Assembly: GCF_001613545.1 (NCBI RefSeq)
Contig: NZ_BDCO01000002.1
Location: 1,240,001 to 1,304,000, forward strand
Origin: Terrimicrobium sacchariphilum
GTDB lineage: Bacteria > Verrucomicrobiota > Verrucomicrobiia > Chthoniobacterales > Terrimicrobiaceae
DNA: 64,000 nt
Reading direction: 5' to 3'
Below, piece after piece: positions 1 through 64,000 of the stretch. The translations under genes were made by a program, and so were the position numbers. Below the pieces are notes generated by a model. That model was not told where the DNA came from, did not search any database, and saw nothing but the letters and a program-made list of their open reading frames with translations. Each line of letters begins with the position of its first letter. Positions within the stretch are counted from its first letter, which is position 1.

Positions 1-2
1 TC

Positions 3-287
3 TCCACCAGCGAGGTCGAGACGGATGCGGAGTTTCTTTGGTTGCGCCGGGATGGGGCAGGCAGGGTGACCGCTCTGGCGGCCACCAATGCCTCGTACTT
101 GAAAGTCGCTGGGGCATCTGTTTTCACGACAAGCTCGGGACCCCAGAGCATCGCGGTCAGCGCGGGTCAGGCTGTGACCTCGGGGGATTCCTCGCTGGTA
201 CGATTCGACCTGCCGGATCTGCAGGTGGCGTCCATGAAGCAGCCGGCCGCGTGGATGGCCCGGCGGGAAATCAACATCTCACGCTAG
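3..287 (+). CDS. Heparinase II/III-like protein, C-terminal end only
   Basis: The frame is open from the window edge and ends at TAG 285-287, so about 94 C-terminal residues are visible and the start lies outside the window. The stretch TDAEFLWLRRDG followed by TALAATNASYLKVAG resembles the C-terminal beta-sandwich of secreted polysaccharide lyases of the heparinase II/III type. A full-length relative sits at 10115-13012. The stop overlaps the probable GTG start of the next gene (TAGTG), which implies translational coupling with the alpha-galactosidase. The family call is an inference from a short fragment. Confidence 0.6.
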   Translation, partial: STSEVETDAEFLWLRRDGAGRVTALAATNASYLKVAGASVFTTSSGPQSIAVSAGQAVTSGDSSLVRFDLPDLQVASMKQPAAWMARREINISR

Positions 288-2440
288 TGCGACGGCATTC
301 TCGGTTTGTTCTGGGCGACACCGTCGCGGAGTATCTTCTTGATCCGCAGGGCGGAGCGATGGAGCTGCGCCTTTATCCGCGATCCACATCAGGTCTGCTG
401 GTCAGGAAAAGACGCTGGGTGGACGATGATCCGGGCCTCGCCGCTTTTCCCCCGCAACACCGCCGCATTGCTGCCTCGCAGTTGGATCAGCTGGCGCATT
501 GCCGCTTGCAGGGCGAGGCCCAGCCTGGCGGATTTTCACAGGGCCTTTCCCTCAGGTCGACATCTCCCGACGTGAGATTTCTGCGCCAGCAGATCAAAAA
601 ATCTCGCGAGGGAGTGATCATCACCACCTTGCTGGTGAAGGAACCCGGAGTGCGCATCCGCCACCGGCTCTCCTGGCGGAAAGGTGACCGGTATGTCGAG
701 GTGTCCACCAGTTACCGGAATCACAACGCTAAGCCGGTCGCGCTCAATCTTGCCACGAGCTTTTCCCTGGGAGGGCTGACCCCATTTCATCGAGGTGATG
801 CGCCGGGGCGCCTTTGGATTCATCGCTTTCGATCCTACTGGTCCGCCGAGGGCAGGCATGAACGGGTCTCGGCCGAGTCGCTCCATCTCGAGCGATCATG
901 GGCGAGCAACGCCGTCCACTCCGAACGTTTCGGTCAGGTGGGAACGATGCCGGTTCGTGGCTTTGCTCCGTTCGTCGCCATCGAGGACTCCGGCGCGGGA
1001 GTCTTCTGGGGGGCCGCCCTGGCCTGGGGAGGGTCGTGGCAGATGGAGTGCTGGCGACGGGATGATAATCTCTGTGTTTCCGGTGGCCTCGCCGACCGGG
1101 ATTTCGGCCATTGGCGGAAGGAACTTCATCCCGGCGAGGAGTTCATCACGCCTCCCGCGTTGCTTGCGACATCTCCCGTCTCACTGGAGGACCTATGTGA
1201 AAGGCTGCTGCCTTATCAGGAGCGCAGGACTTTCCAGCCATCTCCCGTGGAGGCAACCCTTCCCATCATCTTCAATGAATACTGCACGACATGGGGCAAC
1301 CCCGCCCATGATCATGTCCTCAGGCTCGCCCGTGCGGCACGGGATGCCGGAGCGGAAATCTTCGTCATTGATGCCGGATGGTACAAGCAGCCGGGGATCA
1401 GCTGGCAGGCGGGACACGGAGACTGGGTCGACAGTCCGGAGTTTTTTCCCCACGGCATTGCCGCCACTGCGCGCGCCATTCGGGAGTTGGGACTGATCCC
1501 GGGCCTGTGGTTTGAAATCGAGACCTGTGGGGAAAGATCCCAGGCGTTTTCCGAAGTCGGGAGACTGCTGCATCGTGACGGACAAGTCCTTACCGTCGGG
1601 CGCAGAAGGTTCTGGAATCTCTGCGATCCCGACGTCCTGGAGTATCTCGGAGATCGGGTGATCGGACTCCTCCGCGACGCGGGATTTGGCTACATCAAGA
1701 TCGACTACAATGAAACGCTTGGCATCGGCTGTGATGGAGCGGAGTCGCCGGGCGAGGGATTGCGGCGGCAGGTGGTAGCCATCCAGGACTTCATCCGCAG
1801 GATTCGGCGGGAACTGCCGGGGATCATCGTGGAAAACTGCGCATCGGGAGGACACCGGCTGGAACCATCATTCATGAGCCTGGTGGACATGGGCAGCTTC
1901 TCCGACGCCCATACGGGTCTGGAGATCCCTATTATTGCCGCGAACCTCCAGCGCCTTATCCCACCCTCCAAGTCACAGATATGGGCTGTGTACGCCCCGG
2001 AGGATCAACGGCGGCAGATGTTGTACAAGATCGCCGCCGGCTTCCTGGGGCGGCTCTGCCTCTCGGGTCCGCTGGACCGCGCGGACGCCGCGGCGAAAGA
2101 GTTGCTCGTGCAGTGCCGGGATCTTTACCGCAGGGCGGCGCCGGTGATTCGGAGCGGCACATCCCGCCGATATGGACCCGAGGTGAAATGCTATCGGCAT
2201 CCCGAGGGATGGCAGGCTGTCGTACGGACGTCGCCGGACTCCGATACGGCGCTGATCGTTTTTCATTCCTTTGGCCACGTGGGGCAGGCCCCGGTGGGAG
2301 TTTCACTGCCCGCAGGGTGGAGCGTCACTGAGGCCATTTGCTCCGGAGAGCCGCTGACAGCGAAGGATGGGATGCTGGTCTGGCGACCGTCCGGAGACTT
2401 CGATGCGGCCGTGGCTTTTTGCCAGGGAGTAAACCAATGA
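287..2440 (+). CDS. Alpha-galactosidase, glycoside hydrolase family 36
   Basis: Retaining glycosidase of about 717 aa that removes alpha-linked galactose from oligosaccharides. The (beta/alpha)8 barrel shows VIDAGWYKQ near residue 360, the nucleophile Asp in YIKIDYNE (D473) and the acid/base Asp in SFSDAHTG (D540), the usual GH36 arrangement. The frame stays open upstream to 38, but that part is the shifted reading of the preceding gene. GTG 287, which overlaps the preceding stop, gives a normal GH36 length and begins just before the conserved beta-sandwich domain. No signal peptide is visible, so it is probably cytoplasmic. It is followed 4 nt later by a GH2 gene in the same operon. Family confidence is high; the substrate is inferred. 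Confidence 0.88.
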   Translation: MRRHSRFVLGDTVAEYLLDPQGGAMELRLYPRSTSGLLVRKRRWVDDDPGLAAFPPQHRRIAASQLDQLAHCRLQGEAQPGGFSQGLSLRSTSPDVRFLRQQIKKSREGVIITTLLVKEPGVRIRHRLSWRKGDRYVEVSTSYRNHNAKPVALNLATSFSLGGLTPFHRGDAPGRLWIHRFRSYWSAEGRHERVSAESLHLERSWASNAVHSERFGQVGTMPVRGFAPFVAIEDSGAGVFWGAALAWGGSWQMECWRRDDNLCVSGGLADRDFGHWRKELHPGEEFITPPALLATSPVSLEDLCERLLPYQERRTFQPSPVEATLPIIFNEYCTTWGNPAHDHVLRLARAARDAGAEIFVIDAGWYKQPGISWQAGHGDWVDSPEFFPHGIAATARAIRELGLIPGLWFEIETCGERSQAFSEVGRLLHRDGQVLTVGRRRFWNLCDPDVLEYLGDRVIGLLRDAGFGYIKIDYNETLGIGCDGAESPGEGLRRQVVAIQDFIRRIRRELPGIIVENCASGGHRLEPSFMSLVDMGSFSDAHTGLEIPIIAANLQRLIPPSKSQIWAVYAPEDQRRQMLYKIAAGFLGRLCLSGPLDRADAAAKELLVQCRDLYRRAAPVIRSGTSRRYGPEVKCYRHPEGWQAVVRTSPDSDTALIVFHSFGHVGQAPVGVSLPAGWSVTEAICSGEPLTAKDGMLVWRPSGDFDAAVAFCQGVNQ

Positions 2441-2444
2441 TTTC

Positions 2445-4127
2445 ATGAATAGCCTTAAACCGTATCCCCGCCACCAACTTCGCAAGGTTCATCCCGCTGA
2501 CGGTGTCTGGGACTTCACGTTCCTTGGTGACATCGCACGCGATAAACTCGATCTGGATCAGATCGTCTATGACGACGCGATGCCCGTCCCGGCCGCCTTT
2601 GATGCGATGCCTGCTTATGCCGGGCGGCGAGGCCTGGCGGTATATCGGAGGAAGATCAGCGTGACGCCGGGGCGTCCCTCCCGCCTCAACTTTGAGGCCG
2701 TCAGCCTCTGGTGCCGCATCTACGTGGATGGCCGACTCCTCGGCGAGCATGCATGCGGCTACACGGGCTTCTGGGTGGATGTGCCTGCCGGTGACTTTCA
2801 GGACCGGGAGCTGGTGGTCGTGGTCGACAATCGCTTTGATTTCCACCGCAGCCCCTTGCACGAACACTACTTTGATTTTTATCAATGGGGGGGAATCATT
2901 CGCAGCGTGTGGATTCACGAGGTGGGCGGTTCCTATTTGAAGGATGCCTTCGTCCGGACGATCGATCCGGTCGTCGGCGACATCCACGTGCAAGTCCAGA
3001 TCGAGGGCGCGAATGGCACCCCCTTGAGCTTGGAGCTGGATGGCTTGCCAGTGGGAAGCTATCTGGCCTCCGCTCGCATGGAGTTGCGATGCCGGGTGCC
3101 TGAGCCCCAGCCGTGGTCCCCGGGTACTCCGCACCTGCATCACCTCCGCCTGCGCCTGGGCGATGACGACATGATCATTCGCTTCGGGCTGCGTACCGTG
3201 GAGGCGCGGGACGGCCAGCTCATGCTGAACGGAGAACCCGTTGAGTTGCGGGGGTACAATCGCCATGAAAGTCATCCCCAGTTTGGCCCCGCCCTGCCGT
3301 TGTCGCTCCTGGTTGCCGATCTGCAACAACTCCGGGACCTGGGGGCCAACTTCGTACGAGGCAGCCACTATCCTCAGGATCAGCGGTTTCTCGATCTCTG
3401 TGACGAGATGGGATTTCTCGTCTGGGAGGAGGGCATCGGCTGGGGGCAGCGCGCGCGTCAGCTGGAGGATGCCGGTTTCCGCAAAGCCCACCTCGCCATG
3501 CTGGAGGAGATGGTATGCACCAGTCGGAATCACCCCTGTGTCATTCTCTGGGGAGTGCTAAACGAACTCGGCTCAAATGAAAACTGCGCCCGCCCGGTTC
3601 TGGAGGAGTCCATAAACCGTATCCGGCAGCTGGATCCCACGAGGCCGGTTACCTATGCGACCATGTTCCCGCTCGAGGATCTTTGCTACGATCTGGCCGA
3701 CGTCATTGCCCACAACATCTATCCCGGATGGTATGGCTGCGAGGATGTGGAAGATCCGCTCAGCCTGATCGTTCCTCATATCCACAAGTGCATCGCGCAT
3801 GTGGATTCCCTCGGCCATCGCGCAAAGCCCTATATCATCAGTGAGATCGGGGCGGAGGGGCTTTACGGCTGGCACGATGCTCTCAACGGATTTTTCACGG
3901 AGGAATATCAGGCAGCCTATATCGAAACCGTGCTCTGCGAAGTGGCTGCCAATGCGCGGATCAATGGCATCGCGCTCTGGCATTTTTCCGATGCGCGTAC
4001 CTATGTCGGCGGCCGTGCGCTCGTGCGCCCCCGGGCGTTCAACAACAAGGGGACCGTCGATGAATACCGGAGGCCCAAGCGGGCCTATGAGCATGTGAAA
4101 CGGTTGTGGAGGGCGAAAGGGGAGTAG
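2445..4127 (+). CDS. Glycoside hydrolase family 2 (beta-galactosidase/beta-glucuronidase type)
   Basis: A 560-aa GH2 enzyme with a jelly-roll sugar-binding domain (about 1-170), an immunoglobulin-like domain and a TIM barrel. The GH2 signature GYNRHESHP is present, the acid/base Glu lies in ILWGVLNELG (E374) and the nucleophile Glu in IISEIGAEG (E467). Length and SEIGAEG fit the beta-glucuronidase/short beta-galactosidase branch rather than long LacZ. There is no signal peptide. It starts 4 nt after the GH36 stop, so the two are co-transcribed and probably act in sequence on the same oligosaccharide. The sugar released (galactose, glucuronate or other) cannot be decided from the sequence. Confidence 0.88.
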   Translation: MNSLKPYPRHQLRKVHPADGVWDFTFLGDIARDKLDLDQIVYDDAMPVPAAFDAMPAYAGRRGLAVYRRKISVTPGRPSRLNFEAVSLWCRIYVDGRLLGEHACGYTGFWVDVPAGDFQDRELVVVVDNRFDFHRSPLHEHYFDFYQWGGIIRSVWIHEVGGSYLKDAFVRTIDPVVGDIHVQVQIEGANGTPLSLELDGLPVGSYLASARMELRCRVPEPQPWSPGTPHLHHLRLRLGDDDMIIRFGLRTVEARDGQLMLNGEPVELRGYNRHESHPQFGPALPLSLLVADLQQLRDLGANFVRGSHYPQDQRFLDLCDEMGFLVWEEGIGWGQRARQLEDAGFRKAHLAMLEEMVCTSRNHPCVILWGVLNELGSNENCARPVLEESINRIRQLDPTRPVTYATMFPLEDLCYDLADVIAHNIYPGWYGCEDVEDPLSLIVPHIHKCIAHVDSLGHRAKPYIISEIGAEGLYGWHDALNGFFTEEYQAAYIETVLCEVAANARINGIALWHFSDARTYVGGRALVRPRAFNNKGTVDEYRRPKRAYEHVKRLWRAKGE

Positions 4128-4161
4128 CCCTCTGTTCCTGGCCCTGGGGCTTGGAGATGTC

Positions 4162-4917
4162 TCAGGCTTTTCGCAAGCGCACCCCGGCTTTGACCAGCGC
4201 CCGGACTTCCCGCTTTTCCGGCTCCGCATTGGTCACCCACTCATGGATCATGTCCCAACCGGCAAAGCGTACCGTGCTGGGCTGGCTCCACTTGGAGAAA
4301 TCCGCGAGGAGGATGCTTCTTTTCGAACGGGCAAGGATCGCCCGCTTCATCTCGGCTTCCGTCAGCTCTGTGGTGAAACATCCTTCCGCATCCAGTCCCG
4401 AGGCACCGAGAAAGGCATAATCGGCCTTGAGATGGGCCAGGGCGCCGATGGCCTCCGCGCCGATCAGCGCTCCACTCACGCGGCGAAGCTCGCCGCCGAG
4501 GCAGAGAAACTCCGCATCTCCCTGCAGGGACAGCGCGGTGAGGGCGACGGAATGGCTGATGATGCGGACGTCCTTTCGCCGGAGCAGCATCTTGCCAGCT
4601 TCCAGGCAGGTGGAGCCTGCATCGATGAATACACAGGCTCCCGGCGGGATCAGTGCCGCGGCGGCCTCAGCGATCGACCTCTTCGCACTGCGATTGCGCA
4701 ATAGTCGCTCATCGAAGGAAACCTCCGAGCGCACGTAGCGGGGATCGAGCACGCCTCCATGAACGCGCAGGATGTCACCGCTTTTCTCCAGGTCGGTCAG
4801 ATCCCGGCGAAGAGTCGCGGGCGACACCTTGACCATCTCCTGGAGCTCGGAAAAACCGAGCCGACGATGCTCGCGAACGATCTTGCGGATCGCATTCTGG
4901 CGTTCCTCTGCAAACAT
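4162..4917 (-). CDS. DeoR-family transcriptional repressor
   Basis: A 251-aa regulator with an N-terminal winged helix-turn-helix (about residues 5-57; SPATLRRDLTDLE is the recognition-helix region) and a C-terminal DeoR sensor domain resembling phosphosugar isomerases (SFDERLLRN, IDAGSTCLEAGKML). DeoR proteins usually sense phosphorylated sugars. The gene lies 56 bp downstream of the PfkB kinase gene on the same strand, so it may be the last gene of the sugar-phosphate operon and its regulator. The palindrome at 9615-9628 is a candidate operator (inference). It converges on the GH2 gene ending at 4127. Confidence 0.9.
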   Translation of the reverse strand: MFAEERQNAIRKIVREHRRLGFSELQEMVKVSPATLRRDLTDLEKSGDILRVHGGVLDPRYVRSEVSFDERLLRNRSAKRSIAEAAAALIPPGACVFIDAGSTCLEAGKMLLRRKDVRIISHSVALTALSLQGDAEFLCLGGELRRVSGALIGAEAIGALAHLKADYAFLGASGLDAEGCFTTELTEAEMKRAILARSKRSILLADFSKWSQPSTVRFAGWDMIHEWVTNAEPEKREVRALVKAGVRLRKA

Positions 4918-4973
4918 AGGTGGTCGAGGGTGTGGCGGACCACTCCTCTCGTCAAAGAGAATCTCCGGCGCGC

Positions 4974-5996
4974 TCAGGGAAATGCGATGTAGCCCCAGGC
5001 GTCGCCCAGCGACAGGCTTTCCGAGGCGCTGGTGATGCCCCCGGAGGTGCTGGCGGAACGCAGGGACGCGGCAGCTGTGCAGACTCCCATTTGCAAACTT
5101 TGCGGCATCTCCCAGCCTTCATGGACTCCGAGGAGCAGCCCGGCTGCGAATGCATCTCCCGCCCCGGCGGCACCTGCGATCTGGTCTTTCGGCAGGTTTA
5201 CACGTCCCTGCCAGATTTCCTCGCCTGTCGTGCTCCGGGCATATGCTCCTTCCGAGAGGTGGATGACCACCCATCGACCTACGCCTCCGCGGAGGAGGGC
5301 CAGCGCTGCATCTCTCAGACCGCTTTCCAGATGCCGGTCCGAGTCATCACGCGTGGCATGTCCTGTGATGCGCTCGGCCTCCACCTCGTTGCAGACAAGG
5401 ATGTCGATCTCCGGGAGAGCCGGGGAGACGACCTTCGCGTAGTCGGGACGCTCGACGCTGACCAGATCCACCACGCGGAGGAATCCCCGCTGGCCTGCTT
5501 CGCGCAGCACTCGTGCCGCGAGTGTTCCGTGCTCCGGGTCGGATGCGTCCAGGGCATCGAGCAGTCCGATATAGCCGAGATAGAAGATGCGGGCGTTCAT
5601 CTTTGACCAGTCGAAGTGCCCGGCTGCGAGATGCCGGTTTGCTCCCGGTTGATGAAAGAACGTGCGACGTCCGCTCGATCGGACGGTCATCACGTCCGTA
5701 TACGAGGTGGGCGCGGTGGGATGGCGACAGAGCAGGGAGGTATCGATCCCCACCGCCTGACAATGATCGAGAACCCAGTCGCCTTCTGCGTCCGAGCCGA
5801 TCAAGCCCACGCCTTGCAGCGGAAATGTCGCGCCGAGCTTTGCCAGATCACACAGGATGTTGAATGGTCCGCCGCCATTGTTGCACTCTTCGAGCTCGAT
5901 GTTTGCGAGTGAATCCTGCGTGGGATAGCCGTCGATGATCTTCGTCTTGTCCACGATCCAGTTGCCGGCTGCAACGATGCCACCTTTAGTGCTCAT
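4974..5996 (-). CDS. PfkB-family carbohydrate kinase
   Basis: A 340-aa ribokinase-superfamily sugar kinase. It has the N-terminal PfkB glycine region (NNGGGPFNILCDLAKLG, residues 40-56) and the C-terminal signature AGAAGAGDAFAAG with the GAGD anion hole and catalytic Asp (D281). It would phosphorylate a ketose or ketose-phosphate with ATP. Its start overlaps the stop of the isomerase-like gene by 4 nt (ATGA), so the two are coupled, consistent with a sequence of aldose to ketose to phosphoketose to aldol cleavage. The specific sugar is unknown. Confidence 0.9.
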   Translation of the reverse strand: MSTKGGIVAAGNWIVDKTKIIDGYPTQDSLANIELEECNNGGGPFNILCDLAKLGATFPLQGVGLIGSDAEGDWVLDHCQAVGIDTSLLCRHPTAPTSYTDVMTVRSSGRRTFFHQPGANRHLAAGHFDWSKMNARIFYLGYIGLLDALDASDPEHGTLAARVLREAGQRGFLRVVDLVSVERPDYAKVVSPALPEIDILVCNEVEAERITGHATRDDSDRHLESGLRDAALALLRGGVGRWVVIHLSEGAYARSTTGEEIWQGRVNLPKDQIAGAAGAGDAFAAGLLLGVHEGWEMPQSLQMGVCTAAASLRSASTSGGITSASESLSLGDAWGYIAFP

Positions 5997-6568
5997 TGCC
6001 GACCCTCGCTGATGAGCCGGATTTGCGCTGGCGCATCCTCCTCGATTCCCGGGTAACGACCGATGTCGGGATCGACAAAAAAGTTGTCATTCAGGTCATC
6101 GTTGGCCGTGGAAACCTCCCCGATGATGCACTCGTCGGAAACCGGCCGGAACTCGTGGTAGATCCCCGGCACCAGGGTGACGCGGCAGCCTGCTTCAAGA
6201 ATGATCGTCGACCCGGCATGAACGGTCTCCACCCGGTGGTTTACCGGGATCGTAAACGACCCGTCGCCGGCGCGGTCCGGATGAGCGGGCCACACTGTCA
6301 CGGCGAGTCTCCCCCAGCGGCAGATGATGTCCTCCTTCTTTTTGAGATGGGTATGGGCCGGGGTTGTCATGCCCTTTTGGGCATACATGAGCTTCTCGCA
6401 ATACTCGGGCTCCTCGGCCAGGTTGACGAGTACGAGGCCGGATTTCCTCCAGTCGCCCAGGCCGAAATCGGTGAGATCCCAGCGAGGATCAGGCGGCAGC
6501 GCCCATCCATGGTCTTGAAAACATTGCCGCGCGGAGCGGACGAGATAGTTGATATCACTTCTTTTCAT
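5993..6568 (-). CDS. D-lyxose ketol-isomerase-like cupin protein
   Basis: A 191-aa cupin that matches the D-lyxose/D-mannose isomerase family (Lyx_isomer) over its full length. Candidate metal ligands are H72 and H74 in PAHTHLKKKED, E79, and H138 in GIYHEF. These enzymes interconvert aldose and ketose with Mn2+; D-lyxose to D-xylulose and D-mannose to D-fructose are the known activities. It lies between an aldolase-like gene (9-bp gap) and the PfkB kinase (4-nt overlap), so it probably supplies the ketose for that kinase. The family call is strong; the physiological substrate is inferred. Confidence 0.85.
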   Translation of the reverse strand: MKRSDINYLVRSARQCFQDHGWALPPDPRWDLTDFGLGDWRKSGLVLVNLAEEPEYCEKLMYAQKGMTTPAHTHLKKKEDIICRWGRLAVTVWPAHPDRAGDGSFTIPVNHRVETVHAGSTIILEAGCRVTLVPGIYHEFRPVSDECIIGEVSTANDDLNDNFFVDPDIGRYPGIEEDAPAQIRLISEGRQ

Positions 6569-6577
6569 GGGCTGGGA

Positions 6578-7624
6578 TCAGTTGGAGTAGCTTTTGCCTC
6601 CATTCGTAAGGTTCAGGTCGTCTTCCAGGGGGCGATGTGAGGCGATGCCGAGTGACTTCAGCTCGGCATGATACGAGCGCACCGCCTCCTTCGGCGAGAG
6701 TTCTCCATCGACGATATGGCGCAGGTGCTTGATGAACGTGAGCGGATGCTCGGAGAGATTGATCTTTCGTCCAAAGAGCGCCACCCACGCGCCGTGCTTG
6801 CGCGCATCGTGGATCAGTTGGAATGCATCGAGGGTCGTGCCAGCGCTGCCGCCGAGAATGCCCACGATCAGGCTGGGATCGTAGGAGACCAGCTCCTCGA
6901 GAGGGGCTGGCCCGTTGTAGGGAATCTTCAGAAAAAGCGGCCTGCCCACCGACGTCACTCCGGCGAGCATTCGCACGATGTGATCATTCAGAAAGGGACC
7001 GATTTGCCTTGGATCGATCCCGGGATCGATGTTGGGGTTGAAAACCTCCAGAAAGTACCGGAAGCCCTTGCGCTCCGCGTCGCCGCGGAAGGATGCAAAC
7101 TCCAGCAGGGACTGGTAATCCCAGTCGATATTGTTCGTGAACGTGATCGAGTACAGGCCGAGGTCGGCGCCCAGATAGGGCTGGGTGCAGTTGGTTTGCA
7201 TGCGGCCATACTTGATGTGCTCGATGGATGCGGTGTGAAATGCGCGCGACGGATGAGAGGCGTATTTTCCTCCTCGTACGACCCAGATGTCAGTCGTGTC
7301 GTTGGCGCGCGCTGCCGGGGTTATCGGCGAGTCCTCGAAGAGCCGTTCCCGGATCGCGAGTTGCTCGAGGTTCGATGCCGAGAGCAGCACGATGTCGACG
7401 AGCCCTTGCGAAATCACGTCCCGGATCTGCTGACGATAATCCGCCAGGGTTTTCCATCTCCCTTGCGACTCGCTCTGGTTGAATTTGCTTTCCTCCGGCC
7501 CAGGCGCGGTGATGCCAAAGGCCATGTCGGCATCCTTGGCATCCGCAATGATGAAGTCAGCCGCAGTCGCCCGCCCCGCGCGAATGCGGGCGAGCTTTTC
7601 GTCGAGTCGTTTCGGGGTAGACAT
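6578..7624 (-). CDS. DeoC/LacD-like aldolase homologue, function uncertain
   Basis: About 348 aa, taking the start at MSTPKRLDEK; an upstream start at 7642 would overlap the preceding gene. The C-terminal half resembles class I DhnA/LacD-type aldolases: a Lys in LFLKIPYNG (K233) at the place of the Schiff-base lysine, a GILGGSAGT phosphate-binding-like loop (about 255-262), and VALFGRKINLSEHP. The N-terminal half (ADFIIADAKDADMAFG, DIVLLSASNLEQLAI) fits an altered TIM barrel. It is encoded between an oxidoreductase and a sugar isomerase in a five-gene operon that already has a canonical class I aldolase. It may therefore act on a different phosphosugar or be a catalytically altered paralogue. 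It is often annotated as hypothetical. Confidence 0.6.
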   Translation of the reverse strand: MSTPKRLDEKLARIRAGRATAADFIIADAKDADMAFGITAPGPEESKFNQSESQGRWKTLADYRQQIRDVISQGLVDIVLLSASNLEQLAIRERLFEDSPITPAARANDTTDIWVVRGGKYASHPSRAFHTASIEHIKYGRMQTNCTQPYLGADLGLYSITFTNNIDWDYQSLLEFASFRGDAERKGFRYFLEVFNPNIDPGIDPRQIGPFLNDHIVRMLAGVTSVGRPLFLKIPYNGPAPLEELVSYDPSLIVGILGGSAGTTLDAFQLIHDARKHGAWVALFGRKINLSEHPLTFIKHLRHIVDGELSPKEAVRSYHAELKSLGIASHRPLEDDLNLTNGGKSYSN

Positions 7625-7628
7625 AAAC

Positions 7629-8753
7629 TTACAAGGGCACAACGGCCTTTCCGGTATGGGCCCGGAGCGCGGCGTCGAAGAGTTCGTGGCTTAGCACCGC
7701 CTCCTCCGGGGTCACGCATCCGAACTTTTCGCCCAGCAGACCGGCGCGCTCGGATAGGAATGCCGCCCACATCTGCATGAAGCAATCCGGGAAGCCCGGC
7801 TCAAAGATCCCGCCCGTGATGGTGGGAAATGGTCCGTGAAATCCGAGATCCGTCCGCTGCCAAAGCTGTTCCTTGCCGCGCTGGAAGGTCCACAGCGTCT
7901 TGGGTTCCTTGGTCGAATAGCGGATGCCTCCGTCCGTGCCCAGGATCTCGATGAACCACGTATTGGTCTCTCCGGGAGCCAGTCGTTTCATCTCGAATCG
8001 CGCCGGTACATCCCTGCCGTCGATCTCCACATCCGTGTGCAGCAGGGCATTGTCCCAGGTGTCGCAGGGCGTCATGCCACCCTTGCCATCCGGGCGCTCC
8101 AGGTAGATTTTCTGCAGTTGGGCGTATACCCGCTTCGGCTTCCAGCCGAGCCGGAATGGCAGATGCACGGCATGCATGCCGAGATCTCCCATCACCCCGA
8201 TCTCTCCGCATGTCCTGACCTGGCGTTTCCAGTTCGCGGGTTTCGTGGGATCGAGATCGCTGCTATGGTGAAACCCGGAGCGAATCTCCAGGACCTTGCC
8301 CCACGCTCCGGTGCGTGCGGCGTGGTAAACGCGTTGCGGCCCCGGCAGGAAAGGGAACTCGGAGCTGCACCGCACGAAACGCCCCGAGGCGCGGGCGGCT
8401 TCCGCGATGGTACGTGCCGCCGCCAGATCGAGGCCGAAGGGCTTTTCCGCGAAGAGGTCTTTGCCGGCATTGAGCACATCGAGATAGATGCTCTCATGCA
8501 GATTGTGCGGGACGGCCACGTACACCACGTCGACTTCCGGGCTGGATAGCAGCTCGCGATGGTCTGCGGTGAGCAGTCGCACGGAGGGAATCTGGCGAAA
8601 CCACTCGCGCTGCTTCTCCGCCAGGTCGCACACCGCGGTCAGTTCCGCCCGGACGGGAAAGCCATCGAGGACGAACCATCTCGCCAGGGCGCTGGCCACC
8701 TCGCGGCCCATGAGGCCACCACCGATGATGCCGATTTTTACGGGAGTGCTCAT
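7629..8753 (-). CDS. Gfo/Idh/MocA-family oxidoreductase
   Basis: A 374-aa NAD(P)-dependent sugar or polyol dehydrogenase-like protein. The Rossmann motif GIIGGGLMG is at residues 8-16, followed by VYVAVPHNLHESI and the family EKPFGLD stretch (EKP lysine), then a C-terminal alpha/beta substrate domain. The start at MSTPVKIGIIGGG was chosen because it places the Rossmann fold at the N-terminus and leaves 4 bp after the upstream aldolase gene. Probable role: oxidation or reduction of the sugar before isomerisation and phosphorylation in this operon. Substrate unknown. Confidence 0.88.
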   Translation of the reverse strand: MSTPVKIGIIGGGLMGREVASALARWFVLDGFPVRAELTAVCDLAEKQREWFRQIPSVRLLTADHRELLSSPEVDVVYVAVPHNLHESIYLDVLNAGKDLFAEKPFGLDLAAARTIAEAARASGRFVRCSSEFPFLPGPQRVYHAARTGAWGKVLEIRSGFHHSSDLDPTKPANWKRQVRTCGEIGVMGDLGMHAVHLPFRLGWKPKRVYAQLQKIYLERPDGKGGMTPCDTWDNALLHTDVEIDGRDVPARFEMKRLAPGETNTWFIEILGTDGGIRYSTKEPKTLWTFQRGKEQLWQRTDLGFHGPFPTITGGIFEPGFPDCFMQMWAAFLSERAGLLGEKFGCVTPEEAVLSHELFDAALRAHTGKAVVPL

Positions 8754-8757
8754 CGTG

Positions 8758-9588
8758 TTATCGGAGGAAGGCCGCGGCGTCGCTCGCGGTTGCCCCATCG
8801 TGAACGATGGCCATGAGCGCCTTCGTCATGCCTGCGGGGTTGGGGTGTTGGATGACATTGCGGCCATAGACGATTCCCGCCACGCCTTGCCCGATGAGAT
8901 CTTCCGTGCGCTGGAGTATCTCCGCATCCGCCGCCCGCCCACCGCCGCGCACGAGCACGGGGATGCGGCCCGAGATCTCGACGACCTTGTGGTACACCGA
9001 GACGTCGTCGGTGGGGTCGGCTTTGATGATGTCGGCGCCCAGTTCGACAGCCTGGCGGACGAGAGGGAGGATTTTCTCCGGATCGCCGTCGACCATGTAG
9101 CCGCCTGCCTTTTCATTGGGCTGGAAGACCAGGGGTTCGATCATGAGCGGCATGCCGTAGCGATCGCAGTCCGGCTTGATCTTCAGGATGTTCTGAATGC
9201 ACTGATCCGTCACCTCCGGCTGGTTTGGTATGCGAAACAGATTCACCACCACGCAGGTGGCATCGAGGCGCAATGCCTGCTCAACGGGGTTTTCGATCAT
9301 CCGGCTGAACAGATGGGTGGGGAGTTCCTTGCCGTACACATTGGCCACGTCGGTGCGAAGCACGAGCGAAGGCTTTTGTCGGCCCGGGATGGATTGCAGG
9401 ACCGGAGCCTGGCCCACTGTGAGCTGGATCGCATCGGGCGCGGCTGCGACCAGAGTTTCCACGGCTTTCCCGATGTCCTCGATCCCGGAGAGAAAGGCAT
9501 GCTCGTTGAAGAATCCATGATCGATGGCGACATCGAAGCAGCGTTGGGATTTCGCGTTGAAAAGTCTGTGGAGTCGGAATGTTTTCAT
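8758..9588 (-). CDS. Class I fructose-bisphosphate aldolase (DhnA/FbaB type)
   Basis: A 276-aa DeoC/LacD-fold aldolase. VAIDHGFF at the N-terminus, the Schiff-base lysine in ELGADIIKADPT (K189), and the phosphate loop VLVRGGGRAAD (214-217) plus GIVYGRNVIQHP follow the archaeal-type DhnA pattern. It cleaves a ketose-phosphate to dihydroxyacetone phosphate and an aldehyde, which suits the downstream PfkB kinase. First gene of the minus-strand operon; a promoter with an embedded palindrome lies just upstream (9605-9634). Confidence 0.85.
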   Translation of the reverse strand: MKTFRLHRLFNAKSQRCFDVAIDHGFFNEHAFLSGIEDIGKAVETLVAAAPDAIQLTVGQAPVLQSIPGRQKPSLVLRTDVANVYGKELPTHLFSRMIENPVEQALRLDATCVVVNLFRIPNQPEVTDQCIQNILKIKPDCDRYGMPLMIEPLVFQPNEKAGGYMVDGDPEKILPLVRQAVELGADIIKADPTDDVSVYHKVVEISGRIPVLVRGGGRAADAEILQRTEDLIGQGVAGIVYGRNVIQHPNPAGMTKALMAIVHDGATASDAAAFLR

Positions 9589-9604
9589 GTGAGCGATTGT
9601 GATT

Positions 9605-9634
9605 GATAAAGATCGAAATGATCATTTCTGTCAA
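9605..9634 (-). promoter_or_regulatory. Promoter with palindromic operator for the sugar-phosphate operon
   Basis: On the minus strand TTGACA (9629-9634) is directly followed by the perfect 14-bp palindrome GAAATGATCATTTC (9615-9628), and then a weak -10 (TTTATC, 9605-9610). A repressor bound here would block the -35 to -10 spacer. The DeoR regulator at 4162-4917 is the likeliest candidate. The palindrome is seen directly; promoter and repressor assignment is inference. Confidence 0.45.
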
Positions 9635-9690
9635 GAGTTCCGATGTCGGGCGATGATGCGGAAATGAAGCTCCGGCTGGAGGAGGGGTGC

Positions 9691-9987
9691 CTAAGCCTGG
9701 CCGTAATAGGCGCCAGCGCCGTGCTTGCGGAAAAAATGTCTGTCCAGCAAGGGCTGGGACACGGAAGACGCCGCCTGGTTGAGGTGGAGGGTTTTCATTG
9801 CCATCTCAGCGACGATCTCGAGGGCAAAAGCGGTCTCCCCGGCCTTTTCTCCGCGGTGGAGCATGCCATCGGCCTCGGCTGCAGGCGTCCGGCGCTGGTT
9901 CTGGATGAGGTAATGGATCGCCTCGTGGAGGGGCGTTTCACCGCGGGATTCCTTCTTGCGCAGCAGGTCCTGCCGCTCAGTGCACAA
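9691..9987 (-). CDS. Small protein or C-terminal gene remnant, unknown
   Basis: A minus-strand stretch ending at TAG 9691-9693 has the GC-rich third positions of its neighbours from about 9987 onward and reads as a plausible soluble protein of about 98 aa (LHEAIHYLIQNQRRTP, LHLNQAASSVSQPLLDRH, ending KHGAGAYYGQA). The frame is open upstream to 10269, but the upstream part loses coding character. Candidate starts are TTG 9987 or ATG 10029. It may be a small gene or the 3-prime end of a decayed larger one. I do not recognise the family. Confidence 0.35.
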   Translation of the reverse strand: MCTERQDLLRKKESRGETPLHEAIHYLIQNQRRTPAAEADGMLHRGEKAGETAFALEIVAEMAMKTLHLNQAASSVSQPLLDRHFFRKHGAGAYYGQA

Positions 9988-10114
9988 TAACGAATGCGGA
10001 GTGCCCCCTTTCCCTCGTGCGACCCTCATCGGAAGCACCTGGATGGCGGGAGATACAGTGCGCCAAAGCGCTGTTGCGAGAAATTGACCCGGCCATACGC
10101 CTCCCACGGGGAAA

Positions 10115-13012
10115 TCATGGCTCGGCTGTGCCGGATAGAGTGAGCGTATCGATGTTGATGCCCGCGGAGGGATGCGAGAAGGTGATTGTGTGCTTTCCCG
10201 CTGAAAGCGGGATGACGATCTCGCTTCCGTCGGCATTCCGAATTGGTTCATCTCGCCATTGGAAGGCATTCAGGGTCCAGTATTTCTCCGATCCCCATCC
10301 TGCCGGACCGGGGACGAAGCTCTTTAGCGCCGCCTCGGATGGGATCGCCTCATCGACCAGCACGGAAAAAGTGACTTGAGGTTGCCCCACGGCATAGCGG
10401 GCGGAAAGCCGGTACAATCCATCCTGCGGGACTGCGACAGACCAGGTGACGGAATGGGCAGGCGATTGCGCTCCGAAGTTTGCCAGTACCTTTCCGCCGG
10501 AGGCCTCGCTCCGGGCGATGGCCGAGGCATTACCCTTGTCCTGTCGGGCCATGGCCTCAGCTTCCCACGTTACGGCGACTGCTCGGGGGATCGGCGCCTG
10601 TGGGGAGGGAGTGGCGATCTTGAAGGGAACGGGCGCGGGTGTACCGGGAAACATCTCGGCCACCCAGCGTTTCAAAGCTGTCAGGTTACCTGCTTCATGG
10701 AGAAGGTAATACCTTCCTGGAGGCAGAGAGATATTTGGTGACGATGGCTGCGCCTGCCCTGCGTCGTCGAATAGCGCCAGCGCCCCGACCGGGGCGATAC
10801 GTCCCTGAAAGGCGGAGCCGAGAGTGATGATGGACCCGCCGGGGCCGCTCTCCCACGCCATGTCCACGGGATCGGCGGCCTCCATGGTTGCGTCGGGTAA
10901 GGAAACCTTTCGCGCTTTGACTGCGATGAACGACGTGATCGTCCCGCCTCTCCTTCGAGTCAACCATAGCTCGGCTTCGGCTTCGGCATTCGGCGGATTG
11001 GGAGAGGCCGCGTCATTGGCGATCCATGCGGTGTCCTCCCAATCTGGCGAGGTAATCCGGATCTGCCGCCACCCGTCTTTGTCCGTGACCGCTGTCTGGA
11101 GTGGAGATGCCGGCCGGGCGCGAAAAACCGGCTGGAGAAGCGTGGTCAGCCGGACGTCTGTGCCCACGGCTTTCGAGGAGGCAGTTTTCATCCACCAGTC
11201 TTCGACATCGATATTGGGCACGGTCGCGGCGCGTGGTTCGAAAGGTGTGGCGCCGGGGTCCAGCCGTGTGACCATCAGGTCGCCAGCAGTGCCAGGAACG
11301 ACGAGCCGGGTGGCATCCGTGGTGGCATCCGGCGGTACTTGGGCGAGCCACTCCACGGTGGCGGGTTGTTCGGTTCTCACCTGGTCGAGCACGAGCGCGT
11401 AATCGCCTCGGCGATGGAGGATGCGACGGCGCACGTCGGTCACTTCGAGGTAGGCATCGGTGAGGTTTTCCTCGGCGACCAATTGAGATGGACTGCTGAT
11501 GTAGCGGTCGATGCGGCCCCGGGCGGCGATATCGGACCGCTGATTCCTGCCATTGATCAGCAGGGTGGAGTGAGATTCCGTGACGTTGGAAAAGAATGTC
11601 CAGCGTCGCCCCTCCTTGTCGAAGAAGCCGGGCTTACCATAGATGTCGACTCCGTAGCCCGGAGCCATGAGAAGCCATTCGCCTCCGAAGTTAAACGAGA
11701 GAGAACCCGCGTCGGTCTTGGTATGGTGGTTCTGGTTGTAACCGGATTTGAAGCTCACCAGATAGTCGCCATCGCCCCAGCCGCTGCGGGAGGTGAGCAC
11801 GTCCCAGTCCGGCGCATGGTAGTCCAGCTCGCGCGGAGCGACGGGCATGACGTCGGGATCGTACCACAGCAATGACCACGCCATCGCATCAGCCGCGCCC
11901 TGTGGGGCAAAGGGCAGCGCATCGGCCAGGTATTGACCTGTCCCATCCTTGTATTGGGAGGCGAGACGATAAAGCACCGGCTGGGGGCCGGAGGCATCCG
12001 CGCCGCGCGAGTCGCCCCAGAGCAGGGTGCCTGCCATGCCCGGCAGAGTGACGCCGACGCGAAACGCGATCGAGTTGCGGAGCATGGGCAGCGCGTACAT
12101 CTCCTCCGCTCCGGTCACGGCCCTGGTTCCCTCAATGTACTGGAGGATAAAGGAACGGCCGTATCCCCAGTACGGCACGCCTTCAAAAATGCTCCCATCC
12201 GGGTACATCGCCCGGCCGACTCGCTGAAAGTTCAGCGCGGCGGCGGCGATCCATTCGCTCGCCTCGGGGATCTCGCCGAGAAAGGCGACGCCCGAGAGGC
12301 CGAGAGCCGCCATGCAGATGTGGTTGTGGTTTTGCGTATACCAGCCAGCCCAGAAGATTCCGCCGTAGAACCCCTTGAGCATCGCTCCCATGCGCTGGCT
12401 GATTGTGGCGCGAATCTGCTCCTTTTCCGCATCGGTAAACAAATCCCGGTGCCAGTCGTATGCCATCGCGATGCCGCGAGCCATATGCGCGGCAGCCAGG
12501 TCCATGTTCACGAGTTCACCCTCCTTGCCTTCACGGCCCCAGGTGTCGAAAGCACATCCAGCCAGCACCATTTCGTGCAGTCGCTGCGTGTAGCGTTCCT
12601 CCGGCCAGATGGAGGCGGCCACACAGAGTGAGACCAGGGAATCACCGTAAGTGCGCTGCCATCCCTCGGCGGCATTCTTGCGAGGAGCGGGAGGCGTGTA
12701 GGCGGGAAATGGATTGTCGATGATGCGGTCGGCGGTGGATTTCAGCCGCGTACGCCACTCCGCTCCCATGCCGGTCAGCGACTGAATGCGGGCAAGCTCC
12801 CGCTGCCACCCCGCCGGATCGTAAAACAAACGACGTACTCCCGGGGAAACCTTTGCGAGCCAGGCGGCAGAGTTCGCATCACGGTAGGCCAGCACCTCCT
12901 TGCGCGGAACCTTGGGCATCGCGGCTTCCTCGGCGGGAGACAGGGCGCGGAGGGACTGCGCTGAGCAGAGCAGCATCGACACAAATAAAAAAAGGGGGAG
13001 GACGCGGTTCAT
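10115..13012 (-). CDS. Secreted heparinase II/III-like polysaccharide lyase
   Basis: About 965 aa with an N-terminal signal peptide (MNRVLPLFLFVSMLLCSAQS). The middle has an alpha/alpha-toroid with QNHNHICMAALGLSG and FEGVPYWGYGRSFIL. It is followed by the heparinase II/III beta-sandwich with NQNHHTKTDAGSLSFNFGG, whose His/Tyr-rich region is typical for this lyase clan. The C-terminus (from about 830) looks like an added carbohydrate-binding beta domain. Such enzymes cleave uronic-acid polysaccharides by beta-elimination. The frame continues upstream to 14233 only as a shadow of the divergent lacI-type gene; ATG 13012, preceded by ATGAGG, gives the signal peptide. The polysaccharide substrate is unknown. 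Confidence 0.8.
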   Translation of the reverse strand: MNRVLPLFLFVSMLLCSAQSLRALSPAEEAAMPKVPRKEVLAYRDANSAAWLAKVSPGVRRLFYDPAGWQRELARIQSLTGMGAEWRTRLKSTADRIIDNPFPAYTPPAPRKNAAEGWQRTYGDSLVSLCVAASIWPEERYTQRLHEMVLAGCAFDTWGREGKEGELVNMDLAAAHMARGIAMAYDWHRDLFTDAEKEQIRATISQRMGAMLKGFYGGIFWAGWYTQNHNHICMAALGLSGVAFLGEIPEASEWIAAAALNFQRVGRAMYPDGSIFEGVPYWGYGRSFILQYIEGTRAVTGAEEMYALPMLRNSIAFRVGVTLPGMAGTLLWGDSRGADASGPQPVLYRLASQYKDGTGQYLADALPFAPQGAADAMAWSLLWYDPDVMPVAPRELDYHAPDWDVLTSRSGWGDGDYLVSFKSGYNQNHHTKTDAGSLSFNFGGEWLLMAPGYGVDIYGKPGFFDKEGRRWTFFSNVTESHSTLLINGRNQRSDIAARGRIDRYISSPSQLVAEENLTDAYLEVTDVRRRILHRRGDYALVLDQVRTEQPATVEWLAQVPPDATTDATRLVVPGTAGDLMVTRLDPGATPFEPRAATVPNIDVEDWWMKTASSKAVGTDVRLTTLLQPVFRARPASPLQTAVTDKDGWRQIRITSPDWEDTAWIANDAASPNPPNAEAEAELWLTRRRGGTITSFIAVKARKVSLPDATMEAADPVDMAWESGPGGSIITLGSAFQGRIAPVGALALFDDAGQAQPSSPNISLPPGRYYLLHEAGNLTALKRWVAEMFPGTPAPVPFKIATPSPQAPIPRAVAVTWEAEAMARQDKGNASAIARSEASGGKVLANFGAQSPAHSVTWSVAVPQDGLYRLSARYAVGQPQVTFSVLVDEAIPSEAALKSFVPGPAGWGSEKYWTLNAFQWRDEPIRNADGSEIVIPLSAGKHTITFSHPSAGINIDTLTLSGTAEP

Positions 13013-13065
13013 GGAATGCCTCATCTTCCTGGCCCTGGCCGGCCTTCGCAAGGGGCCGACCGATG

Positions 13066-13117
13066 ACACAGGTAAGTGAAGGCTGGGTCTGCCCGTCGAT
13101 GGTCCGCTTTCCTGTGT
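13066..13117. promoter_or_regulatory. Inverted motif pair ACACAGG / CCTGTGT between divergent genes
   Basis: ACACAGGT (13066-13073) and CCTGTGT (13111-13117), both followed by GTAAGTGAA or a similar sequence, form an inverted pair between the heparinase-like gene (-) and the LacI-type regulator (+). A similar pair occurs at 15244-15291. Likely operator or promoter elements; assignment inferred. Confidence 0.35.
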
Positions 13118-13120
13118 AAG

Positions 13121-13136
13121 TGAAATGCGCTTTTCA
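13121..13136. promoter_or_regulatory. LacI-type operator candidate
   Basis: TGAAATGCGCTTTTCA is a 16-bp palindrome with one mismatched pair and a GCGC centre, the general form of LacI-family operators. It lies between the divergent heparinase-like and lacI-type genes, so autoregulation by the product of 13211-14287 is plausible but untested. Confidence 0.4.
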
Positions 13137-13210
13137 TCATGAGCCCGGCTGCTAGTCTGGTGGGGTTCCCGTGATCCGGTATCGATCGGATTATCTACGG
13201 AAATCTCCCC

Positions 13211-14287
13211 ATGGAAAGACGAGTTACCCAATCCGATGTGGCGCGACGAGCCGGGGTCACGCGCCCGGCGGTGACCATGGCGTTGCGGGGCCACCCCAGC
13301 ATACCGCTTGCGACGCAGGAGCGCATCCGCCGCATCGCCGAGGAGATGGGTTATGTACCCGACCCGATGCTTTCGGCCCTGGCCTCCTACCGGAGCACTC
13401 TGCGCCCGGCCTCCTACCATGGCACGCTGGCTTGGCTGGGAAATAATCTGCCGCCCTTTGACTGGCGGGAGGTCACCATGTTCCGGTCGTACTATGACGG
13501 CGCGGTGCGGCGGGCGGCCTCGTACGGCTACAATGTCGAGATCTTCGACTTTCAGGCAAAAGGATCGACGCCGGAAAAAATCGCCAAGGCCTTCCGCTTT
13601 CGCAATATCTCCGGCGTCCTGCTCTCCCCACAGCCCGGGCCGAGTTGGGAGCTCAGTTTCCCCTGGGAGCATTTTTCCTTTGTCACATTCGGGTACTCGC
13701 TGGTGCGCCCGGCGCTTCACACCGTGGCCCCCACTCAGTTCCGCGCCATGATGATGACCATGCGGAAACTTTACGAAAAGGGCTACCGCCGTATTGGCTT
13801 CGGATGTTCCTTTCTGGTCGATGAACGCACCGATCACCACCTCCTCGGCGGCTATCTGGTTGAAAAGGCGCTCTTTGAGAGGAAGCTCACGATGCCTCTT
13901 TTCGATGAGGAAAAAGCCGACGCGCCACTCTTTCGGAAATGGTTTCTCAAGCACCGCCCCGATGCCATCGTAACCGGAAATCCACGGCTGCTCCAGGTCA
14001 TCGAGGATGCCGGGTTCCGCGTCCCGGAGGATGTCGGGCTGGCCTGCCCCACGCTGCCCGAGCCGGATATTGACTTCGCCGGGGTCTACGAGGACTCTTT
14101 TCACATGGGCGAGACCGCCGTAGATACTCTCGTCGGGATGATTCACCGAGGCGAACGCGGAATCCCCGAGCGGCCTCATTATGTCCATGTGCCTGGCCTG
14201 TGGCTGGAGGGACGGACTTTGCGAGATAGGCACGCTCCGGAAAAGAAAAACGCCGGAACCGCCAAACGGTCCCGGCGCTCATCGTAA
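13211..14287 (+). CDS. LacI-family transcriptional regulator
   Basis: A 358-aa repressor. The N-terminal LacI helix-turn-helix is QSDVARRAGVTRPAVTMAL (about residues 7-25), followed by the hinge region GYVPDPMLSALASYR. A periplasmic-binding-protein-like sensor domain with DAIVTGNPRLLQVIEDAGF and a conserved C-terminal ligand domain follows. It is divergent from the heparinase-like gene and probably controls the surrounding polysaccharide locus. Its last codons overlap the terminator hairpin at 14251-14277 that serves the converging PEP-CTERM gene. Confidence 0.92.
   Translation: MERRVTQSDVARRAGVTRPAVTMALRGHPSIPLATQERIRRIAEEMGYVPDPMLSALASYRSTLRPASYHGTLAWLGNNLPPFDWREVTMFRSYYDGAVRRAASYGYNVEIFDFQAKGSTPEKIAKAFRFRNISGVLLSPQPGPSWELSFPWEHFSFVTFGYSLVRPALHTVAPTQFRAMMMTMRKLYEKGYRRIGFGCSFLVDERTDHHLLGGYLVEKALFERKLTMPLFDEEKADAPLFRKWFLKHRPDAIVTGNPRLLQVIEDAGFRVPEDVGLACPTLPEPDIDFAGVYEDSFHMGETAVDTLVGMIHRGERGIPERPHYVHVPGLWLEGRTLRDRHAPEKKNAGTAKRSRRSS
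14241..14277 (-). terminator. Rho-independent terminator of the PEP-CTERM gene
   Basis: An 11-bp stem with one mismatch (CGCCGGAACCG / CGGTCCCGGCG, loop CCAAA, 14251-14277) is flanked by an A-rich run at 14241-14250. On the minus strand that run becomes a U-rich tail. It lies downstream of the gene 14316-15206 and inside the 3-prime end of the converging lacI-type coding region. Confidence 0.7.
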
Positions 14288-14315
14288 ACGCGCTCCCCTT
14301 TCGATCGCGAATGAT

Positions 14316-15206
14316 TTACCGCCCGAGCCTGCGGGCGCGGCGGAGATACCCGAGTACCCCCAGACCACCCAGACCGAGCAGGACCCCGGTTTGCGGCTCG
14401 GGAATCACCGAGGCATAGGTGTTGCCGAGGACAAAGTTGTCGAGGTTCATCGTGCCGCCATTGGCATTGACGGTGTAAGTCACCTGTGTCGCGATCCCGG
14501 TAACGAATTGGGATGTCGATACCGTCCATGTCGTGGGTTCGGTGAGCGGGACGGACGACGATGTGGGAATAAGGGAAAAGTAGAACTCATCCGCCTGGGT
14601 CGATGGATTGAGCACCATCTTGCCGATGGCCAAATATTGGGTGGCCGTCGCGAAGGTGGAACCCTCGGCCAGTACGGTGGTCGAGTCGATGCTGTTGCCT
14701 CCGGACGTCACGATGCGAATGCGGTTGGATGCGTTCATCCCAAAAGCCGCAATGCTCGTGCTTGTGGAGTCGCGGAATCGCGGGAAGAACATATCGCTGC
14801 TTACCGTGCCATCATTGAGTACCGAGATGAGGCTGCTGAAATAGTACGTCGTACTCGTGGCCGGATCGAAATCGATCGACGTTTGCAGATTGCGGGTATA
14901 GTCGATCTTCGCCGATCCCGCCGCCGTCAGGGCCACATAATTGGTCCCCGTCGAATAGGTGTAGTTCGTCGGTGTGGAAAATGTCCCCGCGAGATTGGTG
15001 TAGGTGCGACCGTTCGTCGTCACTCCCGACCAGCTGCCGCTCCATCCACTGCCTCCATTATTTGCCGCCGCGCTGGTGCCGGAGGTATAGTTGAAGAAAT
15101 CCTCGACCAGTACTGCGGCCCGGGTGGAGGTCATGCCCAGCAGGAGTCCTGCGGCGATGGAGAAGGTCAGGAGTAGGGGAGCTTTCTGTTCCATGGGGCG
15201 AAGCAT
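14316..15206 (-). CDS. PEP-CTERM sorting-domain protein
   Basis: A 296-aa exported protein with an N-terminal signal peptide (LLLTFSIAAGLLLGMTSTRA), a beta-rich Ser/Thr/Asn-rich body and a C-terminal PEP-CTERM signal: VIPEPQTG, a hydrophobic helix, then an RRARR basic tail. Such proteins are processed by exosortase and delivered to the envelope or extracellular matrix. A good ribosome site (GAGGAGGG, 5 nt before ATG 15206) supports the start. No enzymatic motif is visible; a glycan-binding or surface-display role is likely from context. Confidence 0.82.
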   Translation of the reverse strand: MLRPMEQKAPLLLTFSIAAGLLLGMTSTRAAVLVEDFFNYTSGTSAAANNGGSGWSGSWSGVTTNGRTYTNLAGTFSTPTNYTYSTGTNYVALTAAGSAKIDYTRNLQTSIDFDPATSTTYYFSSLISVLNDGTVSSDMFFPRFRDSTSTSIAAFGMNASNRIRIVTSGGNSIDSTTVLAEGSTFATATQYLAIGKMVLNPSTQADEFYFSLIPTSSSVPLTEPTTWTVSTSQFVTGIATQVTYTVNANGGTMNLDNFVLGNTYASVIPEPQTGVLLGLGGLGVLGYLRRARRLGR

Positions 15207-15243
15207 AGGAACCCTCCTCGATGGGCCAACCTGTTGCTCATTA

Positions 15244-15291
15244 ACTCAGGTAAGTAGTCGAGCCGCAGACGAGCGACGCGCTGACCTGTGT
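15244..15291. promoter_or_regulatory. Inverted motif pair between divergent genes
   Basis: ACTCAGGT (15244-15251) and ACCTGTGT (15284-15291) repeat the inverted-pair arrangement seen at 13066-13117. The second arm lies in GCTGACCTGTGTAAG (15280-15294), which recurs exactly at 19824-19838. Candidate operator for the locus regulator. Confidence 0.4.
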
Positions 15292-15345
15292 AAGGAGATT
15301 GCGAGTTGGGAATCATACCCAGGCCGGGTTCATTTCCCTTTAGCA

Positions 15346-16416
15346 ATGCACGACACCGCCCAGGCAACATGTGAACTCCCCGGCATAGCGGGAACCCTCT
15401 CGCAGGAGCGGGTGATGGTCTGCCTCGATGACAAGGAACGCGAGATGTTCGCCTCCGGCGGGTATTTTCAAAATCTGCCCGTCGAGGTGATTCACTACAC
15501 GACCGGCCAGTGCACGCCTGCCCAGTGGCGGAAGGTGCTCATGGAAGTGCAGCCGACGGTGCTGGTCACCTGCTGGCGTGCTTTGCCGCTGCCGGAGGAC
15601 TATGTGAATGATCCCGCCCTGCGGCTCCGCTACGTCTGCCACCTCGTGGGATCAGTCAAATCGTTGATACCCCGCAGGCTTCTGGAGCGTGGCGTCGCGG
15701 TCACCAACTGGGGCGGTATCGCCGCGGTGGCGGTGGCCGAGCATGCCCTGCTGCTCCTGCTCGCGGCTCTGCGGAGGAACCCCCGCTGGCGCGAGGGGCT
15801 GCAGGTGCCATTCCGCGAGCAGCCGCAGTACCGCATCGAGCTCCAGACACTCTCGCTCTCGGGCCGGGCCGTCGGTATTCACGGCTTCGGGATGATCGCA
15901 CGTCACCTCGTGAAGCTTCTCCAGCCGTTTGGAGTGCAGGTTTCCGCTTACTCGCACGGCGTGCCGGAGTCTTTCATGCGCAAGCACGGGGTGAGGCCCT
16001 GCGCCTCGCTGGAGGAGCTGTTTTCGGCGCACTCGGTGGTGGTGGAGTGCGAGGCCCTCACACCGTATACGGAGAACAGCGTGACGGCCGGCCTCCTGAA
16101 CCTGCTCCCGGATGACGCCGTCTTTGTCAATATCGCCCGGGGGCGACTGGTCGATGAGCAGGAGCTGGCGCGGTTGGCGCGGATCGGCCGCATTCGCATC
16201 GCGCTGGATGTCTATCGCGACGAGCCGCTCCCTCTGCCTCCTTCGGCAGAACTATTAGGCATAAAGGATGCCATTTTGTCCCCCCATATCGGAGGCCCCA
16301 CCAGCGACCTGTATCCAAAATGCACCGCGCTGGCCGAGGCCAACCTGACTCGGTTCTTTAACAACGAGCCACTGGAAGCAAAGATAACCCTCCAGGAATA
16401 CGATCGGGCCACCTGA
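15346..16416 (+). CDS. D-isomer-specific 2-hydroxyacid dehydrogenase
   Basis: A 356-aa NAD-dependent dehydrogenase of the phosphoglycerate-dehydrogenase-like family. It shows the nucleotide-binding GIHGFGMIARHL, the catalytic Arg/Glu segments (CEALTPYTENSV, NIARGRLVDEQEL) and the catalytic His in LSPHIGGPTSD. The start at ATG 15346 was chosen because upstream residues are the shadow of the PEP-CTERM gene. It probably handles a hydroxyacid or keto acid produced during sugar or uronate breakdown. First gene of the + strand block 15346-19818. Confidence 0.85.
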   Translation: MHDTAQATCELPGIAGTLSQERVMVCLDDKEREMFASGGYFQNLPVEVIHYTTGQCTPAQWRKVLMEVQPTVLVTCWRALPLPEDYVNDPALRLRYVCHLVGSVKSLIPRRLLERGVAVTNWGGIAAVAVAEHALLLLLAALRRNPRWREGLQVPFREQPQYRIELQTLSLSGRAVGIHGFGMIARHLVKLLQPFGVQVSAYSHGVPESFMRKHGVRPCASLEELFSAHSVVVECEALTPYTENSVTAGLLNLLPDDAVFVNIARGRLVDEQELARLARIGRIRIALDVYRDEPLPLPPSAELLGIKDAILSPHIGGPTSDLYPKCTALAEANLTRFFNNEPLEAKITLQEYDRAT

Positions 16417-16445
16417 TCTTCCTCCAACCGCAAACCACCCCCTCT

Positions 16446-17156
16446 ATGAGCTACAAAGCCGCCCTCGCCGCCTGTACCCTTCTTGCCACCACCGGAGTTT
16501 CGTCGCTCTCTGCCGCAGACACTGTTGTCATGCAGGAGGAGTTTACCTCCCCCTTGTCGCCCAAGCTATGGAAAGGCACTCCCGATGGCGTGAGCGTCGA
16601 CAATGGAGCGCTTCTTCTCAAGGTCCCCGCGGCGGATACCCCGCCCGAGCGCGCGGTTGGCACCGTCCTTACGGACACTGAGGGAAAACTCAACTTCCTT
16701 CGGCACCCGGTGGCTATCGAACTCGATGACCTTGATATCCAGGGGACCTCCGCCGATGAGAATGGCGTCTTCATGCTCTTCCTCTCGGAGGACAAAAACA
16801 CCTCCACCGCGAAATACGTCCTCCAGCTGCGCGTGGATCGCACTGGCAATTCCTACCTCTGGTTGTATTACCTCGCTACATCCGGCGAGCCGCAGAAGCG
16901 GGCGCAGATGGCGTTCCTGCCCGGGATGCAGTTTCCTTTGAAGAAGGTCGTTATCCAGGCCGACTCCAGGGCGGCAAAGCTCACCATCACCGATGCGGCT
17001 GGCACGCAGAGTGATTCCCGCGAGTGGAATGCCGAGGTCGATCCGTCAAAATGGGATGGAGCCGAGCTCTATCTCATGCTTCGCGCCGTGTCGAAGAAGG
17101 ATCCCGGATCGACCGATGTCTCCATCGGCGCTCTCAAGGCCGAAACCTCCAGGTAA
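16446..17156 (+). CDS. Secreted beta-sandwich protein, unknown
   Basis: A 236-aa protein with a signal peptide (AALAACTLLATTGVSSLSAAD) and a predicted beta-rich concanavalin-like fold (FTSPLSPKLWKG, VAIELDDLDIQG, KYVLQLRVDRTGN). No catalytic motif is recognised. Together with the esterase 4 nt downstream it probably forms part of a carbohydrate-handling unit, perhaps as a glycan-binding protein. Confidence 0.7.
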   Translation: MSYKAALAACTLLATTGVSSLSAADTVVMQEEFTSPLSPKLWKGTPDGVSVDNGALLLKVPAADTPPERAVGTVLTDTEGKLNFLRHPVAIELDDLDIQGTSADENGVFMLFLSEDKNTSTAKYVLQLRVDRTGNSYLWLYYLATSGEPQKRAQMAFLPGMQFPLKKVVIQADSRAAKLTITDAAGTQSDSREWNAEVDPSKWDGAELYLMLRAVSKKDPGSTDVSIGALKAETSR

Positions 17157-17160
17157 GCCC

Positions 17161-18402
17161 ATGAAACAGATTCTTTGCCTCGCGGGATTGGCGGGCTTCG
17201 CGTTTGCTGTCGGTCCCGTTTACGCCCAACCGGTCAACCGGCTCGATAATGCTTCGTTTGAGTCCGAGATGATCAATGGACTCCCGGATGACTGGGAACT
17301 CTTTTGTCCGGTGGCTGGCGATGGCGGTGAACTATCGCGGGCCGGACGTGCAGCCTTCGCCACTGATGAGTCCGTATATCATGGCGGATCGCGGGCCGTG
17401 CGCATCTCCTCCGACAAGCCGACCCGCTGCGCCGTGCTGCAGCGCAGCATCCCCTGCCAGGCGGGGGAGAAATGGAAGTTCTCCGTCTGGATGAAAGGTA
17501 GCGGGTTGGGGGTGGGCGGAGATGCCGGAGCCATCGCGAGAGTGAGCTTTCTCAATCCAGCGGACCCTTCCAGGAATGCCGCGCTGACCCAGCGAAGCGC
17601 TTCCGTCCGCTCGGAAAGTGCGGACTTTGACTGGACGCGACTGGAGACGGCGGGCGAGGTGCCTGCTGACGCGACGGTGGCGCAGGTCGAGCTCTTCCTC
17701 TGGAAGGGAAAGGGAACCGTATGGTTTGACGATGCCTCGCTCGAGTTTGCGGCGCCGGCGTCCTCCCGCGCGCCAGACCGTGCGGGCAAGCTGCGATCGC
17801 GCAATGCTAACAACCGCCTCACCGGCCAGCCTCGGAGCGGCGAGCGTGTGATTTTCATGGGGGATTCCATCACCGAGGGGTGGAACCTCCGGGCGGCCTT
17901 TCCCGATCAGGACTTCGTAAATCGCGGGATCGGCGGGCAGTTGACCTGGCAGATGGTCTCCCGGTTTCCTCAGGATGTCCTCTCCCATAAACCGGATGCC
18001 GTCGTGATCCTCGCCGGCACCAATGACATCGGAGGCGCGATGCCACCGGAGATCATTGTTTCCAATATCCGTTCGATGGTGGAGGCCGCGAAAGATGCGG
18101 GAGCGCGCGTGGTGGTCTGCTCAATCCTGCCCGTCACCGATGCGCTCGCCACGCCCGCCAGTCCTCAGCTCGTTCGCACCGCGAAACGTCCGCCCGGGGT
18201 GATCCGGGAGGTCAATGCATTGCTGCGCATTATGGCGGAAGACGAAAAGGTTTCCTTCGTCGATCTGCATCAGGCCCTCGCCGACGAGCATGGAGCTTTG
18301 CCCGCCACGCTGACTGTGGATGGATTGCATCTCAATCCCGACGGATACGCGGTGATCTCCCCGATCGTGCTCAAGGCGATCCAGTCCGGTCGCAAAAGCT
18401 GA
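17161..18402 (+). CDS. SGNH/GDSL hydrolase with N-terminal binding domain
   Basis: A 413-aa secreted esterase with signal peptide (ILCLAGLAGFAFAVGPVYA). A galactose-binding-like beta domain spans about 25-197 (NASFESEMINGLPDDW start, KGKGTVWFDDASLE end) and an SGNH hydrolase domain follows. The catalytic blocks are visible: Ser in FMGDSITEGW (S236), Gly in GIGGQ, Asn in AGTNDI (N288), and Asp and His in DGLHLNPDGY (D386, H389). Likely removes acetyl groups from polysaccharide. The start was placed 4 nt after the preceding stop. Confidence 0.88.
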   Translation: MKQILCLAGLAGFAFAVGPVYAQPVNRLDNASFESEMINGLPDDWELFCPVAGDGGELSRAGRAAFATDESVYHGGSRAVRISSDKPTRCAVLQRSIPCQAGEKWKFSVWMKGSGLGVGGDAGAIARVSFLNPADPSRNAALTQRSASVRSESADFDWTRLETAGEVPADATVAQVELFLWKGKGTVWFDDASLEFAAPASSRAPDRAGKLRSRNANNRLTGQPRSGERVIFMGDSITEGWNLRAAFPDQDFVNRGIGGQLTWQMVSRFPQDVLSHKPDAVVILAGTNDIGGAMPPEIIVSNIRSMVEAAKDAGARVVVCSILPVTDALATPASPQLVRTAKRPPGVIREVNALLRIMAEDEKVSFVDLHQALADEHGALPATLTVDGLHLNPDGYAVISPIVLKAIQSGRKS

Positions 18403-18453
18403 CCCGTGGCAAAGATGATGAACGTCGCGCCTGGCCGGGAAACGGAAGACCAC

Positions 18454-19818
18454 ATGAACTCTCGGATCGGTGGCAGCCCCCGACGCTGGACTGTCGGTAC
18501 GCTGAGTTACTCTGCATTGGGCCTGTTCATCCTGTTCTGCTGGTTGCTCTGGGGAGACTTCTCATGGTCGATGAAGGAGCGGGCTGTGCCTCCCATCACG
18601 CAGCTGTTGCTCAAGGGGCACGGCGCCCCCGATTCGCTCATTGGATTTCTCATCGGCTCGGTCCCAGCGATCCTGACGATTGTGATCGGTCCGATCATCA
18701 GCTACAGGTCGGATCGTCACCGGGGCCGATGGGGTCGGCGCATTCCCTACCTGCTGGTTACGACGCCGATCGCCGTCGTTTCGATGGTGGGGCTCGCCTC
18801 CACACCTTATCTCACCGGCATGCTGCATCGGAGCCTTGGTGCGGCTTCGCCCGGGCTGCATCCCCTGTCGATCGTGCTCTATGGCCTGTTCTGGACGGTC
18901 TTCGAATTTGCCAGCATCATCGGTAATGCCGTTTTTCTCGCGCTGATCAATGATGTGGTGCCGGAGAAATTCCTTGGCCGCTTCTTTGGCGCCTTCCGCG
19001 CCATCGGCTTGATGGCCGGGATTCTCTTCAGCTTCTGGATCATGGGCATTGCCGAGACACATCCGGCCTGGATCTTCCTTGGCATGGGCGTGCTCTATGG
19101 AGCCGCCTTTGGTTTGATGTGCTTGAAGGTCCGCGAGGGCGGGTATCCGCCACCATCCGATGAGGCAGACGACGGGCGGGGAGGGTTCCTTCACTCGGCA
19201 CGCACCTATTTTCGCGAGTGCTACGGCCACTCTTACTATCGCTGGTTTTTTCTCTCGCTGGCTTTCTCCTGGATGGCGTTTGTCCCGGTTAATCTCTTCA
19301 GTCTGTTCTTTGCCAAAAGCATCGGCATGAGCATCGATACCTGGGGCAAATGCATGGCCGCAGCATACTGCATATCGCTGGTATTGGCTTATCCTCTGGG
19401 TGTTTTGGTCGATCGTTTTCATCCATTGCGGATCAGCCTGATCACACAGGCCGTCTATGTGGCTGTGGTTCTCTGGGGAGGGCTCTTCGTGCGCGATGCC
19501 GCGACCTTTGGGGTGGTGCTCATCTTGCAGTGCACGCTGGCCGGGACCTGGATGACAGCCGCCGCGTCGCTGCCACAACGCCTGTTGCCCAAGGATCGGT
19601 TTGCGCAATTCGCCTCCGCTGCCGCCATCGTGACCAGCCTCGGTACGATGCTGGCGGGACCACTCATGGGGTTGTTGCTCGACCTGACCGGGCAGGTTTA
19701 CCAGTACACCTTTCTCGTCAGTTCCGCCCTCGCAGCGACCGCACTGGTGACTGGCGTGGTCGTGCTCGTCAAGTTTGGCCGACTCGGCGGGGCGGCACAT
19801 TATGCAGCGCCGCAATAG
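18454..19818 (+). CDS. MFS-type sugar transporter
   Basis: About 454 aa, mostly transmembrane (about 12 helices). The loop SDRHRGRWGRRIPYLL matches the DRxRGRxGRR motif of glycoside-pentoside-hexuronide and related major-facilitator sugar transporters. The start at MNSRIGGSPRRW is preceded by GGAAG; GTG 18406 is an alternative that adds 16 residues. It lies 51 bp after the esterase in the same direction and probably imports the oligosaccharides or uronic sugars made by the locus. Confidence 0.85.
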   Translation: MNSRIGGSPRRWTVGTLSYSALGLFILFCWLLWGDFSWSMKERAVPPITQLLLKGHGAPDSLIGFLIGSVPAILTIVIGPIISYRSDRHRGRWGRRIPYLLVTTPIAVVSMVGLASTPYLTGMLHRSLGAASPGLHPLSIVLYGLFWTVFEFASIIGNAVFLALINDVVPEKFLGRFFGAFRAIGLMAGILFSFWIMGIAETHPAWIFLGMGVLYGAAFGLMCLKVREGGYPPPSDEADDGRGGFLHSARTYFRECYGHSYYRWFFLSLAFSWMAFVPVNLFSLFFAKSIGMSIDTWGKCMAAAYCISLVLAYPLGVLVDRFHPLRISLITQAVYVAVVLWGGLFVRDAATFGVVLILQCTLAGTWMTAAASLPQRLLPKDRFAQFASAAAIVTSLGTMLAGPLMGLLLDLTGQVYQYTFLVSSALAATALVTGVVVLVKFGRLGGAAHYAAPQ

Positions 19819-19823
19819 GAAAA

Positions 19824-19838
19824 GCTGACCTGTGTAAG
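19824..19838 (+). promoter_or_regulatory. Shared 15-bp upstream motif
   Basis: GCTGACCTGTGTAAG is identical to 15280-15294 and lies 87 bp before the pseudopilin ATG 19925. A related core (CCTGTGTAAG) occurs at 13111-13120. Three upstream regions of the same locus share it, which suggests a common regulator or promoter element. Confidence 0.4.
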
Positions 19839-19924
19839 CAATTTCTCATTCGAGTATGCGCCGAGGCGATATTAGCTTTTCAACGTCACCCCTTGGTATT
19901 TTGGATATTTCTCGGAGCACCCCC

Positions 19925-20533
19925 ATGAATCTTCAATCAGGCGGCCGTCGGGCATTCACCCTTGTCGAGATGCTGATCACTGTTGCCGTCCTGGGTGTGC
20001 TCGCGGCGCTTCTCTTTCCAATGGCCTCGCGAAGCGTAAAGTCCGCCCGGGCCGCACAGTCGCTGGCCAATCTCAAGAGCATCGGAACTGTGATGCACTT
20101 GTATGCGGGCGACAATAATGGCGCGTTCCCATTGGTCTGGGACAGCGCGACCTCGACCTCCTGGATCGCGACGATCTGGCCATATGCCTCGGATCGCCGC
20201 TTTCCCGGCACCACGCCCAACGCTCTCAAGGGTAGTATCTTTTACACTCCGCTGGCCGAGAACGGCACCACCGCACGGACCTATGGGATGAACGAACCCT
20301 TGCAGTTGAAATACCCATCCCGAATGTATCTCTCCACCGTCCCCTCGCCGTCCAAAGTCTCGCTGGTGGGTGATGTCAAAACCAGTGGCAGCTTCCGCCC
20401 GGATCAGGTCAACTATCGCAACAATGGCCTCGCACACGTCCTCTTTATCGACGGCCACACCGGTGCTGTCGGTTCATCCGATGTCCCCGTGAATACGGTG
20501 TCCGTCTTCTGGACCGGAGTTCAATCCAACTGA
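19925..20533 (+). CDS. Prepilin-type pseudopilin-like protein
   Basis: A 202-aa protein with a type IV prepilin leader RRAFTLVEMLITVAVLGVL, processed before the Phe by a prepilin peptidase, a long hydrophobic helix, and a beta-rich periplasmic domain ending in an HVLFIDGHTG-type segment typical of Verrucomicrobial PulG-like proteins. It has no pilus or secretion genes beside it. It lies at the end of a polysaccharide locus with the shared upstream motif. Start chosen at ATG 19925. Confidence 0.82.
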   Translation: MNLQSGGRRAFTLVEMLITVAVLGVLAALLFPMASRSVKSARAAQSLANLKSIGTVMHLYAGDNNGAFPLVWDSATSTSWIATIWPYASDRRFPGTTPNALKGSIFYTPLAENGTTARTYGMNEPLQLKYPSRMYLSTVPSPSKVSLVGDVKTSGSFRPDQVNYRNNGLAHVLFIDGHTGAVGSSDVPVNTVSVFWTGVQSN

Positions 20534-20846
20534 AATATCGTCCGCATGCCTGCGGTTCTCGATCGGTTTCCGTCAAGGCGGCCCCTCTTTTCTTCGTTCC
20601 CGTCGGGATGGCATGGAAAGAGGCATGGAAATTGACTGATCTCGGTACGGACATCCCGAGGGGATGAGGGGATTTGTGAGAAATCAGCAGATTCGGAGGA
20701 GTCTGTCTGGAATCATAACGCAATCGCCTTTCCCTGGCGGTACCCAAACCGGGTAGAGAACCATCCGGGAAGATGAGGCGATCCTGAATTGGAAAAATTG
20801 GACGCTGATCCAGCCGATTGGCTTTGGAAAGCTGTGTATAACCAAT
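20534..20846. other. Intergenic stretch, nothing recognised
   Basis: Between the pseudopilin gene and the tRNA no plausible gene is seen. A short hairpin CATCCC-GAG-GGGATG near 20652-20667 is the only visible structure, without a T-tract. Confidence 0.4.
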
Positions 20847-20920
20847 TGGCTGCCTCGCATGGATTCGAACCATGACAAAGTGATCCAGAATCACTTGTGC
20901 TACCGTTACACCACGAGGCA
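20847..20920 (-). tRNA. tRNA-Gln (anticodon CTG) with encoded CCA
   Basis: The minus strand folds into a standard cloverleaf: acceptor TGCCTCG/CGAGGCA, D-arm GTGTAACGGTAGCAC, anticodon stem AGTGA/TCACT with loop TTCTGGA (anticodon CTG), and T-arm CATGG TTCGAAT CCATG. Discriminator G and CCA (20847-20849) are encoded. Confidence 0.93.
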
Positions 20921-21406
20921 ATACTTTTTCCCCAAGCTCGAACCCGTGGGGAACTCCTCCTTGGTTTCCCAAGTTCAGATCTCCCGCCAGTCGCGCTGGG
21001 AGGGTCAGAATATCGACCCAAGAATCGAAATCAACGCAATTTTTTCCTGTTTGCGAAAATGCTCTTGGAGTCCTCCTCTTGGGCGGCGGAATGGATGCTG
21101 CGGGTCCTCGATTTGCCCTCATGGAGAGGGGAGGGCGGGTAATCTTGGAAAAAATCTCTCCAGATATTTTCCGCGTAAGGGCTGTGGGTTGTCCGGAAAT
21201 TCCACGGGACGCAGCTCCGTCCCCCCGTCATTGCGGCATGAACGGTGTCTGCAATGTTGCGGAAAACGCGGCGAGGGAGGCCCGGGCAGTCGGGGGGATT
21301 CCTCTGCGGCGATCCCCGGGCGGAAAATCATCCGCAGGATTTCTGCGATCCTTGTACCAAATAGCTGTACTTAGTTTTCTAAGTTATTCTATAGCTGGCT
21401 CGCCGC
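20921..21406. other. Intergenic stretch, no gene recognised
   Basis: Upstream of the GT8 gene. Short frames here have poor coding character. The last 60 bases are AT-rich and probably hold the GT8 promoter, but no clear -35/-10 pair is seen. Confidence 0.4.
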
Positions 21407-22315
21407 ATGATTTGTCTCGCCTATTGTGCCGATAGACTGATGTGTCCGTCGCTGCATGTATCACTGTTTTCAGTGCTCTCTCATGCGACGGACGAGGTCC
21501 GATTGTGGCTTTACCTTGAAGGCTATTCTCCTAAGGAAATCGATCGGCTGAAGCGCACTGTCCTTAGCGCAAGGCCGGATACGGTGGTGAATTTCATCCA
21601 GCTGGAGCTTGGGGTTTTCAAGGCCTTTCGACCATTTTACGGAAGCTATCTTCCCTATGCCAGGCTGCTGCTCCCAGAGATCATTCCCGCAGAGAGGTTC
21701 ATCTATCTGGATGCGGATACCCTCTGCACGGCGGACTGCCGTTTCCTGATGGGCGAGGAGTTGGGCGACGCCATCGCCGGAATGCGGGCGGAGGGCCCGG
21801 TCTCGTCCGCCCGGGATCGCGACGTGTTGCTTGCCGCCGGAATGACTGAGGATGCCCAGACCTTTAATAGCGGCGTCATCGTTCTCGACGCGAAGAAATG
21901 GAGAGAGGAAGGCATTGGTGAGCGTATCCTGGATTTTGGGCGTAACAACTCGGCGTATCTTTTTACAGCGGATCAGGTTTGCCTGAATGCGGTATTAAAG
22001 GATCGGATTGCCCCTCTGGCTTACAGCTGGAACGAATGTGTTTACCCGATCGGCTCTCGCGAACGTAAGGCTGGACCCGAGCAGCAGGAGCGGTCCGCGA
22101 TTTACCACTTCCTGGGAAATCCGAAGCCGTGGGATATCGGTGCATTTCTGTTCTCTCCGGGCTGGCCTCTTTTTTCTGAGTACGTTTCTCGTTCCCGTAC
22201 ATGGGATGAGGTGGCACGGCATCATATCCGGAGGGATAGCGTTGAGCGTGCCTGGCGATTGCGGCGAAACTACACGGCTGCCTGGAAGGGGAGCTTGTCA
22301 AAAAAGACCTCCTGA
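21407..22315 (+). CDS. Glycosyltransferase family 8
   Basis: A 302-aa GT-A-fold retaining glycosyltransferase. It has MICLAYCADRLMCPSLHVSLFS at the N-terminus, the metal/nucleotide-sugar motif RFIYLDADTLCTADC (DAD), FNSGVIVLDAKKW and the C-terminal HFLGNPKPW, all typical of GT8 (lipopolysaccharide glucosyl/galactosyltransferase-like). No signal peptide. Isolated gene; a role in glycan or LPS assembly is likely. Confidence 0.87.
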   Translation: MICLAYCADRLMCPSLHVSLFSVLSHATDEVRLWLYLEGYSPKEIDRLKRTVLSARPDTVVNFIQLELGVFKAFRPFYGSYLPYARLLLPEIIPAERFIYLDADTLCTADCRFLMGEELGDAIAGMRAEGPVSSARDRDVLLAAGMTEDAQTFNSGVIVLDAKKWREEGIGERILDFGRNNSAYLFTADQVCLNAVLKDRIAPLAYSWNECVYPIGSRERKAGPEQQERSAIYHFLGNPKPWDIGAFLFSPGWPLFSEYVSRSRTWDEVARHHIRRDSVERAWRLRRNYTAAWKGSLSKKTS

Positions 22316-22390
22316 GCCGCGTGGGGCTTTCGCCTGTTTCCCAGGGAGGCTGGCGATGCGGTTTTCCGCAAGGTCATGGACTCCACTCGG

Positions 22391-22417
22391 GCAACCGGAG
22401 TCACCGGCTCCGGTTGC
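22391..22417. terminator. Intergenic hairpin between convergent genes
   Basis: A perfect 10-bp stem GCAACCGGAG / CTCCGGTTGC with loop TCACCGG lies between the GT8 gene (+) and the rhamnosidase gene (-). It has no T-tract, so terminator function is plausible but not certain. Confidence 0.45.
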
Positions 22418-22429
22418 GGGCAGAGCAGG

Positions 22430-24700
22430 TTATTCCGGGAGCAACTTGATGCTGTGTGTCCCCGGGCCGAATTCAGCACTGGCGGGTTTCCGGAAACCCT
22501 TGGGCGCGACGAACGTTCCGCGGGAGTTTTCTGGAATGGTCAGGACGGCCTCCAGGGAACCATCGACGATCGTCCACGAGATGCCGGTCGGACCCTGAGG
22601 CGTCTGCAGTCGGGCTTTGGCCCAGGTGATCGTGCCGCCCGGCGAGGGCTGAAATACGACATGCCGGTAACCGGGATCACTCTCGTCGAGATCAAGGCCT
22701 GCGACATTTCGATACATCCAATCGCCCACGGCACCGTAGGCATAATGATTGAAGGAATTCATTCCCTCGTCCTGAAAACCGCGTTCAGGCGTCCAGCCGT
22801 CCCACCGCTCCCAGATGGTGGTCGCTCCGTTTTTGACGGGGAAGAGCCAGGACGGAAAGGTCTCCTGCTCCAGCAGGCGGTAGGCGATGTCGAGGTATCC
22901 CTCCCGGGTGAGAACGTCGAGAATGTACGGGGTGCCGACAAAGCCCGTGGCGATATGGTACTCGCGCTGCTTGATGTCGTGGACGAGTTCCCTCGTGGTC
23001 GTGGCGCGCACTTCCTCCGGTACGAGGTCAAAATGCAGCGACAGCACGTAGGCGGTCTGCGTGCCGGAGGCAATGAGACCCTCAGGCGTTACGTAACGCC
23101 GTTGGAATGCCTGGACGACCCGCGAGTGAAGTTCCGTGTACTTCTCCGCATCCTCCGCCTTGCCGAGGACCGTGGCGATGCGCGCCATGAGGCTGGCATC
23201 ATAGGCCAGGAAGGCCGTGCCGATCAGGTCCTTTGGGGTCGCGCCTTCGGTCTTCCCGCTGCCATCGAGGGCGAGCCAGTCCCCATAGCCCGGGTAAGCC
23301 GTGGAGTCGGGATGGGAGCGGATCAGATTGATGCTCGCCTCGGTGCTGATGTACTGGATGTACCGCTGCATCGAGTCGTAATGATCCGCGAGGATCTCCT
23401 TGTCTCCGTAGCAAAGGTACATCGTCCATGGGCAGATGATCGCGGCATCGGACCATGCCGGCCCTCCATCCTCATGGCCGAAGAATTTGACCGAGGGAAT
23501 GACCTCGGGCACGCCCCCGCTGGGTTTCTGAGCATCGCGGATGTCCTGCACCCATTTGTGGAAGAAACGCCGGACGTCGCGGTTGAAGGCTGCCGTGCGT
23601 ATGAAAACCTGCGCATCGCCGGTCCAGCCCAGGCGCTCGTTGCGTTGCGGGCAGTCCGTGGGCGCCTCGAGGAAGTTGCTGCTCTGGCCCCACCGGATAT
23701 TGTGCTGGAGCTGGTTGAGAAGGGGATTTGAGCAGGAAAACTCCCCGGTGGACGGCGCGTCGGATTGAAGCACGAGGCCGGTGATGTCGATCTCGGCCCC
23801 GACGGGCAGGCCCTCCACTTCGACATAGCGGAAGCCGTGGAAGGTGAAACCAGGCTCCCACGTTTCTTCGCCGCCACCCTTGCAGATATAGGTGTCGGTG
23901 GCCCGGGCGCCCCGCAGATTTTCTGTATAGAGCGATCCGTCGGCATTGAGGATTTCGGCATGGCGGAAGGTCAGCGACGTATCGCGGGGGGCATTCACCC
24001 GGATGCGGATACGTCCGCTGAAGTTCTGCCCCATGTCGTAGCGATGATTGCCGAGCGGCTGGGGATGAAACTCGTCGGTTTGGCGTACGCCCGGGTAGTC
24101 GATGGTGTCGAGGATGATGTTCCTGGCTGGTCCGGTCTGCGCTGGAGTCCATGCAGAATCGTCGTACCCCGCCTCGCTCCAGCCGGTGAGTTCCTTCCGT
24201 GCGTCGTAGATTTCGCCCATCAGGAGATCATTCTCCAGGATGGGGCCGGTGGCGGTTGTCCACGAGCCATCGGTGACGACGTGGGTGCCGGAACCATCCG
24301 AAAAGGAAATTTCGAGATCGGCCAGCAGTTCTGGTTTCGCGCCATAGCCCTGCCGTTCGCCCCAGCCGACGTGGCCACAGTACCAGCCATCGCCCAGCAC
24401 GACACCGAGCACGTTCTTTCCCGGTTTCAGCAGGGAGGCGACGTCGTAGGTCTGGAGCGGCACCCTGGTGTCGTAGTCCATCCAGCCCGGAGCGAGCGCC
24501 CGGTCGCCCACCCGCCTGCCATTGATCTCCGCCTGATAAAGACCCAGCGCAGTGATATGGAGAGTGGCTTTGGCGAGAGGACGATCCAGCCAGATCTCTT
24601 TGCGAAAATACGGCGCGGGAGCCATGGTTTTTTCATCACCCTGGGTGGAGGAGGAAATCCATTGAGAAGAGGAATCGAGGGAAGCCATGTGGTGGGACAT
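22430..24700 (-). CDS. Alpha-L-rhamnosidase, glycoside hydrolase family 78
   Basis: A 756-aa inverting enzyme that releases terminal L-rhamnose. The N-terminal Bac_rhamnosid_N beta-domain (about 38-200, GLYQAEINGRRVGD, APGWMDYDTR) precedes the (alpha/alpha)6 catalytic domain with DCPQRNERLGWTGDAQVF (D349, E355, D362) and ATTIWERWDGW (E631). No signal peptide, so cytoplasmic or exported by another route. Divergent from an AraC-type regulator, which probably senses rhamnose. Confidence 0.93.
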   Translation of the reverse strand: MSHHMASLDSSSQWISSSTQGDEKTMAPAPYFRKEIWLDRPLAKATLHITALGLYQAEINGRRVGDRALAPGWMDYDTRVPLQTYDVASLLKPGKNVLGVVLGDGWYCGHVGWGERQGYGAKPELLADLEISFSDGSGTHVVTDGSWTTATGPILENDLLMGEIYDARKELTGWSEAGYDDSAWTPAQTGPARNIILDTIDYPGVRQTDEFHPQPLGNHRYDMGQNFSGRIRIRVNAPRDTSLTFRHAEILNADGSLYTENLRGARATDTYICKGGGEETWEPGFTFHGFRYVEVEGLPVGAEIDITGLVLQSDAPSTGEFSCSNPLLNQLQHNIRWGQSSNFLEAPTDCPQRNERLGWTGDAQVFIRTAAFNRDVRRFFHKWVQDIRDAQKPSGGVPEVIPSVKFFGHEDGGPAWSDAAIICPWTMYLCYGDKEILADHYDSMQRYIQYISTEASINLIRSHPDSTAYPGYGDWLALDGSGKTEGATPKDLIGTAFLAYDASLMARIATVLGKAEDAEKYTELHSRVVQAFQRRYVTPEGLIASGTQTAYVLSLHFDLVPEEVRATTTRELVHDIKQREYHIATGFVGTPYILDVLTREGYLDIAYRLLEQETFPSWLFPVKNGATTIWERWDGWTPERGFQDEGMNSFNHYAYGAVGDWMYRNVAGLDLDESDPGYRHVVFQPSPGGTITWAKARLQTPQGPTGISWTIVDGSLEAVLTIPENSRGTFVAPKGFRKPASAEFGPGTHSIKLLPE

Positions 24701-24759
24701 TAGCGGCTTTCCCGGATTGCTTCCTTGATGATGACGCCAGATTATAGCATTATTCCGCC

Positions 24760-25647
24760 ATGCGACGGGGGCGTAATCTGCTGCGTGAGGCGTTCTTTTC
24801 GGACCCCAGGCTGGGCGTTGTGGTCTGTCGGCAGAGAGACCAGTCCCCGATCGAGATGCATGGTCATGAGTTTTGTGAGATCGTCATTGTGCTGGGAGGG
24901 ACGGGGCGGCATTTCACCCCGCAGGGATCGCGCTCAATCCTCGCTGGAGACGTGCTCGTGGTGAACCGGAAGCAAAGCCACGGCTACGGGGATACGCAGG
25001 GGCTGGATATCGCCAACATCCTCGTCGCGGATGAGGTGATGCGTGATGCCGAGGTGGCGCTCGGGTCCATGCCGGGGTATCACGCCTTGTTTACGATGGA
25101 GGCTGTACGAAGAAGCTCCGGGGCGGGCGATGCCCATATCCATCTCCGTTCCGATGAACTCGCCTGGGTGGAGAATCTGGTGGAGTCGATGGAGGCGGAG
25201 GGTCGCCGCCCGGACGATGGCGGTGGCGCGATGATTCGGGTCTGGTTCCTGCTCTTGGTGGGGTTTCTCGCCCGGCGCTATCAGCCCCGCGATGAGAAAA
25301 GACCGGGTCTCGATGCGCGCATTGGCACGGTGCTCGCACGCATCGACAGGCACCCGGAGCATCCGGTCTCGCTCGGGGAGCTTGCGCGCGGGGCCGGGAT
25401 GTCGGAGCGATCGTTCTTGCGCAGCTTCAAGGAGGCCACCGCTCTCTCCCCGGTCGACTATGTGCTGCGGGCGAGGGTGCGCAAAGCCGAGCGGCTGCTC
25501 GTTGCGGCGCAGCCCCGCCAGAGCATCACCGAGATCGCGTTTACCTGTGGGTTCAATGACAGCAACTATTTCTCGCGGGTCTTCCGCCGCTTTGCCCTGT
25601 GCTCGCCGAGGGATTTCCGGGCGGCGCGGCGAGGTTTGCTCCGGTGA
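24760..25647 (+). CDS. AraC-family transcriptional regulator
   Basis: A 295-aa regulator with an N-terminal cupin sensor (HGHEFCEIVIVLGGTGRHF, LAGDVLVVNRKQSHGY) and two C-terminal AraC helix-turn-helices (SLGELARGAGMSERSFLRSF; ITEIAFTCGFNDSNYFSRVF). The architecture matches RhaS/RhaR. It is divergent from the alpha-L-rhamnosidase gene with only 59 bp between the start codons, so it most likely activates that gene. The last 82 bp overlap antisense with the next lacI-type gene. Confidence 0.92.
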   Translation: MRRGRNLLREAFFSDPRLGVVVCRQRDQSPIEMHGHEFCEIVIVLGGTGRHFTPQGSRSILAGDVLVVNRKQSHGYGDTQGLDIANILVADEVMRDAEVALGSMPGYHALFTMEAVRRSSGAGDAHIHLRSDELAWVENLVESMEAEGRRPDDGGGAMIRVWFLLLVGFLARRYQPRDEKRPGLDARIGTVLARIDRHPEHPVSLGELARGAGMSERSFLRSFKEATALSPVDYVLRARVRKAERLLVAAQPRQSITEIAFTCGFNDSNYFSRVFRRFALCSPRDFRAARRGLLR

Positions 25648-26696
25648 TTTTCACCCGGCGAGGAAGGCTGTGTGCTTTCCTGCGGAGTCGCGCTCGGACC
25701 CGCAAACCATGTGCCGCTGATCTGTACCGAACAGGGATGTTCCGGCACGCCATACTCGTTGCGGTTGATTTGATCGATGACGAGTTTGGCTGCGGCCTGC
25801 CCGACTTCAAAGTTGTTTTGCCGGATCCCCGCGAGATTGGTCCAGGTTGAGTCCAGGCCGAGATGCGCGAAGCCGATCTCGCCCGGGATCTTCACTCCTG
25901 CCTCCTGTAGGTAAATGAGCGGCTCATGCTCAGCCGCCAGCACGGCGTCGGGTCGCTGTTTCTCGACCCATTGCAGGAATCTCGTGCGATCCCAGGTTTC
26001 CGTCCAGTGCGGAGGGATGATGGCCAGGCCTCCCTGCAAGCTCCAGCCGAGACATGCCGAGAGAGCGCGATAGTCGACCGTGGCGATCCAGTCGGCACGG
26101 CTCATGGCGAGGCCGATGCGGCGATATCCCAGCGCTGCGAGCTGGGTCATTGCCAGCCAGGCGTTTCGGTAGTGGTCGGTCCCTGCAAAATGACAGGGGA
26201 CATTCAGCTGCCGGTTGCCGACCGATGCCATTGCGTAGTTTTTCCATAAGGCGGCATCCCAGGGCGGAATCACTCCGGCCTGAATGATGATCCCTGGCAC
26301 TCTCCTGGCGGTCAGCGCGGTAAACAGCTTCCGCGGGTTGTCGAAGTAGTCCTCGATGAGAAACTCATCGATGCTGAATCCCGCCTCATCGAGCGTATCG
26401 CGATATCCCTGGTAGGACTCCCGATTGGTGGAGATTAGGCCCCGATTCCGTCGGGTTTTGCGATCGGTGAGGCAGGCGATTATCGCCCGCATCCGGCGGC
26501 GCGCGTTGCTGCGGCGATGGCCTGTCATCAAGGCCGTGACCATCGGGTTGGGCTTATAGCCCAGTGTCCTTGCCACCTCGGTGATACGCTTGCGTACTTC
26601 TTGCGAGACTCCCGGACGATTCCGCAGCGCGCAACTTACAGAAAAGATACTGACCTTGGCGATCTCTGCGATCTGACGGTAAGTGGGGTGGCTCAT
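25566..26696 (-). CDS. LacI-family transcriptional regulator
   Basis: A 376-aa repressor with helix-turn-helix TYRQIAEIAKVSIFSVSCALR (residues 5-25), hinge GYKPNPMVTALMTGHR and a sugar-sensing core (LGYRRIGLAMSRADWIATVDY, GFAHLGLDSTWTNLAGI). The last about 35 residues are very basic and of low complexity (AKRRKTREK at the end). They are encoded in DNA overlapping the 3-prime end of the AraC gene by 82 bp. Divergent from the PEP-CTERM/GH71 operon that begins at 26800, the likely target. Confidence 0.9.
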   Translation of the reverse strand: MSHPTYRQIAEIAKVSIFSVSCALRNRPGVSQEVRKRITEVARTLGYKPNPMVTALMTGHRRSNARRRMRAIIACLTDRKTRRNRGLISTNRESYQGYRDTLDEAGFSIDEFLIEDYFDNPRKLFTALTARRVPGIIIQAGVIPPWDAALWKNYAMASVGNRQLNVPCHFAGTDHYRNAWLAMTQLAALGYRRIGLAMSRADWIATVDYRALSACLGWSLQGGLAIIPPHWTETWDRTRFLQWVEKQRPDAVLAAEHEPLIYLQEAGVKIPGEIGFAHLGLDSTWTNLAGIRQNNFEVGQAAAKLVIDQINRNEYGVPEHPCSVQISGTWFAGPSATPQESTQPSSPGENHRSKPRRAARKSLGEHRAKRRKTREK

Positions 26697-26704
26697 TCTG
26701 ATGA

Positions 26705-26714
26705 TAACGTGTTA
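26705..26714. promoter_or_regulatory. Weak operator candidate
   Basis: TAACGTGTTA has matching arms TAAC/GTTA and lies between the divergent lacI-type gene and the PEP-CTERM operon. Short and imperfect in the centre, so only a suggestion. Confidence 0.2.
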
Positions 26715-26799
26715 GGTATAAAACCAGTTGTTGAAGCAGGTTCAAGCCGATACTTCTGCTCAGCAACACCAAGCGAACTTCCCTAACCCCCGAAAAATC

Positions 26800-27852
26800 A
26801 TGAAACTTTGGATTTCCACCATCCTAATGCTAGTGAGTCCCGTCCTGGCAAACGCGACGATGCTCTATTACCTGCCGTTTGATCAAAATGGCTCGGCCTC
26901 TCTGGCAAACATGGGTTCCGTCTCCGGCACGGCCACGGCAGTAACCGGCGGCGGAGGAGGCGCTGCGCCGACTGCCTCGACATCGGTCGCCCCGAATCTT
27001 GGCTCCACGTATTCGGAGCGATTCACAGGCTCTGGCGTCAATGCCGGAACCGTTGTGCTGCCGTCCAGCACCACCGAGTTTCGCCTGAGCTCCAGCAGCC
27101 AGAAGATGACCTTATCGACCTGGGTGTACTGGAACGGCGCTCTGGCTGCGGGGCAGCTCTCGGGGGTCGTGAACAACTATGTCTCGGCATCTAATAGCGG
27201 CTGGGGCATTTCCATCACCGATGTCGGGGAGATCCGTTTCAACTACGGCACGGGAACAAGCTCGACCAACCGCAAAAGCTCGACCGGCGCCGTGGTGGCC
27301 GGTCAGTGGACTTTGCTCACTGTGACGTGGGATGGCTCGAAGGCAAATCCGCTCACCTTCTATGCTAACGGTCTTTCTTTGGGGTCGACCGCAACCGGCG
27401 CGAGTTCTCTGGCCAGCAATGCCGAGCCGATCAGATTGGGCGTAACCACTGCCTCGACTTACAATTCGCTCAATGGCAACATGGATGATCTGGCCATGTG
27501 GGACACTGCTCTCGGTGCCGGCGAGGTTCGCGCTCTGGTGACCGCGCCGACTCTGCTGAACGGATATAATGCGGGCGTCATGAATCAGCTTTTCCTCGTG
27601 GCAGGCGGGACATCGTCGAGTGCCACGATCGATGCTCTCAACTGGACCCAGGCGACCGGGTTGAATGTTTCAGGCCGGTCCCTTGGCGATACGTGGCAGA
27701 GCGGTGGCAATTATTACATGTGGCTCTCGGGAGATGCTTTAAATGCCGCCGGCCTCGTTGCGACGAGCGTGCCCGAGCCCGGCACGGTGGTCCTGCTCGG
27801 TCTCGCGGCGGGCGTTCTGTTGCTGAGATTCAGCCGACGTGCGAAGGCTTGA
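26800..27852 (+). CDS. LamG-domain PEP-CTERM protein
   Basis: A 350-aa exported protein with a signal peptide (MKLWISTILMLVSPVLANA) and a concanavalin-like LamG domain (about 90-260; MTLSTWVYWNG, LTVTWDGSKANPLTFYANG, GNMDDLAMWDTAL). The C-terminal sorting signal is SVPEPGTVVLLG, a hydrophobic helix and a basic RRAKA end. Probably a surface glycan-binding protein, and the first gene of the operon with the GH71-like enzyme. Confidence 0.85.
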   Translation: MKLWISTILMLVSPVLANATMLYYLPFDQNGSASLANMGSVSGTATAVTGGGGGAAPTASTSVAPNLGSTYSERFTGSGVNAGTVVLPSSTTEFRLSSSSQKMTLSTWVYWNGALAAGQLSGVVNNYVSASNSGWGISITDVGEIRFNYGTGTSSTNRKSSTGAVVAGQWTLLTVTWDGSKANPLTFYANGLSLGSTATGASSLASNAEPIRLGVTTASTYNSLNGNMDDLAMWDTALGAGEVRALVTAPTLLNGYNAGVMNQLFLVAGGTSSSATIDALNWTQATGLNVSGRSLGDTWQSGGNYYMWLSGDALNAAGLVATSVPEPGTVVLLGLAAGVLLLRFSRRAKA

Positions 27853-27879
27853 TCGTGCGTGAATGCGAAAGTCTCCTCT

Positions 27880-29919
27880 ATGAAGTATAAACTTGTCCAT
27901 CTCGCCCTTGCCGTATTTTGTGCGGCGACCCTGCACTCTTATGCAGCGGAGCCTGTCTATCAACTCCGGTTCGACGCCGGTGAACTCAAGAACACTGGCT
28001 CGGCTGGCGGCGAGGCCCAGCAGGCCGGCATCCTTTCGCTGGTCGATGTCGTGATCGATGCGGACCTGGGTATCTATGCGGCAAATCTGAAAATGTCGGC
28101 CAATGGTAGCCAGGGAGGCGCTTTGGCCTTTCCAGAGAGCGGCTCGCGACTCCAACTCGGCGGCTTGAGTGACGAACTCACCCTCGCCATGTGGGTGAAG
28201 TGGCGCGGACCTCACGCTCATGCCGATAAACGTCACGGACTCGTCAGCACCATGCCTGCCAAGAAGGACGCGGGCTGGGCGTTCTCGATTCTCGAGGACG
28301 GACGGCTTCAGTTCAACTGGGTCAACGAAAAGGGGGGCAGTTTCCGCACGTCGAGTGCGAGTCTGGCCGAGAACCAGTGGACGCATGTCGCCATGCGGTG
28401 GCAGGGTGGGGAGAAATCGGGCGGACTGGAGTTTTTCATCAATGGCGAGCCTGTGGGGGTGAATCAGAAATGGACGGGAGGCGGTCCGATCAAGAAGAGC
28501 GGGCTCAATCTTATCCTTGGGGTGATGGACGAGGCCGCCTATCTGCCCCTCAATGGCTCGCTCGCCGAGGTCAATCTTTTCGGGAGTGCTCTTTCCGATG
28601 AGAATATCCGGGCTTTGGCTCAGGCCCCCCGCCAATCCGCCCTTCCCAAAGAGCCTGCTCGCAACGTAGCGAAGGCCGCCCGCCCGCCGCGCATGGTCTT
28701 TGCGCACTACATGGTGGCATTGCCTACGGCGGGAGGCGACGCCAGCGTCGAGGATTACAAAAAGGAGATTCAACAGGCGCAGGCACTGGGCATCGACGGC
28801 TTTGCTTTGAACTCCGGTGGCTGGACGATTGAGAAAAAGATCCCCTCCTACAAGGAGCGCACCAGCCGCATCTATGAGGCAGCTAAGCAACTCGGCACGG
28901 GATTCAAGCTTTTCATCTCGGCTGATTTTGCCACCAAGCTGAACTTCCCAGAGTTCGCGGACATGGTTCTGTCATTTCGCAATCATCCCAATCAGCTCGA
29001 GGTGGATGGCAAGCCCGTCATTTCGAGCTACAAGGGGGAGAATATCGACCTGACCCGCAGTGCTCGCACGGCCTTCACCGACGAGAATGCGATTTTCCTC
29101 ATTCCATTTTTGCGCTCGAACCCCCAGGCCGAGCTTCCTTCCCAGGAACTGGTGGAAGGAGTGTTTCGCGCCAATCAGGACCTCGATGGATTTTTTGATT
29201 TTGGTGCGGCGGGAAGCCCTCAGGATCTCTGTGCCGCGACGAAGCGCATGGCAGGTGTGTGGATGGGCGCGGGCAAGGTCTTCATGGCCCCCGTCACTCC
29301 CTACTATCGCGGACGGGGAAAGAATTTCCGGATGTTTGAAAGCCGTGGCTTCGAGGGCATGGCCATGCAGTGGGAGAATGCGATCAATCTCGGGGTGGAC
29401 TGGGTTGAAATCGTCACCTGGAACGATTGGGCGGAGTCCAGCTACATCGCCCAGTTTGGCGCCCCGGCGGATACTCAGTTCTGGGACGATCATTATGGAA
29501 AGATGCTTTCGCATCGCGGGTTTGCCGAGGCGAGCAAGCACTACATCAAGTGGTTCAAGGACGCGAAGGAACCCGCGATCTCAGAGGATCGGTTTTTCTA
29601 CTTCTATCGCCTCCATCCGAAGTCGACTCCGGCACCGGACGGTCGATTCCCTCGCGGTGTCGAGAATGCGGAGGATCGCATCTACGCCACCGTGTTTCTC
29701 AAAGCGCCAGCCGTCTTCACGATAGAGTGCGGCGATGTCTCCGAGAGATTCCCGCTGGAGGCGGGTGTGCATCACGTGTCCAGCGCCTTTGCTCAGGGGA
29801 CGCCCCGGTTTCAGGTCATCCGCGATGACCAGGTCGTCCTGGCCAAAACGGCCGAGATGCCCATCAGCGGCGACTCCGCCTGGGGAAACTTTAACTATTT
29901 TTCCTCGTCCAGTTTATAA
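27880..29919 (+). CDS. LamG domain fused to GH71-like alpha-1,3-glucanase
   Basis: About 679 aa with a signal peptide (LVHLALAVFCAATLHSYA) and an N-terminal LamG-type concanavalin domain (about 40-245; LTLAMWVKWRGP, LNGSLAEVNLFG). A TIM barrel matching GH71 follows (RMVFAHYMVALP start, GIDGFALNSGG, GFFDFGAAGSP, VEIVTWNDWAESSYI). GH71 enzymes cleave alpha-1,3-glucan (mutan). A short C-terminal beta domain ends the protein. The start at ATG 27880 gives the signal peptide; GTG 27859 is an alternative. It lies 27 bp after the LamG PEP-CTERM gene. Confidence 0.82.
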   Translation: MKYKLVHLALAVFCAATLHSYAAEPVYQLRFDAGELKNTGSAGGEAQQAGILSLVDVVIDADLGIYAANLKMSANGSQGGALAFPESGSRLQLGGLSDELTLAMWVKWRGPHAHADKRHGLVSTMPAKKDAGWAFSILEDGRLQFNWVNEKGGSFRTSSASLAENQWTHVAMRWQGGEKSGGLEFFINGEPVGVNQKWTGGGPIKKSGLNLILGVMDEAAYLPLNGSLAEVNLFGSALSDENIRALAQAPRQSALPKEPARNVAKAARPPRMVFAHYMVALPTAGGDASVEDYKKEIQQAQALGIDGFALNSGGWTIEKKIPSYKERTSRIYEAAKQLGTGFKLFISADFATKLNFPEFADMVLSFRNHPNQLEVDGKPVISSYKGENIDLTRSARTAFTDENAIFLIPFLRSNPQAELPSQELVEGVFRANQDLDGFFDFGAAGSPQDLCAATKRMAGVWMGAGKVFMAPVTPYYRGRGKNFRMFESRGFEGMAMQWENAINLGVDWVEIVTWNDWAESSYIAQFGAPADTQFWDDHYGKMLSHRGFAEASKHYIKWFKDAKEPAISEDRFFYFYRLHPKSTPAPDGRFPRGVENAEDRIYATVFLKAPAVFTIECGDVSERFPLEAGVHHVSSAFAQGTPRFQVIRDDQVVLAKTAEMPISGDSAWGNFNYFSSSSL

Positions 29920-29934
29920 CCCCAGCCACTCAGC

Positions 29935-30657
29935 ATGCTCTCCTCCAGGCCATCACGAGTGTCACAGGGATTCTCCTTGATGGAGATCCTGACGGCGGTT
30001 GCGATCGTTGCGATCTGTTCGGCGATGATCTTTCCCTACGTGGGGAAACTCCGAGACAAAGCAATCTCGGCGCGATGTGTGGCCAACCTGCGCTCCAGTC
30101 ACGTGGCGCTCAGCGCCTTTGCCGCAGACGCCGGGAGCTGGCCGTCCGTGAACATGAACCACGAGACGAACCCGACCGGGGAGGGCACCCAGCTCTGGTT
30201 CGTTCCCCTCATACGCGACCAGTATGTCGATACCTCGGCGGTCCGGATCGGCGGGGTGAATTGCCTGCAGGCCGCCTCGCTTCTCTGCCCCGGCAACAAG
30301 ATACTGAAGAAGGAACCCTATCCCTGGACCAGTGCGCCTTATCCTGTCTACCCCAGCTACGCGATGAATGTTTACTGGGGAGAGCGGACAGTCTCTCCGC
30401 TGCGGGTTCCCATCGGGGCCGTGGTCAATGGAGGTGCCATTCTTTTGATCGATAGCACGGTCAATGGGAGCCGCTCGATCTATGCCACTGACCCCACTCA
30501 TTTGCAGTGGGACTCTGCGAATTGCAAGATCCCCAAGGATATTCATCCGGATGGGGCTCATGCCCTTCTCGCCAATGGAAGCGTGATATCCGTGAGTCCG
30601 GCGACTCATCCCGACATCCAGGACCCCAGGTACTGGAACCCAAGATACCAGAGATAA
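29935..30657 (+). CDS. Prepilin-type pseudopilin-like protein
   Basis: A 240-aa protein with prepilin leader SQGFSLMEILTAVAIVAIC (cleavage before Phe, Glu at +5), a hydrophobic helix and a PulG-like C-terminal domain (HPDGAHALLANGSVISVSP). It begins 15 bp after the GH71-like gene and is 25 bp before the propeller protein, so it is in the same operon. A second solitary pseudopilin besides the one at 19925. Confidence 0.82.
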   Translation: MLSSRPSRVSQGFSLMEILTAVAIVAICSAMIFPYVGKLRDKAISARCVANLRSSHVALSAFAADAGSWPSVNMNHETNPTGEGTQLWFVPLIRDQYVDTSAVRIGGVNCLQAASLLCPGNKILKKEPYPWTSAPYPVYPSYAMNVYWGERTVSPLRVPIGAVVNGGAILLIDSTVNGSRSIYATDPTHLQWDSANCKIPKDIHPDGAHALLANGSVISVSPATHPDIQDPRYWNPRYQR

Positions 30658-30682
30658 TCCATAGCGTTTTCGAAAACAAACC

Positions 30683-32326
30683 ATGACGAGTGTGTTGCTG
30701 TCTGAAGGAAAAGGAAATACATACAGGCTGTATAATGGCATTGAAATTCCGGCCGACTGGCCTCCGTCCTCCCTCCGGATTTCGGATGAGGTTCCCTTCC
30801 CGGATCTCGGTACCGCCTTTGCGGTGGATGATCCCCGGGAGCTGACGGCCAGGAGGCTCCCCCCGGCTGTTCCCTATCTCGATCACCCTCCGGAGGTCGT
30901 TCTCATTGATGTCGGCCGGCAGTTGTTCATCGACGATTTTTTGATCGAGGAGACCGACTTGGTCAGGGAATACCACCTGGCGCGAAAGTATGAGGGCAAC
31001 CCGGTGTTGCAATCCGAGACGGACTTGGAAAAACCGGAGGGCCGCATGGCGGGTGCGGCTCCGAAAAGCGGCGGACTCTGGTGGAGTCCCGAGGAGGGAG
31101 TCTTCAAACTTTGGTATGAGGCCGGGTGGTGTGAATCCACCGCCTATGCGACGAGCGGGGATGGGCTGCACTGGACACGCCCCGATCTGGGCGGGTCAAA
31201 CCGCATTGTTCCCGAGTATCCGCCGGATTCCGTGACCGTTTTCTACGATCCGTGGGCCAGATCCTCCGGAGAGCGTTTCAAGATGCTCTTGAGGCGGCCC
31301 GGCAGTTGGGAGAGCGGCTTTGCGATGGTATCGGGGGACGGGCTGAACTGGTCGGAGCCGGTGAAAACCGGACTGATGAATGACCGCAGCACCATGTTTT
31401 ATAATCCCTTCCGGAAGAAATGGATCTTTAGCATTCGTTCCCTGGCGTACGGTCGCACCCGTCACTACTTTGAGCATGACGATTTTTTGCAGGGAACTCA
31501 GTGGCGTGATGACGAGCCGGTTTTCTGGGCGTCCGCAGACGATCTGGATTTACCTGATCCTCAGGTGGGCGTCCCCACCCAGTTGTACAACCTCGATGCG
31601 GTCGCCTACGAAAGCGTCATGCTGGGGCTCTTTGAGATCCTGCGCGGCCCCAATAACTTGGATTGCGCCGCTGCAGGGCGTCCCAAGATCACGGATTTGA
31701 CGCTCGCCTACAGCCGGGACGGCTTTCATTGGCACAGGCCGGATCGGCGGTCTTTCATTGCCTCGACGAACAGGGAGGGCGATTGGGACCGGGGGTACAT
31801 TCAGTCCGTTGGGGGCGTTTGTGCCGTGGTTGGAGACGAGTTGTGGTTCTTTTACAGTGGTGCCAAAGGCGGGGATAAGGATCGCGATCCTGAGGGCGGC
31901 ATGTACGCCAACCGGAGCATGGGTATCGCGAAGCTGCGTCGCGACGGTTTTGCGTCGATGCGCGCGGGAGCGTGCGTCGGCACGCTGCTCACTCGACCGC
32001 TTCGATTTTCAGGAGCGTATCTCTTTGCCAATGTCGATTGCCCGGCAGGCGAGCTGCGTGCAGAGGTGCTGGATGAAAGTGGTCGCGTTTTCCCGGGATT
32101 CGGCGTCGAGGACTCCATCCCCGTACAGGGTGACCATGCAAAAGTTCTGCTGGCGTGGAGATCCGGTCGCAGTCTGTCGGATCTGGCGGGACAGAATGTC
32201 CGGTTCCGATTTCATCTTGGGAACGGCGACCTTTTCTCCTTTTGGGTGTCCCGTTCCGAGTGCGGCGAAAGCGGAGGTTATCTTGCCGCTGGCGGTCCTG
32301 GATTCGCGGGATTGGTTGATGAGTGA
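30683..32326 (+). CDS. Five-bladed beta-propeller glycosidase-like protein
   Basis: A 547-aa protein with repeated propeller-type segments (GLWWSPEEGVFKLWYEAG, YATSGDGLHWTRPDLG, LAYSRDGFHWHRPDRR) like GH32/GH43/GH130 clan enzymes, and a C-terminal beta-sandwich (LFANVDCPAGELRAEVLD). No signal peptide is seen. Catalytic acids cannot be assigned with confidence. Last gene of the operon 26800-32326. Confidence 0.65.
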   Translation: MTSVLLSEGKGNTYRLYNGIEIPADWPPSSLRISDEVPFPDLGTAFAVDDPRELTARRLPPAVPYLDHPPEVVLIDVGRQLFIDDFLIEETDLVREYHLARKYEGNPVLQSETDLEKPEGRMAGAAPKSGGLWWSPEEGVFKLWYEAGWCESTAYATSGDGLHWTRPDLGGSNRIVPEYPPDSVTVFYDPWARSSGERFKMLLRRPGSWESGFAMVSGDGLNWSEPVKTGLMNDRSTMFYNPFRKKWIFSIRSLAYGRTRHYFEHDDFLQGTQWRDDEPVFWASADDLDLPDPQVGVPTQLYNLDAVAYESVMLGLFEILRGPNNLDCAAAGRPKITDLTLAYSRDGFHWHRPDRRSFIASTNREGDWDRGYIQSVGGVCAVVGDELWFFYSGAKGGDKDRDPEGGMYANRSMGIAKLRRDGFASMRAGACVGTLLTRPLRFSGAYLFANVDCPAGELRAEVLDESGRVFPGFGVEDSIPVQGDHAKVLLAWRSGRSLSDLAGQNVRFRFHLGNGDLFSFWVSRSECGESGGYLAAGGPGFAGLVDE

Positions 32327-32390
32327 AAAGCTCGTTTTCCGCCTTTGGCTCGCCGCGTGATCGTTGGGCGACGCGAAGGCATCCGACCTG

Positions 32391-33725
32391 TTAAGACAGC
32401 GTTCCCGGCTTGGGAAAATTCCGCGAGGCGTCGTCGAGCACGAGAACGAGGTCGATCATCTCTCCCTCCTCAGGGTGGCGGAAGGCGAGTTCCTCCCAGC
32501 GGTCGATGAGGCCGATCAACGTGCTTTCACCCGTGCGGGGATGGAACCACCATGCCTTGAGTCTCTCTCCTGTGAGATTTTCCGTGCGGACGTGGAAGTT
32601 TCGCCCGGCCGGGGCGTAGATCATCGCGTAGCTGCCTGCGCTATCCCGGGTCGCGGCGAAGCGGTACAACCCGGCCCCTGGAAGTACGGTGGCATGGTCG
32701 TGCGGAACGATCAGCGTGTCATCCGGGATGCGTGTCAGGAATGGGCGGGACTCCAGGAGCGCCCGGGCGTGCCGCATCTGGGCGGCCCCAGGTTGATCGA
32801 GAGCATCGCGCCACGACATGACGGGGAGGTTGATCCCGGCCCGGCCCGGCTCCCACATCTGCCAGACGGAATGGTGCCCGTAGGTATGGCCAAAAGCCCC
32901 GCTGAACAGATCCCAGTACAGCGCGCGGCGGGTATCGACCGCCAGGGAATGGCCGCGACCGTGCGCGTCGAAGGAGACCGGGTGATCTTCGTAGATCGGC
33001 TCGGCGTCGATGACGGGCTTCACTGGCTCGCGGTCGTAATCCCGCCGCGTCTTGTCGTAGCGGCCGGTGTACTCCGCGACATGGCCGTTCTGCCGCATGT
33101 TAAAGTCCAGCCACGGCTCGTCGTGAAAGGACTCGGCGGAACCCAGCCCGCCGCCTGGATGAAACGTCATCAGGTGCGCTCCGCCGTCTCCCTGCCGCAC
33201 TCCGCGCGCCATGGCCCGGATGATTGCACGATGGCGGTCGGTTTCCACGGCTTTGTCTCCCCCGAGCACCCAGACGATGCCCGCGCTGCGATACCTGCGC
33301 CCGATCCACTCTCCGTAGGCTTCTGCATTCTCCGGTGTGAACACGGCATTCTCCGGGTGCCAGTGGCAGGCCCAGGTCGGGAGCAGCGCGATGCAGAGGC
33401 CGAGTCGATTCGCCTGGGTTACGACCCAGTCGACATGGGCAAAGTAGTCGTCATTCGGCCGGGCGGGATCGCGGTCGGCCAGGGGCAGATGCCCGTAGGC
33501 ATTGGGGCTTTCGAGTCCCTGCAATTCCGCCAGCGCCACGGCCTGGATGACCGTGTAACCCTGCGCCGCCCGGCGCTCAAGATAATGGAGCGCGTCTTCG
33601 CGGGTGAGGCGGTGAAACAACTCCCATGCCGTGTCTCCCAGCCAGAAAAACGGCCTTCCGCCGGCATCCAGCAGGTATCTGCCATTGTCGCTGATCGCCT
33701 GGGGCTGCGGGAGTGAGGTGGGCAT
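32391..33725 (-). CDS. DUF4038 (GH140-like) glycosidase
   Basis: About 444 aa. The TIM barrel of the DUF4038/apiosidase-like family opens with [19 protein letters not shown]. Candidate catalytic residues are the Asp in [10 protein letters not shown] and the Glu in [11 protein letters not shown]. The C-terminal beta domain ([20 protein letters not shown]) matches the collagen-binding-like domain often attached. GH140 enzymes cut apiose linkages in pectin rhamnogalacturonan II. ATG 33725 was chosen because the longer upstream frame is low-complexity and basic. Divergent from a LacZ-type GH2. Confidence 0.82.
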
Positions 33726-33878
33726 GGCGCGAGAGGGTTTTGTGTTCGGATTTTTCCTGCGCGCGGTCAAGCGTCTGCATGGGAGTGTCTTCCTCGGGGC
33801 TTGGCCGAATGCCGTCCCCGGGCGCTTTCTGGGGCTTCCGGCTCTTTTCGTCTTTATCTCCGGGGCGCAATGTGATGA

Positions 33879-37088
<3,210 letters not shown>

Positions 37089-37117
37089 CCGAAGTCGGAT
37101 TTTGGAATTCGGAAGCG

Positions 37118-37146
37118 GGAAGTGCTTCGAGATGCGGAGCACTTCC
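37118..37146. repeat. Dispersed hairpin repeat, copy 1
   Basis: GGAAGTGCTTCG (37118-37129) pairs with CGGAGCACTTCC (37135-37146) around a 5-nt loop. A longer inverted copy (about 60 bp, roughly four in five positions matching) is at 41594-41622. It lies downstream of the lacZ-type gene. Confidence 0.7.
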
Positions 37147-37281
37147 TGGACCCGTTGTCAGATCATCGCCGTATGGCGGCGTATCTTGCTCGAAGAGAAA
37201 GCCTCAGATCGGATCGATGGTGATGATTGATCATCGCCATCCCCGTACTCGGCATTTGCCTTCCTCAGTGGAAATGAGATC

Positions 37282-38481
37282 TCAGTCTTCGGCTTTCTTC
37301 GGGGCCTGAGACTCAGAGGAAGCCGGAAGTTCGAAAAGCGCTCGATAAAGCTGCGATGACTTTGGGAAAGCGATCGGTTTACTATCGACGCCGGAAATCC
37401 GTGAATTGCCCTCCGATTGGGCGTCGAAGTCAAAATATGAAGCGAAGTAAACGTGATGATCCGGATCCTGAATGTATTCAAACATCCTCTGTATGAAATA
37501 TGGATTGTCGGAGCCGCCGCGATTGTTCGGCTCCGGTCGCTGAATAAGCCCCCATTCGGGGATGGTGAGCGGCTTGCCGTGACGATCAGCAAATGCCTGC
37601 CAATAATCGATGCCCCATGCGGAAGCCGCCGCGATAGCCTGGCTCCAAGCGGCCTCGTGCCGCGCCGCGATTTCCTGCTCCCCCGCCCCGGGAGGGGGCG
37701 GATAAACCCCCTTGGGGAACTTCGCCGAACTCATCCAGGTCTGGTCGTAAACATCGATTCCGATGTAATCGACAAAAGCATTCCCAGGATAGGCTTCCAT
37801 GGGATCGAAAGCCATTGGGAAGCCGCTGGTGACATTCCAGTCGAACGTGAGATTCTCCGTGCCGGGGACGGAGCGCATCGTATTCACAATCTGCCGCCAG
37901 TAGGCAGCAAAATGGTGAGCGTCTTCCGAATTCAAAACCTTCCAGGCATACCAATTCCCGTTCCATTCCCAGCCGAGACGAAGGATGCTGTTTCCCAACT
38001 GGCCGGCCACCAAGGTTCGCGCCAGTTCCCGGAAATACTCGTTATAAGCACCGGATGCGCCCTGAACCAGAGAAACCGGCTTCCCGCCACCGTCGCCGGT
38101 GCGAGGTCCGGAGCCGTCGGGAGGCCCCGGCAAAAGCGGAACCGAAAGGACTAGACGGCGTCCCGGCGCCGCTTGGATCCACTTTGACCACGGCTCGTAA
38201 AACCAGTCCTGCCATTTTCCCGAAACATGGTCCCAAGTGCTCTCGGGACCAAAGGGGAGCGTGTCGTGTCCCCAGACGTTCGTGCGATGAAGCCATAGAG
38301 CGTAACGCTCGTTTCCTTCGATGCCGGGCCCGACGCAACCTTCATAGACACCCATATAGGGCGGCCGCAAATTGTCCGTCAGAGGCAGCGATGAGTGATT
38401 TTCGGCGAGAAGGGATGAAGCAACGCAGCAAAAGCAGACGGCCGTCAGACCTCTACGCGCCATCGCCAAGGAGTTAATCAT
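37282..38481 (-). CDS. Glycoside hydrolase family 26-like enzyme (beta-mannanase type)
   Basis: A 399-aa secreted enzyme with an N-terminal hydrophobic signal (GLTAVCFCCVASSLLAE). The TIM barrel carries the acid/base Glu in ILRLGWEWNGNWYAW (E172) and the nucleophile Glu in LTIPEWGLIQRP (E309), the GH26 spacing. GH26 includes endo-beta-mannanases, beta-1,3-1,4-glucanases and xylanases; the exact substrate is unknown. Start 38481 or internal ATG 38463; neither has a strong ribosome site. Confidence 0.82.
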   Translation of the reverse strand: MINSLAMARRGLTAVCFCCVASSLLAENHSSLPLTDNLRPPYMGVYEGCVGPGIEGNERYALWLHRTNVWGHDTLPFGPESTWDHVSGKWQDWFYEPWSKWIQAAPGRRLVLSVPLLPGPPDGSGPRTGDGGGKPVSLVQGASGAYNEYFRELARTLVAGQLGNSILRLGWEWNGNWYAWKVLNSEDAHHFAAYWRQIVNTMRSVPGTENLTFDWNVTSGFPMAFDPMEAYPGNAFVDYIGIDVYDQTWMSSAKFPKGVYPPPPGAGEQEIAARHEAAWSQAIAAASAWGIDYWQAFADRHGKPLTIPEWGLIQRPEPNNRGGSDNPYFIQRMFEYIQDPDHHVYFASYFDFDAQSEGNSRISGVDSKPIAFPKSSQLYRALFELPASSESQAPKKAED

Positions 38482-38895
38482 GTTTTGATCGGAGTTTCAA
38501 TGATCAGACATTGCCATGAGATTCCTAATGGCAGGGAAAGCAGCGGCGGTTTAAACGGGGCTACGCTCCGCAGCATGACGCCGAAATAGTTCGTTTTTCT
38601 CAATGAGATAATATCGTCATAAGAAATGCGTGTTTCGTCAGATAATAGGAAAACACGACTTCCTCTTCTCGAAACTCGCAGTTTTTTTGGATTCATTCAG
38701 ACATCATCCCTGCCGGAGTATCTCGTTCAAGGAGCTCCTCTCGATGGTTCCCTCAGCTGGTCGCGTGATAGATCAACCCAGCAAAAGTACGCTATATCCA
38801 AATGCCGCCATCAGGTGTTTTTTGGGTGATGCTGGCGAGGCTGTAACCCTCTCAAGGGTGAGTGGGCCGGTTCTTCGTTGCGAAAAGACTTGGTA
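38482..38895. other. AT-rich intergenic stretch, no gene recognised
   Basis: Short frames here are unconvincing, and a longer one on the + strand is antisense to the methyltransferase. Base composition is clearly lower in GC than the flanks. Confidence 0.4.
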
Positions 38896-39606
38896 TTACA
38901 GATATAAGAATTTCTCGAACCTGGGTGAAGCTAGCAAGATTACGGAGCTTGCGCCGTTGAATGTTGCTTTCCGAAATTTGATCCGGTGCCCTCCAAGGGT
39001 GTTTTCAATTTCTTTTGAAAGAAGCCTTTCGCCGGCGCGGCTTGCATCGTCAATCAGTATGACGAAGTCTTCATTCAATATGCTTGGGATAAAGCGCGTT
39101 ATTCCCAGGCGATCGTATTTTGTTTTCCTATTGGAGGCCGGAGGTCCGTCGATCAGGACGAAGTCATATTTTTGCGAAAATCCTTCTATTGCATACCATT
39201 GGGATGCGTGGTGGTTTTCGAGGCCCTGCAGCGGAGCATGAACCGTTTTGATTTTGCTCGATGTCTTGGCGATTTCTTCAAGCCAATATGCATCGTGATC
39301 GACGGTGGTTAGGCTTTGATTCGTGTGCTCTACGTATGAAGCGAATAGCTGTGTTGATTTTCCTGCTCCAAGTTCAAGGATGTTTGAGCAACACTTGTCG
39401 TTAAGTATGGAGAGGATGATGTAAAGCAATGTGTAGCTTGCCGTGCCTCCGCGTGGCGAGGATAGCGGCGTTCTTTTAAGCCACTCGGCTTGGTTGCAGA
39501 GCTCGAAATAATTTCTCTGGTAAATTAATTCTATGTGGCTGGTGTTAATTGTTCGATTAATCCCCTGGATGAGATTTGCGATTTTGTACAATTTTTCGGC
39601 CAACAT
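38896..39606 (-). CDS. SAM-dependent methyltransferase
   Basis: A 236-aa Rossmann methyltransferase. SAM-binding motif I is ILELGAGKSTQLFASY, followed by TTVDHDAYWLEEI, FVLIDGPPASNRKTKYDR and DFVILIDDASRAGERLLSKE. The substrate is unknown. The gene and both flanks are AT-rich, which suggests horizontal transfer; such stand-alone methyltransferases often belong to surface-glycan clusters. Confidence 0.8.
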   Translation of the reverse strand: MLAEKLYKIANLIQGINRTINTSHIELIYQRNYFELCNQAEWLKRTPLSSPRGGTASYTLLYIILSILNDKCCSNILELGAGKSTQLFASYVEHTNQSLTTVDHDAYWLEEIAKTSSKIKTVHAPLQGLENHHASQWYAIEGFSQKYDFVLIDGPPASNRKTKYDRLGITRFIPSILNEDFVILIDDASRAGERLLSKEIENTLGGHRIKFRKATFNGASSVILLASPRFEKFLYL

Positions 39607-39816
39607 ATGATTTTCTGCTGGAAAGCGCTTTAGGTGGAGTGGGGAGTCTCTTAAAGAAAGCCTTTCTTTGAAAGAGTAATCAAATCGTCTGATTGGTTTG
39701 CCCCCGAAAATAAGGGCGGGCGATGTTCGTCAATCAGCGTCAGGAATGCGTCCCTGCAAGGTGCTCAGTGGTCGTGCGCAAATACCCCCACCGGAGCGGA
39801 AACTTCCGCCTTCGGC

Positions 39817-40863
39817 TTACTTGACGTTTTCGGGGAGGAAGGCCTGGAGTTTTTTGATGTCTTGGGCGGCGTCGCGGTGGCAGACGAGGAGGGCGTCGGG
39901 GGTTTCGACGACGATCAGGTCGTTGACGCCGCAGAGGGCGATGACGCGGGTGTTGGCGAGGACGACGTTGTTGTGGGAATTCACCTGGTGGACTTCGCCG
40001 CGGGCGGTGTTGCCGTCGCAATCGGCGCCGAGGTGCTCGGGGAGCGAGGTCCAGGCGCCGACGTCGTCCCAGTCAAATTTCGCCTTCACGGCCAGCACCT
40101 GGCGGGCTTTTTCCATGATGGCGTAGTCGACGGAGATCTTGGGCAGTTCGGCGAAGCACCCGGCGAGATACCCGTCCACGTCGGCGGCGGGGAACTGGCG
40201 GATGAAGTTGGCCAGGGCGGGGGCGTTCAGGTCGCACTCGGCGAGGAAGACCTCGGAGCGCCAGACGAACATGCCTGCGTTCCACCCGTAGTCGCCGCTG
40301 TCGACGTACTTTTGCGCGGTCTCGGCGTCCGGTTTCTCGACGAAGCGCCGCACCTGATGCAGCCCCGGCTCGATTTCCTCGCCGAGGTGCAGGTAGCCGA
40401 AGCCCGTGGCGGGGTGATTCGGGGTAATGGAAAAGGTCACCAGCGCGTCATTGGTCGCGGCGGCGCGGGCGGCGTCCCTCACCTGCTGGCGCAGCACGGG
40501 GACGTTGTGAATCATGGAATCCGCCGGGAGCAGGGCGCAGATGGCCTGCGGATCGCGCGCGCGGGCGAGTCCGGTAGCCAGCGCACAGGCGGGCGCGGTG
40601 TCGCGCTTGGCGGGTTCGGCGATGATGTTCTCCGGCGGCAAAAAGGGGAGTTCCTTGCGAATGGCGTCGACCTGCGAGGCATTCGTCAGCACGAAGATGC
40701 GCTCCCACGGGGCCACGCCCTCCATGCGCAGGACGGTCATTTCCAGCATGGTCTGCTCGCTGAGGAGGCGCAGGAGGTGCTTGGGCGTCCTGGTCCGGCT
40801 CATCGGCCAGAACCGTTCGCCGCTGCCGCCAGCCATGACAAAGATATGCAGATGTTCGACCAT
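39817..40863 (-). CDS. manC: Mannose-1-phosphate guanylyltransferase
   Basis: A 348-aa nucleotidyltransferase making GDP-mannose from mannose-1-phosphate and GTP. The signature FVMAGGSGERFWPMSRTRTPKHLL (residues 8-31) is diagnostic, and PADSMIHNVP and YGWNAGMFVWRSEVF complete the family pattern. It lacks the fused phosphomannose isomerase domain. GDP-mannose feeds surface-glycan synthesis. A perfect 16-bp palindrome CCGGCCCATGGGCCGG at 40961-40976 lies upstream, of unknown role. Confidence 0.92.
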   Translation of the reverse strand: MVEHLHIFVMAGGSGERFWPMSRTRTPKHLLRLLSEQTMLEMTVLRMEGVAPWERIFVLTNASQVDAIRKELPFLPPENIIAEPAKRDTAPACALATGLARARDPQAICALLPADSMIHNVPVLRQQVRDAARAAATNDALVTFSITPNHPATGFGYLHLGEEIEPGLHQVRRFVEKPDAETAQKYVDSGDYGWNAGMFVWRSEVFLAECDLNAPALANFIRQFPAADVDGYLAGCFAELPKISVDYAIMEKARQVLAVKAKFDWDDVGAWTSLPEHLGADCDGNTARGEVHQVNSHNNVVLANTRVIALCGVNDLIVVETPDALLVCHRDAAQDIKKLQAFLPENVK

Positions 40864-41017
40864 GTGATGTGGGAAGTAGGGGCTGGAGCGTGAGAAGTCA
40901 ACCGAAGTTGAAAACGACGCGAAGTCGGAACTCGGAATCCGGAAGTCGGAAGTAGTTTTTCCGGCCCATGGGCCGGGTTGAGTTTTCGCGGAAACGGGCC
41001 TCTTTTTTGAGAATTAC

Positions 41018-41512
41018 TCAGCTAAGTGGGCCGGGAAACCGAGAATCAGGAGCAGTAGGATAGCCTTGCAGCCGGGCGTCGTTATCGACTCCAGCAAGAA
41101 GCACGTGAAATGGTATGGCGGGCCCGTCCGAAGAGTCCCCTTCCTTGACGGGAGTGGATAATTCGTTCGCTACCATCGCCAGTGTATCCAGCAGTTTCGC
41201 CAAGGCGTCGCTGTTCGAGTCGGCCAATACCTCAGACGAATGCGCCAGGCAGATCACAACGGCGTCTGCTCGAAGCACGTGCCGATCAGAGAGGCAGTCG
41301 CAGAGGGCGTCAAGGTTACGGCCAAAGTAGCTCGGAAAATCAAATTCTCGGGCTAGGTGCTCATATGCGCGATTCCAATCACGCATCTGCCTGCCATCGA
41401 GGTCGATCCATCTTCTCCCGGCTGTTGCAAGCCATGCCTCCCGGATATCGGGCTGGAGCGAACTGACTCGCGCGATGCGAGGCTCCGCGGTGGTTTCAAG
41501 CCAGGAAATCAT
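41018..41512 (-). CDS. Barstar-family RNase inhibitor
   Basis: A 164-aa protein with the barstar fold: IDLDGRQMRDWNRAYEHLAREFDFPSYFGRNLDALCDCL carries the family core, including FPSYFGRNLDAL. Barstar binds and blocks barnase-type ribonucleases. No barnase gene is seen nearby, so it may be a free immunity protein or act on an RNase elsewhere. C-terminal part (from about 115) is variable. Confidence 0.8.
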   Translation of the reverse strand: MISWLETTAEPRIARVSSLQPDIREAWLATAGRRWIDLDGRQMRDWNRAYEHLAREFDFPSYFGRNLDALCDCLSDRHVLRADAVVICLAHSSEVLADSNSDALAKLLDTLAMVANELSTPVKEGDSSDGPAIPFHVLLAGVDNDARLQGYPTAPDSRFPGPLS

Positions 41513-41593
41513 TGGAGGTCGGAGGTTGGAACCCAGAAGTCGAAATCAGAAGTAGAAGCCCCTCCAGCGTAGGCGCAAAGGCGCGGAAGCTCA

Positions 41594-41622
41594 GGAAGTG
41601 CTCCGCATCACGAAACACTTCC
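41594..41622. repeat. Dispersed hairpin repeat, copy 2 (inverted)
   Basis: GGAAGTGCTCCG-CATCA-CGAAACACTTCC is the inverted relative of copy 1. It lies between the valS stop and the barstar start. Purine-rich GAAGTCGGAAGT-type words recur in the other spacers around 39780-41640. Confidence 0.7.
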
Positions 41623-41651
41623 CACTTCCGAAATCCCACTTCCGCCTTCGG

Positions 41652-44228
41652 CTAGCCGAGGCTGGCCACAGCGTCGCGGAGCGCTTCCAGCCGCCCTTTC
41701 CAGCTCGCCTCGCGCGCCCGATGCTCGGCCACGACCTCGGCGGGGGCTCCGTTGACGAAGGACTCGCTGGAGAGCTTGCCCTGCACCTTCTTGATTTCCA
41801 CCTCGACCTTCTTGATCTCCCCGGCGAGGCGCGTTTTTTCGCTCTCGGGGTCGATGATGCCCTCCAGCGGGAGGAGGAGCAGGCCGATCGGGCTCGGGCA
41901 GGAGGCGACGGAACCCGCCGGGCGCTCGGTCACGATCTCGATGGCCTCAGCATTGAGCAGGACGGAAAGCACGCCGGTTTCGCCCGCCACCCAGGGTTCG
42001 CTGGGCTGGAGCAACCACCGGAGGCGCTTGTTGGACGGCAGGTTGTAGGTCGCGCGGAGATTGCGGGCCTGCGCGGCGGCATCAAAGGCCGCCTCGGCGC
42101 GGGCGTCGGCTTCCCAGCCGTGGGCCTTGGGCCATTCCGCGTATTGAATGCTTCCCGTGCCGTAGCCCAGCTCGTGCCACAGCTCCTCGGTGATAAAGGG
42201 CGCGTAGGGGTGCAGGAGGCGCAGCACGCGGCCGATCACGTAGTCGATCGTGGCCAGCGTGCCCTCGCGGCGGGCGGGGTTTTGGAAATCCGCCTTGGCC
42301 GCCTCGATGAAGCGGTCGCAGAAGTCGCCCCAGACAAAATCATAGAGCGCCTGCGCCACCTCGCTGAAGCGATATTCGTCATACGCCGTGTCGATGCGCC
42401 GGATGGTCGCGTCGAGCTTGGCCAGCAGGTCCTTGGCGAAGAGCGAGAGCTCGTGCTTCGACGGGTCCGCCGCCGGGTCGATCTCGCCCTGGATCTGGCG
42501 GAACCGGCAGGCGTTCCAGAATTTGTTGCAGAAATTGCGCCCCTCGACGATCTGCTGCTCGTCGTAGCGGATGTCCTGCCCCTGCGGCGCGATGCGGATG
42601 ATGCCAAAGCGCAACCCATCCGCGCCCACCTTGGCGATGAGATCGAGCGGGTCGGGCGAGTTGCCCAGCGATTTCGACATCTTCTTGCCCTGCTTGTCGC
42701 GGATGATGCCGGTGAAGTACACGTGGCGAAACGGCACCTCGCCCATGTACTCCAGCCCCGCCATGATCATGCGGGCCACCCAGAAGAAAATGATGTCCGG
42801 CCCCGTCACGAGCACGCTCGTGGGGTAAAACTTTGCCCGCGTGGCGTCGTCCATCGTGTCGTGCGCCCACAGCCAGGAGGAGAACCACGTGTCGAGCACG
42901 TCTCCATCCTGCACCCAGCCCTCGCCGGGGCTGTCCACCTGGCAGCGCACCTCGCCGTCCTTGTTCCAGACCGGGATGCGATGGCCCCACCAGAGCTGGC
43001 GCGAGATGCACCAGTCCTGGATGTTTTCCAGCCAGTGGTCGTAGACCTTTTCCCAGCGGTCGGGGAAGAACCGGATGAGCTGATTGCGCACGGCGTCGCG
43101 CGCCTGCACGGTCATCGGGTACTTCAGGAACCACTGCTCGGAGAGCCTCGGCTCGATCGGCACGCCCGCGCGTTCGCTGTAGCCCACGTTGTTCTCGTGA
43201 GGCTCCTCCTTCACCAGCAGGCCCAGCTCGCGGAGCTTCTCCACCGCGGCCTCGCGCGCCTCGAATCGATCCAGCCCGGCGAATTCCTCGCCGGCCAGGT
43301 CGTTCAGCGTCCCGTTGGGGTTCAAAACGTCGATCACCGCCAGCCCGTGGCGCAGGCCGATCTCGTAGTCCACCTTGTCATGGGCCGGGGTCACCTTCAG
43401 CACGCCCGTGCCGAACTCAAAATCCACCGCCTCGTCGCCCACGATGGGAATCTCCGCGCGGTTGTCCAGCGGGAGCGGACGCCGCACGTGCTTGCCGATG
43501 AGGTTGGCATAGCGCGGGTCCTTCGGGTTCACCGCCACGCCCGTGTCGCCCATGATCGTCTCGGGCCGCGTCGTGGCGATCTCCAGCCACGTGCCGGGCT
43601 CCTCCACCACCTCGACCTTGAAGTGATACAGGAAGCCCTTGTGCGGCGTCGGGATCACCTCCTCGTCGCTCAAGGCGGTGAGGGAAACCGGGCACCAGTT
43701 CACCATCCGCACGCCGCGGTAGATGAGGCCCTTGTTGTACAGGTCCACGAAGACCTCCTGCACGCGCCGCGCGTAGGCCTCGTCCATGGTGAAGCGCTCC
43801 CGGCTCCAGTCGCACGAGCACCCGAGCTTCTTCAGCTGGTTGATGATGATGCCGCCGTGCTTTTCCTTCCACTCCCACACGCGCTTGAGGAATTCCTCGC
43901 GCCCGAGGTCGTGGCGGGTCTTGTGCTCCTCCTTGCGGAGCTTGCGCTCGACGACGGTCTGGGTGGCGATGCCGGCATGGTCCGTGCCCGGCAGCCACAG
44001 CACCTCGTGCCCCTGCATGCGGGCGCGGCGGGCCAGGATGTCCTGGATCGTGTTGTTCAGCACATGCCCCAGCGTGAGCACGCCCGTGACGTTCGGCGGC
44101 GGGATGACGATGGAATACGCCGGTTTGGCCGACTGCGGGTCCGCCTCGAAGCAACGTTGCTCGAGCCACCACGCATAAAGCCGGTCTTCTACCGCCTGCG
44201 GTTCGTACGCTTTGGAAAGTTCAGCCAT
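41652..44228 (-). CDS. valS: Valyl-tRNA synthetase
   Basis: 858-aa class I tRNA synthetase. The HIGH-type motif is PPNVTGVLTLGHVLNN (residues about 40-60), the KMSKS loop is GKKMSKSLGNSPDPLDL, and a CP1 editing domain lies between (WLEIATTRPETIMGDTG). A C-terminal coiled-coil arm (EIKKVEVEIKKVQGKL) completes the enzyme. Start chosen at MAELSKAYEPQ; the longer frame upstream is not conserved-looking. Confidence 0.96.
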   Translation of the reverse strand: MAELSKAYEPQAVEDRLYAWWLEQRCFEADPQSAKPAYSIVIPPPNVTGVLTLGHVLNNTIQDILARRARMQGHEVLWLPGTDHAGIATQTVVERKLRKEEHKTRHDLGREEFLKRVWEWKEKHGGIIINQLKKLGCSCDWSRERFTMDEAYARRVQEVFVDLYNKGLIYRGVRMVNWCPVSLTALSDEEVIPTPHKGFLYHFKVEVVEEPGTWLEIATTRPETIMGDTGVAVNPKDPRYANLIGKHVRRPLPLDNRAEIPIVGDEAVDFEFGTGVLKVTPAHDKVDYEIGLRHGLAVIDVLNPNGTLNDLAGEEFAGLDRFEAREAAVEKLRELGLLVKEEPHENNVGYSERAGVPIEPRLSEQWFLKYPMTVQARDAVRNQLIRFFPDRWEKVYDHWLENIQDWCISRQLWWGHRIPVWNKDGEVRCQVDSPGEGWVQDGDVLDTWFSSWLWAHDTMDDATRAKFYPTSVLVTGPDIIFFWVARMIMAGLEYMGEVPFRHVYFTGIIRDKQGKKMSKSLGNSPDPLDLIAKVGADGLRFGIIRIAPQGQDIRYDEQQIVEGRNFCNKFWNACRFRQIQGEIDPAADPSKHELSLFAKDLLAKLDATIRRIDTAYDEYRFSEVAQALYDFVWGDFCDRFIEAAKADFQNPARREGTLATIDYVIGRVLRLLHPYAPFITEELWHELGYGTGSIQYAEWPKAHGWEADARAEAAFDAAAQARNLRATYNLPSNKRLRWLLQPSEPWVAGETGVLSVLLNAEAIEIVTERPAGSVASCPSPIGLLLLPLEGIIDPESEKTRLAGEIKKVEVEIKKVQGKLSSESFVNGAPAEVVAEHRAREASWKGRLEALRDAVASLG

Positions 44229-44640
44229 TGGAAAGGAAAAACGCCCATTCTGGACGATCCCGCGACGGCTGGCAAGGGCGGGGGTATGTTCCACGCCTCT
44301 TTATCCCTGGTCATTCTCGATTTTAAAACTTGGGTGATGAACCGAAAGAAGCCGTTAGTAGGAGCGATGGAATTGCATATCACTTTTGTATCAAGCGAAG
44401 TGCCTCTACTGATGAGCAGTAGCAAGACTGTTGTCTAAACACTTGCCCGAGCCTCCGGCGAATTTCTGAAACAAAGCTATCGTGATTTAACACGATAGCT
44501 TGTCCTTGCTGAGTGAGACTTGATCAATTTCGTCAAATAATTTAAGATAGTGATTGTAATCTCCTTGGCATGAAATGGGTTACGCTATAAGGCAAATATG
44601 AAGTCGAATGTGAGTGTTCGTCTTCAATTGAAGGTCTTGT
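44229..44640. other. AT-rich leader of the Hachiman island
   Basis: No gene is recognised. A 28-nt hairpin is at 44474-44501. A -10-like TATAAG (44586-44591) with TTGGCA (44565-44570), spacer 15 nt, may be the hamA promoter. Confidence 0.45.
44474..44501. repeat. Perfect 11-bp hairpin at the island edge
   Basis: AAGCTATCGTG-ATTTAA-CACGATAGCTT is a perfect inverted repeat with a 6-nt loop and no T-tract. It lies at the junction where composition shifts to AT-rich, upstream of hamA. May be a terminator, operator or recombination scar. Confidence 0.6.
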
Positions 44641-45513
44641 ATGACGAATATCATCTCTCCTCATCCGGAACCGTTTTGGGAAGTGCGTGTTCATGATCTG
44701 TCCATCGACCCATCGTTGACCGGATTATGTGTTGGATACGAAATGGAAAAATGGCGGGCTGACCAGTTGGCTGAACATATGATGGAGTGGCTTCCTGATT
44801 TTGCGTTAAGTTCAAGTGAAAGGGCGGGGGTGCATTCAGGCAACATGGTGAGACTTATGCGGGAGGCTGCTCGAAAGATCTACAAATCTGAGAAATTCAA
44901 GAGCCGAGGAGAATTTGGGGAGCTATTTCTACATGCGGCAATTAGAACTGTATTTGGTTCAGTGCCTGCTATTTCGAAGATATACTATAAGACATCCGCG
45001 AATGATACTGTAAAGGGCTTCGATGCCGTCCATGTTGTTGGGCCGCCGGATTGCATGGAGCTTTGGATTGGGGAAGTAAAGTTCTATAAAAATATCAATT
45101 CCGCGATTCGCGATGTGGTTTCCGAGATTGAATCGCATACGCAGAGAGACTATCTAAAAGATGAGTTTCTTTGGATAAAGGGAAAGCTAGATGAAAGAGA
45201 TCCTCATGCGCAACAATTGAAGAAACTTCTATCACCTAACGTCTCCCTCGATACCGTATTTAAGCGAGCTTGCATTCCCGTGCTTTTAACTTACGAAAGT
45301 GACTGTGTTGGTCGCCATACTGCGTGCAGTGACGAGTATATTCAAGGGTTTGAAGAGGAGGTTATTAAAAACCATTCATCATTTGTGGCAAAAATGAAGG
45401 CTATTGAGATTTCGCCAGCGCTTAATGTTCGTCTTTTCCTTTTGCCTATTCACTTGAAAAATGAGCTTATCGCCGCTCTCGATAGGAACCTGAAGTCTTG
45501 GCAGAACAAATGA
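44641..45513 (+). CDS. hamA: Hachiman defence protein HamA (DUF1837 nuclease)
   Basis: A 290-aa DUF1837 protein. A PD-(D/E)XK-like nuclease core is visible: RGEFGELFLHAAI (E91, E94), VKGFDAVHVV (D128) and ELWIGEVKFYK (E145, K147). In Hachiman systems HamA is the effector nuclease held by the helicase HamB and released on damaged or phage DNA. Start ATG 44641 with GAAGG upstream. It overlaps hamB by 4 nt. The gene is much more AT-rich than valS, indicating transfer. Confidence 0.88.
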   Translation: MTNIISPHPEPFWEVRVHDLSIDPSLTGLCVGYEMEKWRADQLAEHMMEWLPDFALSSSERAGVHSGNMVRLMREAARKIYKSEKFKSRGEFGELFLHAAIRTVFGSVPAISKIYYKTSANDTVKGFDAVHVVGPPDCMELWIGEVKFYKNINSAIRDVVSEIESHTQRDYLKDEFLWIKGKLDERDPHAQQLKKLLSPNVSLDTVFKRACIPVLLTYESDCVGRHTACSDEYIQGFEEEVIKNHSSFVAKMKAIEISPALNVRLFLLPIHLKNELIAALDRNLKSWQNK

Positions 45514-47621
45514 AAAAGGAAGAAATTCGGCTTATTTTATCTCATGGAGAAGGGGTTGAGGAGCGGGCGTTTGAGATTTTGCAAGGGATCGCGAGGTATG
45601 TTAATGATGAGGAAGGCGAAGAAATTGGAAGGGATCTTGTCCTTAGAGCCTTGGAGCGGCGTGTCGAATTTGGCGGATTCTCTGAGGTTCTTGATGGGCT
45701 TACGAGAGAGGTTGGTTTGTTTCCTTATCTGGACCAAGAGGAGTTGTCGTTAAAGGATTCGTTGGCATATGAATTTCATAGACCAGACGAGAGTTCTGAT
45801 TTCGTCTTTCATCGAGTGCAGGCTCAGGTATTCAGGCGGTTAATCGATGGGGAAAATGTAATTTTGAGCGCACCGACAAGCTTTGGGAAGAGCCGTGTCA
45901 TTGATTCTATTATTTCTGCTAAAGAATTTCAAAATATTGTGATTCTCGTTCCGTCTATCGCGTTAATTGATGAGACTAGGCGTAGGTTGGTTTCGTTCTC
46001 TCCCTCCTATAAAATAGTTTCTCAGTTGTCTCAGAGGCCGGATAAGAGGAATATTTTCGTATTCACTGCTGAAAGGTTAAATGCGTACGAGGAATTGCCG
46101 CCTATAGATTTTTTTGTAATTGATGAGTTTTATAAAATCGGAGCAATCAGCGATAGGGATCAGGCGCGATTTGTGGCCTTAAACCAAGCCTTCTATCGTT
46201 TGAGTAAGAGTCGAGGGCAGTTCTATCTTCTTGGTCCCAGCGTTAAAGCTATACCGGATGGAATTGAAGCTAAGCTTCCATGCTATTTTTTCCCGACAAG
46301 ATTCTCGACTGTGGCCAGTGATGTTGTCGAAGTTTACAACTGGGATAATGATCTGGATGAGCTTCTGAAATTGTGTTCTGAAATTGATGAACCTACATTG
46401 ATTTTTTGCAAATCTCCGGCCCGTGTTAACGAGGTTGCGCGGGCGTTGGTGGAAAAGGAAATTGTCTCCGATGGTCGGAAGATGGGAGATGCGGCGCGCT
46501 GGATTTCCGAGAATTTTCATCCAAAATGGATTTATCCTCTAGCGATAACGCACGGCGTTGGTTTGCATCATGGGCGGCTGCCTCGATCCTTGGGGCAGTT
46601 GAGTGTTAGGGCTTTTAATGAAAACAAAATAAAATTCCTAATTTGTACGTCCACTCTTATCGAGGGTGTTAATACATGTGCAAAAAATGTAATAATATTT
46701 GATAATGTAATTAATAAAGTTCCTGTGGACTTCTTTACATTCAATAATATTAGGGGGAGATGCGGGCGGATGTTTGAGCATTTTGTTGGTCGCGTCTACC
46801 TTTTTCATCCTCCACCTCAGGAGGAGTTGCCCTATGTTGATTTTCCAGCAATAACGCAGGGGGCGGAGGTTCCTGAAAGCCTTCTCATTCAGATGGAGCG
46901 AGAGGATCTGAGCTCTGAATCTGACGGCAGGGTTGATGAGATATATCGACAGACCATTCTTCCAATTGAGGTAATCAGAAAAAATTCTACACTTGATCCC
47001 TTGGCGCAAATTGAATTAGCCAAAGAGCTTTCGGGGCTCAAGAGGTCGGAGGCTTCGTTGTTCTGGTGGAAGAGATTTCCAGATTACGACGGACTACTAG
47101 TGGTGGCGCGGCTATTGTGGAAGTATTTTGTGGCTGGCAGGAAGCACGGCGTTTCATCTCCAGAGCAATTGACGTTAAAGTTATGGAAATTGAAATCTTC
47201 TCCCGGAATAAAAGGTCGGATTCTCGAAGAGCTGCGCCCTGGAAAGTATCAGGCGGCCTCCCCTGATGAGGCTGTGGAGCGAGTGTTTTCCTTTGATCGC
47301 AACTGGGCGGGATTTGAGTTTCCTAGGCTTTTAATGGCAGTTTCGCGAATACAGCAGCATATTTTTGATGCGAGATTCGGAGTTAGTGGAAATTACGCTC
47401 TTTTTGCGGCGAGATGTGAACAGCTATTTCGAAATCCCGCACTAGTTGCTCTTGAGGAATACGGGTTGCCTATCCAATTGGGGGAACGAATCGCTGAGAG
47501 CATAAATCTTAGTGAGGATTTAGATGTGGCGATTAAGCAAGTTAAAGAATTTGACCCTGCGGGTTATGGGTTTGATCGGTTTGAGGTTGATCTTTTAAAA
47601 GAGGTTCAGAGAGGAGTTTGA
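45510..47621 (+). CDS. hamB: Hachiman defence helicase HamB
   Basis: A 703-aa superfamily 2 helicase. Walker A SAPTSFGKS (121-128), Walker B VIDEFYKI (D205, E206), motif III-like LLGPSVKAIP, then a second RecA lobe with FLICTSTLIEGVN and the arginine-finger motif NNIRGRCGRM (412-421). The C-terminal region (from about 450) is family-specific. It senses DNA and controls HamA. Start ATG 45510 (ATGA overlap with hamA) was preferred to TTG 45498. Neither partner is frameshifted; both look intact. Confidence 0.88.
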   Translation: MKKEEIRLILSHGEGVEERAFEILQGIARYVNDEEGEEIGRDLVLRALERRVEFGGFSEVLDGLTREVGLFPYLDQEELSLKDSLAYEFHRPDESSDFVFHRVQAQVFRRLIDGENVILSAPTSFGKSRVIDSIISAKEFQNIVILVPSIALIDETRRRLVSFSPSYKIVSQLSQRPDKRNIFVFTAERLNAYEELPPIDFFVIDEFYKIGAISDRDQARFVALNQAFYRLSKSRGQFYLLGPSVKAIPDGIEAKLPCYFFPTRFSTVASDVVEVYNWDNDLDELLKLCSEIDEPTLIFCKSPARVNEVARALVEKEIVSDGRKMGDAARWISENFHPKWIYPLAITHGVGLHHGRLPRSLGQLSVRAFNENKIKFLICTSTLIEGVNTCAKNVIIFDNVINKVPVDFFTFNNIRGRCGRMFEHFVGRVYLFHPPPQEELPYVDFPAITQGAEVPESLLIQMEREDLSSESDGRVDEIYRQTILPIEVIRKNSTLDPLAQIELAKELSGLKRSEASLFWWKRFPDYDGLLVVARLLWKYFVAGRKHGVSSPEQLTLKLWKLKSSPGIKGRILEELRPGKYQAASPDEAVERVFSFDRNWAGFEFPRLLMAVSRIQQHIFDARFGVSGNYALFAARCEQLFRNPALVALEEYGLPIQLGERIAESINLSEDLDVAIKQVKEFDPAGYGFDRFEVDLLKEVQRGV

Positions 47622-47810
47622 GCTTTGGTTGTTAATATTGCTTTATATTTGAAGTCGGCAAGCGTGAAAAAATAACGCTATTGTGTTCTGAGGGAATTTG
47701 GGAGAGGTTGGGATTTGTAACGGATCGATGGCATGGGATGGGGGAATTTTGGTCCAGCGGATAGCAATAGTGTCAGTTTTCGCTGCTCCGGTATGCTCGC
47801 ATAATCTTTT

Positions 47811-50669
47811 TCACGGCGCGGTATACCCATCCAGATCCACCACAACCGGGTCGTCGGAGAAGGGGGTGGTGACGGAGGTGTCGAGGCCGAGGAGGGGCTT
47901 GAGGTCGGGGGAGGTCTTTTGCACACCGATGAGGGTGTCGAAGGAACGGGCGATGGCTCCGGCGTAATCGCTTGCGGTGCTGGAGTTTGAGACGTTGATT
48001 TGCAGGTACTGGCCGCCGCTGTTGAGAGGGGCCGTCGAGGTGATGGCGCTGGTGATCGCGATATTGGCGGCGGAGCCGGAGTTTTGCGCCCAGGGGGTGA
48101 GCCAGCGATTGCCCGCCATGCCGGGAAAGCCGTCGGTGGCGGCATTGGTAAGGCCGTCGGAGAAGCTGGCGAGGGGGCCGACAGGCGGGGTGGTCGAGCC
48201 GCCGGAGAGCTGCATGGCGAGGTTATCCACGGAGAAGGTCATCGCGCCGGGGTGGTCCTTGTCATCGCGGGCGCCGAAGAAGACGCGCTGCTGCGCCGTG
48301 CCGGTGGCGCGGAAGGGGATGCCGGTCGGGCTGGTGTAGTTCGTGGAGCCGCCCGCGATGGTGAAGGAATACGTGCTCGCGGCCGGGTCGACATTGACCA
48401 CGATGTGGTAGACCGTGCCGGGCACGAAGGTGACGCCGGTGGTCGTGAGGGTGGAGCCATTGTAGTACCGCCACTGGAGCGCGCCGCCGGAGTAGGTCGC
48501 GCCGAGGCCCCAGGTGGTATTCGCATCGAGGCCGGAGGCGTTTTCCACCAGGCTGCCGAAGATGGCGTAGTTGCTATTCGTATCCGCGCTCACGGCGGGA
48601 ATGACGGAGTCGCCGCGGAAGTCGAAGGCGAGCTGGTACGGCCCCGTGAGGTTGGAGGTCTCGGTGGTCCAGAGGACGGCCTTGGCATTGCCGGGCGTGC
48701 CGTCGGCATCGAGCGCGGTGGGGTTCCAGAAGACGAGGCACCAGTCCTTGGCGTTGTTCAGCGGGGCGGTGTTGCCGAGAGAGACCTTCTGGACGTAGCG
48801 GTAGCCGTCGAGGGCGGCATTGAGCGCGGCGACCTTGGCGACGGCGGGCTTGGCCACGAGGGTCTTGGCAAAGTTCGCCCCCGAGGTGGTGAAGAGCCCG
48901 TAGTGTTTGTCGGACGTGTTGTCATCGACATTGCGGGCGTCGTCGAGCGAGTAGACGCAGTTGATCGTGAGCCCGGTGTAGTAGCCCATGAGGATCTGGC
49001 GGACGGCGAACTTTGCATGCGTGTCGGTGCTCACGCCGTAGTCGTTGCGGTCCGTCGAGAAGCCCCATTCCGTGAGGACGATGGGGAAGTTGGGCTTGCC
49101 GCGGGCGGCGAGCTCCGTCTTCAGCAGCGAGATGGGCGAGGCGAGGGCCTCGGGGACGCGCTTGGCGGGATCGGAGCTGTAGTTGGAATACGGGTGGATC
49201 GAGACGCCGTCGACGAGGTCGAGCAGGCCGCGGTCGAAGCACTTGTCGATGAAGTTGCCGCGCGCCCAGGCATTGGCCACGCCGGGGGCGATGACGAGGG
49301 GATTCGGGAGGTTCTGCGATTCCCGCCCGAGGTGCCAGCCCTCGCGCAGGCCGGAGACGGCGTAGGGGACGAGCGCCATGTATTCATCGACATTCGATGC
49401 GGGCACCCAGAAGCCGCTCAGGTTCGGCTCGTTCCAGATCTCGAAGATGGGATTGAAATCGCGGAAGGCATAGGCGAGGGCCTTGCAGTAGTCGTGAAAG
49501 CCCTGCCGCTGGGCATCGGTCTGGATGCCGCCGTTGGTGGTATCCGTGCCGTACACGGTATTGCCGAGTCCCACGAAGATGATGGGGCGGATGCCCTTGC
49601 TCGCGAGCATTTCCACGAGCTGCTGATAGCCGGGGATGTAGGACTGCGGGGAGGTGAGATTGTAACTGCCCGCGCTGCGCTCGACATCGAACCACGGCAC
49701 GCCAAACCGCGCAAAGCGGTAGCCCGCGTTGGCGTATTGGTTCATCGCCGGGTCATTGGCGGTCGAGGTGAAGTCGATGTAGGTATTCGTATGCAGGGCC
49801 GCGCCGTTGATATTCGGCACGATGGGCTCGGGGAAGCCCTCGGCCAGGATGGGTCCGGAAGCCTCGATGCGCACATGGTCGAGGGAGAAATTCACCGAGC
49901 CGGTGTGGTCCTTGTCGTCCTTGGCGGAGAAGAAAACTTTGTTCACGCCCACGGAGGCATTGCGGAAGGGGATGCCGGTCGGGCTTTCGTAGACGGTGGC
50001 TCCGTCATTGATCATGAAGGAATACGTCTTCGCCTGCGGATCGACGAAAACGCCCACGCGGTAGACGGTGCCCGTGGTGTAGGTGATGCCGGTGTCGACG
50101 AGGGTGGAGCCGCTGTAGTAGCGCCACCGCGTCGCGCCGCTGGCGGTGCGAATCGTGAGGCCCCACGTGGTGTTGGCATCAAGCTGGGCGGCGGAGTTTG
50201 AGATACTGCCAAAGATGGCGTAGTCGCTATTCGTATCCGCGCTCACGGCGGGAATGACCGAGTCGCCGCGGAAGTCGAAGTACAAATCCCACGGGGTCGA
50301 GGGGTCGACCACGGCGGAGTCAAAGGTGCGCGTCACCGCGCCGCCGTAGTCCGAGGCGGTGCTGGCATTGCTCACCTGCACGGAGAGGTAATTGCCGCCG
50401 CCCGCGAGCGGCGAGGCCGAGGAGGCGGAGTTGGTCAGCGTGACATTGGCGGAGGAGGTTTTGTTCGACGTCCATCCCGAGGCCCAACCGGAGCCGGTCG
50501 CGCCGGGATAGCCATCGACGAGCGCGCTGGTGTTGCCATCCGTGAAATCGGCGAGGATCTGCGCCTGGCCTGATGAACACAGGCCCGGCAGGATGGCGGA
50601 GCAGGCAATTGCGATATGCCGGACGCTGACGCGCAGGCGTGAAAAATCAACCCGGGGGATGGTTTTCAT
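47811..50669 (-). CDS. Modular secreted GH39-like glycosidase with mirrored flanking modules
   Basis: A 952-aa protein with an N-terminal signal (HIAIACSAILPGLCSSGQA). Modules: A (37-118), B (128-270), a clan-A TIM barrel (about 290-625), B' (679-822), A' (832-912). B and B' share DFRGDSVIPAVSADTNS, LDANTTWGL, PTGIPFR and DDKDH; A and A' share an SDYxGAxxRxFD-type segment. The barrel has acid/base Glu in FEIWNEPNLSGFW (E414) and nucleophile Glu in VLTEWGFSTD (E534), closest to GH39/GH5-like enzymes. The A and B modules look like carbohydrate-binding beta-sandwiches. Substrate unknown. Confidence 0.78.
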   Translation of the reverse strand: MKTIPRVDFSRLRVSVRHIAIACSAILPGLCSSGQAQILADFTDGNTSALVDGYPGATGSGWASGWTSNKTSSANVTLTNSASSASPLAGGGNYLSVQVSNASTASDYGGAVTRTFDSAVVDPSTPWDLYFDFRGDSVIPAVSADTNSDYAIFGSISNSAAQLDANTTWGLTIRTASGATRWRYYSGSTLVDTGITYTTGTVYRVGVFVDPQAKTYSFMINDGATVYESPTGIPFRNASVGVNKVFFSAKDDKDHTGSVNFSLDHVRIEASGPILAEGFPEPIVPNINGAALHTNTYIDFTSTANDPAMNQYANAGYRFARFGVPWFDVERSAGSYNLTSPQSYIPGYQQLVEMLASKGIRPIIFVGLGNTVYGTDTTNGGIQTDAQRQGFHDYCKALAYAFRDFNPIFEIWNEPNLSGFWVPASNVDEYMALVPYAVSGLREGWHLGRESQNLPNPLVIAPGVANAWARGNFIDKCFDRGLLDLVDGVSIHPYSNYSSDPAKRVPEALASPISLLKTELAARGKPNFPIVLTEWGFSTDRNDYGVSTDTHAKFAVRQILMGYYTGLTINCVYSLDDARNVDDNTSDKHYGLFTTSGANFAKTLVAKPAVAKVAALNAALDGYRYVQKVSLGNTAPLNNAKDWCLVFWNPTALDADGTPGNAKAVLWTTETSNLTGPYQLAFDFRGDSVIPAVSADTNSNYAIFGSLVENASGLDANTTWGLGATYSGGALQWRYYNGSTLTTTGVTFVPGTVYHIVVNVDPAASTYSFTIAGGSTNYTSPTGIPFRATGTAQQRVFFGARDDKDHPGAMTFSVDNLAMQLSGGSTTPPVGPLASFSDGLTNAATDGFPGMAGNRWLTPWAQNSGSAANIAITSAITSTAPLNSGGQYLQINVSNSSTASDYAGAIARSFDTLIGVQKTSPDLKPLLGLDTSVTTPFSDDPVVVDLDGYTAP
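48555..48626 (-). repeat. 72-bp internal repeat, copy 1 (module B')
   Basis: 69 of 72 bases match 50208-50279, in the same orientation. It encodes the DFRGDSVIPAVSADTNS region. Near-identity at third positions shows recent duplication or gene conversion between the two halves. Confidence 0.85.
50208..50279 (-). repeat. 72-bp internal repeat, copy 2 (module B)
   Basis: Partner of 48555-48626 with three mismatches. Confidence 0.85.
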
Positions 50670-50802
50670 AGCTGGGAGAATGTGTGATGAGGGGAGATGA
50701 CCCGGAGGCGGGAAATCTGCGGCAAGCTAATCGGTTTTCCCCAGGCGGGGCCATAACGCCATCGCCCCAATACTTTACATTTAGGAACCTTGCTAATGAT
50801 TG

Positions 50803-50814
50803 GCAACCGGTTGC
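50803..50814. promoter_or_regulatory. LacI-type operator candidate
   Basis: The perfect 12-bp palindrome GCAACCGGTTGC with a CG centre lies between the divergent GH39-like gene and the beta-helix gene. The form matches LacI-family operators; no lacI-type gene is adjacent, so a distant regulator is implied. Confidence 0.45.
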
Positions 50815-50935
50815 TAACACTGTGGTGCGGAGGGGTGCAAGGGAAGGATCAGGTAATGCTAATGGCGGCGGAGCGGAGCGGGCGTCTTTCCTCGCGGAGG
50901 GCGCTCTGTTCTTGATGCGGATGGGGAAGTGCGGG

Positions 50936-52102
50936 ATGATGCCGGGTCAAATTTTCAACCCAGTGCATAATATTCGGAATCTCGGGGCGATCGGGGATGG
51001 ACTCGCAGACGACTCGGCAGCCATTCAGAAAGTGCTCGATGGAGGGCGGAAGGAGGTCTTCATTCCCGCCGGGGTGTACCGGATCGCGCAGACGCTGAAG
51101 GTCGATTCCTTCACGAAGATCGTGGCCGACCCCGGGGCGAGGCTTTTTCACTGCGGGGAGACTCCGCACGGGGCGGAGGATTTTCTCCTGACCAACCGCG
51201 ACCCCGTCTTTGGCAACGCGGAGATTCAGATCACGGGCGGGACGTGGGACGGGAACAAGACGGGGCGGACGAATTTCAAGGACCCCGATCTTTTCAACCT
51301 GAAGGCCTTCACGGGAACGGTGCTGAATTTTCGCAACGTGCGCGACCTCAAGCTCAGCGACCTCATCGTGGCCAACAGCGTCGTGTACTTCGTGCGCATG
51401 TGCATGCTCGACGGGTTTGAGATCCGCAACATCGGATTCCAGAGCGACGTCATTGAGAACAACCAGGACGGGCTGCATTTCAACGGCTGGGTGCGCAATG
51501 GAGTGGTGGAAAACATTCGCGCGCTGACGAAGGGGCAGCCGAACGATGACCTGATTGCGCTGAACGCCGACGACAGCATGGCGCGGCTGGAGAATACCGG
51601 GATGACCTGCGGGCCGATCGAGAACATCGTCTTTCGCAATCTCTACGCGGAGGACTGCCACACGGCGGTGCGGCTGCTCAGCTACGTCTCGCCGATCCGC
51701 AACCTGCGCTTTGAGAACGTGGTGGCGGGCTGCCGGTGCTTTGCCATCAACATGGACGGGGCGCGGTATTGCCGCACCCCGCTCTTCCGCGACGAGGATT
51801 TCCCGCAGGGCGTCGGGCGGATCGAGAATATCGAGTTCCGCGGGCTGAAGGTCTGGTGGAGCACGCCGGGCGAGCGCAAGGCGCTGATCGATGGCGAGAG
51901 CCGGGTGGAGAATTTTTTGATCCGGGGCTTTGAGCGCGATGCCACGCGGGACCAGGCGCCGGAGGTGCCGACGCTGTGGGTGGAAAAGACGCCGGGGCTG
52001 CCGATCAAGGCTCTCGCGGGAGAGCGCGTCGTGTTGGATGCAGTGGCGGGCAGCGAGCCGGTGGTGGTGAGCGAGGCGTTTTCCGAGCTGAGGCTCGGCT
52101 AG
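50936..52102 (+). CDS. Right-handed beta-helix protein (pectate lyase/GH28-like fold)
   Basis: About 388 aa. The N-terminus NIRNLGAIGDGLADDSAAIQK with VFIPAGVYRI is the pectate-lyase superfamily N-terminal signature, followed by a run of parallel beta-helix coils (FRNVRDLKLSDLIVANS, IENIVFRNLYAEDCHTAVRL). No signal peptide is seen and no catalytic triad is identified. Start ATG 50936 has GGGGAAG 6 nt upstream; the longer frame from 50684 reads through non-coding leader. May act on pectic or other uronic glycans. Confidence 0.78.
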   Translation: MMPGQIFNPVHNIRNLGAIGDGLADDSAAIQKVLDGGRKEVFIPAGVYRIAQTLKVDSFTKIVADPGARLFHCGETPHGAEDFLLTNRDPVFGNAEIQITGGTWDGNKTGRTNFKDPDLFNLKAFTGTVLNFRNVRDLKLSDLIVANSVVYFVRMCMLDGFEIRNIGFQSDVIENNQDGLHFNGWVRNGVVENIRALTKGQPNDDLIALNADDSMARLENTGMTCGPIENIVFRNLYAEDCHTAVRLLSYVSPIRNLRFENVVAGCRCFAINMDGARYCRTPLFRDEDFPQGVGRIENIEFRGLKVWWSTPGERKALIDGESRVENFLIRGFERDATRDQAPEVPTLWVEKTPGLPIKALAGERVVLDAVAGSEPVVVSEAFSELRLG

Positions 52103-52141
52103 GTATGTCCGTCCCGCTCGGTGCGGTGCGAGGAGCGGCTT

Positions 52142-52765
52142 TTAGTGCGAGGCCGTCGCGCCCTCGGACCTTATGCCCATGATGGGCAGGACGATCGGGA
52201 GCACGGCGTCGACGAATTCATCGCGGCTCTGCGTTTGCTGGCGCTGCCATTCCGTGGCCGCGCCGCAGATCGCCCAGGCGGCCAGGGTGGCGCGCAGCTC
52301 GGCATTGGTGCGGTCGCGCGCGGGGCAATCTCGCAGCGCCCCGGCGACGAGGAATTCGCGGAGGCGTTCGCGGATGGTGGATTCGATTAACGGCCCGGCC
52401 TGACGCTGGAACTCCTGGCAGCGCGACGGAAATCCCGCCAAAAAGTCGCAGACCGTCTCGATGAGCGCGCGAATGCCATGCGGGCACTGGGCCGGGCGTT
52501 CCGCCATGCGGGCCATGAAGGCGCTGCGAAATTTCTCCCCGATGAGGTCCTGAAAGAGCGCGAACTTGTCCGTGTAGTGGTCGTAAAAGGTCGCGCGGTT
52601 CAGGGTGGAGCGCTCCGCAATATCCTGCACGGAAATGGCTTGCAGGGATTTTGAGCCAAGCAGCTCCTCAAAGGCGCGCAGCAGCATCTCCCGCGTGCGC
52701 TTCACGCGAGGGTCGAGGTTGCAGGCGGCTTCCGTCTCCATGGAAGCAAACATACCATTTGACAA
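52142..52765 (-). CDS. TetR-family transcriptional regulator
   Basis: A 207-aa repressor. The N-terminal helix-turn-helix is AISVQDIAERSTLNRATFYDHYTDKFALF (about 43-71), typical of TetR; the C-terminal helical domain binds the ligand. It is divergent from the DUF5069 gene with 81 bp between the start codons, so it probably controls that gene. Start 52765 (GGGAAG upstream) or 52753. Confidence 0.9.
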   Translation of the reverse strand: MSNGMFASMETEAACNLDPRVKRTREMLLRAFEELLGSKSLQAISVQDIAERSTLNRATFYDHYTDKFALFQDLIGEKFRSAFMARMAERPAQCPHGIRALIETVCDFLAGFPSRCQEFQRQAGPLIESTIRERLREFLVAGALRDCPARDRTNAELRATLAAWAICGAATEWQRQQTQSRDEFVDAVLPIVLPIMGIRSEGATASH

Positions 52766-52846
52766 ACTTCCCGTCTAGTGATGGATTAACAACAGATGTC
52801 GTTTAGAAAACAAGCGACGTCAAAATTCAAAAAGGAGACACACATC

Positions 52847-53293
52847 ATGAGCACGACACTGGAATACAAAGACCTGACGAAAGAAGCCCCGCGCAGCCCG
52901 CGTGAACGCCTGGGCGGCTACATCCTCCTCGCCCGCGCGATCGACAAGGGCCGCGCCACGCTGGCCGGGAAAAACGGCGAGTACCATTTCGACTGTCCGC
53001 TGGACAACTACCTCTTCGGCTTCAAGGAAGTGAAGGGCGCCGACGTCAAAGCCCTCCTCGAGAAGGGCGCGACAGATGAGGAGATCGTTGCGTGGTTCAA
53101 TACCAACGGCGCGACGAAGACGCCCGAGGAGATCGCGGAGTTCGGCAAAAACGTCGAGGGCTATCGTCCCTACGACGACCCGGAGAAGCGCGATTGGTTC
53201 GTGGGCGAGGCGACGAAGTCCGGCCTCGATCCGGCGAAAGTCACCCTCTTCGACTGGCTCGAGGTGGACGACAAGCAGAGCTACCAGAGCTAA
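52847..53293 (+). CDS. DUF5069 protein
   Basis: A 148-aa acidic soluble protein matching DUF5069, a family common in Verrucomicrobiota and Planctomycetota: PRSPRERLGGYILLARAIDKGRATLAGKNG at the N-terminus, HFDCPLDNYLFGF, and a C-terminal PEKRDWFV segment. Function unknown. Good ribosome site (AGGAG) before ATG 52847, and followed at once by a terminator hairpin. Divergent from TetR. Confidence 0.85.
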   Translation: MSTTLEYKDLTKEAPRSPRERLGGYILLARAIDKGRATLAGKNGEYHFDCPLDNYLFGFKEVKGADVKALLEKGATDEEIVAWFNTNGATKTPEEIAEFGKNVEGYRPYDDPEKRDWFVGEATKSGLDPAKVTLFDWLEVDDKQSYQS

Positions 53294-53310
53294 GAGGACA
53301 GCCTCTTTTT
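53292..53310 (+). terminator. Terminator of the DUF5069 gene
   Basis: AAGAGG-ACAG-CCTCTT followed by TTT forms a short hairpin with a T-run, overlapping the TAA stop. Confidence 0.6.
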
Positions 53311-53460
53311 ACAGAAAGCCGACCCGGGGAATTGGAGCCCCGGGCGCGGTTTGACAGAGCCGAGCCTGGTAAACAGGCGGAGCCAAGAGAGCGAAGGAAG
53401 CCAAGGGTCAGGCGTTGTGTGGAGATGGCGCCGGGCCGGAGGCTTCCTTCGCTTTTTTTT
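53311..53460 (+). ncRNA. Structured RNA/terminator region, possible small RNA
   Basis: After the DUF5069 terminator there is a second hairpin (CCCGGGG-CCCCGGG arms, 53323-53344), then a 12-bp perfect stem GCGAAGGAAGCC (53391-53402) / GGCTTCCTTCGC (53441-53452) followed by eight T. Two hairpins ending in a strong T-tract look like a small RNA or a second terminator. No protein is encoded. Confidence 0.35.
53391..53460 (+). terminator. Strong hairpin with T8 tail
   Basis: Perfect 12-bp stem with a 38-nt loop and T8, the strongest intrinsic terminator in the window. Confidence 0.6.
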
Positions 53461-53624
53461 GTTTAAGGCGGTGCGATGAGCTGTTCAGTCCCGGAGAGAT
53501 GGAACAGGCGAAGCCAGCCTCCCAACCTCTAGGCAATGATGGGACAGATACTCCCTGGGAGCGCCCGAGCGATGGCGGCAGCGCGTCGGCCGATTGTTCG
53601 CTGTTGCAGCGGGAAAAGAGTCGG

Positions 53625-55700
53625 TCATTTCGAGGAGGAGCCTGGCGCAGAAAGGTAGTTGGCCAGGTTCATGCCATTGTAGAAAATCGCCAGATCTTCC
53701 TCGTCTGTGGTAATGCGGCCGGGGATGAAACCTGCGGCAAACCGGTAGCCCTGGAAGGAATACTTCATGTGCATCCTCCCACAACTCATGATGCGCGCAT
53801 CGGCCACGGGCGCCGCCAGCGCCCCCTTTGCCGTGGTGGCCACAGAGCAGTCGGCGCGATCCCATGCCATCACTTCGGTCAGGGGCACCGCCTTGATCTG
53901 CTTATAGGAGTCTTGCTTGTGGGCGCTCCAGGTGGCCGGATTATTCCGGTCCAGATCCGGGTTCGGCTTGTATTTGATGATGATCAGATAGGGAACGCCA
54001 TAACGGAGTGAAGCGGGCCTATGGTCGTCGGAATCCCCAACGCTCATGGCTGGCGGGATATTGTCCTTGGGGTCGCCGGGTTGGGTGACCCATTGCAAAT
54101 GCAGGCGGTCGCGGTAGGCGAAGATGTGGGCATTGCCCCACTCGTCGTGGGTCAGGTCGGTCTTTCCTGTTGGAGCCTGAACCACTTTGCTCGGCCACTT
54201 GGCGAAATCCGTTTCAAAGTTGATCTCCGGCGGGTTGTCGATGGCGACAGTGGGATTGGTGTAAAAGACCCAGTTGTTGTGATGGCGACCCACCGTCCAC
54301 GGAGCTTCGATTCCACCCTTGCCGCGGCTGTCGGGCTCGGTCATAGGCCCCGAGCGCATTCCCAGCAGGTCGACCAGGGAATTGTTCGACGCCATGGCCG
54401 GGTCGAGCATGGCGATCATCCAGACGGTCCATTCCCATTGGTCGGAGAAATAGCCGGTGTCTGCCTGGAAAACATTCGCCACATTTTTGTAATCCCCCGC
54501 ATAGAGCCCGCGGATGCCATACTCGCTCTCGGAAGCCGGCGAGAATGCCGGTTGGTAAACCGTCTTCCCGTTGGTGACTTCGGCTGTATTGAGGACCAGA
54601 TTGGCCTTTCCGAACAGCCCCGGAATCGCGGTTTTACTTCCGGCATCCGTCGTTTTCCCGAAATCAAAAACTTCGCCGAGCGCGGGCAGTTGCCCCAGAG
54701 TCAGAGACCGTCGCCATCCTGCCTGCCGGGCAAGCCCCCAGTGCAGCGTGCGTATTTCCGGGATCGAGAGCCGGTCGGAGACAATGATGCCATACAGCAG
54801 GAAATCCTGGCCCTGGTTGGCTGCGGCGGGCTCGCTGCCGTCGATCCCGAGGCGAAGCGTTCCCGCATTCTCTTCCAGAGCCGATGGTGACGGCGCGCGT
54901 TGCTGCGTGTTCAATTGCGCACCATTCCGAAATACGGCGAAAGATCCATCCGCACCGCAGTTGAGCGTGAGGATATTGTGGGAGCCCTCCGGGAGAGCCT
55001 CTGCGGACTTGTAAGACGGACTCTGCGCCGCCCCGTTGCGCCAGGAGAAGAGGGCCGTGCCGCCGGGTACACTTCCCCCCAGTTGCACGTCCACCTGGTT
55101 CGCGCCGCCACTGCCACGGTATGACCAAGGGTAGTCCGGAGAGCCTGCGCCTCCCTTTTCCATGCGAATCGGGTTGACGACGATGCCCGTAAAGGACTTG
55201 CCGCCGCCGGTTGCGAAGGACATCCCCTCAAGAGCCGTCGAGAGCGCACGGCCCCCAGTAAAGTGAATACACCAATTGCCAGCGGCATCCTTGCCCAGGG
55301 TCGGTTTCGATTGACCGGGCGGAACCGTCATCCAGACCGGCTCCGTCGTGCCCGGACGCTGCAACGCCAGTTCGACCTCCATTCCCTCAAGCGACGGAGT
55401 TCCCTTGGGCAGAGCGGCCAGCGCCGCAGATTCGTCGAATGCCCCGGACGCGGTCATGCCGATGGCCGTGCCGTTAATCCGGCAGGTCGGTCCCGAATAA
55501 GTCGGAATCATTCGGTCGAGTCCCGCGGCGTAATGCAAGGAAGTCGAAAGCGCCGACGCTCCCACAGGCTGAACTGCATCCTGCCAGCCACTGCGGGCGT
55601 CTGCGACAAGAGCGAAGAATGCCAGAAGCGCAGATATTGCCGGCTGCACCAGCCGAAGCCGGGATGACGCTGGAGAGAGTTGTTCTTTCATTGAATTCAT
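53625..55700 (-). CDS. Large secreted protein, unknown function
   Basis: A 691-aa protein with an N-terminal hydrophobic signal (LVQPAISALLAFFALVADA). It has concanavalin/LamG-like segments in the middle (GKSFTGIVVNPIRMEKGG, NILTLNCGADGSFAVFRNGAQLN, FLLYGIIVSDRLSIPEI) and a C-terminal part with WEWTVWMIAMLD and EDLAIFYNGMNLANYLSAP. No catalytic motif is recognised. The start may be 55700 or MKEQLSPASS at 55691. It stands alone between two intergenic regions. Confidence 0.72.
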   Translation of the reverse strand: MNSMKEQLSPASSRLRLVQPAISALLAFFALVADARSGWQDAVQPVGASALSTSLHYAAGLDRMIPTYSGPTCRINGTAIGMTASGAFDESAALAALPKGTPSLEGMEVELALQRPGTTEPVWMTVPPGQSKPTLGKDAAGNWCIHFTGGRALSTALEGMSFATGGGKSFTGIVVNPIRMEKGGAGSPDYPWSYRGSGGANQVDVQLGGSVPGGTALFSWRNGAAQSPSYKSAEALPEGSHNILTLNCGADGSFAVFRNGAQLNTQQRAPSPSALEENAGTLRLGIDGSEPAAANQGQDFLLYGIIVSDRLSIPEIRTLHWGLARQAGWRRSLTLGQLPALGEVFDFGKTTDAGSKTAIPGLFGKANLVLNTAEVTNGKTVYQPAFSPASESEYGIRGLYAGDYKNVANVFQADTGYFSDQWEWTVWMIAMLDPAMASNNSLVDLLGMRSGPMTEPDSRGKGGIEAPWTVGRHHNNWVFYTNPTVAIDNPPEINFETDFAKWPSKVVQAPTGKTDLTHDEWGNAHIFAYRDRLHLQWVTQPGDPKDNIPPAMSVGDSDDHRPASLRYGVPYLIIIKYKPNPDLDRNNPATWSAHKQDSYKQIKAVPLTEVMAWDRADCSVATTAKGALAAPVADARIMSCGRMHMKYSFQGYRFAAGFIPGRITTDEEDLAIFYNGMNLANYLSAPGSSSK

Positions 55701-56049
55701 AATGACGATCGAAAAGTGTACCGCTCGGGTTCGAGCTCATCCGATCGCTCAACTGTTGCGCCCCATTCAGCTTCAGGGAAGCAGGAACTTGCTGGCGGTC
55801 ATGCGGCCTGAAAAGGAGGTGGCGTTCGCGCTGGGTACGCATCTGGTGGAAGCTAAGGGAACGCCTCCGCCTTAGCATACGTTCTGGTTGGTCCTCTGCG
55901 AGGAATACAAAGGCGAAGGGTGGGATACGACGCAGGGAGAGGGAAAGATGCCTTGCGATGGGTTGACTAGGGCACGGTAGGGGTAAAACCTTAGGGTCCT
56001 CGGGGTGGGGATGGTTGACGGTGCCGGAGCGAACGGGGGAGGATGCCTC
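55701..56049. other. Leader of the kai cluster, no gene recognised
   Basis: Only a long minus-strand frame antisense to kaiC crosses this stretch. It must hold the promoters for the divergent secreted-protein and kaiC genes. GGGGGAGGA before ATG 56050 is the kaiC ribosome site. Confidence 0.4.
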
Positions 56050-57774
56050 ATGGCGAAAGTAAAAAAATCTCTCCCTGTCCTGAAGAAGGCACCGACAGGT
56101 ATTGACGGATTTGACCAGATTACGAACGGGGGAGTGCCGCAGGGCCGACCGACTTTGGTTTGCGGTTCGGCGGGATGCGGCAAGTCGCTCTTTGCGGTGG
56201 AGTTTCTCATTCGTGGCGCGACGGAATTTGGCGAGCCCGGAGTGCTGATGACGTTTGAGGAGACGGCGGACGACATTCGCAAGAACGTGGCGTCGCTCGG
56301 TTTCGACGTGGACAAGCTGATCGCGGAAAAGAAACTCGTGATTGATCACGTCAAGGTCGACCGCGCCGAGATCGAGGAGAATGGCGAATACGATCTCGAG
56401 GGGCTGTTTATCCGGCTCGGGTATGCGATCCAGTCGATCGGGGCGAAGCGCGTCGTGCTGGACACGATCGAGACGCTCTTCTCGGGTTTGTCCAATCAGG
56501 CGGTGCTCCGCTCGGAACTGCGGCGGCTTTTCTACTGGCTGAAGGAAAAGGGCATGACGACGGTCATCACCGGCGAGCGCGGCGAGGGGCAACTCACGCG
56601 GCAGGGGCTGGAGGAGTATGTGTCGGATTGCGTCATTCTGCTCGACCATCGCGTGATCGGCCAGATCTCCACCCGGCGGCTGCGCGTGGTGAAGTATCGC
56701 GGCACCACACACGGAACCAACGAGTATCCTTTCCTCATCGACGAGGAGGGCATCTCGGTGCTGCCCATCACGGCCTCCGGGCTGGACTATGAGGTTTCCA
56801 ATGAGCGGATCTCCAGCGGCGTGGACGGCCTGGACGAGATGCTGGGCGGAGGGGGGTATTACCGCGGGAGCACGGTGCTGCTCTCCGGCACGGCGGGCAC
56901 GGGAAAAAGCAGCGTGGCGGCGCAACTCGCGCGAGCCACGTGCGCACGCGGAGAGAGGTGCCTGTACTTTTCTTTTGAGGAATCGCCCGCGCAGATTCAG
57001 AGGAACATGCGATCTATAGGTGTAGACCTTGCGCCATACGTGAAGAAAGGGACACTGGAGTTCCACTCCACGAGACCCACGGTCTTCGGACTCGAAATGC
57101 ACCTCGTGCGCATGCATAAGCTCATAGAAGATTTTCAACCCGACGTGGTCGTCATTGACCCGGTCTCCAACATGCAGAATGCCGGCACGCTGGAGGAATC
57201 CACCAACATGCTGATCCGCATGGTGGACTACCTGAGGAAGAACAACATCCTCGGGTTCATGGTGAGCCTGAGCGGCGGCGGCAAGGCTCTCGAGGCGACC
57301 GAGGAAGGGCTCAGCTCCATCGTCGACACCTGGCTGCTGCTGCGCGACGTGGAGACGAACGGCGAGCGAAACCGGCTGCTGTACATCCTGAAATCGCGCG
57401 GCATGGCGCACTCCAATCAAGTGCGGGAATTTCTCATCACCACGCAGGGACTCAAGCTGGTCGAGGCCTACCTCGGCGATGAAGGTGTGCTCACCGGTTC
57501 CGCCCGGGTGGCGCAGGAGGCGCGAAACGCAAAAGACCTGCGCAAGACGGAGGACGAGATCGCGCGCAAGAAGCTCGCGTATGAACACCGCCGACGCGCC
57601 GCCGAGGCGCAGATCGAGGCTCTCCGCGCCGGTTTGATGGCGGAAGAGGAAGAGTTTAAGCGTGCGGTCGAGGCCGAGGAGGCGCGCCTGCAGAAAATTT
57701 CCAGTGATCGTGAAGCCATGAGTCGGAGCCGTGGTCTCGCTTCTGAATCCACAGCTCCGAAACGTCGTCGATGA
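56050..57774 (+). CDS. kaiC: KaiC-like circadian/ATPase protein, double RecA domain
   Basis: A 574-aa KaiC homologue with two RecA/KaiC domains. CI has Walker A GSAGCGKS (39-46) and catalytic Glu pair TFEET (E70, E71). CII has GTAGTGKS (280-287) and SFEES (E310, E311). The autophosphorylation pair Ser-Thr of cyanobacterial KaiC aligns with Ser-Ser here (S422-S423, in LSSIVDT). A C-terminal coiled coil (about 486-553) and basic tail replace the usual end. It overlaps the kaiB gene by 4 nt. No kaiA is present. Start ATG 56050 has a strong GGGGGAGGA site. Confidence 0.93.
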
Positions 57775-58112
57775 AGAAGAAAACCCAGAAAACCGCCAGT
57801 CATGGCGTGAACGGCACAGCGCCGGATACCGAGATATTCTCGCTCCGTCTTTATGTCGCCGGACAGACACCGAAATCCCTCACAGCCTTTGCCAATCTCA
57901 AGCGGCTGTGCGAGGAACATCTGCCCGGGCAATACCGGATCGAGGTGATCGACCTGGTAAAGAATCCGCATTTGGCCCAATCGGACCAGATCGTGGCTCT
58001 GCCGACACTCGTGCGGAAGCTTCCTGAGCCGATCAAGCGCGTGGTAGGCGATCTTTCCAACTCGGAAAAGGTCATCGTGGGCATGGATATCCAAAGCCTG
58101 AAAGCAAACTAG
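57771..58112 (+). CDS. kaiB: KaiB-like protein 1
   Basis: A 113-aa thioredoxin-like KaiB protein: [34 protein letters not shown], and [23 protein letters not shown] are the family hallmarks. KaiB binds phosphorylated KaiC and resets the cycle. It overlaps kaiC by ATGA and is 37 bp before a second, different kaiB-like gene. Confidence 0.92.
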
Positions 58113-58149
58113 GGGAGTCCACCCGCAAAGGACGTGCGAAGGGATTAAC

Positions 58150-58527
58150 ATGATGCAAAGGGAGCGAAGCCAATACATCGACAGTACCCGGGAGTTTGAG
58201 GAGATGTTGAAAAACACCTCGGGTGAACAGCACTATGTGCTGCGCCTTTATGTGACAGGGTCGACCATGCGTTCGGCGAAGGCCATCGAGACGATCCGGG
58301 CGCTCTGCGACGATTATCTCGCGGGGCACTACGACCTTACGGTCGTCGACATTTACCAGCAACCGACAGCAGCCCAGGATGACCAGATCATCGCCGCTCC
58401 CACGCTGGTCAAGTCGGAGCCGCTGCCGCACAAGCGCCTGATCGGAGACCTTTCCGATCGCGAACGCATCCTGGTCGGTCTCGATCTCACCCACGAAACC
58501 CCTGAACACGGAGAAGACGACGAATGA
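58150..58527 (+). CDS. KaiB-like protein 2
   Basis: A 125-aa KaiB paralogue with an N-terminal extension (about 28 aa) before YVLRLYVTGSTMRSAKAIE, then IRALCDDYLAGHYDLTVVDIY and IIAAPTLVKSEPLPHKRLIGDLS. The C-terminus is acidic (HGEDDE). It overlaps the histidine-kinase start by 4 nt. Its divergence from KaiB 1 suggests a different partner, perhaps the downstream kinase. Confidence 0.9.
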   Translation: MMQRERSQYIDSTREFEEMLKNTSGEQHYVLRLYVTGSTMRSAKAIETIRALCDDYLAGHYDLTVVDIYQQPTAAQDDQIIAAPTLVKSEPLPHKRLIGDLSDRERILVGLDLTHETPEHGEDDE

Positions 58528-60221
58528 ACGGAAATCCTGGGGAGCCGCCCGCCGAGTCGGCTGAAAATGCTGGCAATCGCGGAGTCTGGCTGAGCCCGAC
58601 GGAGTTTGGGCAATTGCAAGCCAGCCTCCATGAGGCGCAGGAGACTCTCAACGCCATCCGCAATGGCGAGGTCGATGCGGTGGTCGTCACCGGCAGCAAG
58701 GGAAACAAGATTTACAGCCTCTCCGGGGCGGAGCACCCCTATCGCATCTATGTCGAGCAGATGCAGGAGGGGGCGGTAACCGTGACTCCGGAAGGCCTCA
58801 TCCTGTATTGCAATCAGCGATTTGCGGAAATGCTCGGCGAGCCGCTCGACCAGGTGATCAGCTCGCAACTCATCCCGCGACTCGATGCGGAGAGCTGGGC
58901 TGCCATCTCGACAGTGCTGGGCGATCACGAGGGCGCGACCAAGCACGAGAGCTTCCTCCAGTGCGCGGAGGGCGTGGCATTGCCCGTGCACTTCACCGCG
59001 AGCCCGCTGCCGCTCATGGACCAGACGGTGATCTGCCTCGTCGTGACCGACCTGAGCTTGCAGAAATCCGGTGAGGTTTTGAGGCTGGCCAAGGAGGTCG
59101 CCGAGCGATCGAGCGCGGCGAAGGACAGCTTCCTCGCGGCCCTCAGCCACGAGCTACGCACCCCGCTCACGCCCGCGTTGATGGGCGTCGCCACGCTCCA
59201 GCAGGAGCGGGGTTTGCCTGCGGGAGTATTGACTCATCTTTCCATGATCCGGCGCAATATCGAGCTGGAGATTCGCCTCATCGACGACCTCCTCGATCTC
59301 ACGCGGATCGCCCATGGAAAGTTTGAGCTGCAGGATGCGGAGATGGATATCAACTCCGTCCTCGATCGGGTGCTGGAGATTTGCCGCTCGACCTGGGAGG
59401 CCAAGAATCTGACTCTCACGGTGGAGCGTTCCGCCGTCGACACCCGCACGGTCGGTGACGTCGTGAGGCTCCAGCAGGTGCTTTGGAACGTGATCCGCAA
59501 CGCGGTGAAGTTCACCCCCTCAGGCGGATCGATCTGGATCACCACGGAAAATCCCACACCTGGTGCGTTTCGCATTTCCGTGCGGGACTCGGGCATCGGC
59601 TTCAATGCGGCGGAGGAGCCGCAGCTCTTTCAGCCCTTTGAACAGGTGGGCCGCGAGATCACACGGCTCTTTGGCGGCCTGGGTCTCGGATTGTCGATCA
59701 GCAGGTCGATTGTTTCCGCCCACGGCGGCCGTATCTGGGGCGAGAGTCCGGGGCCGAACAAGGGTGCGACTTTTCACGTCGAGATCCCGCTGCGCCGGAG
59801 CGCGCAACCCTCCCAGCAGGACGACGCGATGGAGGCGGAGCCGGGGATGCGGCGGAGCCTGGTGATCCTCCTCGTCGAGGATCACGATGATACCCGCCAA
59901 CTGCTCCAGATGATCCTAAGTCAAAAAGGCCATGCCGTGCATGCGGCCGCCACCGGCGAGGATGCGCTGGCGCTCGCAGAGAAGGAGTCGTTTCATCTCG
60001 TCATCAGCGATCTCGGTCTGCCCGACATCTCCGGCTCGGCCCTGATGAGCCAGCTGCGCTCCCGCTATCCGAAGCTGCGAGGGGTCGCCGTGAGTGGTTA
60101 TGGCATGGAGGAGGATGTGCGCCGGAGCAAGGAATCGGGATTTGATCATCACCTGACCAAACCTGTGGACCCCGCCCGTCTGGATCGCCTCATTGGCGAG
60201 TTGGCACAGGAGATTCTTTAG
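58524..60221 (+). CDS. Hybrid histidine kinase of the KaiBC cluster
   Basis: A 565-aa cytoplasmic hybrid kinase. A PAS-like sensor (about 75-178; PEGLILYCNQRFAEMLGE), HisKA with phosphoacceptor His in SHELRTPL (H209), HATPase_c (NVIRNAVKFTPSGG, DSGIGF, GGLGLGLSIS) and a C-terminal receiver (VEDHDDTRQ, phosphoacceptor Asp in ISDLGLPD, D496, lysine in LTKPVDP). It has no KaiB-like sensor domain, unlike cyanobacterial SasA, so the two separate KaiB-like proteins may connect it with KaiC. No transmembrane segment is seen. Confidence 0.92.
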   Translation: MNGNPGEPPAESAENAGNRGVWLSPTEFGQLQASLHEAQETLNAIRNGEVDAVVVTGSKGNKIYSLSGAEHPYRIYVEQMQEGAVTVTPEGLILYCNQRFAEMLGEPLDQVISSQLIPRLDAESWAAISTVLGDHEGATKHESFLQCAEGVALPVHFTASPLPLMDQTVICLVVTDLSLQKSGEVLRLAKEVAERSSAAKDSFLAALSHELRTPLTPALMGVATLQQERGLPAGVLTHLSMIRRNIELEIRLIDDLLDLTRIAHGKFELQDAEMDINSVLDRVLEICRSTWEAKNLTLTVERSAVDTRTVGDVVRLQQVLWNVIRNAVKFTPSGGSIWITTENPTPGAFRISVRDSGIGFNAAEEPQLFQPFEQVGREITRLFGGLGLGLSISRSIVSAHGGRIWGESPGPNKGATFHVEIPLRRSAQPSQQDDAMEAEPGMRRSLVILLVEDHDDTRQLLQMILSQKGHAVHAAATGEDALALAEKESFHLVISDLGLPDISGSALMSQLRSRYPKLRGVAVSGYGMEEDVRRSKESGFDHHLTKPVDPARLDRLIGELAQEIL

Positions 60222-60255
60222 GGTTTCAGGAGCGGCTGTGCGCTGACGCGACCGT

Positions 60256-61068
60256 TTAGCTCTCGGTTTCCGGGATGCCGGAGAGATGCTGGGGCAGGGC
60301 GGCGCGCAGGCGGCGCAGGCCGGTACGGCCGACGGGTATCGGCTCCTCCGCCCCTTCCATGAAGACCCGGGCGCCTCGCGAGGGGCTGATCTCCACTGAG
60401 CTCAGCCGGTTGAGATTCAGGATGAGCGAGCGATCCACCCGGACAAAAGGCGGCGAGGGGAGCGTGCGCTCGTAGATGCCGAGCGTCTGGCAGATCAACA
60501 GCGGGGAAAGCTCGGCCACGGCGACACGGGTGAAATCTCCCTCGGCCTTCAGGGAAATGAGATTCGAAAGCGGCGCGATGATGGTGCGCTCGGGCGTGCG
60601 CAGGCAGATGCGGTCGGAGAGAGCGTAGGGCGGCTGGTCGCCCGAGCCGATCTCGGAGCGGATGCGGCGCAGGGTCTCCTCCAGTCGCGAGCGACGGACA
60701 GGCTTGAGTAGATAATCGACCGCTTCGACGTCAAAAGCCTGCGTGGCGTAATCCGAGTACGCCGTGACGAAGACCACGAGCGGCACGCGGTCGAGAGACT
60801 CCAGGACGTTGAATCCATCGCCTCCCGGGAGACGGATATCGAGAAAGATGACATCGGGCGAAAGCGACGGGATCTGCGCCACGGCAGAGGCGGCGGTATC
60901 GGCCTCGCCGACGATCTCGACGTCGGAAAACTCGTGCAGCAGCTCGCGCAAACCTTGTCGGGCGAGACGTTCGTCGTCGATGAGCATGACGCGGATGGGG
61001 CCGTGCGCCGATGCGACAGGTGTCGTCATCTCGGCAGACGGATGCGTGACGGTGACTGGCGAATTCAT
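60256..61068 (-). CDS. LytTR-family response regulator
   Basis: A 270-aa regulator with a receiver domain (VMLIDDERLARQGL, phosphoacceptor Asp D77 in VIFLDIRLPGGDG, TAYSDYATQAFDVEAVDYLLKP) and a C-terminal LytTR DNA-binding domain (about 150-260; LISLKAEGDFTRV, RVDRSLILNLNRLSSVE). It is 76 bp downstream of the LytS-type kinase. Start MNSPVTV (61068) or MTTPVAS (61029). Confidence 0.88.
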   Translation of the reverse strand: MNSPVTVTHPSAEMTTPVASAHGPIRVMLIDDERLARQGLRELLHEFSDVEIVGEADTAASAVAQIPSLSPDVIFLDIRLPGGDGFNVLESLDRVPLVVFVTAYSDYATQAFDVEAVDYLLKPVRRSRLEETLRRIRSEIGSGDQPPYALSDRICLRTPERTIIAPLSNLISLKAEGDFTRVAVAELSPLLICQTLGIYERTLPSPPFVRVDRSLILNLNRLSSVEISPSRGARVFMEGAEEPIPVGRTGLRRLRAALPQHLSGIPETES

Positions 61069-61144
61069 GGCAGCGTAGAACCCTGGGGAACCGGCTCTGG
61101 ATTCTGCCAGCGAAAGCGTGGGGTGGGAAGTTTTTTGAGCGGGT

Positions 61145-62284
61145 CTAGACCGCCTCCGCCGCACCCCACAGCTGAATGGTCGCACAGACTACCCGCCCCC
61201 TCTGCTCGAGGGTGAAGTGATGGCGGCCCGGGTAATAGATCTCCAGACGTCGGCTGAGGGTGTCGAGGCCGACGCCCCCTGCCTTGTCGCGCGGGGTGGA
61301 CTCGAGATGCCCGCTGTTCATCACCTCGATCTCGAGCACCCCACCCGTCTGAAAGGCCCGGATGTCGACGGTCATGGCATTGGCCGACTGATGAAAGCCC
61401 CATTTTAGCGCGTTTTCGACGAGGGGTTGGAGGATGAAGGTGGGGACGCGATGGGTGAGGGCCTCCGGCGACGCATCGACGGAGAACTGCAGCCGTTCGC
61501 CAAACCGGGCTTTCTCGATCTCCAGATAGGCATGCATGGCCCCGAGTTCGGACTCCAGCGCGGTAAAGGTCTGTTTGCGATGTTCCAGGGAGTAGCGGAG
61601 ATAATCCGACAGACGGCAGATCATCTCGACGGCTTCATCGGGATGGGCATGGACCTCTGCGGCGATGCCGTTGAGGGAATTGAATAGAAAATGAGGGTCG
61701 AGCTGGGCCCGGAGCATCTGGAGTTCCATCCGATGAGCCTGGTGCTCCGCCTCCTCGGCATGGCGCGATTCTGCCGTCCACGCCTTCTCCGCCTGAAACC
61801 AGAAATACCCGAGGCTCCACCCCAGGAGGGCTGTCCACATGATGGTAAACCGCAGCATGGACGACTCCAGATCGGTGATGTTTTGCATCCGCCATCCCGT
61901 CAGCAAGGTGATCAGGTAGGTGGCGAGAGAAAGGATGATCGACCAGAACAGGCTGACCGCAACCACCGAGAGAGCGGTGCGCAGTCGAAACGGGATGCCA
62001 AAGCGCTGGTAATAGCGACGCAGAATGAGCGATGTCCCGAGTGCGAGACTTTCGTTCAAGATGGTGAGAATCAACGCCTTCGGTACATCGAGGTGAAAGA
62101 GGCACCGGACGAGGAAGGTCATCATCGCAAAGACCAGCCAGGCGGCCAGATTTACCCTCCAGAAGGAGAGGGAGATGAGCTTGCGGCGGATGACCTGGCG
62201 ACGCAGCCAGCGCAGCACCACATCGCCGAACGGAGCGGGCGGCGGATGGGGGGTGGAACGGGGCGCGTTTTGTGGCTGATTCAT
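61145..62284 (-). CDS. LytS/YehU-type sensor histidine kinase
   Basis: A 379-aa membrane kinase. About four N-terminal transmembrane segments (VNLAAWLVFAMMTFLV, LILTILNESLALGTSL, ALSVVAVSLFWSIIL, FTIMWTALLGWSLGYF) precede a His_kinase domain with phosphoacceptor His in LRAQLDPHFLFNSLNG (H198) and an ATPase domain with FILQPLVENALKWGF and AGGVGLDTLSRRL. Start MNQPQNAP at 62284. Partner of the LytTR regulator. Confidence 0.88.
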   Translation of the reverse strand: MNQPQNAPRSTPHPPPAPFGDVVLRWLRRQVIRRKLISLSFWRVNLAAWLVFAMMTFLVRCLFHLDVPKALILTILNESLALGTSLILRRYYQRFGIPFRLRTALSVVAVSLFWSIILSLATYLITLLTGWRMQNITDLESSMLRFTIMWTALLGWSLGYFWFQAEKAWTAESRHAEEAEHQAHRMELQMLRAQLDPHFLFNSLNGIAAEVHAHPDEAVEMICRLSDYLRYSLEHRKQTFTALESELGAMHAYLEIEKARFGERLQFSVDASPEALTHRVPTFILQPLVENALKWGFHQSANAMTVDIRAFQTGGVLEIEVMNSGHLESTPRDKAGGVGLDTLSRRLEIYYPGRHHFTLEQRGRVVCATIQLWGAAEAV

Positions 62285-62360
62285 CGAGTATCCGCGACGC
62301 TTGGTCGAGTTCGCGTGGCCTCCCCTTACATGCCCGGTTAACCCTCCTGCAAAGAAAATT

Positions 62361-64000
62361 ATGAAGAGGAATCCCCTTTTTCCGCTTATCACCCTCCTGC
62401 TGGGGCTGCTGACGACATTCCTGTCTCAGGCCTCGGCCAGCGCGGCTCCCACCGTGGCTCTCTCGGTCGAGAGTAAATGGGACTCCGGTTTTACCGGAAA
62501 AGTCACCGTCTCGAACCCCGGCACGACGGCCATCAGTGGCTGGACGCTGGTATTTGACCTGAATCGCACGATCACGAGTTCGTGGAGTGCGGTACAGAAG
62601 AGCAAGTCGGGCTCGACCTATACCTTCACCAACGAAAGCTGGACCGGCAACATCCCGGCTGGCGGCTCCGTTTCCTTCGGCATCCAGGTCGATGGTACGG
62701 CCAAGGACGCACTGCTGACCAATGCCAAGTTGAACGGCTCCGCCATCGCCAGCTCGACCACCGGGAACACCAGTGGATCGACCACAGATAGCGGCAACGG
62801 CTCGGGATCGTCGACCACCACACCTGACATCGTGCTGAATGCCGATGCGCAGGGCGAGGTGCTCCAGCTTTCCCAGGTCCCGGGCGTGCAGAGTTATCCG
62901 TTCAAGAACACGGGTACCTATGCAGTCGTGTCGAACAACCCGGATGTCGCCGCGGCAGCCATCGTGAATGGCGCGCTCCAGATCACTGGCAAGAAGGCTG
63001 GTCGCGCCTCGGTGCGCATCAGCGAGTCCACATCGGGCAAGACGCGCGTCCTCGGCGTGCGGATCAACAACGCCGACGGCTCGGCTCCGGGCCTGCCGAA
63101 CTATCTCGCCATCGGCTCGGTGAGCGAAGACTCCACTGCGGATCTGAATTTCTGGTCCGACTTTGCCAACGCCGGGCAGAACAAGCGCGTCGACGTGCGC
63201 TACATCTACCTGAATGGCGGCGCCTCCAATAGCATCGGCGACGGATGGAACTGGCGCGTGCTCAATAACGGCCAGCGCGCCACGCGCTTCGTCGAGGAGA
63301 GCATCAAGCTCGGCATGATCCCGTACTTCGTCTGGTACAACATCCCCGATGGCGGTGAGAGCTACTACACCGACAAGGCGCACATCGAGTCCAAGACCTA
63401 TATGGAAGGCTACTTCGCCGACCTGCGTCACGCGCTGGAGATCACAAAGGAAGCCGCTGGCGATGAGCCCATCGGCTGGGTGCTGGAGCCGGACTTCCTC
63501 GGCTATTTCGCGCAAAACAACACCGGAACGCCCGATACCATCGTCGCACAGACCGACGCGGCCTACTCGAGTGGCGTGCTGGTGAAGGGCGTCGACCCGA
63601 CATTCCCCAACACCCTGCGCGGACTCGTCGAGGCGATCAACTACACCATTGGCAAATACCAGCCCAATGCCATCTTCGGCTGGCAGTTCAACCTCTGGGC
63701 TTCGCCTGCGGGCGGCTTCACCAATGCCGGCATCACCGGCAAGGGCATCGTGCGCCTCACGGATACACTCGGCCTGGCCAAGGGTCGCAATGCGATCTCC
63801 AACGAAGCCAAGGCCATCGCCAACTACTATGTGTCGGCGGGCATCCTGACCCATGGCGCGAAGTTCATCAGCATCGACAAATACGGCCTCGATGCGGGCT
63901 TTGAGAACAAGAACAGCGATCCTCAGCAGTCCACGTGGTTCTGGAATGCGACGCACTGGACGAATTACCTGATCTTCGTCAATGCGCTGCACAACGCCAC
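62361..64000 (+). CDS. Secreted CBM2 protein, truncated by window end
   Basis: The frame is open from ATG 62361 to the window end (about 546 residues). Signal peptide (PLITLLLGLLTTFLSQASA), a CBM2 cellulose-binding module (about 30-115; VTVSNPGTTAISGWTLVFDL, SWTGNIPAGGSVSFGI), a Ser/Thr/Gly linker, a BIG2-like domain (about 150-230; LSQVPGVQSYPF, VSNNPDVAAAAIVNG), then a TIM-barrel-like catalytic region (VRYIYLNGGASN, MIPYFVWYNIPDGG, IGWVLEPDFLGYF, IFGWQFNLW). Glu/Asp in EPDF and the barrel strands hint at a glycosidase, but the family is not recognised. Probably regulated by the divergent LytS/LytT pair. Confidence 0.85.
   Translation, partial: MKRNPLFPLITLLLGLLTTFLSQASASAAPTVALSVESKWDSGFTGKVTVSNPGTTAISGWTLVFDLNRTITSSWSAVQKSKSGSTYTFTNESWTGNIPAGGSVSFGIQVDGTAKDALLTNAKLNGSAIASSTTGNTSGSTTDSGNGSGSSTTTPDIVLNADAQGEVLQLSQVPGVQSYPFKNTGTYAVVSNNPDVAAAAIVNGALQITGKKAGRASVRISESTSGKTRVLGVRINNADGSAPGLPNYLAIGSVSEDSTADLNFWSDFANAGQNKRVDVRYIYLNGGASNSIGDGWNWRVLNNGQRATRFVEESIKLGMIPYFVWYNIPDGGESYYTDKAHIESKTYMEGYFADLRHALEITKEAAGDEPIGWVLEPDFLGYFAQNNTGTPDTIVAQTDAAYSSGVLVKGVDPTFPNTLRGLVEAINYTIGKYQPNAIFGWQFNLWASPAGGFTNAGITGKGIVRLTDTLGLAKGRNAISNEAKAIANYYVSAGILTHGAKFISIDKYGLDAGFENKNSDPQQSTWFWNATHWTNYLIFVNALHNA

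Follow-up and report, generated by a model that had tools for sequence, protein, structure and literature searches.

An operon of Terrimicrobium sacchariphilum predicted to encode an isomerase–kinase–aldolase sugar route, with a putative class I aldolase of an uncharacterised family

Introduction

Among the closest described systems is the lmuKAIZYX cluster of EHEC, for which a model of lyxose and mannose utilisation by isomerisation, phosphorylation and cleavage has been presented (PMC10128022). The same source reports that lmuK and lmuA are dispensable on lyxose (PMC10128022), which counts against the route proposed below. In haloarchaea, the product of the ketohexokinase Khk is fructose-1-phosphate (PMC11519228), a point in favour of that route. 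PVM microcompartments occur in Planctomycetota and Verrucomicrobiota, and the signature enzyme named for them is a class II aldolase, PF00596 (PMC4207490, PMC8217296). Among the papers searched, none dealt with an operon, a kinase, an aldolase and D-lyxose isomerase together, none treated lyxose isomerase in Verrucomicrobiota, and none brought ketohexokinase and fructose-1-phosphate aldolase together for bacteria; for ketohexokinase and Verrucomicrobiota, the matches listed appeared to concern host or gut metabolism, judging by title and the start of the abstract.

Here we describe an operon that, with moderate confidence, we assign to a phosphorylating aldol route formed by an isomerase (LyxI), a kinase (PfkB) and an unnamed aldolase-like protein (Ald2), joined by a second module (DhnA-Gfo). 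Its likely role is to break down mannose, or a sugar like it, to three-carbon units. A function for the Ald2 family would complete sugar pathways across many genomes, would test whether PVM microcompartments process sugars beyond fucose and rhamnose, and would give the xylulose-1-phosphate route, which engineers assemble from human genes, an enzyme taken from nature.

Results

The window, that is, the whole stretch of 64,000 nucleotides analysed, contains five genes on the minus strand between positions 9588 and 4974, with intergenic gaps of 4, 4, 9 and -4 bases. They encode a DhnA-type class I aldolase of 276 amino acids (8758..9588; PF01791 DeoC, 121 bits), a Gfo/Idh/MocA dehydrogenase of 374 amino acids (7629..8753, start moved from 8798 to 8753; PF01408 GFO_IDH_MocA), the class I aldolase-like Ald2 of 348 amino acids (6578..7624, start moved from 7642 to 7624; assigned from a fold model), LyxI, a short-form D-lyxose/D-mannose isomerase-like cupin of 191 amino acids (5993..6568; PF07385 Lyx_isomer, 155.3 bits against a gathering cut-off of 20.8) and a PfkB sugar kinase of 340 amino acids with a GAAGAGD motif (4974..5996; PF00294, 104 bits). 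The tight packing described in the initial annotation was borne out, as were its identifications of DhnA, Gfo, LyxI and PfkB, whose Pfam families all scored above the curated cut-off. The next gene, 56 bases on from PfkB, encodes a DeoR-family regulator (4162..4917, minus strand; PF00455 and PF08220) that probably regulates this operon. Terminator and promoter scans at the operon gave counts near those of shuffles. No ABC sugar transporter adjoins the operon, its neighbours being GH2, a melibiase-family gene, a heparinase-like gene and LacI.

Ald2 matched no Pfam or NCBIfam family above cut-off; it scored below the gathering threshold of Pfam DeoC/LacD (PF01791), and DhnA/LsrF-type models matched weakly (<=25 bits, below cut-off). 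The copies of Pfam and NCBIfam searched held no model of the Ald2 family, and the annotated records seen say hypothetical. The AF2 model of Ald2 (pLDDT 84.5) has a (beta/alpha)8 aldolase fold, which Foldseek and VIA place with the DhnA/ADH-synthase/LsrF aldolases (VIA Z 22.7 to 2qji, rmsd 3.1 over 255 residues). In this model K233 lies on strand 6 (residues 232-234), where DhnA-type class I aldolases have a lysine, and it is invariant in a 22-row alignment, as are E193 and N108; K233, E193, N108 and D28 were kept in 9/9 proteobacterial relatives. Conserved motifs specific to Ald2 are DAKDAD, RANDTTDxW and FLKxxY. The predicted fold and the strand-6 lysine uphold the earlier description of a second aldolase-like protein and place Ald2, as a prediction, among the class I aldolases, in an uncharacterised family and with K233 as the putative Schiff-base lysine. 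Against this, a sequence-profile comparison of Ald2 with DhnA was not significant (probability 6.6). Members of the family occur in Verrucomicrobiota, Planctomycetota, KSB1/Calditrichota and Proteobacteria at least.

LyxI belongs to the short subclass, its Pfam match beginning at model position 52, and alignment to 3kmh showed that the H-x-H, E and later H, which we take to be the metal residues of the cupin, are all retained. Against the proposed route, LyxI scored 106.8 bits with the D-lyxose/D-mannose isomerase equivalog NF051472 (cut-off 350), and the window genome also encodes a type I mannose-6-phosphate isomerase. PfkB is 35% identical, over the whole length, to the kinase adjoining Ald2 in Shinella. 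It exceeded the cut-off of no equivalog model and matched PF00294 only, with 0 matches to PF25270 (prokaryotic ketohexokinase) in the whole window genome; these results, and the lack of a Dak1 triokinase match in that genome, likewise speak against the proposal.

The neighbourhood of Ald2 was examined at 104 loci, 5 of which were without a called Ald2, leaving 99 (at least four contigs being counted twice). The Ald2 operon included a sugar kinase in 46/99 loci, LyxI in 28 and DeoR in 20; in 21 of the 99, against the main reading, Ald2 was the sole gene. One locus, from an Opitutus MAG (L130), repeats the five-gene order as DhnA-Gfo-Ald2-LyxI-Khk, with 62-75% identity to the window across the four shared genes and with a ketohexokinase (Khk, PF25270-type by a model made in this analysis) in the place of PfkB. 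Since this order recurs and Ald2 operons often hold a kinase or LyxI, the gene set goes beyond chance. Beta- or alpha-mannosidases were present in 6/25 non-duplicate LyxI-Ald2 operons; one was checked against solved beta-mannosidases, and a GH38 was present in L029. Other glycosidases also adjoin Ald2, namely LacZ-type and GH43 (L120) and GH31 (L154), and count against the main reading. Elsewhere Ald2 adjoins DhaKL, a triose-type kinase (L182), or an ABC transporter and PfkB (L177, L183, L186), or occurs with an FGGY kinase and a GlpD-like dehydrogenase (L179, L180, L184, L185), contexts that fit a ketose-1-phosphate aldolase.

In the route that we favour, LyxI would isomerise an aldose to D-fructose or D-xylulose, with D-mannose favoured as the aldose by the mannosidases in LyxI operons and D-lyxose possible. 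PfkB would phosphorylate the ketose, most likely at C1, and Ald2, through K233, would cleave the resulting ketose-1-phosphate to DHAP and glyceraldehyde or glycolaldehyde; we infer these substrates and the direction of reaction. The original observation is confirmed, and its pathway interpretation is upheld in part. The neighbourhoods give most support to a sequence of isomerisation, phosphorylation and aldol cleavage, and the uncommon sugar that had been supposed is not required, given the mannosidases.

Discussion

Homologues of Ald2 in Planctomycetota sit in PVM microcompartment operons and end in a linker and a helix resembling an encapsulation peptide, and such relatives appear to be packed into protein microcompartments. 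Two features underlie this reading of the tail: the linker is hypervariable and the end that comes after it is conserved, and in one protein (L159) the AF2 model shows a linker (338-362, pLDDT <50) ahead of a helix (372-387). A tail motif matched 24 Ald2 proteins and 0/784 other proteins, a descriptive count because the motif was written from the Ald2 tails themselves, and tail amphipathicity was weak (hydrophobic moment against shuffles, p <0.05 in 4/37 tails, median p 0.152). One relative was seen among viral contigs. Within the phylum, BMC shell genes were found in 16/21 genomes with Ald2 versus 48/366 others, and in 36/64 genomes with Khk versus 64/387 overall. The idea that only a tailed Ald2 is coupled to microcompartments was rejected: shell genes were present in 22/23 genomes with a tailed Ald2 that had not been flagged close to BMC genes, and also in 32/38 tail-less genomes (a count omitting one named tail-less locus, L108), so co-occurrence alone is no proof of packaging. 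Since the window genome (G000, 96% complete) gave 0 matches to BMC-H shell genes (PF00936), the window Ald2 is probably cytosolic; it carries no cargo tail, ending at residue 348 without linker or helix. We tentatively raise the possibility that Ald2 is a second, overlooked PVM signature aldolase, of class I and acting on ketose-1-phosphates. It would widen the organelle from deoxysugars to ordinary sugars (for instance mannose/fructose or lyxose/xylulose), as the natural counterpart of a ketohexokinase-aldolase route so far animal or synthetic, and the window would hold a microcompartment-free form joined by a second aldolase module.

The association of both Ald2 and Khk with shell genes, and the position of planctomycete Ald2 in operons of a type that breaks down fucose and rhamnose (PMC4207490), would also agree with Ald2 cleaving 6-deoxyketohexose-1-phosphates of the fuculose or rhamnulose type to lactaldehyde, a PVM substrate, while LyxI and PfkB serve a different sugar. 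We regard this as unlikely, since these PVM-type loci already hold the class II signature aldolase, some LyxI-Ald2 operons contain mannosidases and the window genome is without a BMC match. A lyxose isomerase is, moreover, mismatched to the stereochemistry of L-fucose and L-rhamnose.

Structurally solved relatives of the window DhnA are MJ0400 ADH synthase, LsrF and an archaeal FBP aldolase, and its residues K189, D23 and E151 are invariant in a 22-row alignment. The solved structure nearest to the window Gfo is a scyllo-inositol dehydrogenase that shows L-glucose dehydrogenase activity. In 8/24 DhnA loci a D-xylose isomerase-type protein was present (one checked), which was counted in favour of the ketose-phosphate aldol route; D-xylulose is the expected product of D-xylose isomerase and likewise of lyxose isomerase. 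DhnA-Gfo is probably a second module that entered the operon, one that mostly occurs with PfkB and in many cases with D-xylose isomerase; DhnA would most likely cleave a related ketose phosphate, and Gfo would oxidise or reduce a companion sugar. The tight spacing and the repeated order in L130 could instead indicate a single linear route for an uncommon sugar, the reading of the initial annotation, in which oxidation by Gfo, isomerisation by LyxI and phosphorylation by PfkB are combined with two aldolases whose substrates are intermediates that either follow one another or are alternatives. Such a route is quite unlikely, as DhnA was present in only 2/99 Ald2 operons and the two showed no co-occurrence across genomes (DhnA in 1/21 genomes with Ald2 versus 22/366 others, p = 1). 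Neighbourhood conservation, proposed as a check in the initial annotation, held for the five-gene order in L130, but DhnA-Gfo-PfkB and Ald2-LyxI-kinase are mostly encoded apart; because of this separation, the oxidation or epimerisation suggested for Gfo is not established as a step of the same route.

It is improbable that Ald2 acts in vivo as a thiolase, transaldolase or epimerase on a class I aldolase fold, as its first-ranked Foldseek match, LsrF, might suggest (identity 14-19% across the top 20 matches); LsrF is itself a thiolase built on this fold. The isomerase, C1-type kinase, DhaKL and GlpD/FGGY contexts all predict ketose-phosphate cleavage, and the strand-6 lysine is invariant. A myo-inositol pathway by analogy with IolG/IolC/IolB/IolJ was rejected (kinase 66 bits against the IolC model, cut-off 300; no inositol-specific enzyme in the operon), as was a sulfosugar pathway, SFP and sulfohexulose-1-phosphate aldolases appearing only among fold matches and the SftI-like isomerase (below cut-off) near Ald2 in L028 and L031 being absent from the window operon.

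We therefore return to the isomerase–kinase–aldolase route and its relation to known systems. The initial annotation knew of no standard pathway with exactly this gene set, but EHEC lmuKAI is a precedent for lyxose and mannose, likewise combining a D-lyxose/D-mannose isomerase, a carbohydrate kinase and an aldolase in a single cluster (PMC10128022). Unlike Ald2, LmuA is described as sharing 41% identity with the FBP aldolase of S. aureus; the lmu cluster includes a dedicated ABC transporter and a two-component regulator, whereas the window operon is without an adjoining ABC transporter, and the excerpted description mentions no Ald2, DhnA-Gfo or DeoR (PMC10128022). The haloarchaeal route uses a PF25270 kinase of the kind that replaces PfkB in L130, but there fructose-1-phosphate receives a second phosphate and cleavage takes place at the level of FBP (PMC11519228), and the window genome is without PF25270. 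With the DhnA/FbaB/LsrF class I aldolases Ald2 shares the predicted fold and the strand-6 lysine, but it falls below every Pfam threshold and has conserved motifs of its own. PVM-type operons include Ald2 homologues with linker and terminal helix, whereas the window genome has no shell gene match and a tail-less Ald2. Precedents for a ketohexokinase-aldolase route are animal enzymes or engineered E. coli, and Ald2 is a fold relative only (~12% identity to animal aldolases); the logic proposed here is nevertheless that of human ketohexokinase and aldolase B, from ketose to ketose-1-phosphate to DHAP and an aldehyde.

Operon structure and the Ald2 family

The tightly packed sugar operon described in the initial annotation was confirmed: five genes lie head-to-tail on the minus strand (9588-4974), separated by 4, 4, 9 and -4 bases, in a genome of 4.75 Mb (contig 2). 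A DeoR regulator lies 56 bases beyond the fifth gene. Roughly 420 bases between the operon and a heparinase-like gene (9691-10110) contained only weak ORFs and are a probable upstream regulatory region. Four products exceeded Pfam cut-offs (DeoC aldolase; GFO_IDH_MocA, starting at 8753 on the minus strand; Lyx_isomer; PfkB). The second aldolase, Ald2 (start 7624, minus strand), had no Pfam family over cut-off, scored at most 25 bits against the NCBIfam LsrF/ADH-synthase models and matched no PDB sequence at E 1 or below; its nearest named relatives are from Verrucomicrobiota, which is therefore probably the phylum of the window.

The AlphaFold2 model of Ald2 (pLDDT 84.5, from a 22-row alignment) had as its top Foldseek matches LsrF, the M. 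jannaschii ADH synthase and an archaeal class I FBP aldolase. VIA aligned 255 residues with 2qji (Z 22.7); lower scores went to YihT, sulfohexulose-1-phosphate aldolase, LacD and animal aldolases. K233 and E193, invariant in 22/22 rows, were placed by the model on the sixth (232-234) and fifth strands, respectively, the sixth strand being where the Schiff-base lysine of this fold lies. D28, E193 and K233 were kept in 9/9 proteobacterial relatives and were conserved at matching positions in a 25-row alignment of mostly tailed relatives (homologues with a C-terminal linker and helix, which the window's Ald2 lacks). Profile-profile comparison of Ald2 with the DhnA-type aldolase (DhnA) was not significant, so that its tie to that family rests on the predicted fold.

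Elsewhere in the window, a polysaccharide gene cluster (22430-37088) encodes an alpha-L-rhamnosidase, an apiosidase-like protein, a GH71 protein with laminin-G domain, a LacZ-type beta-galactosidase and prepilin-like proteins. At 44641-47621 (plus strand), HamA (PF08878, 199 bits) and the DEAD-box helicase after it form a Hachiman-type anti-phage pair, probably acquired, within a low-GC stretch (0.46 vs about 0.61).

Genomic context of Ald2 and DhnA

Across the 387 genomes scanned in the phylum sample, Ald2 was found in 21 and window-type DhnA in 23, overlapping in the window's own genome only (p = 1). Among 24 DhnA loci including the window, the Gfo/Idh/MocA dehydrogenase (Gfo) cluster was present at 15, the PfkB cluster at 13, a xylose-isomerase-like protein at eight (the one tested matched D-xylose isomerase structures, E 1.9e-42) and the lyxose-isomerase-like cupin LyxI at three. 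Partners at Ald2 loci were LyxI, PfkB or a kinase of the ketohexokinase family (Khk). One locus, L076, had the order DhnA-Gfo-mutarotase-like-LyxI-Khk (the mutarotase label, without Pfam match, was assigned by hand). The two modules, usually encoded apart, are joined in the window and in an Opitutus MAG (L130), both with the order DhnA-Gfo-Ald2-LyxI-kinase; the four genes common to the two loci are 75, 65, 64 and 63% identical. At three loci (L081, L082, L087) the same DhnA family adjoins a class III aminotransferase and DeoR, and therefore serves at least one other pathway.

A search of genome contigs retained the best 80 of at least 564 Ald2 relatives. Ald2 was called in 99 of 104 loci examined (the window, 23 unnamed and 80 named loci). 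With operons defined by same strand and gaps to 200 bases, and at least four contigs counted twice, a kinase accompanied Ald2 in 46/99, LyxI in 28, both in 23 and DeoR in 20; Ald2 stood alone in 21. Of 25 LyxI-Ald2 operons (excluding the window and four duplicates), six encoded a beta- or alpha-mannosidase (L027, L029, L043, L097, L120, L139), that of L043 matching solved beta-mannosidases best. Since glycosidases of other kinds also occur (L120, L154), D-mannose is favoured as substrate, not proved. Counting against this reading, the window's genome had no Khk or Dak1 match and encodes mannose-6-phosphate isomerase; mannose may therefore also be used there by a classical route, in parallel with the operon. 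It also carries a second, full-length lyxose isomerase (L001, C2:665307-665987, 250 bits) with no kinase or aldolase genes adjoining within the 3.7 kb examined.

Ald2 relatives occurred in 47 plasmid records, chiefly of rhizobia and agrobacteria. Ten regions were examined, and in all nine with annotation (L178 had none) Ald2 was labelled 'hypothetical protein'. It adjoined an ABC transporter and PfkB in L177, L183 and L186, occurred with an FGGY kinase and GlpD-like dehydrogenase in L179, L180, L184 and L185 (all four with ABC transporter genes) and adjoined DhaK-DhaL in L182; L181 had no partners of these kinds directly beside it. Over 334 residues, the window's kinase and the one next to Ald2 in Shinella share 35% identity. 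DhaKL would act on a triose, and FGGY with GlpD would convert a polyol to a ketose phosphate. The haloarchaeal Khk product is given as fructose-1-phosphate in PMC11519228. All informative Ald2 contexts predict a ketose phosphate.

Association with microcompartments

In planctomycetes and some verrucomicrobia, Ald2 adjoins genes of the Planctomycetota/Verrucomicrobiota microcompartment (PVM) type, labelled from sequence reading rather than family scan: aldehyde dehydrogenase, class II aldolase, PduL, acetate kinase, lactate/malate dehydrogenase and small shell proteins. Flagged clusters (shell, PduL or aldehyde dehydrogenase) lay near 14/37 tailed vs 0/39 tail-less Ald2, the two forms being separated by one change in the tree (support 76/84). 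The tail is a variable-length linker followed by a conserved segment, modelled as a disordered linker and helix (372-387). This is the layout that PMC8217296 describes for encapsulation peptides; counting against such a role, a hydrophobic-moment test of the tails was weak. L132 and L133 have the order LyxI-Khk-Ald2 with a tailed Ald2, and so connect the cargo form with the sugar operon.

Ignoring kinship, bacterial microcompartment (BMC) shell genes were present in 16/21 Ald2 genomes vs 48/366 others (p 6e-10; 387 genomes), 6/23 DhnA genomes (p 0.24), 14/93 LyxI genomes overall (p 0.75), 12/23 with the short LyxI subclass and 36/64 with Khk; none was found in the window's genome. Because 32/38 genomes with tail-less Ald2 also bear BMC genes, the co-occurrence may instead mark a saccharolytic lifestyle. 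The strong association of Khk with BMC genes could also mean that Khk serves deoxyketoses here. Ald2 remained associated with BMC among Khk-bearing genomes, shell genes being present in 14/16 with Ald2 vs 22/48 without (p 0.004, kinship ignored). In four genomes of the phylum sample (G039, G048, G172, G381), Khk and shell genes share a contig and are no more than about 5-15 kb apart, which suggests that Khk may feed PVM microcompartments.

Comparison with known pathways

The xylulose-1-phosphate pathway is described in PMC5029101 as synthetic, assembled from human ketohexokinase and aldolase B. The initial annotation knew of no standard pathway with exactly this gene set. The kind of pathway nevertheless has a precedent: in EHEC lmuKAI, as reported in PMC10128022, LmuI is a lyxose/mannose isomerase, LmuK has fructose kinase activity and LmuA is an aldolase, with lmuK and lmuA dispensable on lyxose. 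On that account lmuKAI and the window's operon represent the same, already known kind of pathway, and the most interesting part of the operon is its uncharacterised aldolase family.
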